DNA of 48,791 nt from an uncultured bacterium (GCA_902826395.1 CADEER010000023.1:1-48791), one strand, 5' to 3'; numbered from the stretch's first letter, positions 1 to 48,791 are shown. Numbers and translations: made by a program. The notes: a model not told the origin generated them from the letters alone.

Positions 1-22
1 GCGGTATCCCGACATCGGCGTG

Positions 23-52
23 ATCTCTGTGTCCTCTGTGCCTCTGTGGTGA
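23..52 (-). repeat. Arm of CACAGAG-type interspersed inverted repeat (right arm, window-edge copy)
   Basis: These 30 bases are the reverse complement of the arms at 3957-3986 and 35509-35538 and match the arm at 35639-35668 in the same orientation. The rest of this copy, including its partner arm, would lie left of the window. The arm ends in GTGGTGA, so the GTG codons proposed to start the glycosyltransferase gene lie inside it. Confidence 0.85.
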
Positions 53-1944
53 ATTCAGTCCTTTTCTTCGGCGCGTTGGCGACTGCCTTCTTGGGGCAGT
101 ATCTGCTGACGCCGTTTGGTGAGACGCGGGCTTTTGCGAAGCTTCCCGTCGAGCAGGCGCCGTTTGGCTTTGCGCTGCTCGTCATCGCGGGATTGGCGGC
201 GGCGTGGGTGGTCTGGCGCTGTGACGAGCGCGCTGACGACGCGCCGTCGCGCGCTCTACCGGTCTTGCGGCGGGGGTGGCTGAACGCCGCCGTGGTGCTG
301 GTCGCGGTGGCGGTGTCGGCGGTGCTGTACGACGCCGGCACCACCTGGGCGATCTGTCCGTGGGCTCTCGGCATACTGTTCCTCGTAGTGGCCGCGGCCG
401 GCGACGCGGTGGCGCCGCGCGCATCGGCCGTCGAATGGCTCGGTGTGGCGCTGGTCGTCGCGGTGGCGATTCTCTACCGGCTGCCCGGGCTGGAGAGCAT
501 TCCGCCGATGGTGCACGGCGACGAGGCTGCGTGTGGGATCGAGGCACGGCGCATCCTGCGCGGCGAGGTGTCCAACCTGCTCGGGATCGGTTGGTACGAC
601 ATCCCGCAACTGAGCTTCGCGCTGTCGGCGTTCTTCATGCGCATCTTCGGCGACGATCTGTTCGGTTTGCGCATGGGGTCGGTGGTGCTGGGCATCGCGT
701 CGGTGCCGCTGCTCTACGGCGTGGTGCGTGGCTTGTACGGCGCCGCGACGGCGTTCGTCGCCGCCTTTCTGCTCGCGGTGTCGCACTGGCACGTCCACTT
801 CAGCCGTATCGGCACCGATTACATGCAGGCGGGCTTCGCCGTGTTGCTGGTTCTGCTGTTCTTCTTGCGCGGTCGGCGGCACGGGCGAGCGCTCGACTGG
901 GTTCTGGCGGGTTTGTCGATCGGGTTGGCCTGCAGCGTGTATTACGCGGGACGGGCGAGCATCGTGATCGTTGCAGCGATCCTGATCTGCGACTGGTCCA
1001 TCGATCGCGAGGCCGCGCGCCGGTACGTGCGCGGTGCGACACTGATGTTGCTCGCGACCGTGCTCTTCGTCGCGCCGATCGTGGCGGCGATGGCGTGGTC
1101 GCCGTCGTCGCTGCTCGATCGATCGAGCGGGGTCTTCGTGCTGGCGCCGCACAATCTCGAGCACGTGGGGGCAACCGCCGACGCGCCCGGTATCGCGCGA
1201 GTGATGCTCATGCAGGCGGCGAACTCCCTTGCCGCTTTCAACTGGAAGGGAGAGACCAGCGAGCAGCACGCGCATCCGGCGCCGCTCCTCGACTTCTGGA
1301 CCGGTGCGGTTTTTGCCGTCGGACTGATCGCGTACACGATCGCGGCGTTGCGACGGCCGCGGCATCGCGTCGTTGTCGCGTGGTTCTGGATCAATCTGGT
1401 CCTCGGCTCGCTGCTCACCGTCGACGCGATGTTCTCGCCGCGCATGATCGCCGCAGTGCCGGCGATCTTCGTCTTCGCCGCCCTGGTGTTGGATCTCCAT
1501 CGCGAGCTCGCCGCCCGAACATTCGGCGGCGCGATCGCGGGCGTGTCGGTGGCCGTTTTTCTGGTCGCGACCGCCGTGGCCAACTACGAAGACTACTTCG
1601 AGCTGCACGTCCGCGATCTGCAGCCGGCCGCCGCGCCCACCATCCTGGCGCGCTTCCTCGCGGGAAACGCCGATGCACCGCCGATCTACGTCTACGGTAC
1701 ACAGTCGGTGCGCTACGACACGGCGCTCTTTCTGGTGCCCGAAACGACGGCGACCGATCTCGACGACGACAGCCCGCTGCCGCGCCCCGATCCCGCGGCG
1801 CTGGTAGTCGTCGATCTCGATTGGTCCGGCGCGTCCGACGTCGCCGCGCGGATCGCGGCCGAGTATCCGGCGGCGACGCGCACGTCACTGGTCATGTCGA
1901 ACGGCAGGACGGTCTTCGACGTCTACCGTTTGGAACGCCGATAG
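46..1944 (+). CDS. GT39-type (ArnT/PMT-like) integral membrane glycosyltransferase
   Basis: A protein of about 632 residues with roughly a dozen hydrophobic helices. After the early helices comes a periplasmic loop with the acidic motif HGDEAACGIEARR (about residues 158-170), typical of the catalytic loop of GT39-family enzymes that use polyprenyl-phosphate-linked sugars at the periplasmic face. The C-terminal 100 residues are a soluble tail. The substrate cannot be read from the sequence. The minor-pilin cassette that follows makes a pilus or envelope glycan target conceivable, but this is only inference. The start is uncertain: GTG at 46 or 49 lies within the repeat arm, the frame is open to the window edge, and the first membrane helix begins almost at once, so the gene may start upstream of the window. 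Confidence 0.75.
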   Translation: MVNSVLFFGALATAFLGQYLLTPFGETRAFAKLPVEQAPFGFALLVIAGLAAAWVVWRCDERADDAPSRALPVLRRGWLNAAVVLVAVAVSAVLYDAGTTWAICPWALGILFLVVAAAGDAVAPRASAVEWLGVALVVAVAILYRLPGLESIPPMVHGDEAACGIEARRILRGEVSNLLGIGWYDIPQLSFALSAFFMRIFGDDLFGLRMGSVVLGIASVPLLYGVVRGLYGAATAFVAAFLLAVSHWHVHFSRIGTDYMQAGFAVLLVLLFFLRGRRHGRALDWVLAGLSIGLACSVYYAGRASIVIVAAILICDWSIDREAARRYVRGATLMLLATVLFVAPIVAAMAWSPSSLLDRSSGVFVLAPHNLEHVGATADAPGIARVMLMQAANSLAAFNWKGETSEQHAHPAPLLDFWTGAVFAVGLIAYTIAALRRPRHRVVVAWFWINLVLGSLLTVDAMFSPRMIAAVPAIFVFAALVLDLHRELAARTFGGAIAGVSVAVFLVATAVANYEDYFELHVRDLQPAAAPTILARFLAGNADAPPIYVYGTQSVRYDTALFLVPETTATDLDDDSPLPRPDPAALVVVDLDWSGASDVAARIAAEYPAATRTSLVMSNGRTVFDVYRLERR

Positions 1945-2176
1945 CGGGCGGGTTCTGTAACCGCCGAGCTGCGTAGCGGTCTGCCGTCAGCCGGACAACT
2001 GAAACGATGCGCGTGGCGACGATGTAACAGTTGGCGCTTTTGTGCATGTTGCGCATCGCACGGCGTCCGCCACGGCAACCGCTTGAATCCATTGAGTTTT
2101 TTGCTGCCGAGGAGTGGATTTCCTGTGGAAAGAGTGTGGAACCGGTGATTTGGTATGGGCTTCCGCTCGCGAGGTG

Positions 2177-2743
2177 ATGGGTTTGCGCAACCAATTCGAA
2201 CAGGGCCGTCCAACTTGTCATGTGCAAGTCAAACTTCGGTATCTGAGCAATAGCGGGTCCAGTCTGCCGGAAGTGATGACGACGGTCGGCGTCGTCGCGG
2301 TCCTGATGGCGATTGCCGCGCTCGGGCTGACCCGCCGCTACGTGGACCTGGAGTCCAGTCACCAGGAGCTGGTCAGTTCGGTTCGCGAGCTGCGGCTGCG
2401 CGCCACTCTCAAGGGTGCGCATTATCGGCTGACACCTTCTTCCTCCGCGTACGAGATACAGCGATTGCGCGACGACGACGGGGATGGGCTGTGGATCCCC
2501 GATCCGGATTCGCCGGCGCGCGTCGTCGAGCTGCCGCCCGGAGTGGCGATCGCGGCCGAAAAGCTGTCCGGCGATGCGGCGGCCGTCGAGTTCGATACGC
2601 GCGGTGTCATGGTCGATCCGGACGGCGCGGCCGCCGAAGTCGTGCGCATCGCGCTGACCGATGCAGACGGCGACCGGCGTGTCGTCGAAGTGTGGCCGAG
2701 CGGTCAGGTGCAGGGGCAGATCATTGTTGGAGTACTGCGCTGA
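2177..2743 (+). CDS. fimT: GspH/FimT-type minor pseudopilin (cassette 1)
   Basis: About 188 residues. The prepilin signature is a leader ending in NSG, followed by SSLPEV and a hydrophobic helix (VGVVAVLMAIAALGL). Glu at +5 is conserved, although the +1 residue is Ser instead of the usual Phe or Met. The remainder is a small beta-rich globular domain ending in a WPSGQV motif, which the cassette-2 paralogue at 43461-43958 shares as YPSGQV. It is expected to be cleaved by prepilin peptidase and to join the minor-pilin tip complex that primes type IV pilus assembly. The frame is open back to GTG 2114, but that gives a 48-residue leader; ATG 2177 gives about 27 and is preferred. It is first of four co-directional genes, with 22 bases before pilV. 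Confidence 0.75.
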   Translation: MGLRNQFEQGRPTCHVQVKLRYLSNSGSSLPEVMTTVGVVAVLMAIAALGLTRRYVDLESSHQELVSSVRELRLRATLKGAHYRLTPSSSAYEIQRLRDDDGDGLWIPDPDSPARVVELPPGVAIAAEKLSGDAAAVEFDTRGVMVDPDGAAAEVVRIALTDADGDRRVVEVWPSGQVQGQIIVGVLR

Positions 2744-2765
2744 TGCGCGTGGCCGGGGTGCTGCA

Positions 2766-3140
2766 ATGATGCGCGAGGCGAACGCCGGATTCACCCTAAT
2801 GGAAGTTCTCATCGGTATGGTCGTCGTCGGCCTCGCCGCGTCGGCGACGGCGGTTGCGATGCAGTCGGCGGCGAACTTCGTCGGCGAGAACGCGACCCAT
2901 ATCGAGGCGATCGCTCTCGCCCAGGAGGCGATCGAGGATCTGCGCGCTCTGCCCTACGAGGAGATCGAGAGCGGCGATCGGCAGAGCGACGACGGCCGCA
3001 TTGCCCTCACCTGGGAGGTCGAGGCCGACAGCCCGGAGGTGGGAACGAAATCGGTAGCAGTCGCTGCCGGCTGGACGTGGAAAGGGGAGCCGCGTCGGTA
3101 TGTCCTCAAGACGGTGTATTCGCGCATCGGCCGCAACTGA
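2766..3140 (+). CDS. pilV: PilV/GspI-type minor pilin (cassette 1)
   Basis: 124 residues. The short leader MMREANAG is followed by the class III prepilin signature FTLMEVLIGMVVVGL, with Phe +1 and Glu +5. A long alpha helix (ATHIEAIALAQEAIEDLRALPYEEI) follows, the usual PilV layout in which the LPYEEIE segment ends the helix before a beta domain. ATG 2766 is preferred because it leaves an eight-residue leader; ATG 2769 is the alternative. The 3' end overlaps the next gene by 41 bases, which suggests translational coupling. It should act in the pilus-tip priming complex with the neighbouring FimT, PilW and PilX proteins. The counterpart in cassette 2 is 43055-43474. Confidence 0.82.
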   Translation: MMREANAGFTLMEVLIGMVVVGLAASATAVAMQSAANFVGENATHIEAIALAQEAIEDLRALPYEEIESGDRQSDDGRIALTWEVEADSPEVGTKSVAVAAGWTWKGEPRRYVLKTVYSRIGRN

Positions 3141-3948
3141 TCAGCGCGGCTTCTCGCTGGTCGAGACGCTGGTGGCGCTCGTCCTCACGGGCATCGTCAT
3201 GGCCGTCTTCGTTCGCGACTTCGGCTTCACGGTGCAGACCCGCCGCGAAATGGACCTCGCGTCCGAAACCCAGCAGGCGCTCCACGCGGCGCACACCTTC
3301 ATCAGCCAGGAGCTGCGACAGGCGGGTGCGTGTCTACCCGAGAACGGCGAGTTCATCGCACTGGCGGGCAAAGACGGCGGCTCGCAGGACGAGCTCACCC
3401 TGCGCATCGGCATCGCCGACCGGGCGACGTTGACTTGCACGACGACGCTGCTCAGCGCCGACAAGGCGGCCGGCGAGCGGACCCTCGACGTGCAGGATGC
3501 CGCGGGCTTCCAGAAGGGGCAGTGGATCTACGTCACCCGCCTCGGCGGTCAGGGGGGCACGTTTCGCATCGCCTCGGCCGGCGCGGGACAGATCGAGATC
3601 GAGGGCGGCCTCGACGCCGACTACGTCGCCGGCGGCGGTGTGTACGCCGTCGAGGAACGCGTCTACGCGGTTCTCAACCTTGGCGACGTGCCGGTTCTGA
3701 CCGTGGCGATCGACGGCGCCGATCCGCAGCCGCTGGTCGCGGGAGTCGAGGAGCTCGACGTCAGTTATAAGCTCGATCCCTGCCCGCCGTGTGCCCCGGT
3801 GGACGAGCCGGTGAGCACATCCGAATGGCGCCGGGTGCGCGAGGTCGTCCTGCGGGTGACGGCGCGCTCGGTCTCACCGCGGCCGCAGGGCGGCGGCTAC
3901 GTCCGCTCCGAAGGCTCGACCGCGGTGCGCCCGCGCAACCTTCTCTAA
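3100..3948 (+). CDS. pilW: PilW-type minor pilin (cassette 1)
   Basis: 282 residues. Leader of 17 residues ending in RG, then FSLVETLVALVLTGIVM (Phe +1, Glu +5). The helix is followed by the PilW-like stretch ELRQAGACLPENGEFIAL, which is nearly repeated in the cassette-2 paralogue as ELRLGGACLPETGEFIAL. Both proteins also share a DPQP motif and end in PRNL. Four Cys residues are notable: one in GACLP, one in LTCTT and two in DPCPPC. The role is a minor pilin of the tip complex. The gene begins inside the 3' end of pilV in another frame. Its stop is followed after eight bases by a copy of the CACAGAG repeat, which separates it from pilX. Confidence 0.82.
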   Translation: MSSRRCIRASAATDQRGFSLVETLVALVLTGIVMAVFVRDFGFTVQTRREMDLASETQQALHAAHTFISQELRQAGACLPENGEFIALAGKDGGSQDELTLRIGIADRATLTCTTTLLSADKAAGERTLDVQDAAGFQKGQWIYVTRLGGQGGTFRIASAGAGQIEIEGGLDADYVAGGGVYAVEERVYAVLNLGDVPVLTVAIDGADPQPLVAGVEELDVSYKLDPCPPCAPVDEPVSTSEWRRVREVVLRVTARSVSPRPQGGGYVRSEGSTAVRPRNLL

Positions 3949-3956
3949 GGACTTCT

Positions 3957-4020
3957 TCACCACAGAGGCACAGAGGACACAGAGATCTCGTTTGCGGGAT
4001 GCGCTCTGCTGATGGCTCGC
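3957..4020 (+). repeat. Half copy of CACAGAG-type inverted-repeat element
   Basis: Bases 3957-3986 are a 30-base arm that matches the reverse complement of 35639-35668 exactly and differs from 35509-35538 by one base. Homology continues inwards: CTGATGGCTCGC at 4009-4020 corresponds to CTGATTGCTCGC at 35562-35573, at nearly the same distance from the arm. The other half and second arm are missing and replaced by the 5' end of the pilX reading frame. The ATG proposed for pilX lies inside this homology. Confidence 0.8.
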
Positions 4021-6249
4021 GACACTTTCAAGCCGTTTGGTCGATTGCTTCGCCTAGTGCTGCTGAGGTCGTGCTTCCGCCTGCGCAATCAGCGCGGCGC
4101 GGCGCTTCTCAGCGCGATCATGATTCTCGGCGCGCTCGGTGCCATCGCCGCGGTGCACGCCCTGAACGTGCGCGCGGCGCTGCGCATTCGCGGCGCCGGC
4201 GCCGAACGGCAGGTGGGCTACTACGCTGCCGAGGGCGGGCTCAATGTCGGCATCTCTCGCTTTGCGAACATCTTTCGCGAAGGCGGCAAGCCTCAGGCGG
4301 AGGACTTTGCGCAGACGTTCGCGCTCGACGATTACGAGGTCGCGGTCTCGCTGCGCGAATCGCCGGGCTGTGCCCCGTGCGCGGCGACGCGGATCGCGAT
4401 CGGAGAGGTATTCGCCGGCCTCAACACCATCCCGTACCGCTACACCATCCACGCCGAGTCCGGCCGCGCAGCTGGCGAGACGGCGGCACACGTCGCGGGC
4501 GAGTTCGACATCCACAATGTTCCGGTCTTCCAGTTTCTGGCGTTCGTCGACGCGCCGCTGTTCGCCATGCCGTTGCACGACATGACGCTGCACGGGCGCA
4601 TCCACACCAACGGTGACTTGTACGTGCAGCCGGACGCCGTGCTGCGCGTCGAGGATCTGCCGGGCCTGATCAACGACGTCCACGTCACCGCGGTCGGCGA
4701 CATCTATCGCGGCGGCCGCAAGTACGACGCGAGCTGGCGGTGCTCCGGAGATGTCTCGATCGACAAGTTGGAGGACGAGGCGGCGCCGCCGGGTGACCTC
4801 GATCCGCTGGCGATGTCGTGTTCGTCGTCGGCGCCGCTGTCGGAAAGCGCGCTGGGCGCCTGGCACGGATCGGTGCGCGCGGGAGTGCGCAACGTGGTCG
4901 CGCCGTCGATGGACATCCTGGCGCGCGGCTCCGGCGCGTATTGGCAAAACGCCGACCTGCGCATCGTTCTGCGCCTCGACGAGGTCGGTGCGCCGGTCGA
5001 TTTCGGGGCGCTCGATCTCTGTCCGGGTGCGCCGCCGTCGCCGCCGGGGTTGCATCCGATCGAGGTGCAGGATGCCGCGGGAGCGCGCGACGCGGTGCGC
5101 AGCCGCCGACTCCTGCGTTTCCTCTGCGAGCGTCGCGGCGCGCTCTTCTACAACGACGTGCCGATCGCGCCGCCGATCCCGCCCGACGCGGGCATCGCCG
5201 CCCAGCCGGGCAGCTACGCGCCCGCCTTCGCTGCCGCCGATCGCGTCTACCGCCGCGCCGGCGAGGACACGTCGGGCGACGGCGTCGTCGGCGGCAGCGA
5301 CGACAACGCCGATGTCTGTCCGTCGGGCGCCGGTGCGGCGCCGCCGTGGTTCAACGCGGCGACTTGCCCGCCGTTCAACGATCCCCCGGCTGCCAATCGC
5401 TGGTTCCTCGACACCGATTACCGCCGCGGCGGATTCTTCAATCACCGCGAGCAGGAATGGATGTACCTGCTCAATTTGAATCTGCGCGCCCTGATCGAGT
5501 GGAACGCGCTGAACGGCGACGCGTTGTTCGCGCGCGGCGACACCAGCGACGAGGGGCTGGTGATCTACCTCGGAGTGCAGGGGCCGGACTCGGAAGGCAT
5601 GAACAACTACGGCGTGCGCATCTTCGACTCGGCCGATCTCGACGGGACGAACGCGACGTTTCCGCCCGGCGTCGCCGACCCAACCGGCGTCTCGGTAGTC
5701 TCCGATCAACTCGCCATCGTCGAGGGCAACTTCAACATCCGCGACAAGGCGCCCGCCGCGGTGCTCGCCGATGCCGTCTACCTGCTGTCGCAGGGATGGG
5801 AGGTGCCGGCCGGCGTCGTCGCCAACGATCTGAAGAGCGCTTTCGACCTGGCCAGCAACACGCGCGACGTGCCGGCGGCCGACTGGCCCGGCGGCACCGC
5901 CTTCACGGCGCCGGGTGCGCTCGGCGTCAACGCGGCGCTGCTCGGCGGCATCGGGCCGAGCACCCTCGACCCAGATTGGTACAACGGCGGCATCGAGAAC
6001 TTCGCCCGCCTGCTCGAAAGCTGGAGCGGCCGCTCGCTGACCTACCGCGGCTCCTTCGTCAGCCTCGGCGAGCCGCGCCACAGGCTGAACCACTGGCACT
6101 GCGGCTCCGGCAACGCGTGCAACATCTACGACCCGCCGCTGCGCATGTTCGACTACGACACCGACTTCGACCGCGTGGAGAACCTACCCCCGATGACCCC
6201 GCGCTTCGTGTACCTGCAGCAGCGCATGTACACCCGCTTCTATCAGTAG
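4012..6249 (+). CDS. pilX: Giant PilX/GspK-like minor pilin (cassette 1)
   Basis: 745 residues from this start. The N-terminus carries NQRGAALLSAIMILGALGAIAAVHAL, a prepilin-like cleavage site (G|A) and helix that lacks Glu +5, as PilX and GspK proteins do. Next comes YYAAEGGLNVGISRF, the usual PilX segment. PilX proteins are usually about 150-250 residues; here some 650 residues of extracellular domain follow, with motifs shared with the cassette-2 paralogue: GRIHTNGDLYV, DYRRGGFFNHREQEWMY, RGSFVSLGEP and CNIYDPP. ATG 4012 lies in the repeat element and gives a leader of about 30 residues, so a later TTG 4045 or GTG 4057 is possible. I infer a pilus-tip or adhesin-like role. No pilY1 is visible in the window, so the large domain might supply a PilY1-like function, but this is speculative. 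Confidence 0.8.
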   Translation: MARDTFKPFGRLLRLVLLRSCFRLRNQRGAALLSAIMILGALGAIAAVHALNVRAALRIRGAGAERQVGYYAAEGGLNVGISRFANIFREGGKPQAEDFAQTFALDDYEVAVSLRESPGCAPCAATRIAIGEVFAGLNTIPYRYTIHAESGRAAGETAAHVAGEFDIHNVPVFQFLAFVDAPLFAMPLHDMTLHGRIHTNGDLYVQPDAVLRVEDLPGLINDVHVTAVGDIYRGGRKYDASWRCSGDVSIDKLEDEAAPPGDLDPLAMSCSSSAPLSESALGAWHGSVRAGVRNVVAPSMDILARGSGAYWQNADLRIVLRLDEVGAPVDFGALDLCPGAPPSPPGLHPIEVQDAAGARDAVRSRRLLRFLCERRGALFYNDVPIAPPIPPDAGIAAQPGSYAPAFAAADRVYRRAGEDTSGDGVVGGSDDNADVCPSGAGAAPPWFNAATCPPFNDPPAANRWFLDTDYRRGGFFNHREQEWMYLLNLNLRALIEWNALNGDALFARGDTSDEGLVIYLGVQGPDSEGMNNYGVRIFDSADLDGTNATFPPGVADPTGVSVVSDQLAIVEGNFNIRDKAPAAVLADAVYLLSQGWEVPAGVVANDLKSAFDLASNTRDVPAADWPGGTAFTAPGALGVNAALLGGIGPSTLDPDWYNGGIENFARLLESWSGRSLTYRGSFVSLGEPRHRLNHWHCGSGNACNIYDPPLRMFDYDTDFDRVENLPPMTPRFVYLQQRMYTRFYQ

Positions 6250-6296
6250 CGCCGAAGCTCACGGGCGCCACCCTCGACGGCTGCGGCAGGAGTTCG

Positions 6297-6311
6297 GGTG
6301 TGTGCCACACC
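6297..6311. promoter_or_regulatory. Small palindrome upstream of brnT, candidate operator
   Basis: GGTGTG-TGC-CACACC is a perfect 6-bp inverted repeat ending 16 bases before the GTG start of the BrnT-like gene. BrnT-type toxin-antitoxin operons are commonly autoregulated by the antitoxin or complex, so an operator here is plausible, but nothing else in the sequence proves it. It could equally be a weak hairpin after pilX. Confidence 0.35.
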
Positions 6312-6327
6312 ATGCTAGGGTCAGCCG

Positions 6328-6603
6328 GTGGAGTTCGAATGGGATCCGGGGAAGGAAGCTTCGAACCTTGGCAAGCATGGTGTGTCCTTTGAGGAGGCGA
6401 TCACTATTTTCGCGGACCCCTTGGCAACGACGGTGTCAGATCGCGATCATTCGCGCGGCGAGGAGCGCTGGCTGACCACGGGCCTATCGAGCCGTCGACG
6501 CGTGCTCATCGTGTGGCATACGAATGCGGGACCGAGACTGAGAATCATTGGTGCGCGCGAGGCGACATCTCACGAGCGGAGGACGTATGAGTCGGGCGAA
6601 TAG
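6328..6603 (+). CDS. brnT: BrnT-family (DUF497) toxin
   Basis: 91 residues. The N-terminus MEFEWDPGKEASNLGKHGVSFEEA is the classic BrnT signature, followed by IFADPLATTVSDRDHSRGEERW and a C-terminal RIIGAREATSHERRTYE segment, all typical of this RelE-fold ribonuclease family that cleaves RNA to arrest translation. The length is normal for the family. The start is GTG with AGGG seven bases upstream. The antitoxin gene overlaps its 3' end, the usual toxin-first order of BrnTA systems. The local base composition is lower in GC than the neighbouring pilin genes, consistent with acquisition by transfer. Confidence 0.88.
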   Translation: MEFEWDPGKEASNLGKHGVSFEEAITIFADPLATTVSDRDHSRGEERWLTTGLSSRRRVLIVWHTNAGPRLRIIGAREATSHERRTYESGE

Positions 6604-6808
6604 GCATAGCGAGGAAGGAGAAATGAATTCGGAGTATGACATTCGCGGGGGAGTCCGAGGGAAGTACTTCGAACGGTACCAGCAGGGGACGAACGTTGTG
6701 CTTCTCGATTCCGACGTTGCCGCTGTCTTTCATGACTCCGAGTCTGTAAACCGCGCGCTAAGGATGCTCATCGAGGTGGCGCGTGGTGTCAGGACTGACA
6801 GGCAATAG
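6587..6808 (+). CDS. Antitoxin partner of BrnT
   Basis: 73 residues from ATG 6587, which has a good ribosome-binding site (GGAGG, five-base spacing) and overlaps the end of brnT by 17 bases. A second in-frame ATG at 6623 also has AAGGAG just upstream and would give 61 residues. The core EYDIRGGVRGKYFERYQQGTNVVLLDSDVAAVFHDSESVNRALRMLIEVA is the conserved DUF497-partner antitoxin pattern, whose C-terminal DSESVN..LR helix region resembles ribbon-helix-helix-type operator-binding partners. It should neutralise the toxin and probably co-repress the operon. Counted GC in 6601-6720 is 65 of 120 bases, low for this window. Confidence 0.82.
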   Translation: MSRANRHSEEGEMNSEYDIRGGVRGKYFERYQQGTNVVLLDSDVAAVFHDSESVNRALRMLIEVARGVRTDRQ

Positions 6809-6838
6809 TTTCCCGAGAGGCTACCGCCTACGCGGGCC

Positions 6839-7213
6839 GTGAATCTCACGGAAAGCCAGAGCCTGGGTTACGTGAAAGCACCAAGACTCAACCTGTTGTT
6901 CATCTGCAGCCGGGCGAAGTGGCGCAGTCCTACCGCGGAACGAATCTTCTCGCGGTCCCCGAGATACTCGTGCAGGGCTCGTGGATTCAGCCACAAGTCT
7001 CAACGCACTCTCCAGCGCTCGGATGTAGAGTGGGCTGACGTTATCTTCGTGATGGAGCGCCACCACGCCGCGCGGCTTCGCGGTGAGCATCGATCATGGC
7101 TTGGCGATACGCCCGTTCACACCCTGGATATCCCCGACGAATATGAGTTCATGGCCCCAGAGCTTATCGAACTATTGGAGGATCGTGTGGGGTGGCATCT
7201 CGATCGCGTTTGA
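6839..7213 (+). CDS. Low-molecular-weight protein-tyrosine-phosphatase-like protein
   Basis: 124 residues. LNLLFICSRAKWRSPTAERIF contains the phosphatase loop C-x5-R-S (Cys23, Arg29, Ser30), and TLDIPDEYEFM near residues 97-107 supplies the general-acid Asp region. This is the short (about 105-125 residue) bacterial variant of the LMW-PTP fold, annotated in many genomes as a protein-tyrosine phosphatase of unknown target. The start is unsure: GTG 6839 gives 124 residues, and GTG 6872 (VKAPRLNLLF) would fit the family length better. It follows the toxin-antitoxin pair by about 30 bases in the same direction, and the three genes may form one accessory island. Confidence 0.75.
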   Translation: MNLTESQSLGYVKAPRLNLLFICSRAKWRSPTAERIFSRSPRYSCRARGFSHKSQRTLQRSDVEWADVIFVMERHHAARLRGEHRSWLGDTPVHTLDIPDEYEFMAPELIELLEDRVGWHLDRV

Positions 7214-7244
7214 CATGCCCGGCTAGCAAGGCGCATCGGAGCGG

Positions 7245-7259
7245 TTCTCGGCGAGAACG
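7245..7259. terminator. Hairpin between convergent genes
   Basis: GTTCTC-GGC-GAGAAC is a perfect 6-bp stem with a three-base loop in the roughly 100-base space between two convergent genes. There is no obvious T-run on either strand, so it is only a candidate bidirectional transcription stop. Confidence 0.3.
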
Positions 7260-7316
7260 GGTCGGCGTCTGTAAGCGGTAGTTCTGTTGTTTGGAACGAT
7301 CGACCGGCTGTGCCGA

Positions 7317-7745
7317 CTACGGTGTCTGCGGAGGTTTGCCGGTCCTCTCTGCCGCGCGGCGTTTCTTTGCGTCGCGGGTTTCGTGGGCGACCCACAAGCG
7401 GCGCTGCTCTTCGTCCAGCGACAAGTAGAAGTGGTGGATCAGGGGCGTTTCGCGCAGCACTTGCGCGCGGACTGCCGCGGCCAACTCCTCGGCGACGCGC
7501 TGCAGCTCGGTTTCGTCCAGCTTCTCCGAGTGCGCGATCTTCAGGGCGGCATGGCGCAGCCGCCGCTCTTCGTCTTTGGCGGCGGTGCGCAGATCGCGCA
7601 GGCGTCCCAGCTCCGCGACCTGCTGCTCGTCGAGCGCGAATCTCTTGATGAACGCCTCGCCGTAGCGGCGGGCGGCAGAAGCGCCGCCGGCGCCGAATAG
7701 GGCGAACGCGAGCAGCACCGCGCTGAAGACTACGAGGCGTCGCAT
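7317..7745 (-). CDS. Spy/CpxP-like periplasmic protein
   Basis: 142 residues from the ATG at 7745, which has GAGG about six bases upstream on the coding strand. An open frame extends further up, but MRRLVVFSAVLLAFALFGAGGASA is a clean signal peptide. The mature part is almost all charged alpha helix, with FALDEQQVAELGRLRDLRTAAKDEERRLRH and LSLDEEQRRLW, the LTxxQ-type repeats of Spy/CpxP periplasmic chaperones and heavy-metal sensors. Its likely role is binding or quality control of envelope proteins. It is followed in transcription order by nothing obvious and faces the phosphatase gene convergently. Confidence 0.65.
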   Translation of the reverse strand: MRRLVVFSAVLLAFALFGAGGASAARRYGEAFIKRFALDEQQVAELGRLRDLRTAAKDEERRLRHAALKIAHSEKLDETELQRVAEELAAAVRAQVLRETPLIHHFYLSLDEEQRRLWVAHETRDAKKRRAAERTGKPPQTP

Positions 7746-7819
7746 TCGTCGCCTCGTAGAGGAGGTGTGCATTGACTGATTGCGCGGGCGCTCGGCGCGA
7801 ACGCCTTTTGCGGATCCGC

Positions 7820-8731
7820 TCACCGCCGCGAGCGGACCCTGTGGGCGCCGAGGGCGCCCAGCACCAAGACGCCCAACGCGAGGCCCAAGCCACCGAGGGC
7901 CGGCGCCGCCGTCGCTTGCGAGGTCGCGAAGGCGAGATCGCGGATCGTGTTATCCTCTCCTACATTGAACCCCAGGACGCTGACATCGCCCGAGATGGGG
8001 TCGATGCGGAAGAACTCGTCTCCCATCGGGCCATCCTCGTACCACGCCAGAAAAGTCCCCGACTGCACCTCGTACGCGAGGCCGGCGCGCGCAAAGACGT
8101 CGCCGTCGGTCGCCACCGACGACGCGAGCTTCGTCGTGAGGTTCATCCTCATCAGGTCGCTCACGTAGTTGGATACCCAATACAGGCGACCATCGCTGGG
8201 ATTGAATTCGATGCCGTCGCCGGCCGCCCCGTTCGGAAAGCCACCCGCCAGTACCGCGTCCGAAGCCCGAAAGAGGGTCGCTGCCCCGGTCGTCAGATTA
8301 ACAGTGTGAACCGAGGCCTCGTCGGTGTTGTGCTGATTCGCCGCGATGGCATAGAGGGTGCCGTCGGCGCCGAACGTCAGACCACAGTAGGCGTCGCCCA
8401 TCGGACCGATGTCGGTGAGGATGCCGGTGGCCGGGTCGACGCGCGCGAGTCGGCGGTCGTTCTCGGAGGTTTCGCCCTCGTCGATGACGTAGAGCACGCC
8501 TGTCCCCGGATGCGCGGCGATCCCTACCAGTCCTTCCACGGCCCCGCCCGATGCGCGCGTCAGCGGGATGCGCTCGAGGATGTCGCCAGTGCTGGGATCG
8601 AGGACGAGGAGGTTGCCAACGTCGGGCCCACTCCCTTCAGCCGATACGACGGCGTAGAGCTGTGCCTGGGCTAGCGTTGCAATCATCAATACCGCCAGCC
8701 CCGCGAGGGTCGGCTTCAGCAGTGAGGTCAT
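7820..8731 (-). CDS. Secreted beta-propeller-like protein with C-terminal sorting tail
   Basis: 303 residues with signal peptide MTSLLKPTLAGLAVLMIATLAQA. The mature domain repeats blades of the kind LLVLDPSTGDILERI, GIAAHPGTGVLYVID, LARVDPATGILTDIG, GLTFGADGTLYAI and IEFNPSDGRLYWVSNYVSDLMRMN, a pattern typical of WD40-like or DUF4394-like beta-propellers. The C-terminus, APALGGLGLALGVLVLGALG followed by a basic HRVRSRR, has the motif, transmembrane and Arg-rich layout of IPTL/PEP-CTERM-type sorting signals. Biochemical function is unknown. ATG 8731 is preceded by a purine-rich AAGGGG stretch. The upstream region holds the pilX remnant. Confidence 0.7.
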   Translation of the reverse strand: MTSLLKPTLAGLAVLMIATLAQAQLYAVVSAEGSGPDVGNLLVLDPSTGDILERIPLTRASGGAVEGLVGIAAHPGTGVLYVIDEGETSENDRRLARVDPATGILTDIGPMGDAYCGLTFGADGTLYAIAANQHNTDEASVHTVNLTTGAATLFRASDAVLAGGFPNGAAGDGIEFNPSDGRLYWVSNYVSDLMRMNLTTKLASSVATDGDVFARAGLAYEVQSGTFLAWYEDGPMGDEFFRIDPISGDVSVLGFNVGEDNTIRDLAFATSQATAAPALGGLGLALGVLVLGALGAHRVRSRR

Positions 8732-8794
8732 AGGCCCCTTCCCAACCGTTGGCGACTGCGTGTATCAAAATAGAGCGGGCGGTGCCAAACGGCC

Positions 8795-8885
8795 GACACG
8801 ACCTTCGACCGCGTCGAGATTCTCCCGCCGATGGTGCGGCGCTTCGTGTATTGGCAGCCAGCGCATGTACAGGCGCTGCTATCGC
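8795..8885 (+). pseudogene. Decayed 3' fragment of a pilX-like gene
   Basis: Read in frame from 8795, this stretch gives DTTFDRVEILPPMVRRFVYWQ. One inserted base (about 8858) then shifts the frame to QRMYRRCYRG. It aligns along its length with the last 30 residues of the cassette-1 PilX (encoded at about 6160-6249; DTDFDRVENLPPMTPRFVY then LQQRMYTRFYQ), about 22 of 30 positions being identical when the frameshift is corrected. The stop codon is lost and no upstream part of the gene remains. It lies in the spacer between two minus-strand genes. Confidence 0.75.
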
Positions 8886-8918
8886 GGCGTTCTCGCCGTC
8901 CGCGGGGCGTGCAGTCGG

Positions 8919-9278
8919 TCAGCCGCGCAGCCAGGCGTCGGCGCGTTCGGATTGCGGGGCGTCGAAATAGCGGATGTCGGTTGTGCGCAGGGGGGCGGCC
9001 ATGAACGCGAGGACTTCGTCGCGCCATTCATCGGCGCCGACGATGGCGATGCGCTCCATCTCCGCGTCGTGCTTCTCCTGAAAGGAGACATCGGCCCAGT
9101 CGTCGCCTGACTGCCAGCCGCGAAAATCGTCGAGGAAGAACAGACAGCGAACGCTGCCGAAGCGCGCGATCGCCTGCGCGGTCCGGTGTCTGATCTCCTC
9201 CAGGTCGCTTCCCGTCAGTACACCGGACAGGCGGGCGCGAATGATCCTCGAATCCACGTCGATCCACGTACACGCCAT
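8919..9278 (-). CDS. SpoIIAA-like (STAS-fold) protein
   Basis: 119 residues from ATG 9278, which has a strong ribosome-binding site (AAGGAGAG, six-base spacing); the frame stays open further upstream, but nothing there looks like protein. MACTWIDVDSRIIRARLSGVLTGSDLEEI, then FFLDDFRGWQSGDDWADVSF and MERIAIVGADEWRDEVLAF, are the pattern of the SpoIIAA-like family (PF11964-type), small soluble STAS-fold proteins, several of which bind lipophilic ligands or act as switch partners. It is divergent from the adjacent MASE1-HWE kinase with about 160 bases between the starts, so shared regulation is possible. Confidence 0.72.
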   Translation of the reverse strand: MACTWIDVDSRIIRARLSGVLTGSDLEEIRHRTAQAIARFGSVRCLFFLDDFRGWQSGDDWADVSFQEKHDAEMERIAIVGADEWRDEVLAFMAAPLRTTDIRYFDAPQSERADAWLRG

Positions 9279-9439
9279 CCGAGGCTCTCCTTTCGCGGCG
9301 AAGCCGCCGGTGGCGATTGTGATCGAATTCCCCACCCTTGGCGACACGATTCTTTCGCTCGCGAAGCGAGCGAATGCCGCGGATCGCCGGCCGCTCTCTC
9401 GACGTGACATCCATGAACAATCCGGGCTAGGGGGAGGCG

Positions 9440-10906
9440 ATGCCGGTCGTGAACAACGCTGCGGTCACGCGTGTAGTCGGGATCAACGCAGCTCTCGCGT
9501 TTGCCTATGCCGCGATCGGCTTCCTGGGGTTGCAGGTTCCGTACTACGGCCAGTACGTGACGCTCTTCTGGGCGCCCACCGCCATCGCGCTGACGGCGGT
9601 GGTGCTGTTCGGGCCGGTGGCGGTCGCGGGGATCTATTTTGGCTCCTTCGCGTTGAACCTCGTCCTCGAACCTGGCCAACCGTTGGGCGGTGCCTTGATC
9701 GCCGCCGGCAACACGCTTGGCCCTACGATCGCGGGCCTCGCTCTGGTGCGAGTCTACGATTTCCGGCCGCAGCTCGATCGGGTGCGCGACGTGTTCGCAT
9801 TCTTCGCCGTCGGTGTGGTCGGTACGGGATTGATCACGGCCACGCTCGGCGCCTTCTGGTTTTGCCTGTTCGGTGTGGTTGCGTGGCGCGAATACGCCGC
9901 CTTCTGGCTGACCTGGTTCGGCGGCGAGGCGGCAGGCTCGCTGATCGTCGCGCCGTTGCTCCTCACCTGGCTCTCTCCGCGGGATCCCGTCATCGACGGT
10001 AGGGCTGGCGCCGGTGAGAGAGTCGCGATGGTGGTTTCGGTCGCCATCTTCGCGGCGTTCGTCCTCGTCTATGGCGAGAGGCTTCCTTCTTTGCCGTATG
10101 GCTTCGGGTTCTTCTTCATGTGGAGCCTGTTTCGCGCCGGCCGGCGCGGCGTCACCCTGGCGGTCGTCGGGGCGGCGCTGCCACTGGCGGTCGGTACGGC
10201 CCTCGGAACCGGGCCTTTTCTCGAGCCGTCGCCGCGCGCCGGCATGCTGTCGCTGTGGATGACGATCGCAGTCGCGGGCAGCGCCTGTTGCACGGCCGGT
10301 GCGCTGCTCGCCGAGCGCGATCGCGCGATGCACCACCAGCGCGGCCTGATCGCCGAGCTCGACCATCGGGTCAAGAACACTCTGGCGACCGTCGTCGCGC
10401 TCGTCGGCCGCGACCACGCCATCGATGTCGCCGACTTCCGCACCCGATTCGTCGACCGGGTGCGGGCGATCGCGCGCACGCACGAAGGGCTGGCGCGTTC
10501 GAACTGGGAGCCGATGCAGGTCGAGGACGTCGTCGCAATGACGCTGATGCCATTCGCGGATGCCGGTCGAGACCACTTGCATGCGATTGGCAGCGCAACG
10601 GCGCTCGCCCCGTCCCAGGTCACGCCGTTGACGATGGTGCTGCACGAGCTGGCGACCAACGCCGCGAAGCACGGAGCGTGGTCGCGGGAGGGCGGTCGAG
10701 TCGACGTGGCCTGGGCAAACGGCGCCGACGACTCGCTGTGCATCGACTGGCATGAAAGCGGCGGCCCAAAGGTGATTTCTCCTCCGGCGCCGGGTTACGG
10801 TCTGCAGTTGATCGAAGGGATCGTCGACCACCAGCTCGGCGGCCGTGCCGTGCTGGCGTTTCGCGAGGAGGGACTGCTCTGCACCCTCCACATCCCGAGC
10901 GCTTGA
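9440..10906 (+). CDS. MASE1 sensor histidine kinase of the HWE/HisKA_2 type (paralogue 1)
   Basis: 488 residues. The first 290 are about eight to ten membrane helices with MASE1 hallmarks: PYYGQYVTLFWAPTAIAL, FRPQLDRVRDVFAF and FWLTWFGGEAAGSLIVAPLLL. Then ELDHRVKNTLATVVAL gives the HWE/HisKA_2 phospho-acceptor (His309), and VLHELATNAAKHGAWS (Asn407) and GYGLQLIEGIVDHQLGG form the ATP-binding domain. It should sense an unknown membrane signal and phosphorylate a response regulator, but none is adjacent. A very similar paralogue lies at 17915-19411. ATG 9440 follows GGGGAGG closely (two-base gap); GTG 9449 is an alternative start. Confidence 0.88.
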   Translation: MPVVNNAAVTRVVGINAALAFAYAAIGFLGLQVPYYGQYVTLFWAPTAIALTAVVLFGPVAVAGIYFGSFALNLVLEPGQPLGGALIAAGNTLGPTIAGLALVRVYDFRPQLDRVRDVFAFFAVGVVGTGLITATLGAFWFCLFGVVAWREYAAFWLTWFGGEAAGSLIVAPLLLTWLSPRDPVIDGRAGAGERVAMVVSVAIFAAFVLVYGERLPSLPYGFGFFFMWSLFRAGRRGVTLAVVGAALPLAVGTALGTGPFLEPSPRAGMLSLWMTIAVAGSACCTAGALLAERDRAMHHQRGLIAELDHRVKNTLATVVALVGRDHAIDVADFRTRFVDRVRAIARTHEGLARSNWEPMQVEDVVAMTLMPFADAGRDHLHAIGSATALAPSQVTPLTMVLHELATNAAKHGAWSREGGRVDVAWANGADDSLCIDWHESGGPKVISPPAPGYGLQLIEGIVDHQLGGRAVLAFREEGLLCTLHIPSA

Positions 10907-11031
10907 GGCAGCCCCCCTCCCGAGATCGAGAATCGTTCGCCGCAAGAATCGGAATTCAGGAGTCTCGAGGGGGAGTCTCGCGCGTCCGACCGAGCGTCTC
11001 GCGCCGTGACTTCGCGCCTGAGCTGGCTGGC

Positions 11032-14000
11032 ATGCGTCCTGCCGGTGGTGCGAAGGAATCGGATGAGATCGTGAAGACGCTGGATGGCAACGAAGCCGCC
11101 GCATCGGTCGCCTATCGCGCGAGCGAGGTGATTGCGATCTATCCGATCACGCCGTCGTCGCCGATGGGCGAACTGTCCGACATGTGGGCGGTCGAGCGCC
11201 GGGCGAACCTGTGGGGCAACGTGCCCGACGTCGTCGAGATGCAATCGGAGGGCGGCGCCGCGGGGGCCATGCACGGGGCGCTGCAGGGCGGCGCGATGAC
11301 GACGACCTTCACCGCGTCGCAGGGCCTGCTCCTGATGATCCCGAACATGTACAAGATCGCCGGGGAGCTGACCGCCTTTTGCATGCACGTTGCCGCGCGC
11401 GCCTTGGCTACCCACGCGCTGTCGATCTTCGGCGATCACTCCGACGTCATGGCGGTGCGACAGACGGGCTTCGCATTGCTCTGCTCGAATTCCGTTCAAG
11501 AGGCACACGACCTGGCGTGTGTCGCGCACGCCGCGACGCTGCGCGCCCGTGTTCCGTTTCTGCACTTCTTCGACGGCTTTCGCACCTCGCACGAGGTCGC
11601 GAAGATCGCCGTGCTCGACGACGACGACCTGCGCTTCCTGATCGACGACGCGCTGGTGGCGGCGCACCGCGGGCGCGGCCTGACGCCCGACCGTCCGGTT
11701 CTGCGCGGTGCGGCACAGAACCCGGACACTTTTTTTCAAGCGCGCGAGGCCTGCAATCGCTTCTACGACGAGTGCCCGGCGATCGTGCAGGCAGCCATGG
11801 ATCGCTTTGCCGAGCGCACCGGTCGCCATTACGGGCTATTCGAGTATGCCGGTCATCCCGAGGCGGAGCGTGTGATCGTCGTGATGGGATCCGGTGCGGA
11901 GACGGTACAGGAGACTGTTGAGTGGCTCGCCGCGCGCGGCGAGAAGGTCGGCTTGGTGAAGGTGCGTCTGTTTCGCCCGTTCTCGACCGCACACTTCCTG
12001 AAGTCGTTGCCGCCGACGCTGAGAGCGATTGCCGTCCTCGATCGTACAAAGGAACCGGGCGCCATCGGGGAGCCTCTCTATCTGGACGTGGTGACAGCGC
12101 TGCATGAGCGCGCCGACATCGAGCGTCCGCGCGTCGTCGGTGGACGCTACGGACTGTCGTCGAAGGAGTTCACGCCGGCGATGGTCAAGGCCGTACTCGA
12201 CGAGTTGGCTCGCGATACGCCCAAGAATCACTTCACCATCGGGATCCGGGACGATGTCACCCACACCTCGCTCGCGATCGACGACAGCTTCGAGATCGAA
12301 CATCCGGACGTCTTCGGCGCGGTCTTCTACGGGCTCGGCTCCGATGGCACCGTCGGCGCAAACAAGAACTCGATCAAGATCATCGGCGAGGGCACCGACA
12401 ACTTCGCTCAGGGGTACTTCGTATACGATTCCAAGAAGTCCGGGGCGATGACCGTCTCGCACCTGCGGTTCGGGCCACGGCCGATCCGCACGCCGTTCCT
12501 GGTCCACCACGCTCGCTTCGTTGCCTGTCATCAGTGGCAGTTCGTCGACCGCCTCGACGTTCTCGAGCGCGCCGCCCCTGGGGCCGTCTTCCTCCTCAAC
12601 GCTCCCTACCCAGCCGATGTCGTGTGGCAGCATCTGCCGCGAGAGGTGCAGACGGCGATCGTCGACAAGCGCCTCCAGCTCTTCGTCATCGACGCCTACG
12701 CGGTGGCGCGCGACGCCGGTTTGGGCGTGCGCATCAACACGATCATGCAGACCTGCTTCTTCGCGATTTCCGGCGTGATGCCGCGCGACGAGGCGATCGC
12801 CGAGATCAAGGCGGCGATCGAGAAGACCTACGGCAAGCGGGGCCCGGCGGTGGTCAAACAGAACTTCGCGGCGGTCGACCGCGCTCTGGAACACCTGCAC
12901 CAGGTGGAGGTTCCCGCCGCGGTCTCCGCAACCAGACTTCGCCCGCCGCTGGTGCCGTCAGACGCGCCCGACTTCGTGCAGCGACTCACCGCCGTCATGT
13001 TGGCCGACAAGGGGGATGCCCTTCCGGTCAGCGCTTTCCCCGTCGACGGTACATGGCCGCTCGGCACGGCTCGCTGGGAAAAGCGCAACCTCGCCGCCGA
13101 GATTCCCATCTGGGATCTCGACACCTGCATTCAGTGCAATCAGTGCGCCCTGGTCTGCCCGCACGCGGCGATTCGCGCCAAGGTGTACGATCCCGCGCAT
13201 CTCTCCAGCGCACCGCACGGATTCCGCTCGACGGCGTACCGCGCGCCGGACCACAAAGACCTCGCATACACCATCCAGGTGGCGCCCGAGGATTGCACGG
13301 GTTGCTACTTGTGCGTCGAGGTCTGTCCGGCGAAGAACAAGTCGAACCCGCGGCGCAAGGCGATCAACATGGAGCCGCAGCCCGACCATCGCGACGTCGA
13401 GCGCGAGAGCTATCGCTTCTTTCTCGAACTCCCCGAGATCGATCGCACGGCGTTCACGCGCCTCGACGCGAAGAGCACGCAGCTCCTGGAGCCGCTCTTC
13501 GAATACTCCGGGGCCTGTGCCGGCTGCGGCGAGACGCCCTACGTCAAGCTGCTGACGCAGCTCTTCGGCGACCGTCTGCTGATTGCCAATGCCACCGGCT
13601 GCTCCTCCATCTACGGGGGCAACCTCCCCACCACTCCCTACACGACCAACCGCGACGGTCGGGGACCGGCCTGGTCGAACTCTCTCTTCGAGGACAATGC
13701 GGAGTTTGGTTTCGGTATGCGGCTGGCGGTCGATGCACAGCGCACGCATGCCCTGGCGCTGTTGAAGCAGCTCGCGTCACGAATCGGCGAATCGATAGTG
13801 GATGAGTTGGCGAGCGCGGACCAGCACGGCGAGGCTGGAGTATGTGCGCAGCGCGAGCGCGTTCGCGTGCTGCGCGATCGCCTGGCCGCCATCGACACGC
13901 CGCCGGCGCGAACTCTCGACGCGTTGGCCGACTATCTGGTGCGCAAAAGCGTCTGGTTGGTCGGCGGCGACGGCTGGGCCTACGACATCGGCTACGGCGG

Positions 14001-14625
14001 GCTGGATCACGTGATGTCGCAGAATCGCGACGTCAACGTGCTGGTCCTCGATACCGAGGTGTACTCCAATACCGGCGGCCAGCAGTCCAAGGCGACACCG
14101 CGCGGGGCGGCGGCGAAGTTCGCCACCGCCGGCAAGGAGATCGGCAAGAAGGACCTGGGTCTGGAGATGATGAGCTACGGCCATGTGTACGTGGCGCGCG
14201 TGGCGTTTGGCGCCCGCGTCAACCAGGTCGTGCAAGCACTCGCGGAAGCGGATGCCTATCCGGGACCCTCCATCGTCATCGCGTACAGCCCCTGCGTCGC
14301 GCACGGCTATGATCTGCGCTACGGCGTCAGCCAGCAGCAACTGGCGGTCGATTCGGGCGTGTGGCCGTTGTACCGCTTCGACCCCCGCCGGATCGAGGAG
14401 GGCAAACCGCCGCTGGCGCTCGACAGCGCGGCGCCGAAGCGACCGGTGCGCGACTACATGCGCAACGAGATGCGGTTCCGGATGGTGGCCAAGATCGATC
14501 CGAAGCGATACGCCGCGATGGTCGCCGCGGCACAGGAGGACGCCACCAAACGCGTCGCCATCTATCAGCAGTTGGCGGGACTCTCCGTGCCTCCGACGAC
14601 CACCGGCAAGAAGGAAGATGCATGA
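11032..14625 (+). CDS. nifJ: Pyruvate:ferredoxin (flavodoxin) oxidoreductase
   Basis: About 1197 residues, the normal size for the single-chain enzyme that converts pyruvate and CoA to acetyl-CoA and CO2 while reducing ferredoxin or flavodoxin. The N-terminal domain shows LDGNEAAASVAYRASEVIAIYPITPSSPMGE, the pyruvate-binding TPSSP signature. Two ferredoxin-type 4Fe-4S motifs follow: CIQCNQCALVCP from Cys699 and CTGCYLCVEVCP from Cys755. The proximal cluster begins at CAGCGE (Cys829) and ends with SPCVAHG. The thiamine-diphosphate site is GDGWAYDIGYGGLDH and the Mg-binding loop TEVYSNTGGQQSKATPRGA. The frame is open from 10903; ATG 11032 or GTG 11071 (VKTLDGNEAA) are the likely starts. Its stop overlaps the next gene by four bases (ATGA). 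Confidence 0.96.
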   Translation: MRPAGGAKESDEIVKTLDGNEAAASVAYRASEVIAIYPITPSSPMGELSDMWAVERRANLWGNVPDVVEMQSEGGAAGAMHGALQGGAMTTTFTASQGLLLMIPNMYKIAGELTAFCMHVAARALATHALSIFGDHSDVMAVRQTGFALLCSNSVQEAHDLACVAHAATLRARVPFLHFFDGFRTSHEVAKIAVLDDDDLRFLIDDALVAAHRGRGLTPDRPVLRGAAQNPDTFFQAREACNRFYDECPAIVQAAMDRFAERTGRHYGLFEYAGHPEAERVIVVMGSGAETVQETVEWLAARGEKVGLVKVRLFRPFSTAHFLKSLPPTLRAIAVLDRTKEPGAIGEPLYLDVVTALHERADIERPRVVGGRYGLSSKEFTPAMVKAVLDELARDTPKNHFTIGIRDDVTHTSLAIDDSFEIEHPDVFGAVFYGLGSDGTVGANKNSIKIIGEGTDNFAQGYFVYDSKKSGAMTVSHLRFGPRPIRTPFLVHHARFVACHQWQFVDRLDVLERAAPGAVFLLNAPYPADVVWQHLPREVQTAIVDKRLQLFVIDAYAVARDAGLGVRINTIMQTCFFAISGVMPRDEAIAEIKAAIEKTYGKRGPAVVKQNFAAVDRALEHLHQVEVPAAVSATRLRPPLVPSDAPDFVQRLTAVMLADKGDALPVSAFPVDGTWPLGTARWEKRNLAAEIPIWDLDTCIQCNQCALVCPHAAIRAKVYDPAHLSSAPHGFRSTAYRAPDHKDLAYTIQVAPEDCTGCYLCVEVCPAKNKSNPRRKAINMEPQPDHRDVERESYRFFLELPEIDRTAFTRLDAKSTQLLEPLFEYSGACAGCGETPYVKLLTQLFGDRLLIANATGCSSIYGGNLPTTPYTTNRDGRGPAWSNSLFEDNAEFGFGMRLAVDAQRTHALALLKQLASRIGESIVDELASADQHGEAGVCAQRERVRVLRDRLAAIDTPPARTLDALADYLVRKSVWLVGGDGWAYDIGYGGLDHVMSQNRDVNVLVLDTEVYSNTGGQQSKATPRGAAAKFATAGKEIGKKDLGLEMMSYGHVYVARVAFGARVNQVVQALAEADAYPGPSIVIAYSPCVAHGYDLRYGVSQQQLAVDSGVWPLYRFDPRRIEEGKPPLALDSAAPKRPVRDYMRNEMRFRMVAKIDPKRYAAMVAAAQEDATKRVAIYQQLAGLSVPPTTTGKKEDA

Positions 14626-15632
14626 TGGATCTGTCGACCCAGTACCTGGGCTTTCGCTTGCCGCATCCACTCATTGCCGGCGCATCCCCACTCAGCGCGA
14701 ATCTCGACTCGGTGAGGCGATTGGAAGACGCTGGTGCCGCCGCCATCGTGTTGAACTCTCTTTTCGAGGAGGAGCTCGAGAGCGAACAACTGGCCGCTCA
14801 CTATTCGCTCGAGACGCCGGCCGAGTCCTTCGCCGAGGCGCAGACCTATCTGCCGAGCCCTACCGACCTCAGCTTCGGTCCGGAGGAATATCTGGACCAT
14901 CTGCACGCCGTGAAGACGGCGGTCGACGTGCCCGTTTTCGGCTCACTCAACGGGACGACGGCCGGAGGTTGGCTCGACTATGCCTGCCTGATCGCGCAGG
15001 CGGGCGCCGACGCGATCGAGCTCAACGTCTATCGCGTCGTCACCGACGCGCGGGAGTCTGCCGCCGAGATCGAGGACGCCACCGTGGCGATGGTGCACAA
15101 GGTGGCGGCCGAGCTGAACGTGCCGGTCGCCATCAAGCTGTCGCCGTTCTACTCGGCGCTGCCGCACTTCGCGGCGCGTCTCGATCGAGCCGGTGCAAAG
15201 AGCCTGGTGCTCTTCAACCGCTTCTACCAGCCGGACATCGACGTCGAGCAACTCGAAGTGACGCCCACGCTTCACCTGTCCGACTCGTCCGAGCTGCTGT
15301 TGCGCGTCCATTGGCTGGCGATCCTGTCCGGCCAGATCAGCGCGTCGCTCGCGGTCAGTGGCGGTGTGCACTGCGGAGTCGACGCCATCAAGAGCGTGAT
15401 GGCCGGTGCGCACGCGGTGCAGATGGTTTCGGCCCTGCTGCGCAACGGGCCGGAGCACGTTCGCACCGTGCGCGAGGAGATGGTGCGCTGGATGGAAGAG
15501 CACGAGTATGAATCGCTGGCGCAGATGCACGGCAGCATGAACTTTCTCCGCTGCCCCAACCCGTCCGGCCTGGAGCGCACCAACTACATCCACATCCTCA
15601 GGAGTTGGGACACCCTGGGCAGAACCGCCTGA
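14622..15632 (+). CDS. Dihydroorotate-dehydrogenase-like flavoprotein coupled to nifJ
   Basis: 336 residues of the FMN-binding TIM-barrel dihydroorotate-dehydrogenase-like group: YLGFRLPHPLIAGASPLSANLDSVRRLEDAGAAAIV, later FGSLNGTTAGGWLDYACLIAQAGADAIELN, VAIKLSPF and LAVSGGVHCGVDAIKSVMAGAHAVQMVSALL, the phosphate-binding end of the barrel. The protein lacks a PyrD-type membrane helix. This group is often found directly after nifJ in other genomes; its reaction is not established, and the coupling suggests a redox role connected to ferredoxin instead of pyrimidine synthesis. ATG 14622 overlaps the nifJ stop as ATGA, strong evidence for one transcript and translational coupling. Confidence 0.88.
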   Translation: MMDLSTQYLGFRLPHPLIAGASPLSANLDSVRRLEDAGAAAIVLNSLFEEELESEQLAAHYSLETPAESFAEAQTYLPSPTDLSFGPEEYLDHLHAVKTAVDVPVFGSLNGTTAGGWLDYACLIAQAGADAIELNVYRVVTDARESAAEIEDATVAMVHKVAAELNVPVAIKLSPFYSALPHFAARLDRAGAKSLVLFNRFYQPDIDVEQLEVTPTLHLSDSSELLLRVHWLAILSGQISASLAVSGGVHCGVDAIKSVMAGAHAVQMVSALLRNGPEHVRTVREEMVRWMEEHEYESLAQMHGSMNFLRCPNPSGLERTNYIHILRSWDTLGRTA

Positions 15633-15858
15633 TCGCCGCGGGTTCCGGAGTTACCGACGCCGCAGATCCGAGCTCGGCGCCGAATAGCAACGGCGATCGC
15701 GAAGCCGCGCGGCGACATCGTCCTCATCGATCGCGGCGGGCACTCGTCTGCGGCGAATGCTGTCGACCTCGTCGCGATCGCGGCTGGTTTGCGGCGCTGA
15801 CTTCATCTGACACGATGGAAGTGCGCCGAGCGCTCGCTCGTGCAATCCCTGCTCACTT

Positions 15859-15863
15859 GGAGG
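15859..15863 (+). promoter_or_regulatory. Ribosome-binding site that fixes the MscS-like start
   Basis: GGAGG sits six bases before ATG 15870. An in-frame ATG at 15864 directly abuts it and a GTG lies at 15840; the spacing selects 15870. Confidence 0.7.
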
Positions 15864-15869
15864 ATGCAA

Positions 15870-17717
15870 ATGATGGACGGAAACCGGTATTTCCGGCGCT
15901 GCCTGCTCGCGCTGCTCGCATTCACCTTGCTGATGCCGCTGCCGCGAGCGGTCGCACAACCCACGCTGGCAGACGTATTTCAGCGCGACACGCCGCCCGA
16001 CGCGACTGCGGGCGCGGCGGAGCAGCAGAGCGGCGATGCGGCCGAGCCGGATCAAGCAGCGGTCCCACAAGACGAGCTCGGCCGGGATACGCCGCGGGGC
16101 AGTGTCGAGGGATTTCTCGCCGCCGCTAGCGAGGGTGACTACGAGAAGGCAGCACAGTATCTGGGGGTGCGCGGGTTGCCGAATGCCGGCATGAGCTCGA
16201 CCGATCTCGCGCATGCGCTCAAGGCGGTTCTCGACCGCACTTTGTGGATCGATACCGGCGCTCTCAGCGATGATCCGGGCGGTCGCAGCGAGGACGGTTT
16301 GCCCGCCGACCGGGAGCTCGTCGGCCAGATCCCGATCGAGGGCGAGGACGGCGTCGCCACTGTCGACGTGCTGCTTCAGCGGGCTCTCGAGGGTGGAGTG
16401 CCGATCTGGAAGTTTGCCGGCGCCACGCTCGCCCGTGTCCCATACCTATACGACCGCTTTGGATACGGGATTCTCGAAGCCTACCTGCCGGCGATTCTGT
16501 TCGAGATGCAGATCGCCGGCATACCGCTCGTCGAATGGCTCGGGGTCGTCCTCGTTGCACTGGCCGCGATCGTCCTCGCGTACCTGATCACGGGCGTGGT
16601 CGTCTGGCTTTTGCGGCGCCACGATTCGGAGCTGTTCCAGCAGCTCGGTCGATTCGCGGCGGGTCCGCTTCGTCTGGCGGTCGGCGTCCTGATCTTCGCG
16701 GCCGGCGAGAAGCTTCTCAGCCTGACGATCCTCGCGCGCACGGTGCTGAGCGCGGTCGAGACGATGCTGCTGATCGTAGCGATGGCCTGGACGGCGCTGC
16801 GTCTGGTCGATGTGCTGGGGGCGATGTTGACGCGGCGGTTGGTGGCGCGCGGCCAAGGAAGTGTCGTTGCGATCGTTCCGCCGGCGCGGAAAGTCGTCAA
16901 AGTGCTGGTCGTCGCCTTCGCATTGGTCGCTATGCTCGCCAGCTTCGGTTTCAACGTCACCGCGTTGATTGCCGGTCTCGGCGTCGGTGGTATCGCCTTC
17001 GCCCTGGCCGCTCAGAAGACGATCGAGAACATGTTCGGCGGCGTCACGCTGTTCGCCAACCAGCCGGTGCGGGTCGGCGATTTCTGCCGCTTCGGCGACA
17101 AGGTCGGCACGGTGGAGGATGTCGGCCTCTACTCGACGCGGGTCCGCACGCTCGATCGGACCGTGATCACCGTGCCCAACGCCGATTTCGCTGGGCTGCA
17201 ACTCGAGAACATCTCGCGGCGCGACAAGATCTGGTACCACCCGACGATTGGGCTGCGTTACGAGACATCTCCAGACCAGATCCGCTACATCCTCGTAGCG
17301 GTACGCGAGATGCTCTATGCGCACCCCAAGGTCGATCCCGACGCGGCGCGCATTCGCTTCGTGGGCTTCGGCGCTTCGTCGCTCGACCTCGAGGTGTTCG
17401 CCTACGTGCAGGTGACCGACTTCGGCGAGTTTCTCGAGGTCGCCGAGGATCTCAACTTGCGCATCATGGATATCGTCGCCGAGGCGGGGTCGGGCTTCGC
17501 CTTTCCGTCGCAGACCATGTACGTCGAGCAGAGCGAGGGCGTCGACCGCGCTGCCGCGGAACGCGCCGAACAAAAAGTCTCCGAATGGCGCCAGCGCAAG
17601 GAGCTGTACCTGCCGCGGTTCCCCAGCGACAAGATTCGTGAGTTGCGTGGTCGTCTGAGCTATCCGCCGGAAGGCTCGCCCGTCACCACCGCGGGTGAAA
17701 ACGGGCGCGGTGTGTAG
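15870..17717 (+). CDS. MscS-family mechanosensitive ion channel with large periplasmic domain
   Basis: 615 residues. A signal peptide (NRYFRRCLLALLAFTLLMPLPRAVAQ) precedes about 180 periplasmic residues, including RGSVEGFLAAASEGDYEKAAQYL. Several membrane helices follow, then the pore helix region FNVTALIAGLGVGGIAFALAAQKTIENMFGGVTLFANQPVRVGDFCRFG, the MscS signature. The cytosolic beta and alpha/beta domain (GTVEDVGLYSTRVRTLDRTVITVPNADF) and a C-terminal charged tail complete it. It should open under membrane tension to release solutes in hypo-osmotic shock; the N-terminal extension resembles larger MscK/YbdG-type relatives. About 240 bases separate it from the previous gene, so it probably has its own promoter. 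Confidence 0.9.
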   Translation: MMDGNRYFRRCLLALLAFTLLMPLPRAVAQPTLADVFQRDTPPDATAGAAEQQSGDAAEPDQAAVPQDELGRDTPRGSVEGFLAAASEGDYEKAAQYLGVRGLPNAGMSSTDLAHALKAVLDRTLWIDTGALSDDPGGRSEDGLPADRELVGQIPIEGEDGVATVDVLLQRALEGGVPIWKFAGATLARVPYLYDRFGYGILEAYLPAILFEMQIAGIPLVEWLGVVLVALAAIVLAYLITGVVVWLLRRHDSELFQQLGRFAAGPLRLAVGVLIFAAGEKLLSLTILARTVLSAVETMLLIVAMAWTALRLVDVLGAMLTRRLVARGQGSVVAIVPPARKVVKVLVVAFALVAMLASFGFNVTALIAGLGVGGIAFALAAQKTIENMFGGVTLFANQPVRVGDFCRFGDKVGTVEDVGLYSTRVRTLDRTVITVPNADFAGLQLENISRRDKIWYHPTIGLRYETSPDQIRYILVAVREMLYAHPKVDPDAARIRFVGFGASSLDLEVFAYVQVTDFGEFLEVAEDLNLRIMDIVAEAGSGFAFPSQTMYVEQSEGVDRAAAERAEQKVSEWRQRKELYLPRFPSDKIRELRGRLSYPPEGSPVTTAGENGRGV

Positions 17718-17914
17718 AGACGTGCCGACCCGCGACTGGTGACGCTTGCATTTTCCCAGGCACTCTCGCAGCTTCCCCGGATGGCCAGCCCGCGCATTCA
17801 CCAGCGCCGCTCGGAACGCGTGATGATTCGCGCGCGATGCACGGTCGGGGCGGCGGCCGCGCAGAAAGACGGTGTCGCGCGCGCGGTCGGCTGGCGGTGA
17901 AGTCGGCGAAATCG

Positions 17915-19411
17915 ATGGCGCCGGACTGGTTGACCAAGAGCACCGGGACTCAGCGTATGGTGCCGGTCGCTCGCCTCACGGCGATCGTGGCGGTGGCCTA
18001 CTTCATCAGTGGATGGCTGGGACTGCAGTTCCCGTATTACGGCTCCTACGTCACCCTGGTTTGGGTACCGACGGCGATTGCGTTGGTCGCGGTCGTGCTC
18101 GCCGGAGCGGTTGCGTTGCCGGGCGCTTTCCTGGGCTCGTTTGCCATCAACGTCGGCATCGAACCCGGGCTGCCGGGCGGAGCGGCGCTATTGGCGTTGA
18201 GCAACACGCTGGCGCCGGGGCTGTCGGGTCTCGCCCTGGTGCACCGGTATGAGTTTCGGCCGCAGCTCGATCGCCTGCGCGATGCTTTTGCCTTCTTGGC
18301 CGTCGGCGTCGTCGTCACCGGGTTGCTTACGGCGACGCTGGGAGCGCTATTGCTGTGCCTGTTCGATCGCGCACCATGGGCCGACTATCCGATCATCTGG
18401 CTGACCTGGTTCGGCGGCGAGGCCGTCGGCTCACTGATCGCGGCGCCGCTCTTGTTGACGTGGCTCTCCGATCCGGATCCGGTGCTCAAGAAGCGCGCCG
18501 GCACCGCCGAGAAGTACGCGATGATGGGCGTGATCGCGATCTTCTGCGTGAGCTTGTTGGCTGTCGGGGAGCGCTTCGTTTCGCTGCCCTACGGTTTCGG
18601 ACTTTTGTTCGTGTGGATCATCTTCCGCACCGGTCTGCGCGAGGCGCTTCTGGCGCTTGCGGTAGGCGCGCTGGTCATCGTCGTCGCGACGGCACTGGGG
18701 GTGGGGCCTTTCGCCGTGCAGGCATCGCGCGATGCGATGTTGTCGCTGTGGCTGATGCTCGCCGCGGCCGGCAGCGGCTGCGTCATCGCCGGCGCCGTCG
18801 TAGCGGAGCGCGACCGGGCGCTGCAGAGCCATCGCCGGCTGCTCGGCGAGCTCGATCACCGGGTCAAGAATGCGCTCGCGACGGTCGTCGCCCTGGCCGA
18901 ACGCGGCCGCGACGGCGCGCACGACATCGACGAGTATCGCAACCGGTTCATCGCCAGGGTGCGGGCGATTGCCCGCACGCACGAGGGGCTGGCTCGCTCG
19001 CACTGGGAGCCGATGCAAGTCAGGGAGGTGGTTGCCATGACGCTGGCGCCGTTCGCGGGCGCCGGCGCGGAGCATCTGCAGACCCGTGGAGACGGTGTCG
19101 CGCTCGCCTCGTCCAATGTGGCGCCGCTGACGATGGTGCTGCACGAGTTGGCGACCAACGCCGCGAAGCACGGGGCGTGGTCGCGCGATGGCGGCAAGGT
19201 GGAAGTGGCCTGGGCGTATGGCGGTGACCGAACGCTGCGGCTCGACTGGCGCGAGAGGGGAGGTCCCGAATTGTCCGCGACGCCGACGCCGGGCTATGGC
19301 CTGCGCTTGATCGAAGGGATCGTCGACCATCAACTCGGCGGCGAGGCGGTGATGACGTTTGAAGAGGGTGGACTGCTGTGCACCCTCCGTTTCCCGACCG
19401 GCCGATCTTGA
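17915..19411 (+). CDS. MASE1 sensor histidine kinase of the HWE/HisKA_2 type (paralogue 2)
   Basis: About 498 residues from ATG 17915, giving an N-terminus of similar length to its paralogue at 9440; the frame stays open from 17837 and ATG 17957 is also possible. The MASE1 region carries PYYGSYVTLVWVPTAIAL, FRPQLDRLRDAFAF and IWLTWFGGEAVGSLIAAPLLLTWL. The kinase core has ELDHRVKNALATVVAL (His315), HWEPMQVREVVAMTLAPFA, VLHELATNAAKHGAWS and GYGLRLIEGIVDHQLGGEAV. Identity to paralogue 1 is high along the whole length, including long shared blocks in the kinase core, so the two arose by duplication. No response regulator is adjacent. Confidence 0.88.
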   Translation: MAPDWLTKSTGTQRMVPVARLTAIVAVAYFISGWLGLQFPYYGSYVTLVWVPTAIALVAVVLAGAVALPGAFLGSFAINVGIEPGLPGGAALLALSNTLAPGLSGLALVHRYEFRPQLDRLRDAFAFLAVGVVVTGLLTATLGALLLCLFDRAPWADYPIIWLTWFGGEAVGSLIAAPLLLTWLSDPDPVLKKRAGTAEKYAMMGVIAIFCVSLLAVGERFVSLPYGFGLLFVWIIFRTGLREALLALAVGALVIVVATALGVGPFAVQASRDAMLSLWLMLAAAGSGCVIAGAVVAERDRALQSHRRLLGELDHRVKNALATVVALAERGRDGAHDIDEYRNRFIARVRAIARTHEGLARSHWEPMQVREVVAMTLAPFAGAGAEHLQTRGDGVALASSNVAPLTMVLHELATNAAKHGAWSRDGGKVEVAWAYGGDRTLRLDWRERGGPELSATPTPGYGLRLIEGIVDHQLGGEAVMTFEEGGLLCTLRFPTGRS

Positions 19412-19418
19412 TCGGCCG
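19399..19418. terminator. Strong hairpin across the kinase stop codon
   Basis: CGGCCGATC-TT-GATCGGCCG is a perfect 9-bp inverted repeat with a two-base loop. It spans the stop codon of the kinase gene and lies in the 27-base gap to the convergent lipoprotein gene. No T-run follows, so it may work as a bidirectional or Rho-assisted stop, or protect the mRNA end. Confidence 0.4.
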
Positions 19419-19438
19419 CGGATGGCCAGCCGCCGCGG

Positions 19439-20452
19439 CTACTCGTAGCTGAACGTGCTGGTGGTGCGGTTCGAGTCGCGGATCTGCAGCGTGCCGTCGG
19501 TGCGCACCATCTCGAGCGAGAAGACGCGCAGAGCCTCGACGCGATGCGGGACCAGAGTGTCGGGCTCGGTGTCGACGATGAGCTGCGCGGTGGCGACGAC
19601 GTTGCGCAGGTCGGGCGTACCTCCCGGCCCCCAATCTTCGATGCCGAGCATCTTGCCGAGGTTGGGCAGCAGCGCCTGGCGCAGCTCGTCCTCGCGCGGC
19701 TCGCGCGTCAGCCGCAGCCGCACACAGTCGCGCGCCTGGCCGCGAAAGCAGGAGTCGATGCGGGCGATCGACACTTGCACCTCGGTCGATACCGGCGACT
19801 CGACCAGCCCCGACATGCCGCTCTCCTCGGTCTTGATCTCCGGGTTGCCGGGTACCAGCGTGCGGTTGAGCCAGGTGCCGATCAGGTTGCTCCACTCGGC
19901 GCCGGCGCGCGCCTTGAGGTAGCCTTCACTGGTGACGGCCTGGGCGACTGCCTGCAACTCCTGGCTCTCCTGCTCGGAATCGGCGGCGCTCATCTTCTGT
20001 TGAAGCGGCAGCAGCAACTCGCCAAGTGTGTCGAGGCCGATCACTTCGGTGAGGCGGCCCTCCGCGTCGACGACGAAGCCGGGTCGGTAGGCGAGCAGTC
20101 GCTCGACGGCGGGATCGTCGTCGCTGGCCTCGGCGCGTTCGATCTGGAAATCGTCGAACGCGACGGACGTTCCCTTTTCACTCTGCGTCGCGGTCATCGT
20201 GTAGGTCGCCACCAGATCCTGGAGGCGCGACATCTGGCCGAGGTTCTGCGATTTGACCGATGTCGTCCGCACGCGTGCGCGCATGCCGTCCGGCCAGGCG
20301 AAGTGCAGCGTGACGGGTTTTGCATCGTCGGCGGCGCGCGCCGCGACCGGCGCCGTCGTGCTCCGCTGCGCCGAGCAGCCGATCGATGCGAAAGCGAGGG
20401 CCAGCGCGGCAGCAAGTGCACGGCCCGCAACGGCGGTAGAGGAGTTCTGCAT
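19439..20452 (-). CDS. Predicted lipoprotein of unknown function
   Basis: 337 residues from ATG 20452. MQNSSTAVAGRALAAALALAFASIGCSAQ is a lipoprotein signal peptide with the lipobox SIGC. The mature protein is mixed alpha/beta with segments such as VTLHFAWPDGMRARVRTT, YTMTATQSEKGTSVAFDDF, LAYRPGFVVDAEGRLTEVIGLD and LQIRDSNRTTSTFSYE. It is reminiscent of outer-membrane-anchored lipoproteins that measure or carry an amphipathic ligand, but I do not recognise the family. It has two Cys (DSCFRGQARDC) that may form a disulfide. It stands alone between the kinase (convergent) and the nei gene, about 155 bases upstream on the same strand. Confidence 0.7.
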   Translation of the reverse strand: MQNSSTAVAGRALAAALALAFASIGCSAQRSTTAPVAARAADDAKPVTLHFAWPDGMRARVRTTSVKSQNLGQMSRLQDLVATYTMTATQSEKGTSVAFDDFQIERAEASDDDPAVERLLAYRPGFVVDAEGRLTEVIGLDTLGELLLPLQQKMSAADSEQESQELQAVAQAVTSEGYLKARAGAEWSNLIGTWLNRTLVPGNPEIKTEESGMSGLVESPVSTEVQVSIARIDSCFRGQARDCVRLRLTREPREDELRQALLPNLGKMLGIEDWGPGGTPDLRNVVATAQLIVDTEPDTLVPHRVEALRVFSLEMVRTDGTLQIRDSNRTTSTFSYE

Positions 20453-20607
20453 GTCGGGTTTTGGGAGCGGAGATCGGTACCGTATCCGGGATGGCGAGCG
20501 AATTCTACGTGAGGTTGTCACCGTCATGCGTCACCTCGAATGCAAACTGAGAATCCCGGGAAACGGCCCCAGGCCAGGACAATGAGGCGCCCGCCGCGGG
20601 CGTCCGC

Positions 20608-21414
20608 TCAGTCCCGCCCTGGCGACGGTTGGCAGTTCGGGCACCAGTAGGTGACCCGCTCGTCGTCGGCGCTGCCGGTCGACGGATCGCCGTCGCGCCG
20701 CCGGATCGGCGTTCCGCAGCGCCGGCAGGGTTGGCCGCGGCGTCCGTACACCCACAGCTCGTGGCCGCGCCGCGGGTCGCCGGTGGTGACGCGGCGTCCG
20801 CTGCCGCGATTCGCCTCCAATAGCCTCTTGGTGAGGTCGACGAGCTTGTCCGGTGCCGCCAAGTCGCCGACTCTCGACCACGGGTCGAGTCCGCGAAGGA
20901 AGCAGAGCTCGCAGCGATAGACGTTGCCCGGCCCGGCCATCACCGACTGGTCGAGCAGCGCCGCCGAGACGCTGCGCTCGGGGTCGGCGGTCAGGCGGCG
21001 CAGCGCTTCGCCGGCGTCCCAATCGTCGCCCAGCGGATCGGGGCCGAGGTGGTCGGTGACGCGCGCCTCGTCCTCGCGCCGCATCAGCTCGACGACGGGC
21101 AAACGCCAGCCGACGGCGACCCAATCGTCGGTCGTCAGGACGACGCGCGCCTGCCACCCCGGGCCGCGCCAGCGCTCGCCGGGGCGATAGAGATGCCACT
21201 CGCCGTCCATCATGAAGTGCGTGTGAAGGGTCCAGCCGCCCGACATGCGGAGGAACAGGTGCTTGCCGCGCGGCACCACCTCTTCGACGGTGTGGCCGCT
21301 GACATCCGAGGTCGCGAAGCGCGGCACGCGGAAGTCGGTCTTGCGCAAAATCTGACCGGCGAGTGCGCGGTCGAGGCGCTGCGCCGCGAGATATACGGTG
21401 TCGCCCTCAGGCAC
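20608..21414 (-). CDS. nei: Fpg/Nei-family DNA glycosylase (endonuclease VIII-like)
   Basis: 268 residues from GTG 21414. Pro2-Glu3 of the VPEGDTVY start are the catalytic nucleophile and acid of the family, so this start is certain in practice even though the frame is open upstream. The H2TH region reads LLDQSVMAGPGNVYRCELCFLRGLDPW, and the C-terminal zinc finger is CRRCG then WCPNC, both Cys pairs intact. The enzyme should excise oxidised pyrimidines and cut the abasic site. The start overlaps the end of lhr by eight bases. The lhr-nei pairing is also known from mycobacteria and suggests that the two act in the same repair pathway. Confidence 0.92.
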   Translation of the reverse strand: MPEGDTVYLAAQRLDRALAGQILRKTDFRVPRFATSDVSGHTVEEVVPRGKHLFLRMSGGWTLHTHFMMDGEWHLYRPGERWRGPGWQARVVLTTDDWVAVGWRLPVVELMRREDEARVTDHLGPDPLGDDWDAGEALRRLTADPERSVSAALLDQSVMAGPGNVYRCELCFLRGLDPWSRVGDLAAPDKLVDLTKRLLEANRGSGRRVTTGDPRRGHELWVYGRRGQPCRRCGTPIRRRDGDPSTGSADDERVTYWCPNCQPSPGRD

Positions 21415-24400
21415 GCAGCTCGAATCCGCGGTGCGTCGAGGTGAATCCGGCGGCCGCCAGTGCATCGGCCAGGGCAGTCTCGCGAACCGCACGCCCGTCG
21501 ACGCGTTGGATCTCGAAGTTGCCGAGCAGGCCGCGCCGCGCCGCGTCGGCGAGCGCGGCGACGGCGGCTTCCAGCTCGCCCGCATCGCTCGAGTAGGAGA
21601 GGGCGGTGCGGCCCCCGCGTTCGGCGTAGAGAACGAGCCGGCCGGCGACCAGCACGACCACCGAACCCGCCTTGCGCCCGGCCCGTTGCGCGCCCTCGGC
21701 GGGGCGATCCGGCCACGGCAGCGCGGCGCCGTACGGATTGGCCGGGTCGACCGCCGACAACACGACGGCGGACGCGTTCGCCGCGTCGGCGAGCGCCCGC
21801 ATGCGGTCGACGGCGCCGGTGAGGGCGAACTGCGACCCGCCGAGACCTTCGACGAAGTAGCCGCGCCGGCAGGCGCCGCGTTCCTCTAGCGCCGCCAGCA
21901 GCGGGTACAGCGCCGCGAATCCGCCGGCGATGCGCTCGGTCGCCATGGCGCCGCGGGTGACGACGCCGTGGCGCCGCAGCATCTGCTCCGCGAGCGCGTG
22001 GCGCCGCCGCGTCGAGCTATCGGCGCGTTGCGGCGACAGGCTCCAGCGGCCGGCGCCCGCGGCAGGACCGGCGCGGTTGAGTCCGCCCGGCCGAGCGCTG
22101 CGCGTCCTGCGCGCGCGCCGGGCGGCGAGGGGCTTGGCGCGCACCATGGCGCGCAGCGGCGCCAGCGTGTCGTTGGTGACGTGGCCGCTCCACACCGTCT
22201 CCCACAGTGCCGACAACAGCTCGCGGTCGGTTGCCTCCGGAGCCGTCGCGGCGAGTTGACGGAAGAACAGCGCGCCGCGCTCGGCGAGCGCGCGCAGCAC
22301 CTGTTGCGCGAGCTCCGAGTGTTCGACGTCGAGAGGGTCGGGCAACAGCAATGCGGCGTTGTCGGCCTGGGCGAGTACCACCCAGCCGTCGTGACTGCCG
22401 AGCGCGCCGGCGCCGGTCCACACCAGATCGCCGGCGGCACCCAACTGATCGAGGTCGGCGGGTGAGTAGCCGGGCACGCGCGGCGCGAGGATCTGGCGGT
22501 CGAGCACCGATGCCGGCAGCGGCGCGCCCTGTAACTGTTCGACGACGCGCCACAGTCCGTCGATGCCGGTCAGCCGCGGCGCTTCCGGATCGAGGCCGTG
22601 CCATGCGACCGCCAATCGCGCCAGCGCCTCGGGCGCGACCGGCTCGACCTCGCGGCGCAGGACCGCCAGCGAGCGCCGCCGCATGCGCCGCAGCACTTCG
22701 GCGTCGACCCATTCGCGGCCGGCGCCGCCCGGGCGGAACTCGCCCTGCACCAGCGCGCCGCGCGCTTCGAGAGCGCGGACCGCGGCGAGGGCGATGGCGG
22801 GCCCGATGCGGAAGTGGGCGGCGACGTCGCGTTCGTCGAACGGCCCGTGGCTGCGCGCGTAGCGCGCGAGCAACACCGAGAGGGGATCGTCGACCGGCTC
22901 GAGGAACACGGCCGGCACGCCGAGCGGCAGCGCCACGCCGAGTGCGTCGCGGTAGAGTGCCGAGTCTTCGATGGCGATCCAGCGGTCCTCGCCGTCGAAG
23001 CGAACGCGCGCCGCGCGCCGGGTCCGCTCGAGCTCGCCGAGCCACGTTTCGGCGTCGACGGCACGGCGTATCCGCCGGCGCACGTCCTCTATGCCGAGCG
23101 CGCCGAGGCTGCGCAGCACGTCGTGCAGATCGTCGGCGTGGCGGGCGCGGCGCTCGTCGGTCAGCCGCTGCAGCTCGAGCTCGAGGTCGGCGACGACGCC
23201 GGCGTCGAGCAGCTCGCGCAGCTCCTCGCGGCCCATGATCTCGGCCAGCGCGCCGCGATCGAGCGCCAAAGCCTGGGCGCGGCGTTCGGCGAGCGGCGCG
23301 TCGCCGTCGTACATGAAGGCGCCGACGTAGGCGAGCTGCAGCGACGTAGCAAACGGCGACGGCTGGTCGGTTTCGACTTCGCACACCTGCACCTCGCGCC
23401 GCTCGATGCGGCCGAGCAGCTCGCCGAGCGCCGGCAAGTCGAAGACGTCGCGCAGGCATTCGCGATAGGTCTCGAGCACGATCGGGAACGTGTCGTGTCG
23501 CGCGGCGATCTGCAGCAGCGTCGCCGCCTTCTGCCGTTGCAGCCATAGTGGAGTGCGGGCACCCGGCCGCTGGCGCGGCAGCAACAGGGCGCGCGCCGAG
23601 TTTTCGCGGAAGCGACTGGCGAACAGAGCCGACGTGCCCACTTCGGCGACGACGAGATCCTCGATCTCCGCCGCTTCTGGGAGGAACACGTCGATCGCCA
23701 CCGGCTCGTCGCCGTCGGGAAGCCGCGCGACGATGCCGTCGTCGCTGTAGATCACCTGCGCATCGAAGCCGAGCCGCGCTCGCAGCCGCGCCGCGATCGC
23801 CTGCGCCCACGGCGCGTGGACTCGCGCGCCGAAGAAGGAATGAATGCAGAGGCGCCAGTCGCCGACCGCGTCGCGGAAGCGCTCGAGTACGATGGTGCGA
23901 TCGTCGGGCAGGATGCCTGCGGCGGCGCGCTGGTCGTTGAGATAGGCGTCCAGGTTGCGCGCCGCCAGCTCGTCGCAGCCGGCGCTGCGCAGTCGCGCCA
24001 GTCGCGCCGCGCCGCTCAGTGCATTCGCCTGGCGCACGAAGGCACCGATGGCGGCGCCGAGCTCGAGCGGCCGGCCGGGCGCTTCGCCGTGCCAGAACGG
24101 CATCCGCCCCGGCTGCCCGGGCGCCGGCGACACCATGACCCGGTCGGCTGTGATCTCTTCGATGCGCCAGCTCGAGGCGCCGAGGACGAAGATGTCACCG
24201 GGTCTGCTCTCGTAGACCATCTCTTCGTCGAGCTCGCCGACGCGGGTGCGCCGCTCGCCGACGAGGTAGACGCCGAACAAGCCGCGGTCGGGGATCGTGC
24301 CGCCCGAAGTGACGGCGACATTGTGCGAGCCGGGCCGCGCCGTCAGGCGGCCGGCGACGCGGTCCCAGTTGATGCGCGCGCGCAGGCCGGCGAAGGCATC

Positions 24401-25813
24401 GGACGGATAGCGGCCGGCGAGCATGTCGAGCACGCGCTCGAGAGTGTCGCGGCTCAGCGCCGCGAACGGTGCCGCGCGCCGCACCGTCGCTTCCAGATCG
24501 TCGACCGTCCACTCATCGATCGCCACCATGGCGACGATCTGCTGCGCCAGCACGTCGAGCGGATTGCGCGGGTAGGTAATGGCCTCGATGGCGCCGGCGC
24601 TCATGCGCTCGGCGACGACCGCCGCTTCGAGTAGATCGCCGCGGTATTTGGGAAACACCATACCGCGGCTGACGGCGCCGACGTGATGGCCGGCGCGGCC
24701 GATGCGCTGCAGACCGGAGGCGACCGAATCGGGCGACTCGATCTGCACCACCAGATCGATTGCCCCCATGTCGATGCCGAGCTCGAGCGAGCTGGTCGCC
24801 ACCACCGCCGGCAGGTCACCGGATTTCAGCGCGTCCTCGATCTGCGCGCGTTGCTCGCGGCTCACCGAGCCGTGGTGGGCGCGCGCCACCTCGGCGCCGG
24901 CGAGGTCGTTCAGCCGCGCGCAGAAACGCTCGGCGAGGCGCCGCGAGTTGGCGAAGACGAGCGTGCTGCGATGCTGGCGGATGAGCTCGAGGACGCGCGC
25001 TTCGACGTGCGGCCAGATGCCCGGCGTCTGATCCTCGGCGGCGGCATTTCCGGAGCGCGGCGCCTGATGTTCGTCCTTGAGAGCGGTCAGGTCCTCGACC
25101 GGCACGACGACGGTGATCTCCACGACCTTGTCGGCGCGCGCGTCGACGATCTCCACCGGCCGCGCACCGCCGAGAAAGCGCGCCACCTCGTCCGGCGGCC
25201 GCACCGTCGCCGACAGACCGATGCGCTGCGCCGGCTTCTCCAGCAGTCGGTCGAGACGCTCGAGGCTGAGCGCAAGGTGGCTGCCGCGCTTCGTTGCGGC
25301 GACCGCATGGACCTCGTCGACGATCACCGTGTCGACGGTGCGCAGCGTCTCGCGCGCCTGTGAGGTGAGCAGCAGGTAGAGCGATTCCGGCGTCGTGATC
25401 AGGATGTCGGGCGGCTTTGCGATCATCCGCCGCCGGATGTCGGCGGGTGTGTCGCCCGAGCGGATGCCGACGGCGATCTCGGGCAGCACGATGTCGCGGC
25501 GCGCCGCCGCGCCGCGGATACCGGCGAGCGGCGTGCGCAGATTGCGCTCGACGTCGACCGCCAGAGCCTTGAGCGGCGAGACGTACAGCGTCGAGACGCC
25601 GGCAGGCCGCGCGCCGTCGCGGTGCAGCAGGCGATCGAGCGACCAGAGAAAGGCGGAAAGTGTCTTCCCCGACCCGGTGGGCGCGATCACCAGCGCATTG
25701 CCGCCGCCGGCGACGACCTTCCATGCCCCAGCCTGCGCGGGCGTCGGTGCCGCGAACGTCGATGCGAACCACTCCCGCGTCGCGGAGTGAAAAACATCGA
25801 GCGTGTCGGCCAT
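21407..25813 (-). CDS. lhr: Lhr-type large superfamily 2 DNA helicase
   Basis: 1468 residues, close to the size of full-length bacterial Lhr. Walker A is APTGSGKT (residues 44-51) and the Walker B box DEVH (166-169). ITTPESLYLLL, then GLSATVRPPDEVARFL, ATSSLELGIDMGAIDLVVQIESP and SGLQRIGRAGHHVGAVSRG are the remaining helicase motifs. Next come the Lhr-core winged helix and DUF-type domains (GRPLELG region), and finally a C-terminal extension with winged-helix-like modules such as LAEQMLRRHGVVTRGAMATE. Lhr translocates 3' to 5' on single-stranded DNA and unwinds DNA and RNA:DNA hybrids in the DNA-damage response. It is transcribed with nei and starts about 150 bases from the divergent DUF1254 gene. 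Confidence 0.95.
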   Translation of the reverse strand: MADTLDVFHSATREWFASTFAAPTPAQAGAWKVVAGGGNALVIAPTGSGKTLSAFLWSLDRLLHRDGARPAGVSTLYVSPLKALAVDVERNLRTPLAGIRGAAARRDIVLPEIAVGIRSGDTPADIRRRMIAKPPDILITTPESLYLLLTSQARETLRTVDTVIVDEVHAVAATKRGSHLALSLERLDRLLEKPAQRIGLSATVRPPDEVARFLGGARPVEIVDARADKVVEITVVVPVEDLTALKDEHQAPRSGNAAAEDQTPGIWPHVEARVLELIRQHRSTLVFANSRRLAERFCARLNDLAGAEVARAHHGSVSREQRAQIEDALKSGDLPAVVATSSLELGIDMGAIDLVVQIESPDSVASGLQRIGRAGHHVGAVSRGMVFPKYRGDLLEAAVVAERMSAGAIEAITYPRNPLDVLAQQIVAMVAIDEWTVDDLEATVRRAAPFAALSRDTLERVLDMLAGRYPSDAFAGLRARINWDRVAGRLTARPGSHNVAVTSGGTIPDRGLFGVYLVGERRTRVGELDEEMVYESRPGDIFVLGASSWRIEEITADRVMVSPAPGQPGRMPFWHGEAPGRPLELGAAIGAFVRQANALSGAARLARLRSAGCDELAARNLDAYLNDQRAAAGILPDDRTIVLERFRDAVGDWRLCIHSFFGARVHAPWAQAIAARLRARLGFDAQVIYSDDGIVARLPDGDEPVAIDVFLPEAAEIEDLVVAEVGTSALFASRFRENSARALLLPRQRPGARTPLWLQRQKAATLLQIAARHDTFPIVLETYRECLRDVFDLPALGELLGRIERREVQVCEVETDQPSPFATSLQLAYVGAFMYDGDAPLAERRAQALALDRGALAEIMGREELRELLDAGVVADLELELQRLTDERRARHADDLHDVLRSLGALGIEDVRRRIRRAVDAETWLGELERTRRAARVRFDGEDRWIAIEDSALYRDALGVALPLGVPAVFLEPVDDPLSVLLARYARSHGPFDERDVAAHFRIGPAIALAAVRALEARGALVQGEFRPGGAGREWVDAEVLRRMRRRSLAVLRREVEPVAPEALARLAVAWHGLDPEAPRLTGIDGLWRVVEQLQGAPLPASVLDRQILAPRVPGYSPADLDQLGAAGDLVWTGAGALGSHDGWVVLAQADNAALLLPDPLDVEHSELAQQVLRALAERGALFFRQLAATAPEATDRELLSALWETVWSGHVTNDTLAPLRAMVRAKPLAARRARRTRSARPGGLNRAGPAAGAGRWSLSPQRADSSTRRRHALAEQMLRRHGVVTRGAMATERIAGGFAALYPLLAALEERGACRRGYFVEGLGGSQFALTGAVDRMRALADAANASAVVLSAVDPANPYGAALPWPDRPAEGAQRAGRKAGSVVVLVAGRLVLYAERGGRTALSYSSDAGELEAAVAALADAARRGLLGNFEIQRVDGRAVRETALADALAAAGFTSTHRGFELRA

Positions 25814-25964
25814 GCGGCGATTCGATCACGGACCCGGGGCTCTGCCAATTCTCACCCGCTTCCGATTTCGTCGCCGAGGCCGCGGTGATAGAGGCCGTCC
25901 GCGATTAATAGTGCACCGGACCGGCGTTCGCCGCGGTGGCCGGGATTGTGAAGGAGCAGAGTCG

Positions 25965-26987
25965 ATGAAGAGTACCAGTGTTAGCCTATGGATCTGGTTG
26001 TCGGTGGCGGGCGCCGTTGCGGTGGGCGCGGCAACGCCCGAGCGGGTGACGGTTGATACATTTGCCCGGGCGGAGACGGACAACTACTTCGCAAAGTTCG
26101 CGAAAGCGGGTGCGCTCGGAGCTTTCGTGCACGAACGCGAGGTGGTGTCGGTCGACAAGCAGACGGTCGTGCGGATGAATCGAGATACGCTCTATTCAGA
26201 GGCGCTGTTCGATCTCGATGCCGGACCGGTGACGATCACGCTGCCCGCCGCCCACAATCGCTTCATGGCGCTGCAGGTCATCGACCAGGACCACTACACA
26301 CCGCACGTGGTGTATGCGCCGAGCACCCTGACCTTGCGCCGGGAGGAGATCGGTACGCGCTACGTCGCGGCTCTGGTCCGCACGTTCCTCGATCCCAACG
26401 ACCCGGCCGATGTCGAGGCCGCGCATGCTCTGCAAGATGCGATCGCGATCGAACAATCCGCAAAGGGCAGCTTCGATGCGCCGAGTTGGGACCCGGCGTC
26501 GCTCGGTGCCATTCGCGGCGCCTTGAATGCCCTCGCGGCCGCCAACGGCGGTCTCGATGCGCGGCGCATGTTTGGCCGCAAGGAGGCGGTCGATCCGATT
26601 CAGCACCTCATCGGTACGGCGGCAGGGTGGGGCGGGAATCCCTACGAGACGGCGATGTACACGGGCGTCGTGCCGCCTCAGAACGACGGCAAGACGCCAT
26701 ATCGCCTGACGGTCAAAGACGTGCCGGTGGACGGCTTCTGGTCGGTCAGCGTCTACAACGCAGGGGGCTTCTTTCAGAAGAACGCCGCCAACGCCTACGC
26801 CGTGAACAACGTCACCGCCAAACCCAATGCGGACGGCTCGGTGACGATCCATTTCGGCGGCGACGAGAATGCCTCCAACTACCTGCCGATCACTCCCGGA
26901 TGGAACTACCTCTTTCGCCTATACCGGCCGCGACAGGAGTTGATCGACGGCACCTGGAAGCTGCCCGAGGCGGAGGTGGCGCAGTGA
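25965..26987 (+). CDS. DUF1254/DUF1214 domain exported protein
   Basis: 340 residues from ATG 25965, with AAGGAG eight bases upstream; a longer open frame from 25803 is not credible because it overlaps the lhr start. MKSTSVSLWIWLSVAGAVAVGAA is a signal peptide. The DUF1254 half shows TDNYFAKFAKAGALGAFVHEREV, MNRDTLYSEALFDLDAGPVTITLP and RFMALQVIDQDHYTPHV. The DUF1214 half has YRLTVKDVPVDGFWSVSVYNAGGFFQKN and FGGDENASNYLPITPGWNYLFRLYRP. The molecular function of these domains is not established. It is monocistronic, with a 275-base gap afterwards. Confidence 0.88.
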   Translation: MKSTSVSLWIWLSVAGAVAVGAATPERVTVDTFARAETDNYFAKFAKAGALGAFVHEREVVSVDKQTVVRMNRDTLYSEALFDLDAGPVTITLPAAHNRFMALQVIDQDHYTPHVVYAPSTLTLRREEIGTRYVAALVRTFLDPNDPADVEAAHALQDAIAIEQSAKGSFDAPSWDPASLGAIRGALNALAAANGGLDARRMFGRKEAVDPIQHLIGTAAGWGGNPYETAMYTGVVPPQNDGKTPYRLTVKDVPVDGFWSVSVYNAGGFFQKNAANAYAVNNVTAKPNADGSVTIHFGGDENASNYLPITPGWNYLFRLYRPRQELIDGTWKLPEAEVAQ

Positions 26988-27035
26988 AGATCTCGGCGGC
27001 CGCGTGTCTACCGGCAAGCGCGGGATGCCGCTTCA

Positions 27036-27050
27036 CTCGGATCGTCCGAG
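27036..27050 (+). terminator. Weak hairpin after the DUF1254 gene
   Basis: CTCGGA-TCG-TCCGAG is a 6-bp stem with a three-base loop about 50 bases downstream of the stop codon. No T-run follows. Nothing else structured was seen in the 275-base gap before the regulator gene. Confidence 0.25.
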
Positions 27051-27262
27051 GGTGAGGGTCAATGCGCATCGCTTCGTCGGAGAGGTGAGGCGGCGCGCTG
27101 CGGTCTGGCTGCGTTCCCGCTAAACGCTTCCGCGGTCGCCGCTCAGCCGTCAGGACGGGTACTCGCAACGACGATCGCGCGCTGAAGGATCGCTGAGTCG
27201 GCGCGCGGTACCTCAATCGCAGTGCTGTATCGGCATTCGGTCTCGGGTATACGGGCGTCGGC

Positions 27263-30208
27263 ATGATGAGGCAGATCCGCTTTGCGAGCTTCCGTCTCGA
27301 TCTGGCGGCCGAATGTCTGTGGCGCGGTGACGTCCAGATTCCGCTGCGTCCGAAAACGCTGGCCGTGCTGCGTCATCTGGCCGAGCGCCCAGGCGAGCTG
27401 GTCACGCGCGACGAGTTGCTCGACTCGGTTTGGGCCGGCACCTTCGTCAGCGCGGAGCTGCCGCGCATCTCCATCCGCGAGCTACGCATTGCGCTCGGCG
27501 ACGACGCCCGCGCGCCGCGTTTCATCGAGACGGTATCGCAGCGCGGTTACCGCTTCATTGCAGCGGTCGACGACGACGCCGGGCACGATCTGAGCGAAGG
27601 CTCTGTCGCGACACTCTCCGCGCGGCAGGCCGCGCGCGGTCGTGCCGCCAGTGCGCGTATCGTCGGGCGCGACACCGAGTCGGCGAAGCTGGAGCGATAC
27701 GGGGCGCGGGCCAGTCGCGGCTCAGGGCGGGTCGTCTTCGTCACCGGCGAGCTCGGTATCGGCAAGACGACGCTGATCGAGGCTGCGGTGCATCGCATTT
27801 CGGGCATGGCGACCGAAGCCATGCCGGTGTGGGTCGCGCGCGGACAGTGTGTCGAGTCGCGCGGCCCGGTCGAGCCGTATCAGGCGGTGTTGGACGCGCT
27901 CGAGCAGTTGGCCGAGCTCGCCGGTCACGAGCTGATGGCGGATTGGCTGTCGCGCTGCGCGCCGCTCTGGAAGGCGCACCTGCCGGCCTTCGCGGGCGAC
28001 TCCGGTGTTGGGGCGCTCCCTGCCGGCGCCGGCGGAGCGCGGATGCGGCGCGAGCTTCTGCTGTTGCTCGAAGGGCTGGCGACCTCGAGGCTGGTGGTGA
28101 TCGTCCTCGAGGATCTGCACTGGAGCGACGACGCGACAGTCGACCTCATCGGCGCGCTCGCTACTCGCGCTCGGCCGGCGCGCCTGTTGACGATCGGCTC
28201 ATTCCGGCCGATCGAGGCGGCGGCGCAGGCACATCCGGTGCTGTCGGCGTGCAATGAGCTGCTGCGCAAGCGCGAGGCCTCCGAGCTCGCGCTCGCCCCG
28301 CTCGACGCTGCCGCTGTGCTGACTTACTGTCGCCGTCGCTTCGGTGCCGATCTGGACGCGAGCGTCGGTGAGTTCGTCCGGGCGCGCAGTGAGGGAAACC
28401 CCTTCGCGATGGTGGCCACCGCCGACCTTCTGGCGCGGGACGGTGGGATGGTTCACACGCCCCGCGGCTGGGCGGTACGCGCCACCGACACCGACCCCAT
28501 CGTCATCCCGGACACCTTGCGCGCCGTGGCCGAACGCCAACTCTCGCAGCTCGGCGCCGACGAGATCGAGCTCATCGAGGCCGCCAGCGTCGCCGGCGCG
28601 GAGTTCTCCAGCCAGTGTGTCGCCGCGGCGCTCGAGCGAGATCTGGCGGATGTCGACGAGCGATGCACGAGATTGGCGCGCCAGGGACGATTTCTGCGCG
28701 ACGACGGCGTCGCCACCTGGAGTGACGGCACCATCGCGGGCGCCTTCGGCTTCGTCCACATCATGTACCGGGAAGTATTGTACGGGCGCTTGCCCGCGGT
28801 GCGCCGTGCGCTGTGGCACAGGCGGATCGGGGCTCGCCTGCTGGACGGCGGTGTCTCGGGCTCGGACGCTGCGGCACGGCTGGCGTTCCATTTCGAGCGC
28901 GGCGGTGAGTTCGCGCTCGCCGTCGACTTCCATCGGCGCGCCGCGGAAGCGGCGGCGGCGCGTTTCGCGCCGCGCGCGGTCGCGACCTCGCTGTTGCGAG
29001 CGCTCGCCATGTTGGAGCGCCTGGAGCCGACCGACGAAGTGCTGCGCACGGAGCTCGTATTGCAGAATGCCCTCGGTCAGGCGCACCAAGCGACCACTGG
29101 TCTTGCGGCGCCCGCGGCGGACGCCGCTTTTCGCAGGGCGCGCGAGTTGGCGCGGCAGCTCGCTTCCGGCGACGAAGTGCCGGCCGTGCTCTTTGGGCTG
29201 TTTGGTGTCCACCTCTCGCGCGGCGAGCTCTCCGCGGCGCGAGAGATATCGACACAGATGTTGCTGGTCGGCCGCCGCAGCCAACGCCCCGGGCTGCGCT
29301 ACGCGGGGCATCTCGGCGAGGGTATTGCCCAGACACATCTCGGTGAGCTGCGGCAGGCGCGACGGCATCTCGGTCAGGCGGTGCGACTCTACCCGCAAGC
29401 GTTGGGCTCCTCGCCGTTGCACCCGGGGGTGCCGGCCCTCTGCTACACGGCGCGGGTGGCCTTTCATCTCGGTCGTATCGGGCAGGCGCGTCGATACGCG
29501 GAGCGGGCGCGCGGCCTGGCGAGGGAGACTGGAAATCCCGTCGACCAGGGATGGGCGCTGCAGCTCTCCGGCGTCCTGGCGATCTACCTGCGAGAGCTGG
29601 AGTCGGCCGCGGAGATGGGCGCCGCGCTGGTCGAGGTGGCCGAGCGCAACGGCTTGGAGATGTTCGCGCGAGTCGGGTGCATGCAAAACGGCTGGGCGCG
29701 CGTATGGCTGGAGGGCGAAGCGGCCGTCGTGGGGGCGATGCGCGAAGCGTTCACCTGGGACGGCCTGGGGCAGCACTCCGCCGCGTTCGTCGTTGCGGAT
29801 GCCAGCGTGAGGATCGGCGATCGGGATGCCGCGCTCGCGGTGATCGATCGCGCTCTCGAGCTCGAGATCGAAGAGCGTCTCGACCGCCCGGAGCTGCTGC
29901 GCCTGCGCGGCGAGATCCTGCTTGCCGACGGGCCGCAGGGCTTCGCGGCGGCGGAGGCCAGTTTGCAGGACGCGATCGCCGAGGCGCGCGCCATGGGCAG
30001 TCGCATGTTCGAGCTGCGAGCGGCGCTCGGCCTGGCGCGTCTTTGCGCCGTCCGCAATCAGCGCCTGCGCGCGCGCCGCTTGATCGAACCGCTCGTCCGC
30101 TCGCTCCGCGCCGGCGGTAGCAGCGCCGACCTGTTGGCTGCGCGCGACCTGCTGGAGACACTGGGTCAGGGCCCGCCAAGGCGCCGGGCATCGCCGCGCG
30201 CGGTGTGA
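27263..30208 (+). CDS. Winged-helix / AAA ATPase / TPR-like transcriptional regulator
   Basis: 981 residues. Residues 1-105 form an OmpR/CadC-type winged helix (FRLDLAAECLWRGDVQIPLRPKTLAVLRHLAERPGELVTRDELLDSVW, ending FIETVSQRGYRFIAAV). A linker leads to an AAA_16-type NTPase with Walker A GELGIGKT (162-169) and Walker B LVVIVLEDLHWSDD. The C-terminal half is helical and repeat-rich (AARLAFHFERGGEFALAVDFHRRAAEAAA, then stacked TPR-like units to the end). This layout is common in large ligand-sensing activators that pair a CadC-like DNA-binding domain with a STAND-type module. Target genes are unknown. Its stop codon directly abuts the stop of the convergent secreted-protein gene at 30209. Confidence 0.88.
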   Translation: MMRQIRFASFRLDLAAECLWRGDVQIPLRPKTLAVLRHLAERPGELVTRDELLDSVWAGTFVSAELPRISIRELRIALGDDARAPRFIETVSQRGYRFIAAVDDDAGHDLSEGSVATLSARQAARGRAASARIVGRDTESAKLERYGARASRGSGRVVFVTGELGIGKTTLIEAAVHRISGMATEAMPVWVARGQCVESRGPVEPYQAVLDALEQLAELAGHELMADWLSRCAPLWKAHLPAFAGDSGVGALPAGAGGARMRRELLLLLEGLATSRLVVIVLEDLHWSDDATVDLIGALATRARPARLLTIGSFRPIEAAAQAHPVLSACNELLRKREASELALAPLDAAAVLTYCRRRFGADLDASVGEFVRARSEGNPFAMVATADLLARDGGMVHTPRGWAVRATDTDPIVIPDTLRAVAERQLSQLGADEIELIEAASVAGAEFSSQCVAAALERDLADVDERCTRLARQGRFLRDDGVATWSDGTIAGAFGFVHIMYREVLYGRLPAVRRALWHRRIGARLLDGGVSGSDAAARLAFHFERGGEFALAVDFHRRAAEAAAARFAPRAVATSLLRALAMLERLEPTDEVLRTELVLQNALGQAHQATTGLAAPAADAAFRRARELARQLASGDEVPAVLFGLFGVHLSRGELSAAREISTQMLLVGRRSQRPGLRYAGHLGEGIAQTHLGELRQARRHLGQAVRLYPQALGSSPLHPGVPALCYTARVAFHLGRIGQARRYAERARGLARETGNPVDQGWALQLSGVLAIYLRELESAAEMGAALVEVAERNGLEMFARVGCMQNGWARVWLEGEAAVVGAMREAFTWDGLGQHSAAFVVADASVRIGDRDAALAVIDRALELEIEERLDRPELLRLRGEILLADGPQGFAAAEASLQDAIAEARAMGSRMFELRAALGLARLCAVRNQRLRARRLIEPLVRSLRAGGSSADLLAARDLLETLGQGPPRRRASPRAV

Positions 30209-30676
30209 TCACAGGCAGTCGGGGAGCGCGCCGACGTGGCGCTCGACGGCGAGCGCCGCGCGCGGTTGCCCGGCCAGGGTGTTGGAGCTGAACGAAGCCT
30301 GCAGGAAGCGGTGCCTGACGGAGTTGTCCGGCGGGTTCAGGTCGATGGCGCAGGTGACGGTGGTCGCCGGTGAGGTAGTCAGCGCGACCGCCGAGGCGTG
30401 AGCGCCGGGCTCGATCACCAGGTCAGCGGCGCCCAGCGGCGTGCAGTCGCGATCTCGAATGACGACGTTGACGTGAGCGGTGGCTGTCGCATGCAGATTG
30501 TGGACGGCGCACTCGACGCTGACCAGGCCGCTTGCCAGCGCCGGGACGACGCGCAGCGGGGCAGAGACGAGATAACCCGACCCGGCGGCGGCGGGCGAGC
30601 TCACCGCCGTGAGAGTCAGAGCGAGGCAGACGACGGATGTTGCCGTCCGCCGAAGTGCTGCACCGCAGCGGCTCAT
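30209..30676 (-). CDS. Small secreted protein, tandem paralogue B
   Basis: 155 residues from ATG 30676, whose ATGA overlaps the stop of the upstream paralogue; ATG 30685 would add three residues. Signal peptide RRTATSVVCLALTLTAVSSPAAA. The mature part starts AGSGYLVSAPL and contains SVECAVHNLHATATAHVNVVIRDRDC, TVTCAIDLNPPDNSVRHRFLQASFSS and a C-terminal Cys (PDCL); four conserved Cys suggest disulfides. It shares this plan with its neighbour and is its tandem duplicate. I do not recognise the family. The open frame continues far upstream out of register through the neighbouring genes, but that part is not real. Confidence 0.72.
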   Translation of the reverse strand: MSRCGAALRRTATSVVCLALTLTAVSSPAAAGSGYLVSAPLRVVPALASGLVSVECAVHNLHATATAHVNVVIRDRDCTPLGAADLVIEPGAHASAVALTTSPATTVTCAIDLNPPDNSVRHRFLQASFSSNTLAGQPRAALAVERHVGALPDCL

Positions 30677-31095
30677 GGCAGGCATTGCGTGAACGAACTC
30701 TGGTAGTGGCTCACCGGAAGCGCCGCCGTCGGTTGGCCCCCGGCGTCGAGCGCGCTGAACGAAGCGACCAGCTTGCTGCGCGCCACCGAGTTGTCCGGTG
30801 AGGTCAAGTCGATGACGCAGGTCGCGCTTCCGGGGCTCAGAGGGAGGTCCGCCGCGTCGTGCTCGCCGGGGGCGATGTTCATGGCGTACGACAGACGGTT
30901 GCAGGATGCGTCGTACACGTACGCGGTCAGGATCGCATTCTTCGTCGGATGTGCATTGACGACGGCGCACTCCACTCGCCCGCTCGCAGACGACAGAGGC
31001 GCCGAGATGAGATACCCGGATCCCGCCTGGGCGGACGTCGCCGTCGCGGCGACGACCAGAGTCACGGCGACTGCCTGTATCGTTGTAGATTTCAT
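30673..31095 (-). CDS. Small secreted protein, tandem paralogue A
   Basis: 140 residues from ATG 31095, with GGAGG five bases upstream. MKSTTIQAVAVTLVVAATATSAQA is a signal peptide. The mature part begins AGSGYLISAPL and continues VECAVVNAHPTKNAILTAYVYDASC, then TCVIDLTSPDNSVARSKLVASFSALDAGGQPTAALPV and an end of TQCLP. The same four Cys and the blocks AGSGYL.SAPL, VECAV.N and PDNSV are present in paralogue B. Exported function is unknown; a beta-sandwich fold is likely from the alternating strands. It overlaps paralogue B by four bases and follows the beta-helix gene by about 75 bases, so the three are probably cotranscribed. Confidence 0.74.
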   Translation of the reverse strand: MKSTTIQAVAVTLVVAATATSAQAGSGYLISAPLSSASGRVECAVVNAHPTKNAILTAYVYDASCNRLSYAMNIAPGEHDAADLPLSPGSATCVIDLTSPDNSVARSKLVASFSALDAGGQPTAALPVSHYQSSFTQCLP

Positions 31096-31172
31096 GAAAC
31101 CTCCGTTCTGCTTGGCGGAAGACGTGCGCCACCGCTCGTTTCGGGCCGGGTGGAGCTTTCGGAGCTCGTCGC

Positions 31173-32393
31173 TCATGGACAAACGACCCCGGCGCACAGG
31201 TTGTCGCCGATCGCGACGCCGCCGCTGATACCGGCGGAGCCGAGGACGTTGTTCGAATATCCGTCGGTGGCATGCATGCGCAGCTCGTCGGAGAGATTGC
31301 CGGCCGCGGTGTTGCCGGTGATGAGGTTGGGGCCGACACCGGAGCCATCGATCCCGTCGCCGTGGTTTCCGCGCGAGGTGCAGCCGGTGACGGTGCTGTT
31401 GGTGACGCGGATTCCGTCGCCGCCGTTGTTGTAGGTGGCGCAGTTGCTGATCGTAGCCCAACTCGCGGTGATGCCGTTGCTGCCGTTGTGCTGGGCCACG
31501 GAGTCACGCACCAAACCGATGTCGATGCCGATTCCGCCGCTGCCGTTGTTTACCGCGGTGCAGCCGGCGACCAGAGCGCCGCTGCCGGCGTGGATGCCCG
31601 TGCCGCCGTTGCGTCCGGCGACGATGTCGACGATCTGCGGTCCCTGGTACGAGCTGCCGAAGATGTCGACGCCGGCGTCGCCCATGCCGCTGATGCGTCC
31701 GTTGCGGACGACGAGGCGGTACTTGCCGTTGCCCTGGACGCCGTCGCCGGTGCCCGTCACGGTGCCCGTCAGCCGCGGGCCGAGGATCGCGAAGCCGTTC
31801 AGGTCGACGGCGACGTCGTCGGAGGTGATATCGATCGCCGTGACGTTCTCGGGCGACGGCTCGCCGCGCACGTCGAGATCGGTCGCCAGCCGATAACTGC
31901 CGGGCTGGCTGATCGTCACCGGGAACCCCGGCGCATCGCCGACAGTCACACCGCCGATCAGCGCCCTCTCCTGGGTGATGACGATCGGGCCGTCGGCGCC
32001 GCCGGCCAGCACCGCGCATCCCTTCTTGATGTACGCGACGCAAGGCGGATCGCCGCTCTCGTCACCGACGTAGACCGCGCATCCGGCCGGCGCCGTGCGG
32101 GCCGCGTTGCTGGTCGGCTCGGCGAGCGTGCAGTCTTTCAGAGTGTCGCCGTCCTGGCACGCCCCGACATCGAAGAAGGCGAACGGCGTCGAGTCCGCGG
32201 ACGGCCCCCAACTGGGAGCACCGGTGACATCCGAAGCGGAAACTTCCACCGCGCCGGTCTTTGTGTCCAGCTTCGCCTTGCATGCGCTCACCGCCGCGTG
32301 GGCGGCCGGGCCGCATACCAGAATTACCGGCACGATCGCGGCGGCGACCCGCGACAGCGCCCTCGAAACGAGTCTCTCTCGATCAATCGTCAT
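31173..32393 (-). CDS. Secreted right-handed beta-helix repeat protein
   Basis: 406 residues from ATG 32393 (a second upstream ATG would add four). Signal peptide RALSRVAAAIVPVILVCGPAAHA. After about 140 residues with several Cys, the chain becomes stacked beta-helix coils: ENVTAIDITSDDVAVDLNGFAI, GDGVQGNGKYRLVVRNGRISGMGDAGVDIFG, GGTGIHAGSGALVAGCTAVNNGSGGIGIDIG, SNGITASWATISNCATYNNGGDGIRVTNSTVTGCTSRGNHGDGI and LITGNTAAGNLSDELRM. These are the PbH1-type repeats of polysaccharide-binding or -cleaving proteins. No catalytic residues can be assigned. Leads the run of secreted-protein genes on this strand. Confidence 0.85.
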   Translation of the reverse strand: MTIDRERLVSRALSRVAAAIVPVILVCGPAAHAAVSACKAKLDTKTGAVEVSASDVTGAPSWGPSADSTPFAFFDVGACQDGDTLKDCTLAEPTSNAARTAPAGCAVYVGDESGDPPCVAYIKKGCAVLAGGADGPIVITQERALIGGVTVGDAPGFPVTISQPGSYRLATDLDVRGEPSPENVTAIDITSDDVAVDLNGFAILGPRLTGTVTGTGDGVQGNGKYRLVVRNGRISGMGDAGVDIFGSSYQGPQIVDIVAGRNGGTGIHAGSGALVAGCTAVNNGSGGIGIDIGLVRDSVAQHNGSNGITASWATISNCATYNNGGDGIRVTNSTVTGCTSRGNHGDGIDGSGVGPNLITGNTAAGNLSDELRMHATDGYSNNVLGSAGISGGVAIGDNLCAGVVCP

Positions 32394-32427
32394 GGCCGCG
32401 AGCATAGCCCGCGTCGCGGCACCGCCG

Positions 32428-32445
32428 GCGTAAAGGCTGCGTAAA
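32428..32445. promoter_or_regulatory. GCGTAAA direct repeat with 11-bp period upstream of the beta-helix gene
   Basis: GCGTAAAggctGCGTAAA holds two identical heptamers 11 bases apart, about 35 bases before the start of the beta-helix gene. Tandem sites one helical turn apart are typical of OmpR/PhoB-type winged-helix regulators. No matching response regulator is nearby, so the binder is unknown. Confidence 0.35.
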
Positions 32446-32510
32446 ATCTCGCGAGCAGAGTCGCCACGGTGCCGCTGGCCAAGCGCGGCGTCTCAGGTTG
32501 GGGCTTCGAC

Positions 32511-32990
32511 TCAAACTGGCTCGGCAGATCGAAGTCGCCTTCGTACTCCTGCGCCCATCAGCGCGGTCAGCGCGAGCCCCATCGCGGCGACCCCTGTCGT
32601 GGACATAATGGGAATGGCCGTGGGATCGTCGACGCATTCGTAGAGGAACCCGGGGTTTGCGCCGTCGATGCACTCCGCTGCGGTCGTCGTCTTGTAAGTG
32701 CACCACGGTCCCTCTGGGTCGGAGCCGTTGCACCCACTCAGATTTCGGAAGGTCGCCCCATCCCAGCATACGGCGCTCGTTGCGGGGGAGCCTTCTCCAC
32801 AGCGGACGGGGTTTGGAATCGAGCTGCCCGCAGTGCAGGGACCGACATCGGTGCCTGCGCAGTCACGCCCTGCGGCTACGAGCTTCCATGTCCCGCCGAG
32901 GGCCACGGTCGCCGTTCCGAACAGCATTACAGCAACGATCAAGCTTCTCAGGGCAACCGCCACGCGGCGATCAGAGCGAGCGCATTCCAT
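32511..32990 (-). CDS. Small Cys-rich secreted protein with IPTL-CTERM-like tail
   Basis: 159 residues from ATG 32990, with AGGAGG five bases upstream. An N-terminal signal segment (ALRSLIVAVMLFGTATVALG) precedes a Cys-rich middle with at least seven Cys (DCAGTDVGPC, VRCGEG, VCWDG, LSGCNG, PWCTYK, AECIDG, YECVDD). The C-terminus is AIPIMSTTGVAAMGLALTALMGAGVRRRLR, a short motif, a hydrophobic helix and a basic run, as in IPTL-CTERM exosortase-type signals. It is therefore likely to be exported, processed and anchored or released at the envelope. The function of the Cys-rich part is unknown. Confidence 0.68.
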   Translation of the reverse strand: MECARSDRRVAVALRSLIVAVMLFGTATVALGGTWKLVAAGRDCAGTDVGPCTAGSSIPNPVRCGEGSPATSAVCWDGATFRNLSGCNGSDPEGPWCTYKTTTAAECIDGANPGFLYECVDDPTAIPIMSTTGVAAMGLALTALMGAGVRRRLRSAEPV

Positions 32991-33041
32991 GAATCCTCCT
33001 CGGTGGTGTCGGCGAACTCGCACTGAGTATGGCGCGGCAGC

Positions 33042-34106
33042 TCAGCGCGCAGCCAACAATGCGTCGCGGATAGCGAACCAAGCCGGCTTTGGCTGGAAGG
33101 CTTCGTCGAATGGCAGAGGCGCGCCCTCGACGCCGAAGAACTCCTCGATCCACGAATGGGCGTCGCTGATGCCCCACGTCGTGATGCCGCGACAAGCCGG
33201 TCGCTCGAAACACGCCGAGGCGATGTCGCGGTAGATAGCCGCCTGCGCATCGAGGTCGATCGGCGGCGTCATCGTCACGTCGATCTCGGTGATCTCGACT
33301 TCGAGGCCGAGCGCGGCAAAACGGTCAATCGTGGCTGCGATGTCGGCGCGGCTCGGCTCGTAGGTCGGGTCGAAGGGCGGCGTTATGTGGCCCTGGAAAC
33401 CGACGCCGTGCAGCGGTGCGCCGGCCTCGAGCAGACCGCGGGCCAGCTCGTAGAAGAAGTCCTGCTTCGACCCTGGCTCCATCACGGAGAAGTCGTTGAT
33501 GTAGAGCTTGGCGTCCGGGTCGGCGGCATGCGCCAGCTCCAGCGCTTCGCGAATGTAGTCGGCACCGAGGAGCTCGCTGAAGACGTACGACTCGATGCCG
33601 TCGCCGTTCACACCCGGACTACCGGTGAAGGTGATCGGCTCGTTGACGACATCGTACTGCTCGATGCGACCGCGGTAGCGGCTCACCAGGGCGGTGATGT
33701 GCTCAGCCATGATCGCCCGCAGCTCCGCGGCGGAAGCGGCGCTTCTGACGTAGTCGGGCAGCGCCAAGCGCCCCCACACCAACGGATGGCCGCGCACCCG
33801 CAGGCCGGCCGATTCGGCTACCGCAACGGCGTCGTCGGCGGCCGTGAAGTCGAACTCGCCGCGCCGCGGCTCGCTCTGCGTCCAGTACAGCGGCGCGGTG
33901 AGCGAGTTGTAATCCCGCACCACGGTGGCGCGGAACTCGGGAGTATGGCTGCCCTCGACGAAGCCCGCGCCGACATAGACACCGCGCTCGCTCGCGAGGT
34001 CTCCGACCGTGGGCGGCGCACCGTCGTCGTCGGAGCCGCAGGCGCCGAGCCAAGTCAGGGCCAAGCAAATAGAAGCGATGAACGGGAGTTTGTGCCGGCA
34101 GGACAT
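33042..34106 (-). CDS. GH10 endo-1,4-beta-xylanase, predicted lipoprotein
   Basis: 354 residues. A lipoprotein signal peptide ends in LGAC (Cys23). The GH10 barrel follows with RGHPLVWG, the acid/base Glu156 in DVVNEPI and the nucleophile Glu274 in EITEIDV, and the C-terminal TTWGISDAHSW. Both catalytic glutamates are present, so it should hydrolyse xylan or a related beta-1,4-glycan at the cell surface. There is no separate carbohydrate-binding module. The gene precedes the Cys-rich and beta-helix genes on the same strand, together forming a set of exported proteins that could act on plant-type polysaccharide. It sits about 240 bases downstream of the amidohydrolase. Confidence 0.93.
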   Translation of the reverse strand: MSCRHKLPFIASICLALTWLGACGSDDDGAPPTVGDLASERGVYVGAGFVEGSHTPEFRATVVRDYNSLTAPLYWTQSEPRRGEFDFTAADDAVAVAESAGLRVRGHPLVWGRLALPDYVRSAASAAELRAIMAEHITALVSRYRGRIEQYDVVNEPITFTGSPGVNGDGIESYVFSELLGADYIREALELAHAADPDAKLYINDFSVMEPGSKQDFFYELARGLLEAGAPLHGVGFQGHITPPFDPTYEPSRADIAATIDRFAALGLEVEITEIDVTMTPPIDLDAQAAIYRDIASACFERPACRGITTWGISDAHSWIEEFFGVEGAPLPFDEAFQPKPAWFAIRDALLAAR

Positions 34107-34344
34107 GGGATACTCTTTTCCAACTCTGCCTGAGGGCTCGGGAAGGCAGAGTCAAGAGCGACGAGTCGGTCGCAAACCCGAGGCCTCCCCCCGGGCCCGT
34201 TGGTTTACTTCCAGGCCACGGATGGTGCTGTGCCGCAAATTCCCGGAGCGTGGCAGTGATCCGATCGAGGAGTGAATTTTGCGATCCGTGCCGACCGTCG
34301 GTCCTCTTCTGGCGCGTGGCGCCATCTGGACCGTGGTGAACGTC

Positions 34345-35499
34345 CTACAGAGTTGGAGCGGCGACGCCGTACAGCGTTGCCGCGTTGTCCCACAGGAGCT
34401 TGCGGCGCACGTCCGCCGATTGCCCCGCCAGTGACGCTTCGATCTTCTCGCGCACGTTGCCGTACAGGCAGACCGGGTGCGGGTAGTCGGTCTCGAAGAG
34501 GACGTTGTCGGCGCCGAGGCGCTCGATGAACTGCTGCGGGCCGGCTTCTTCGAAGAAGTAGCAGCCGTAGACCTGGCGCTTGAAGTAGTCGCTGGGCAGC
34601 ATGTCGAACTCCGGCCGCTCGCGCCGCACTTGCGAGTACTCGAAGCAGTAGTCGGCCGCTTCGAGGATGAAGGGTATGAAGCCGATGCCGCTCTCGACCG
34701 AGATGAAGCGCAGCGCGGGGAAGCGCGGCAGCACTCCCGAGAGCAGCAGGTCGACGAGCTGCTGTCCGTTCTCGAGGAAGATCACCACCGTGCTGCGCAC
34801 GTTGGTGGGGCCGATGCCGTGCGTCTCGATGCGATCCATCGAGTAGTGTTCTTCGAAATCACCGCTGCCGATGTGGAAGCTGATCGGCAGTCCACACTCC
34901 TGCGCCGCCTGCCAGATCGGGTCCCAGTGCCGGTCGCCGAGCAGCGGCATGCCGAACCGCTGTGGCTCGCCCGTAAACAGGACGCCCTTGTGGCCGCGCT
35001 TCGCGCAGCGCCGGATCTCCTCGGCCGCCGCGGCAGGATCCCAGAAGGGCGTCGCGGCGATCGGAATGAAGCGCTGCGGCGCCGGCGCGATCCAGTCGAG
35101 CAGGAAGTCGTTGTAGGCGCGCACGCAGGCGAGCATCAGCTCGGGGTCTTTCAAGTTGAGAAAGCCCTGGCCGCCGAACCCGCCGACGTTCGGATACAGG
35201 GCCTGCGCCCAGATGCCGATGCTGTCCATGTACTCGAGGCGCGCCCGCGCGTCGTGCGCGGCTTTCGGCACCTCGTCCATATTGCGCGGCGCCGCCGGGA
35301 ACGGCTCCGGCCAGCCCGCGACCGCGGTGTGGCCGACCGTTACCAGCGGCGTGAAGTCGCCGACCAGCCAGCGATCCTGGCCGCTCTCCGGATCGCGCAC
35401 CAACTTCGGCCCGCGGTCGCGCAGCCGCGCCGGCAGCCGACTCGACCAGACGTCGCCCGGCTCGGTGATGTGAGAGTCACAATCGATGAACCATTCCAT
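34345..35499 (-). CDS. Amidohydrolase family 2 (TIM-barrel metal-dependent hydrolase)
   Basis: 384 residues starting MEWFIDCDSHITEPGDVW, the DxH motif of the amidohydrolase-2 barrel. SFHIGSGDF supplies another metal-ligand His and FETDYPHP the conserved Asp near the C-terminus. The family includes decarboxylases and hydrolases of aromatic or lactone substrates; the substrate here is unknown. ATG 35499 lies ten bases from the complete inverted-repeat element, and the GGTGAGAG just upstream of the start, partly from the repeat arm, is its only ribosome-binding-like sequence. The TetR regulator lies immediately upstream beyond the repeat. Confidence 0.88.
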   Translation of the reverse strand: MEWFIDCDSHITEPGDVWSSRLPARLRDRGPKLVRDPESGQDRWLVGDFTPLVTVGHTAVAGWPEPFPAAPRNMDEVPKAAHDARARLEYMDSIGIWAQALYPNVGGFGGQGFLNLKDPELMLACVRAYNDFLLDWIAPAPQRFIPIAATPFWDPAAAAEEIRRCAKRGHKGVLFTGEPQRFGMPLLGDRHWDPIWQAAQECGLPISFHIGSGDFEEHYSMDRIETHGIGPTNVRSTVVIFLENGQQLVDLLLSGVLPRFPALRFISVESGIGFIPFILEAADYCFEYSQVRRERPEFDMLPSDYFKRQVYGCYFFEEAGPQQFIERLGADNVLFETDYPHPVCLYGNVREKIEASLAGQSADVRRKLLWDNAATLYGVAAPTL

Positions 35500-35508
35500 G
35501 AAAAACTC

Positions 35509-35668
35509 TCACCACAGAGGCACAGAGAACACAGAGATCCCTGACTCGAATCGCTGCGCCGCTGATTGCTCGCGTTCGATGACAAAAGATCGACTGTTGA
35601 CTGGCGAGCAATCGGTGTTTTCTCGATCCTGCTCTGTCATCTCTGTGTCCTCTGTGCCTCTGTGGTGA
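35509..35668. repeat. Complete CACAGAG-type inverted-repeat element (160 bp, nested hairpins)
   Basis: Two 30-base arms (35509-35538 and 35639-35668) are inverted copies with one mismatch. Inside, GATTGCTCGC (35564-35573) and GCGAGCAATC (35604-35613) form a second perfect 10-bp inverted repeat. The element fills the space between the TetR stop (four bases away) and the amidohydrolase start (ten bases away). No coding capacity was seen. It resembles palindromic interspersed elements such as REP/MITE-like units; a mobilising transposase is not present in the window. Confidence 0.88.
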
Positions 35669-35671
35669 ACA

Positions 35672-36298
35672 TCATTTCTTGGTCAGGGAGCTGGCGAGGA
35701 AGCGGCCGGCGGCGATCGAGCGTTCGCGCAGCGGGTATTCGTCGAGACTGACCCAATTGAGCATCAGCACGTAGAACGTGCCGACGACCATTTCGGTGAG
35801 TGTTTCGAAATCCTGATCGGTGCGCAGTTGGTCGCGGCAGTCCTGGAGAAGAGAACGAAACGCGTCGTGGATGACGTGCGTCTGTTCCGCCTCGTGGCGG
35901 GACTGATGCGACGAGCGGATCATCTCGAGCACCAGCTCGCGGTGCATTGGACCCGCCTCCTCACAGCGGTCGGCGAGGCTGGCGAAGAGAGCGGTGAGTC
36001 GTTTCGCAGCGGTCTTCTGGCCCGCCCGCAGCTCGGCGATGTCGCCGAAGAACTCCTGGAGGAACGTCGCCGCGATTTCGCCGACGAGGTGCTGCTTGCT
36101 CGGGAAGTGGTTGAAGAAGGTCTTCTGGGCCACGTCCGCCAGCTCGCAGATCTCGTCGACCTTGGTGGCCTGCGGCCCCTTGCTCTCGAACATGCGCACG
36201 GCGGCGTCGACGATGCGGTCGCGCACCTCGCGTTTGCGCCGTTGGCGCCGCGTCAGATCGGCGACACGTGAAGGTTGGCTGCCGGCGGGTAGGGACAT
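35672..36298 (-). CDS. TetR-family transcriptional regulator
   Basis: 208 residues from ATG 36298. The N-terminal helix-turn-helix reads RRKREVRDRIVDAAVRMFESKGPQATKVDEICELADVAQKTFFNHFPSKQHLV, standard for TetR. The C-terminal ligand-binding domain is all helical with no diagnostic residues. The frame is open further upstream to 36445, but that part runs through the palindromic operator and is not coding. A perfect inverted repeat lies 20 bases upstream of the start, so it probably represses its own gene. The downstream amidohydrolase could be part of the same regulon, although the repeat element lies between them. Confidence 0.9.
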   Translation of the reverse strand: MSLPAGSQPSRVADLTRRQRRKREVRDRIVDAAVRMFESKGPQATKVDEICELADVAQKTFFNHFPSKQHLVGEIAATFLQEFFGDIAELRAGQKTAAKRLTALFASLADRCEEAGPMHRELVLEMIRSSHQSRHEAEQTHVIHDAFRSLLQDCRDQLRTDQDFETLTEMVVGTFYVLMLNWVSLDEYPLRERSIAAGRFLASSLTKK

Positions 36299-36317
36299 CG
36301 TTCGGTCCAGGATGTTC

Positions 36318-36335
36318 CTTACAGTTGCCTGTAAG
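36318..36335. promoter_or_regulatory. Palindromic TetR-type operator
   Basis: CTTACAG-TTGC-CTGTAAG is a perfect 7-bp inverted repeat with a four-base spacer, in the 145 bases between the divergent TetR and subtilase genes. On the TetR strand a TATACT-like -10 sequence lies directly before it, so binding would block transcription start. This is the size and symmetry expected for a TetR-dimer site. Confidence 0.65.
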
Positions 36336-36443
36336 TATATTCCGACCGACCACAACGCAAGCGGCTGGGCGGAGCGCATCGGGATGCTGTTTACGTAGTA
36401 GTCCCATCTGTTTGTTTGGTGCGGTACGTGGGATGGGACGGCC

Positions 36444-39125
36444 ATGCATATATCCGTTCGTAAGTCGGGTCGTTCGCAAGCTGTGCACCTTGGGTTTGCA
36501 TCATGGTTGCTCTTCTCGATGCTCGTGTATTCACCGAGCGCCGCTCGAGCCGTCGAGTTCGTGAATCAGGGAGGCAGAGGTCACTTGCTGGCGCGCGTCG
36601 CCAGTGAGGAGAGCGTTCCCCTGATCGTCGGTCTCGATCTGGCCGGCACGGCGTTCGCCCCTGAAGCGTCGATCGGCGCGGCAGCGATCGCCGCTCAGCG
36701 CAGCGCCATCGTCTCGGCGCGGCAGTCGCTGGCCGACAGCCTGGCGGCCGGCGAGGCCGAGATCTACGCGCAATGGGAGTCGCTGCCGTATGTCGCCATA
36801 CGCGTCACGGCGGCGGGGCTGAGCCGAATCGAGAAGTCACCGGCGGTCGCCACCATCGCCGAGGACACGCTGGCGGCGCCCGTGCTCGCCAGCGCGATGC
36901 CGCACATCGGCGCCGACCTGACCGTTGCGGCTGGATACGACGGAGCGGGGCAGGCGGTCGTCATCCTCGATACCGGTATCGACGCCGACCATCCCTTCTA
37001 CGGGGGGCGGGTGGTTGAAGAAGCTTGCTTCTCGGCGGGTGGCGGAGGCGTTTCGCTCTGTCCCAACGGCACCAATACGCAAGTTGGTGCCGGCGCCGCC
37101 GACGCCGAGACGGCGCAGTGTTTCAACGGCGCCGCGAACCTCTGCAATCACGGCAGTCATGTCGCCGGCATCGCCGCCGGTGCCGACCCGGGAGCGCCGA
37201 ACCCTGCGCCCGACGGCATCGACGGCGTCGCGACGGGCGCCGACATCATCGCCATTCAGATCTTCACCCGCTTCAATGACTCGTTCTATTGCGGCAGCTC
37301 GACGCCGTGCGTGCTGGCCTGGGGCAGCGATCAGATGAGCGCCCTCAACTACGTGAACGGAACACTGCGGCTGAGCTGGGATGTTGCATCGGTGAACATG
37401 AGTCTCGGCGGTGGAATGTACACCGCGGCATGTGACTTCGATCCTCTCAAGTCCGCAATCGACGGCCTGTTGACCAACGGCATCGCGACGGTGATCGCGG
37501 CCGGCAACGACGGGTGGACCGATGCGCTCGGTGCTCCAGGATGTATTTCATCGGCAGTGACGGTCGGCAGCATCAACGATCCGGGCGACGGCGTTACGAG
37601 CTTCAGCAACATGCATGCGGTAGTGGACCTGGTCGCTCCGGGACGCCTCATCGTCTCGTCGGTGACCGGCGACTCGTACGCGAACTTCAGCGGCACCTCC
37701 ATGGCCACGCCGGTCGTGGCGGGTGCCTTTGCGGTGATGAAGGCCGCCGATCCGGGAGCGAGCGTCGCCGACATATTGAGCGACCTGCAGACGACGGGCG
37801 TCACGGTCATCGACGCCCGGGCGGCCAATCCGTCCGGTTCCGCGACGGGCCAGAGTGTACAGCGCGTTCAGCTCGACGCCGCGGTGGGCTCGATCGTCTC
37901 GGACTGCGGCAACGGCATCGCCGAGCTCGGCGAGTCGTGCGATGGCTCGGACGCCGGCGCCTGCCCGACAAGCGTCTGCGATCCGGACTGCACGTGCGAG
38001 GATCCGGTCTGCGGCAACGACATCATCGAGGAAGGGGAGCAGTGCGATGGTACCGAGGACGCAGCCTGTCCCGGAGTCTGCGTCGCGCCGGGAGAGTCCG
38101 GGGAGTGCATTTGTCCGGATCCCGACACTTGCGTCGCGGCGCGCGAGGTCGACACGCTGCCGTACACCGATGCGCTGGTCACGACCGACGCCACCGTCGA
38201 TCCTGACGATCCCTCCCTGCCGTGCGGCGCCGGCGGCCAGCAGCTGCACAGCGTATGGTACCGCTTCACCGCTCCCGCGTCCGCGACCTACGTCATCGAT
38301 ACCTTCGGCAGTACGTACGACACCGTGCTCGCGGTGATGACTGGTAGCTGCGGCGCCTTCACGGTCCACCATTGCAACGACGACACCACGACTTTGCAGT
38401 CGCAGATCGTCTTCACGGCCACGGCCGGGCAGACCTACTATATTGAGGTGACGTCCTACAGCACCGGCCCGGGCGGTCTCCTGATACTCCATTTGTCGCA
38501 GCAGGCCGCGACACCGACTCCGACCGCGCTTCCGACCCCAACACCCAACCCCCAGGCCTGCCCCGCCGACGCCGACCAGACCTGCCAGACCGGCTTTGCC
38601 AAAGGCTACCTGCTCTTCAAAGCCGACCAGCCGGGCAACGAAAAGGTCATCGCCAAGCTGCTGAAGGGCCCGGCGCTCGCGCAGACCGACATGGGCAATC
38701 CGCTCTTCCCGGGTGGCACTGCCTATTCCCTCTGCATCTACGACGGGGGCGGGGAACTCGCCGGCGAGATGGTCGCCGACGCCGCCGGGCAGGTCTGTGG
38801 CGGCAAGCTATGCTGGAAGTCCGTCGGCGGGAGTCCTCCGAACGGCAAGGGGTACAAGTTCGGCAATGACGGCTCCTTCCCCGCGGATGGTCTGACGAAA
38901 GTCCTCTACAAGGGCGGTGACGCCGGCAAATCGAAGCTCATCGTCAAAGGCAGTGGCTCGAGCTTGCCGAGCTCGGTCCCTCTGGGGCTGCAGGGCGCTA
39001 CGAGCGCGACCGTGCAGATGCGCGCCAGTGACGGCGAATGTCTTTCGGTGACGGTCAACGAGGTGTCGAAGAACGAGCTAGGCTTCTTCAAGGCAAAAGG
39101 GTCGGGTCCACTGCCACCTCCGTGA
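36444..39125 (+). CDS. Secreted subtilisin-like serine protease with Cys-rich repeats
   Basis: 893 residues. Signal peptide to about residue 36 (ASWLLFSMLVYSPSAARA). An inhibitor-like propeptide precedes the S8 domain, whose triad is complete: Asp176 (ILDTGID), His236 (NHGSHVAGI), Ser419 (SGTSMATPVVAG), with the oxyanion Asn355 (AAGNDG). Two copies of a Myxococcus-type Cys-rich repeat follow (DCGNGIAELGESCDG and VCGNDIIEEGEQCDG), then a beta-sandwich module (LHSVWYRFTAPASATYVIDTFGSTYDTVLAVMTG), a TPTP linker and a C-terminal domain of about 170 residues (TCQTGFAKGYLLFKADQPGNEKVIAKLLKG). Exported and self-activated protease; the last domain's function is unknown. It is divergent from tetR across the palindrome. 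Confidence 0.93.
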   Translation: MHISVRKSGRSQAVHLGFASWLLFSMLVYSPSAARAVEFVNQGGRGHLLARVASEESVPLIVGLDLAGTAFAPEASIGAAAIAAQRSAIVSARQSLADSLAAGEAEIYAQWESLPYVAIRVTAAGLSRIEKSPAVATIAEDTLAAPVLASAMPHIGADLTVAAGYDGAGQAVVILDTGIDADHPFYGGRVVEEACFSAGGGGVSLCPNGTNTQVGAGAADAETAQCFNGAANLCNHGSHVAGIAAGADPGAPNPAPDGIDGVATGADIIAIQIFTRFNDSFYCGSSTPCVLAWGSDQMSALNYVNGTLRLSWDVASVNMSLGGGMYTAACDFDPLKSAIDGLLTNGIATVIAAGNDGWTDALGAPGCISSAVTVGSINDPGDGVTSFSNMHAVVDLVAPGRLIVSSVTGDSYANFSGTSMATPVVAGAFAVMKAADPGASVADILSDLQTTGVTVIDARAANPSGSATGQSVQRVQLDAAVGSIVSDCGNGIAELGESCDGSDAGACPTSVCDPDCTCEDPVCGNDIIEEGEQCDGTEDAACPGVCVAPGESGECICPDPDTCVAAREVDTLPYTDALVTTDATVDPDDPSLPCGAGGQQLHSVWYRFTAPASATYVIDTFGSTYDTVLAVMTGSCGAFTVHHCNDDTTTLQSQIVFTATAGQTYYIEVTSYSTGPGGLLILHLSQQAATPTPTALPTPTPNPQACPADADQTCQTGFAKGYLLFKADQPGNEKVIAKLLKGPALAQTDMGNPLFPGGTAYSLCIYDGGGELAGEMVADAAGQVCGGKLCWKSVGGSPPNGKGYKFGNDGSFPADGLTKVLYKGGDAGKSKLIVKGSGSSLPSSVPLGLQGATSATVQMRASDGECLSVTVNEVSKNELGFFKAKGSGPLPPP

Positions 39126-39177
39126 GGTGCGGTGCCGGAGCCGGCAACCACAATTCTGAGCGCGACCATACGTCCAA

Positions 39178-39229
39178 CCCGAGTAGCGAGCGGAGCGAGT
39201 GTATCGAGGGACGCTGCGCCCTACTCGGG
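39178..39229. repeat. REP-like inverted repeat between convergent genes
   Basis: CCCGAGTAG (39178-39186) pairs with CTACTCGGG (39221-39229), a perfect 9-bp stem with a purine-rich loop (GCGAGCGGAGCGAG). The right arm overlaps the stop codon of the minus-strand acetyltransferase. GAGTAGCGAGCGGAGCGAG-type units are frequent palindromic intergenic repeats in GC-rich bacteria. It could also serve as a transcription stop between the protease and acetyltransferase genes. Confidence 0.5.
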
Positions 39230-39781
39230 ATGAGCGGAGCCGAGTGCGATGTCCAGTGTGACGCGCATCTCGTCGCCGTCCGATGTGTACTGCTGCGGGT
39301 AGCCGCTGTGCTCGAAGACGTCGAGCATGTCGCGGTTCTCCGTCAGCACGACGGCGGTGAAGCAGGCGATGTTCGCGGTGCGCGCGATGTGCGCCAGGTG
39401 GTGCAGCAACAACGTCGCGACGCCGCGTCCCTGATGGCGGTCGAGGACGGTGAAGGCTACTTCGGCGCTGCGCGGCGTCGACCCGGCATCGACGATGTAG
39501 CGGCCGATGCCGATCGGAATTTGCCGTTCCGCTTCTTCGATCAGCGCTACGAGCGCGACGTGGCTGGCGAAGTCCAGCTCGGTGAAGTAGCGCAGCTCCT
39601 CTGCGGTGAGGCGCTTCTTTGGAGTGAAGAAGCGCAGGCGCGTCGAGCGTTGGCTGAGCTGCTCCAATCCCTCGACGAGGAAGTGCTTGTCGTCGGGGCG
39701 AATGGCGCGGATGCGCGCCGATGTGCCGTCGAGCAGTGCGACGTCGGCGGCGTAGCGGCTGGCCTCTGCGGGTGTCGTCAT
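39221..39781 (-). CDS. GNAT-family N-acetyltransferase
   Basis: 186 residues. ARIRAIRPDDKHFLVEGLEQLSQRSTRLRFFTPKKRLTAEELRYFTELD is typical of the GNAT domain in bacterial protein lysine acetyltransferases (Pat-type). SAEVAFTVLDRHQGRGVATLLLHHLAHIA holds the acetyl-CoA pyrophosphate loop (Q/R-x-x-G-x-G/A). No cyclic-nucleotide or CoA-ligase-like domain is attached, so it is the stand-alone form and could act on proteins or on a small molecule. It lies 50 bases downstream of xthA on the same strand, and the protease gene faces it. Confidence 0.82.
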   Translation of the reverse strand: MTTPAEASRYAADVALLDGTSARIRAIRPDDKHFLVEGLEQLSQRSTRLRFFTPKKRLTAEELRYFTELDFASHVALVALIEEAERQIPIGIGRYIVDAGSTPRSAEVAFTVLDRHQGRGVATLLLHHLAHIARTANIACFTAVVLTENRDMLDVFEHSGYPQQYTSDGDEMRVTLDIALGSAHPE

Positions 39782-39833
39782 GGGCGTCGTGAATCGTGAA
39801 GCGCTGAATGATCGCAGCTCGGCGGACTGAGGA

Positions 39834-40604
39834 TCAGTCGATGTCGACGATCACCGGTGCGTGGTCGGACGGAGTCAGGCCGTCCTTCTTCTTGCGGTAG
39901 TCGCGATCGATCTCGACCGAGCGCACGCGCGCCAGCAGCGCCGGCGTGGCGAGCAGCAGGTCGATGCGCAGGCCCTGCCGTTTGTGGAACGCGCCGGCGC
40001 GGTAGTCCCACCAGGAGAACTCTTGCGCATCCGGCTTGCAGTGGCGGAAGACGTCGATCAGGCCGAGGTCGAGCAGGGCGCGGAAGCGGTCTCTCTCCTC
40101 GGGGGTGTGAAAGATGTGGCCGGCCAGCGCCGGCTCGTTCCACGAATCGATCGGCGCCGGGCAGATGTTGAAATCCCCGCCGATCAGCATCGGCACGCTG
40201 CGGTCGCTCTGGCTGAGATGGTGGCGCAGGTCGTCGAGCCAGCGCAGCTTGCGCGGGAAGTCCTCGTGCGCGACCGACTTGCCGTTTGGACAATAGATCG
40301 TCGTGTAGGTGATGCCGCCGATCGCAGCGGTGACCAGGCGCGCACCGTGCTCGTCGCCGCCGGGAAGGCCGCATTGCAGCAAGTCGGCGGGTTCGCGGCT
40401 CAGGATGGCGACGCCGTTCCAAGCCTTCTGGCCGCACACGACGGCGCGGTAGCCGGCATCGGCAAGAACATCGTGCGGAAACTGCTCGTCGGTGAGTTTG
40501 ATCTCCTGGATCCCGACGACGTCGGGCTGGCGATCGCGCAACCAGTGCAGCAGGAAGTCGATGCGGGCGCGCAGGCCGTTGATGTTCCAGGTGGCAAAAC
40601 GCAT
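39834..40604 (-). CDS. xthA: Exodeoxyribonuclease III / AP endonuclease
   Basis: 256 residues of the exonuclease III family: MRFATWNINGLRAR (Asn7), VVGIQEIKLTD (metal-binding Glu34), NGVAILSR, LIGGDFNICP, and the terminal SDHAPVIVDID with the catalytic His. It cuts DNA at abasic sites and degrades 3' ends, completing the pathway begun by glycosylases such as the nei product in this window. Length is normal for the family. The gene starts some 75 bases from the hexamer-based inverted repeat. Confidence 0.94.
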   Translation of the reverse strand: MRFATWNINGLRARIDFLLHWLRDRQPDVVGIQEIKLTDEQFPHDVLADAGYRAVVCGQKAWNGVAILSREPADLLQCGLPGGDEHGARLVTAAIGGITYTTIYCPNGKSVAHEDFPRKLRWLDDLRHHLSQSDRSVPMLIGGDFNICPAPIDSWNEPALAGHIFHTPEERDRFRALLDLGLIDVFRHCKPDAQEFSWWDYRAGAFHKRQGLRIDLLLATPALLARVRSVEIDRDYRKKKDGLTPSDHAPVIVDID

Positions 40605-40680
40605 GGCGGCAATGTGTAGCGTGCCGAATGCCCGCCTGCCAGGGGCGCCCGGGGCAGTACGGCGCCGCCATCAGTCTCGA

Positions 40681-40758
40681 TCGAAATCGAAATCCAAATC
40701 GAAATCGAAATCCTCACCAGTACGGCGACCTCGATTTCGATTTGGATTTCGATTTCGA
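40681..40758. repeat. Perfect 28-bp inverted repeat made of GAAATC-like hexamers
   Basis: Left arm 40681-40708 and right arm 40731-40758 are exact reverse complements, with a 22-base loop. Each arm is a degenerate hexamer tract (TCGAAA / TCCAAA units). The element lies between the start of xthA (40604) and the end of the small zinc-ribbon-like gene (40772), both read from the minus strand, so it could also terminate the latter. Its sequence is unlike the GC-rich neighbourhood. Confidence 0.85.
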
Positions 40759-40771
40759 CGCGAGACCGCGT

Positions 40772-41104
40772 TCAGCCGCGGCCGTAGGCGAGCTGCGGTC
40801 GGTGGCGAGCTCGGCCGTACATACGCCGCAGGATGCAGGGCATGCACAGGAAATCGCCGCCGCTGCGCCCGGCCATGGGATGCGCCGTCGCGCCGCAGGT
40901 GCCGCAAGTCACCGCCGATTGCTCCGCTGTCCTGGCAATCGAGAAGCTGCCGTTGCACGAGACCAGCTCGGCGTTGCCGTGCCGCTGCACTGCCTCGTTG
41001 AGGTGATCGAGCAGCACCTCGCGGTCGTATCCCTGGCCTGCCGGCAGCACGAGACTCCACTGGCGACCGACGATCTTCACCGAATTGTGCGACTGCTTTC
41101 CCAT
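40772..41104 (-). CDS. Small hypothetical protein with CxxC zinc-binding pairs
   Basis: 110 residues from ATG 41104, chosen because AGGGG lies six bases upstream; ATG 41110 is also in frame. A first part (NSVKIVGRQWSLVLPAGQGYDREVLLDHLNEAVQRHGNAELVSC) may form a small alpha/beta domain. VTCGTCGATAHP and FLCMPCILRRMYG supply two Cys-x2-Cys pairs, as in zinc ribbons. I do not recognise the family. It is divergent from the CDF exporter, with about 165 bases between the starts. Confidence 0.6.
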   Translation of the reverse strand: MGKQSHNSVKIVGRQWSLVLPAGQGYDREVLLDHLNEAVQRHGNAELVSCNGSFSIARTAEQSAVTCGTCGATAHPMAGRSGGDFLCMPCILRRMYGRARHRPQLAYGRG

Positions 41105-41271
41105 CCGCATCCCCTGATTGAACCCTTGGAAAGTTACATCGACGTTGCCGACCCGTTTCGATTCGGCTTCGAGCGCGAGAAAGTTTGGTACTCGGGAAGA
41201 GATGCGGTGCCGGCTCCGAATGCTGCGGGCGTGCTGGAAAGCGCCGCTTCGGCTGGCTAGGCTCAGCCTTG

Positions 41272-42234
41272 ATGGAGGACGTTCTGGACCGCCGGGGCGG
41301 CAGGGCCGAGCGATCGATGCCGAGCCACACGGTGCCGACCGAGCACCAGGAGCACGCCAGCATCGGCGCCGCCGAAGAGCGGCGCGAGCGCGCCACCTGG
41401 CGGGTCATCGTTCTCACGGTTGTCATGATGATCGGCGAGATCGTCGCCGGCCGCATCTTCAACTCGATGGCCCTGCTGGCCGACGGCTGGCACATGGGCA
41501 GCCACGCGGCGGCTCTCGGCATCACCGCGTTTGCGTATTCCTATGCGCGACGCCACAGCGACAACGAGCGCTACGCGTTCGGTACCTGGAAGGTCGGCGC
41601 GCTCGGTGGCTTTGCCAGCGCCCTCGGGCTCGGCGCCGTCGCGGTGTTTCTGGCAGTGGAGTCGATCGAGCGCCTCTTCGAGCCGGGCGTGATTGCGTTC
41701 GATCAGGCGATCGCGGTCGCGGTGCTCGGTCTGATCGTCAACCTGGTCTCGGCGCTGATGCTGGGCGATCACGACCACGACCATGACGACGCGGCTCCCG
41801 ACCACAACATCCGCGCCGCGTACGTGCATGTCCTCACCGACGCCCTCACCTCGGTCCTGGCGATCGTCGCGCTGCTCGCCGGCAAGTTGGCGGGGTGGGA
41901 TTGGTTGGATCCGCTGATGGGCATCGTCGGATCGGCGATCATCGGGTGGTGGGCGCTGGGGCTGATTCGCGACACGTCGCGCGTGCTGCTGGACAGCGAC
42001 GTCGAGCCCGCCGTCGCCGCGGCGGTGCGGCAGGCGATCGAGAGCCACGACGACAATCAGGTCGTCGACCTACATCTGTGGCGGGTCGGACCGAACGGTC
42101 TGTCGGCGATCATTTCGGTTGCCACGCACGAGCCGCGCCCGCCGGAGCACTACAAGAAGCTGGTCGCCGACGTCTTCGACCTGACGCACGTCACCATCGA
42201 GGTGCATCGTTGCGCGGGAGGCGACTGCGCCTGA
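41272..42234 (+). CDS. dmeF: Cation diffusion facilitator, DmeF-type Co/Ni exporter
   Basis: 320 residues from ATG 41272; the frame is open from 41185, and ATG 41317 is also possible. Six membrane helices are predicted, with the CDF metal site LADGWHMGSHAAALG on helix 2 and HVLTDALTSVLAIVAL on helix 5. The cytosolic loop is His-rich (GDHDHDHDDAAPDHN). The C-terminal metal-sensing domain reads VVDLHLWRVGPNGLSAIISVATHEP. The WHMGSHAAAL form is typical of DmeF-type cobalt/nickel exporters, but zinc or other divalent metals are possible. It would move metal out of the cytoplasm in exchange for protons. No regulator is adjacent. Confidence 0.85.
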   Translation: MEDVLDRRGGRAERSMPSHTVPTEHQEHASIGAAEERRERATWRVIVLTVVMMIGEIVAGRIFNSMALLADGWHMGSHAAALGITAFAYSYARRHSDNERYAFGTWKVGALGGFASALGLGAVAVFLAVESIERLFEPGVIAFDQAIAVAVLGLIVNLVSALMLGDHDHDHDDAAPDHNIRAAYVHVLTDALTSVLAIVALLAGKLAGWDWLDPLMGIVGSAIIGWWALGLIRDTSRVLLDSDVEPAVAAAVRQAIESHDDNQVVDLHLWRVGPNGLSAIISVATHEPRPPEHYKKLVADVFDLTHVTIEVHRCAGGDCA

Positions 42235-42252
42235 CAGCGCGCCGCGCTTCGG

Positions 42253-43077
42253 TCAGTCGCTGATCAGGTTGCGCGGCTTGATCGTGACGTCGTACGTGCG
42301 GCGATAGTGATCGCCACTCGGGCTGGCTTCGGACGAGCGAGCGGTCAGCGCCACGTGAACTCGCCGCACGGCCCGCCATTGTTGGTCGCCGGACGGCTGA
42401 TCGGATTCGGTGCCGTCGGCGAGCTCGTAGCGCAGCTCGAGCCTTTCGATGCCCATTGCAAAGGGCTGCGGGTCGGCGCCGCCGACCTGAAGCATCAGGC
42501 GCGGCAGTCCGGAGGCGGTGTCGATGTAGAAGCGTCGCTCGTCGATCGCGTAGACGCCGCTGGTGGCGGGATAGTCGGTCGACGGCGCCGAGTCGATCGT
42601 GAGCAGGAGGTTGTCCTGGTCGATGCCGGCGACTTTGAAGTACTCGCCGCTGCCGTCGGTGTGGCGGAGGTAGACGAGGCCGCCTACGGCGAAGTCTTCG
42701 ACGTCGTTCACGGCGAGCGACGACGAGGCGGGTGTTGTGATCTCGCGAGTGGCCGTCTGGATGCACGTCAGGTCCGCGGTGGTCAGCCCATAGCGTGTGG
42801 TCAACCGGTCGCGGTCGTCGTCGTCCGTCGCTTCGAGGGCGATGAACTCGCCGGTTTCCGGCAGGCAGGCGCCGCCTAGGCGCAGCTCGCGCAAGATCAT
42901 GTCGATCGCGGCGCGCCCGGCGTGGGTCGCTTCGATTTCCTTGCCCTGCTCTTGGATGTGGCTCTTTCCAGCCAGCATCATGCCCGTGGTCAGGGCGATG
43001 CCGGTGGCGGTGATCATCAGGGCGACCAGCAGCTCGATGCTGCCGAAGCCGCGTTCATTCCGCTGTGACTTGGGCAT
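42253..43077 (-). CDS. pilW: PilW-type minor pilin (cassette 2)
   Basis: 274 residues. Leader MPKSQRNERG, then FGSIELLVALMITATGIALTTGMML (Glu +5). ELRLGGACLPETGEFIAL, the DPQPF motif and the final KPRNL match the cassette-1 PilW. A minor pilin of the tip complex. Its start overlaps the end of pilV by 23 bases. Unlike cassette 1, where pilW precedes pilX, here it is the last gene, so the internal order of the two clusters differs. Confidence 0.85.
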   Translation of the reverse strand: MPKSQRNERGFGSIELLVALMITATGIALTTGMMLAGKSHIQEQGKEIEATHAGRAAIDMILRELRLGGACLPETGEFIALEATDDDDRDRLTTRYGLTTADLTCIQTATREITTPASSSLAVNDVEDFAVGGLVYLRHTDGSGEYFKVAGIDQDNLLLTIDSAPSTDYPATSGVYAIDERRFYIDTASGLPRLMLQVGGADPQPFAMGIERLELRYELADGTESDQPSGDQQWRAVRRVHVALTARSSEASPSGDHYRRTYDVTIKPRNLISD

Positions 43078-43474
43078 AGACGGTCTGCAGGTCGATATGT
43101 TGCGGGCCGATCGGCGAGCGCCACGAGACCCGGACGCCGATGCTCTTCATATTCTCCGCCGGTACGCCGTCGCGCACGGTCGACACCATTTTGAAGACGA
43201 CGTCGTTCTCCTCCGCGTCGCGCGTCGAGCCGACCATCTCTGCGAACGGCAGCGAGCGGATGCGTTCGATCTCGTCGGCGGCCATCGCGTAGGCCGCAGT
43301 GCCGAGGTGATTGCCGGCGGCGTGGCGGATCTGCGTGGTCATGAATCGACCGATCGCCGCAGCGCCGAGGATCAACAGACCGAGCGCGATCAGCGATTCG
43401 ATCAGCGTGATGCCGCGCTGGTCGGCGAGGCGCGCGGAGCGAGTAGGCCGGTCTATGCGCTCAGGCGTCGGCAT
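43055..43474 (-). CDS. pilV: PilV-type minor pilin (cassette 2)
   Basis: 139 residues. Leader of 20 residues ending in RG, then ITLIESLIALGLLILGAAAIGRF (Glu +5). The helix continues as AMAADEIERIRSLPFAEM, equivalent to the LALPYEEI region of cassette 1. It overlaps the end of fimT by 14 bases and the start of pilW by 23, so the last three genes are tightly coupled. Confidence 0.84.
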   Translation of the reverse strand: MPTPERIDRPTRSARLADQRGITLIESLIALGLLILGAAAIGRFMTTQIRHAAGNHLGTAAYAMAADEIERIRSLPFAEMVGSTRDAEENDVVFKMVSTVRDGVPAENMKSIGVRVSWRSPIGPQHIDLQTVYAQVTAE

Positions 43475-43958
43475 CGACCTGTCCCGAGGGGTACACGGTG
43501 AGGGTTCTCGTAGTCGCGAACTTCGAGTCGCTGAGCGTCCAGGTGAGCGGCGCCGTCTTGGTCGGGTCTTCGAACACCACCGTGCCGCGGCTGTCGATAT
43601 CGATGAAGTCCAGCTCGCCGGTGCTCAACTCTATGTGCGAAGGCAGCTCGGTCTCACGTACGGTGGCTGTGGTCGTCCAGACGCCGTCCACTTCGGCGAG
43701 GCGATCGATCGCATAGGAGCTGTCGCCGGTGGCGCGAAAGCGCATGTGCTCGCCCGCGACGATGGCGCGCGCTCGCGCCCAGCGGACGTCGGCGCTGACC
43801 TGGCGCAGCGAGGTGTTGATGTCGCCGCGCGTGCGATCGAACGACGTCAGTCCCATGGCGGCGAGAATGGCGACGATGGCGACCGTCGCCATCAACTCGA
43901 TCAAACCGTACCCGCGGCAATCGAGGGGCCGTCGGCCGATGCGACTGGGTGTTTTCAC
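43461..43958 (-). CDS. fimT: GspH/FimT-type minor pseudopilin (cassette 2)
   Basis: 165 residues from GTG 43958. A 19-residue leader (MKTPSRIGRRPLDCRG) precedes YGLIELMATVAIVAILAAMGL, with Glu +5. The globular domain has SADVRWARARAIVAGEHMRFR, LDFIDIDSRGTVVFED and the terminal YPSGQV shared with the cassette-1 protein. The stop TGA of the giant pilX is followed directly by this GTG, with no gap, so the two genes are translationally coupled. Acts as part of the pilus-tip priming complex. Confidence 0.84.
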   Translation of the reverse strand: MKTPSRIGRRPLDCRGYGLIELMATVAIVAILAAMGLTSFDRTRGDINTSLRQVSADVRWARARAIVAGEHMRFRATGDSSYAIDRLAEVDGVWTTTATVRETELPSHIELSTGELDFIDIDSRGTVVFEDPTKTAPLTWTLSDSKFATTRTLTVYPSGQVDADA

Positions 43959-46073
43959 TCAGTTGAACTCCTGCGCAAAGAGGCGCTGCTTGAGGAACGT
44001 GAATCGCGGGGTGAGCGGCGGAAGATTCGCGATGTCGTTGAAGGCGGTGTCGAAGTTCCAATCGCGGTTGGGCGGATCGTAGATGTTGCAGCCGCCGCCG
44101 GTGCCGCACCACGCGCCGTCGACGTGGAACGGCTCGCCGAGCGAGACGAATGAGCCGCGGTAGCGCAGCCAGGTGCCCGACCAGTCCTCGTGGAAGCGCG
44201 GGTAGTTCTCCAACCCGCCGTTGTAGTCGCCGGCGTAGCCGGTCGGCGTCGTGTCGACCCCTCCAAGGAACGCGGCGTTCATCACGGTGGTCGCGCCGCG
44301 TCGCGAGCCGGCGCCGAGGTTGGTCGTGCTCTGGCCGTCGCGGCAGTTGTTGCCGACGCAGTTCGGATTCCAGTAGTTCTCCGACAACAGATTGATCGAG
44401 TCGCCGATCACGGCCGCGGGTTGGCGTGGCGCGATCGTCTGGTCGGACCATGCGTTGAGCGTGCCGGGCGCGACGATGCCGCGGTTGTAGTCGCCGAGGA
44501 CATACATTGCCTGATCGGACACCACCGTCAGGCCGGTGGGGTTGGCGACGACACCGATGCCGCCGGGGATCGCCAGGTTGGCGCCACCAAAAAGCCGGAC
44601 GGCGTAGTTGTTCTCGATGTCGGAAAGAGGCCCTTCTACCGTCGCGTAAATGACGAGCCCGCCGTCGCTGACGTCCTCGGTGTCGAACAGAGGCTCGCCG
44701 TTCGCTGTGTTCCAACGCAGCAGATCGCCGATGTTGATGTTGAGCATCAGCATCCACTTCTGCTCGCGCCGGTTGTAGAAGCCGCCGCGGCGGTAGTCGA
44801 GGTCGAAGTTGCCGCCCGTTCCCATCGCCGTCGCGTAGACGCCGCGCGGCAGCGGCAACAGCGGGACCGATGCGTGGGGAAGGAAGCCGTCGTAGCAGAG
44901 GCGCAGAGTGCTGCCGATACAGGTCGGCGTGGCGTCGTTGCAGAAGCACCCGGCGGTGTCGAGAGGCACGTCGGTGTAGAACACCGGCATGGTGCCGCGA
45001 TAGGTGCTGTTTGCGGCGTTCCAGGCGCTGTCGCTCATGAACTGGTGGATCGCGTTGGTGCGAGCGGCGTCACGCTCGCCCGCGGCGGTCTGGACTTCGA
45101 TGGCGTGCGACAACATGGGGCCGCCGGGAAGCTGATCGGCTGAGTTGAGCTTGAGGACGAGGCGAAGGTCGGCGCGCCCCCAGAACTGACCGGTTCCCTT
45201 GTCGATGATGTCGGGCTCGGGGATGGAGATCGTCTCGATGTCGCTGCGGATCGAGCCCTGCCAAGCGTCGAGCTCGCTTTGCGGTACGAGGCGCGTTGCG
45301 GAGCCGTTGCACGGCAGTGCATGTGGATCCAGATCGCCCGTCGGCGCGACGACGTCTTCCAGCTTGTCGACCTTGACGGTGCCCTCGCAGAGGCTGCGAT
45401 CCTTGCGTCCGCGGTACAGGCCACTGCCGGCCGATACCTGTACCGAGTTCGCGCCCAGGGCCGGTGCATCACCGATACTCAGGTTGCTGCCGGCGCTCAG
45501 ATACAGCGCGCCGTTGGTGTGGATGCGGCCGGTCAAGATCATGTCCGGTCCGGGCAGGATCTCGAGATCGTTTCTGTAGAAGGCCGCGAACTGGAACAAC
45601 GGAATGTAGGAAACCAGGAACTCGGCGCCGAGACGGGCCTCGATGTCGCCGATCGGATTCTCCGCCTCCGCCGAAACCACGTAGCTGTACTGCTGAGAGT
45701 TTACGCCCGCGAACAGCTCGCCGGCCGGAATCACCGCGGTCTTCGGGTTGTTCTCCCGCTCGGCCAGCGAGTAGGTCACATCGCGATCGCCGACCGCGAC
45801 GGAGCGCGCCGTGAAATCGGATCCGGTAGGCACGTTGTAGTCGAGGAAGATGTTCTTGAAGCGCGCCATCCCGATGTTGAGCCCCGACTCGGCAGCGTAG
45901 AAGCCGGTCAGAGAATGGCCGAAGGCGCCGCGCAATCGCGTATCCGAGGTGGTGTTGACCGCCATCACGGCGGCGAGTGACAGCAGCAGGACCAGAACGA
46001 TGACGGCGCCGAGTAGTGCGGCGCCGCGCTCGCCGTCGATCCTTCGTCTGTTGGTGATCATTGTCTCGTTCAT
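43959..46073 (-). CDS. pilX: Giant PilX/GspK-like minor pilin (cassette 2)
   Basis: 704 residues from ATG 46073, which has a purine-rich GAAGAGG just upstream; the frame is open to 46235 but that part does not look like protein. The leader ends in ERG and is followed by AALLGAVIVLVLLLSLAAVMAV, lacking Glu +5 as in GspK/PilX. FYAAESGLNIGMARF, GRIHTNGALYLS, DYRRGGFYNRREQKWM, RGSFVSLGEPFH and CNIYDPP are shared with the cassette-1 protein, at about the same positions. The extracellular domain is over three times the usual PilX length. It is first in its cassette, so it is the likely tip-initiating component or adhesin. Confidence 0.85.
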   Translation of the reverse strand: MNETMITNRRRIDGERGAALLGAVIVLVLLLSLAAVMAVNTTSDTRLRGAFGHSLTGFYAAESGLNIGMARFKNIFLDYNVPTGSDFTARSVAVGDRDVTYSLAERENNPKTAVIPAGELFAGVNSQQYSYVVSAEAENPIGDIEARLGAEFLVSYIPLFQFAAFYRNDLEILPGPDMILTGRIHTNGALYLSAGSNLSIGDAPALGANSVQVSAGSGLYRGRKDRSLCEGTVKVDKLEDVVAPTGDLDPHALPCNGSATRLVPQSELDAWQGSIRSDIETISIPEPDIIDKGTGQFWGRADLRLVLKLNSADQLPGGPMLSHAIEVQTAAGERDAARTNAIHQFMSDSAWNAANSTYRGTMPVFYTDVPLDTAGCFCNDATPTCIGSTLRLCYDGFLPHASVPLLPLPRGVYATAMGTGGNFDLDYRRGGFYNRREQKWMLMLNINIGDLLRWNTANGEPLFDTEDVSDGGLVIYATVEGPLSDIENNYAVRLFGGANLAIPGGIGVVANPTGLTVVSDQAMYVLGDYNRGIVAPGTLNAWSDQTIAPRQPAAVIGDSINLLSENYWNPNCVGNNCRDGQSTTNLGAGSRRGATTVMNAAFLGGVDTTPTGYAGDYNGGLENYPRFHEDWSGTWLRYRGSFVSLGEPFHVDGAWCGTGGGCNIYDPPNRDWNFDTAFNDIANLPPLTPRFTFLKQRLFAQEFN

Positions 46074-46376
46074 CGCCTCTTCGAGCGCCGCGGCGCCCCG
46101 TTTCGGACAGTCGCTACTCTGACAGCGCCGCGGTGGCCGAGGCAGTGTGGAAAGGTCGTATTTTTGAGGGTTGCCGGGGGCTCCGTACGACCGGTGTCGT
46201 AGCGGGCCGCGCGCCCGTCTCGCCGCGCCGCCCAAGCGCTCGCCCTACGAGGCTGCGCTGCGCTGTGCGGGAATACAACGAACGAATTACGGGCGGACGA
46301 GGATTCTTCGCTGGTGCCGATCGACTCGCATGCGCAAGCGCAGCGCAGGTGAGGAATTCCCGCGGTGGGGGCGCGT
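46074..46376. promoter_or_regulatory. Intergenic region upstream of pilin cassette 2
   Basis: About 300 bases without a gene. It must hold the promoter of the minus-strand pilin cassette, but I could not assign a convincing sigma-70 or sigma-54 site by eye. The ten-base word AGCGCCGCGG occurs twice, at 46084-46093 and 46124-46133, spaced by 40 bases. No hairpin terminator with a T-run for the HerA-like gene was recognised. Confidence 0.35.
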
Positions 46377-48791
46377 TCAGCCCGAGAACGCCGGGGTCGC
46401 GGCGCCGGAGGCGTCGACGTTCCACGGCTCCCAGACGAGCAGCAGGGCTTCCACGGCTACGTCGGTCTTGCGCGGGCGGACGATGATCTCCTCGAGAGCG
46501 AACTCGGAGGGATCGACTTCTCCGCGCAGTGCCGCAATCGCCTCGTCGAGCTCGCGCTGCATGCCCTGCAGCTCCTCCTGCACCGAGTCGACATTGTCCT
46601 CGGCGCGCGTCACGTCGCCTTGCTCACGGGCGATGCGGCCGTAGCCGCGCGCAGCGGTCGCCGCGCGACCGACGTTGCCGGTGCTGAGCAGCTTGCGTCC
46701 GAAGATCGCGCCGACGACCGTGGCGCCGAGCGAAATCAGGGTCTGGCTCTTCTGTTGGTCGTACTGCTCGCGTTCCTTCTCGACCTTCTGCACGGCGCGC
46801 TCGATGCGCTCCTTGATGCGCGCGAGCTTGGGCGCAAAGCTGGCGCGCATCTTCTCGATCTCGGCGTCGCGCTCCTCGCGCAATCGATGGCGCAGACGAC
46901 CGCGAAACTCTCCTTCGGTCTCGCCGGCGCCGCTCACCAGTCGCGGCTCGCTGCACCGCAGCACGCGTAGCTCCTGACTCCGATAGAGGTGTGACTGTAG
47001 AGACTTGGTCCACTTCGCATACTGTGCCGCATCGGCAGCAGTGGCGGGCAAAGGCGCGAACGCGGCTCCGCTGGTGGGTGCCGCCGCGAGCTCGGGCAGC
47101 GCGGTGCCTGTAACTTGCGCGGTCGCCCACGGATCGCCTGACTTCCCGTCGAGCGGCGCTCGTACGGAGACGTGGCGCCACTCGTCGACCGCCACGTTCG
47201 ACTTGCTGAAGTGCAGCGTCGCCTGGGCGCGCAGCGCCGGCCGATACACGATGGTCTCTCCGGCTGCCGGCGCGTTAACTGCGACGGCAAAGCGCTCGGT
47301 AATGGCGGAGGGTAGCACCGGCCGGGTCTGCGCGACGTCGCTTCGGGCGTTGTCCGGCGGTGGAGCCGACGGCCTTGCGTCTGGCGGTTCCGCAGCGCGC
47401 TCCACCGGGCTTGCCTGCGGCGACGCCAGCGTCGCGATCTGTGCGCGGGTCAGTGGTCCGGCCAGGTAAGACAAAGCCCAGCGCGTCTGGAAGATGCTCG
47501 GCTGATCTTCGTGGACGTTGTTCATCAGGAAGACGCGGTTGCCGAGCCCGGCGAGTGTGCGCTCGGTTGCGGCGCGGTCGAACGACTTGCCGGCGGATGC
47601 CGACGCGCCTTCGAGGCCTTCGAGCACGCGGGCCTTGTCGCGCTCGGTCTGCAGCCGTCCGAGGAACCACGTGCCGGCATTGGAGAGCGCCTTGTAGTCG
47701 AGGTCGACGGGATTCTGCGTGGCGAGGACGACGCCGAGTCCGAATGCGCGCGCCTGCTTCAGCAGCGTCAGCATCGGTACTTTGGACGGTGGGTTGGCGG
47801 TCGGCGGCAGGTAGCCGAACACCTCGTCCATGTAGAGCAGCGCACGCAGCGACTGGCTGCCGGGCTGCGCGCGCATCCAGGCGACGACTTCGTTGAGCAC
47901 GGCGGTGACGAGAAACATCCGCTCGGCATCGGTCAGATGCGCGATACTGATCACCGACAGGCGCGGCTTTCCGGCCGCGGTGTAGAGCAGGCGGGCGGCG
48001 TCGAGCGGCTCGCCGGTCGACCAGGCGGCGAAGCCGGGCGAGGCGATGAGGCCGTTCAGCGACATCGCGAGCTCGAAGCGTTCCGCCGCCGGAAAGAAGG
48101 TGTTGACGTCCATCACGCCGACGCGCGCCATCGGCGGCGACTGCACGCGCTGAATGATCGCCGGCAGGTCGAGCTGCTGGCCGTTGCGCCATGCGTCGTC
48201 GAGGATCGTCGACAGGAGAATGTGCTCGCGGCTGCGCAGCGGGTCGGCGGCGATGCCGAGCAGTGCCAGCAGACCCGAGACGGTCGCCATGATGCGCTCG
48301 CGCAGTGCATCGGGGTCGGCGAGGACGCCCGCGCCGGGCGGCGCGAACGATTCGAGCAGACTGATCGGACGGCCCGACAGGCTGCCGGGTGTGTAGATGG
48401 TGCGCTCCGCGGCATCGGCGAACTTGCGAATGCGTTCGCCGCTCTGATCCCAGTCGGCGAGTCCGTTGCGCCACAGGTCGGCGGTCCAGCGCGCCTGCTC
48501 CTCGACGGTGCGGCCTTTGCGCGCGGCGTCGCTTGCGTCCACCCACGGCGTGAAGTCGGCAGGCCGCAGCTCCGGAAAGGTGAGCAGCAGATTGCCGAGG
48601 TCGCCCTTCGGATCGATGGCGATCACCGGGATGCCGTCGATGACCGCCTCTTCGATGATCGAGATGGCGAGACCGGTCTTGCCACTGCCGGTCATGCCGA
48701 CGCAAACGGCGTGCGTCGTCAGGTCTTTCGAGTCGTAGAGAAACGGCTCGCGCCGCGGCTCGCCGGCAGGATCATCGAGCGGCCGACCGAG
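46377..48791 (-). CDS. HerA-like ATPase, 5' end outside the window
   Basis: At least 804 residues; the frame is open to the window edge. The Walker A motif is VCVGMTGSGKTGL; the Met within it is therefore not the start. Walker B is RALLYMDEVFGYLPP and GVVLATQNPVDLDYKAL is the sensor region, all typical of the HerA/FtsK-type DNA-translocating ATPases. Past residue 430 from the Walker A Met, the chain turns into a low-complexity region and a coiled-coil-rich end (RDAEIEKMRASFAPKLARIKERIERAVQKVEKEREQYDQQKSQ, then EDNVDSVQEELQGMQREL). No NurA-type partner is visible on this side. A phage-defence or DNA-processing role is possible but not supported by neighbours. Confidence 0.85.
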   Translation of the reverse strand, partial: LGRPLDDPAGEPRREPFLYDSKDLTTHAVCVGMTGSGKTGLAISIIEEAVIDGIPVIAIDPKGDLGNLLLTFPELRPADFTPWVDASDAARKGRTVEEQARWTADLWRNGLADWDQSGERIRKFADAAERTIYTPGSLSGRPISLLESFAPPGAGVLADPDALRERIMATVSGLLALLGIAADPLRSREHILLSTILDDAWRNGQQLDLPAIIQRVQSPPMARVGVMDVNTFFPAAERFELAMSLNGLIASPGFAAWSTGEPLDAARLLYTAAGKPRLSVISIAHLTDAERMFLVTAVLNEVVAWMRAQPGSQSLRALLYMDEVFGYLPPTANPPSKVPMLTLLKQARAFGLGVVLATQNPVDLDYKALSNAGTWFLGRLQTERDKARVLEGLEGASASAGKSFDRAATERTLAGLGNRVFLMNNVHEDQPSIFQTRWALSYLAGPLTRAQIATLASPQASPVERAAEPPDARPSAPPPDNARSDVAQTRPVLPSAITERFAVAVNAPAAGETIVYRPALRAQATLHFSKSNVAVDEWRHVSVRAPLDGKSGDPWATAQVTGTALPELAAAPTSGAAFAPLPATAADAAQYAKWTKSLQSHLYRSQELRVLRCSEPRLVSGAGETEGEFRGRLRHRLREERDAEIEKMRASFAPKLARIKERIERAVQKVEKEREQYDQQKSQTLISLGATVVGAIFGRKLLSTGNVGRAATAARGYGRIAREQGDVTRAEDNVDSVQEELQGMQRELDEAIAALRGEVDPSEFALEEIIVRPRKTDVAVEALLLVWEPWNVDASGAATPAFSG

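Follow-up and report, generated by a model that had tools for sequence, protein, structure and literature searches.

Two paralogous minor-pilin cassettes in a Candidatus Binatia genome are likely alternative tip complexes of a single type IVa pilus

Results

Two paralogous cassettes, one at each end of a contig

We found two paralogous four-gene minor-pilin cassettes in a genome with one type IVa pilus (T4aP) machine, and we think it likely that they encode alternative tip (priming) complexes for that single pilus. The stretch of DNA analyzed (48,791 nucleotides; "the window") is one entire contig (C23) of a 6.09-Mb, 423-contig MAG from Candidatus Binatia (completeness 95%, contamination 1.5%), which NCBI places within Candidatus Binatota. 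Cassette 1 occupies 2177-6249 on the + strand and cassette 2 occupies 46073-42253 on the - strand. Between them is a conserved gene block, and the overall order is glycosyltransferase, cassette 1, further genes, TetR, nuclease, cation efflux, cassette 2 and HerA-like ATPase. Features are listed in Table 1, where T, V, W and X designate the four types of gene and the numbers the cassette.

Table 1. Features of the window, with the matches on which each assignment is based
Feature	Coordinates	Strand	Description and matches
Glycosyltransferase (PMT_2)	46..1944	+	Left neighbor of cassette 1; PF13231, E 9.1e-15; orthologue adjoins the orthologous cassette in G164
T1	2177..2743	+	FimT/FimU/GspH-like minor pilin, cassette 1; Pfam GspH, E 0.0016; groups with L125 of G164; start uncertain (2114 GTG, 2177 ATG or 2276)
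V1	2766..3140	+	PilV/GspI-like minor pilin, cassette 1; N_methyl, E 7.7e-6; TIGR02523 PilV, E 1.6e-4, below cut-off
W1	3100..3948	+	PilW/GspJ-like minor pilin, cassette 1; N_methyl, E 2.2e-7; HpsC pseudopilin, E 2.1e-6, below cut-off
X1	4012..6249	+	745-aa Glu5-less ComZ/HpsA-like putative tip pilin, cassette 1 (group C, clade I); no domain found in Pfam search; HpsA, E 2.4e-5, and GspK, E 0.013, both below cut-off; assigned also from the X tree and paralogy with X2
Cation-efflux transporter	41272..42234	+	Neighbor of cassette 2; PF01545, E 4.7e-35; conserved in G201 and G164
W2	42253..43077	-	PilW-like minor pilin, cassette 2; Pfam PilW, E 0.00099, below cut-off; paralogue of W1
V2	43055..43474	-	PilV-like minor pilin, cassette 2; TIGR02523 PilV, E 1.3e-5, below cut-off; paralogue of V1
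T2	43461..43958	-	FimT/GspH-like minor pilin, cassette 2; N_methyl, E 1.6e-5; GspH, E 0.0033; typeII_sec_gspH, E 1.5e-8, below cut-off
X2	43959..46073	-	704-aa Glu5-less ComZ/HpsA-like putative tip pilin, first gene of cassette 2 (group B, clade II); PilX_N, E 0.0041, and HpsA, E 1.4e-12, both below cut-off
X2 beta-solenoid domain	44004..45608	-	Predicted; approximately residues 156-690; separate AF2 model
HerA/DUF87-like ATPase	46377..48791	-	Neighbor of cassette 2; extends past the contig end; conserved in G201 and G164

The initial annotation of this DNA described two cassettes of differing gene order with all four proteins paralogous between them. We confirmed both orders, T-V-W-X on the + strand and X-T-V-W on the - strand, and the paralogy held in blastp comparisons, far above the cross-type background. 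X1 and X2 were 41-44% identical in two blocks spanning the greater part of the protein (E ~1e-68 to 1e-75), W1 and W2 35% identical over 274 aa (E 3e-40), T1 and T2 30% over 166 aa (E 1e-16), and V1 and V2 28% over 116 aa (E 4e-11). Cross-type blastp between cassette proteins gave nothing significant beyond the common pilin helix. The motifs quoted as evidence were found as well (GACLPE(N/T)GEFIAL in W, RGSFVSLGEP in X). The annotation had named, as grounds for rejecting its view, proteins that were not closest to each other's family. We found no such misplacement; within the genome, though, cassettes 1 and 2 are not mutual closest relatives. Its name pilX needs correcting: at 745 and 704 aa, the X proteins are not typical PilX.

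By sequence inspection, T, V and W of both cassettes have a class III prepilin site with Glu5, that of T1 being atypical (G^SSLPE). Glu5 is absent from X1 (RG^AALLSA) and X2 (RG^AALLGA), as it is from GspK and PilX. Three features of a T4aP minor-pilin tip set are present: linkage of four prepilins, one each of the H, I, J and K types (in an HMM map of 49 loci), the Glu5 class III signal in all except the PilX-type subunit, and a T4aP core machine within the same genome.

One pilus machine and six minor-pilin sets

We found that the genome has one T4aP machine and six minor-pilin sets. The contigs were searched family by family, and genes on C3, C9, C15, C6, C148 and C30 were named by combining family matches with our reading of gene order, size and N-terminal sequence. 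Contig C9 carries pilB-pilT-pilC-pilS-pilA and the prepilin peptidase gene pilD, and C15 carries pilM-N-O-P-Q. PilB, PilC and PilM are each single, and the secretins are one PilQ (C15) and one GspD. The latter belongs to a complete T2SS on C3, with gspC-N in order, including its own GspG-H-I-J-K.

The first of the six sets adjoins pilD on C9 and has an X of 338 aa. The window cassettes are the second and third. The fourth, on C6, is T-V-W-X with an X 64% identical to X2; the fifth is split, with W-X on C148 and T-V on C102; and the sixth, on C30, is T-V-W-X' with a different, 461-aa X'. An X of ~700 aa is carried by sets two to four and by the W-X half of the fifth. Only at the C9 set did we find core genes beside a minor-pilin cassette. 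Several major-pilin-like genes are present (on C9, C47 and C29).

These counts bear on the initial annotation, which held that minor-pilin sets usually occur once per system and that two sets suggest two pili with different tips, or tip switching. The premise does not hold, more than one set being known in Myxococcus xanthus and in Xylella. Two pili are not supported either: one set of PilB/C/M/N/O/P/Q was found, and the genome has one T4aP core, one T2SS with its own GspG-K, and six minor-pilin sets. We also tested whether two complete, separate secretion systems own the cassettes, and this was not found. Different tips, or switching between them, can be retained as a reading for one pilus.

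Protein X is predicted to combine a pilin body with a beta-solenoid

Structure prediction suggests that X is a ~700-residue Glu5-less pilin with a GspK-like body and a large beta-solenoid. The AF2 model built for X2 (alignment of 27 sequences, pLDDT 76, pTM 0.78) shows a long helix at the N-terminus, a pilin sheet and an extensive region made of short strands of parallel type; in matches to pilins, its C-terminal strand aligns with the pilin body. ComZ (6qvi) was the sole significant PDB match to the whole model (Foldseek E 8.7e-5, prob 0.99; Z 12.7, 376 residues, rmsd 10.5 A). When the solenoid was modeled alone, no PDB entry other than ComZ reached Z >= 2 (ComZ: Z 13.7, 285 aligned, rmsd 4.2 A); its Foldseek E was weak, at 0.13. 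The sequence profile search of X against ComZ was not significant (E 0.85, pilin helix only). When W was searched as a profile against structures that have been solved, the only matches were to the pilin helix, apart from one stray.

X also appears from its sequence to be distantly related to cyanobacterial HpsA. Matches to HpsA (NF038301) recur, with E down to 6e-15, and none in this genome passes the curated cut-off (best 54 bits, cut-off 400 bits).

The X solenoids are strongly acidic (pI 4.5-4.7). A loop at residues ~356-432 of X2 is poorly modeled and is the region most divergent between the window cassettes (15% identity between X1 and X2, versus 32-52% over helix, sheet and solenoid). 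This loop is a candidate ligand-determining region, although low model confidence and many gaps would also make a loop look variable.

X and the PilY1 domain were not found together

We found no match to the PilY1 domain (PF05567) in this genome. In a control, 0/14 genomes were positive, and the search was widened to the class, where 22 were positive. X was counted in the class only at E <= 1e-12; phylum-wide, most weaker matches involve no more than the pilin helix. Of the 148 class genomes searched, 17 had X and 22 the PilY1 domain, and none had both (P 0.054). Among the 80 PilM-positive genomes the numbers were 16 and 22, with an overlap of 0 where 4.4 was expected (hypergeometric P 0.003, uncorrected for ancestry). 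One genome (G150) had X with no PilM found, perhaps a gap in the MAG. The pattern is only suggestive of mutual exclusion, because it is family-structured and a diverged PilY1 would escape the search. Neither protein is universally needed, since 42 of the 80 PilM-positive genomes had no match to either.

Cassettes are inherited as units

The X tree has two strongly supported clades. Clade I contains group C (cassette 1) with groups D and E, and clade II contains group B (cassette 2) with group A. The split between them predates the genus, and the window cassettes lie on opposite sides of it. The T, V and W trees (FastTree, weaker support) recover the X-tree groups A, B and C and the clade I/II split, and so the cassettes were inherited as units.

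The T-V-W-X or V-W-X order is probably ancestral and X-T-V-W derived, because most outgroup sets, including those of other phyla, carry the former. X-T-V-W is the order of group B in 4/4 members of the genus. Group E is T-V-X-W in G164 and V-X-W, at a contig end, in G207. Relatives have tandem arrays (T-V-W-X-X at L132, T-V-W-X-X-T-T-V-W at L139), from which we infer that X-T-V-W arose by tandem duplication of T-V-W-X followed by loss of the outer genes. Random shuffling was ruled out, as gene orders are conserved within orthologous groups.

Group D consists of W-X alone in all four genus members. No group-D T or V was found near it, and some of those contigs end close by. The orphan T-V on C102 is nearest to group E.

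One genomic site holds different sets in different species

We found that a single genomic site holds different tip sets across species. The site between the efflux gene and HerA has cassette 2 in the window and in G201, and in G164 it has an unrelated T-V-W-X' set (X' 419 aa, DUF7305). This could reflect replacement or two independent insertions. No group-C X, the cassette 1 type, was found in the G201 genome. In G164, cassette 1 adjoins the same glycosyltransferase gene as in the window, and cassette 2 is on another contig (C50). With groups B and C on different contigs there, linkage of the two cassettes is not essential. Matches to DUF7305-type X' on C88, C11, C20 and C23 of G164 were outside minor-pilin sets and were discarded.

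Discussion

Based on these results we favor the view that the window cassettes specify alternative tips of one pilus. In T4aP, minor pilins act at the tip and prime assembly, and PilX has been modeled atop the stack beneath PilY1 (PMC7541494). ComZ has been argued to fit the pilus tip only (PMC6561018), and it is common for pilins to be modular and to carry grafted domains (PMC8179133). In the mechanism we propose, T, V and W would build a stack of small pilins that starts the fiber. X would cap it, its Glu5-less GspK-like pilin body serving as the anchor at the tip and its grafted beta-solenoid pointing outward as a binding module; X would then do the work of PilX and PilY1 elsewhere. Because there is only one assembly machine, the target of the pilus, be it a surface, DNA, a polysaccharide or another cell, should depend on which set is the first to be expressed and assembled. 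Sharing of parts between sets is hinted at by the orphan W-X (group D, four species) and the orphan T-V (C102).

The ligand of X and the work of the cassettes could be of a narrower kind. If X is a ComZ-like DNA receptor, the sets would be competence modules, for DNA uptake and not adhesion. The only clear fold match to X is ComZ, and T-V-W-X, with three small pilins and one large, parallels pilA1-3 plus comZ (PMC6561018). We nevertheless consider this unlikely: the solenoids are strongly acidic (although ComZ, too, is without an obvious positive patch), and four diverged X paralogues in one genome suit varied ligands better than DNA alone. Slightly less likely again are Hps-like pseudopilin sets through which the pilus machine would help to secrete or handle polysaccharide. 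All matches that point this way, the repeated ones of X to HpsA (down to 6e-15) and that of W1 to HpsC (2e-6), are far below family cut-offs. The hps clusters combine minor pilins with polysaccharide genes (PMC12288463), whereas neither cassette has a polysaccharide synthesis cluster beside it; the nearest approach to one is the single PMT-type glycosyltransferase at cassette 1.

That each cassette builds a distinct pilus is very improbable. The major-pilin-like genes on C9, C47 and C29 would allow more than one fiber composition, but our searches revealed only a single T4P motor, platform, alignment complex and secretin, and core genes accompany only the C9 set. The idea that the cassette proteins are T2SS pseudopilins is already largely refuted. 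The weak likeness of T to GspH and of X to GspK speaks for it; the C3 system, however, has a complete GspG-H-I-J-K of its own, in order, and the cassette proteins miss equivalog cut-offs and are not in a gsp operon.

The reading of the cassettes as alternative tips of one pilus can be extended, more tentatively. There may be a PilY1-independent T4aP tip in several phyla, in which the solenoid pilin X replaces PilX and PilY1. In Binatia this would have become a swappable repertoire, with whole cassettes exchanged at fixed slots, half-cassettes sharing parts in trans, and many tips per machine. We regard this broader proposal as possible but somewhat doubtful.

The field has yet to explain how one pilus machine can perform many functions. 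This genome supplies six natural tip sets for its single machine, several of them with fixed-order orthologues, and so makes the idea of exchangeable tips directly testable; the orphan W-X and T-V halves are a natural test of subunit mixing between sets. The findings also connect, by fold or sequence, ComZ, HpsA-type proteins and PilX/PilY1 tips, which are usually treated apart, and they suggest a tip design free of PilY1.

Multiple minor-pilin sets on one machine are already known. Three of them share a pilus machine in Myxococcus xanthus (PMC7541494), as many as six pilY1 genes occur in myxobacteria (PMC13190605), two sets are found in Xylella (PMC9956873), and condition-dependent sets in Synechocystis have been proposed to form different tip complexes (PMC12288463). 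In the literature searched, most subscription papers being outside its reach, we found neither a PilY1-free multi-copy ComZ-like repertoire nor set exchange at a slot.

The closest structural counterpart is ComZ of Thermus thermophilus (PDB 6QVI), a GspK-like pilin with a large beta-solenoid, as predicted for X, which is likewise encoded with three small pilins, PilA1-PilA3 (PMC6561018). Unlike ComZ, X occurs in several paralogous copies and has an acidic solenoid, and the sequence similarity is not significant. Clusters 1-3 of M. xanthus (FimU-PilV-PilW-PilX-PilY1) are likewise several full sets with a Glu5-less PilX on one T4aP machine (PMC7541494). In contrast to M. xanthus, we found no pilY1 in the clusters or genome studied here, and X is ~700 aa with a predicted grafted solenoid. 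HpsA-HpsD of filamentous cyanobacteria resemble the cassettes in that HpsA matches X and HpsC matches W1, but with scores far below cut-off, and the window cassettes, unlike hps systems, have no polysaccharide operon. The pilA9-pilA10-pilA11-slr2018 set of Synechocystis, which is required for flocculation (PMC6755745), also has three small pilins and one further protein. The GspH-I-J-K tip of the T2SS likewise has four subunits and a Glu5-less cap with an inserted domain; in GspK that insert is an alpha-domain (PMC8179133), unlike the predicted solenoid of X.

Minor-pilin sets outside the window

The site between the cation-efflux gene and the HerA-like ATPase gene is occupied by cassette 2 both in the window and in the congeneric genome G201. 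On contig C19 of another congener, G164, we found a different minor-pilin set at this site, with a DUF7305 X'. A set related to that of G164 was found on contig C30 of the window's own genome.

FimT-, PilV- and PilW-like genes (T, V, W) and X also occurred as half-sets. The window's own genome contained both a W-X pair without T-V (locus L030, C148) and a T-V pair without W-X (L033, C102). The orphan W-X pair of the L030 type was kept in four species. On contig C110 of G164, a V-W-X-like set lay a few kb from a W-X pair of group D, the W-X-only group in clade I of the X tree.

At two loci from other Binatia (L132, L139), X was duplicated in tandem, as were whole cassettes. Zixibacteria, another phylum, had V-W-W-X-X and V-W-X sets (L058, L061) with related X proteins; X of L058 contained a clear PilX_N domain.

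Features in the window and sets in G164
Feature	Location	Strand	Remarks
BrnT toxin gene	window 6328-6603	+	PF04365, E 4.5e-25
Small ORF after BrnT gene	window 6548-6808		candidate antitoxin
MASE1-HWE histidine kinase, first of two	window 9440-10906	+	
MASE1-HWE histidine kinase, second of two	window 17837-19411	+	
Short hexanucleotide tandem repeat	window 40680-40712		ATCGAA x5.5
Minor-pilin set of different type	L148:3222-6171 (G164 C19)		419-aa DUF7305 X'
Further diverged V-W-X-like set	L124:3-2145 (G164 C110)		weak HMM scores

Other features in the window

The hexanucleotide repeat lies between a nuclease gene and a small ORF near cassette 2. Elsewhere, the two histidine kinases flank pyruvate:ferredoxin oxidoreductase and a mechanosensitive channel on both sides. 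The BrnT gene is immediately 3' of cassette 1. The small ORF downstream of it had no match in Pfam, and could encode the BrnT antitoxin.
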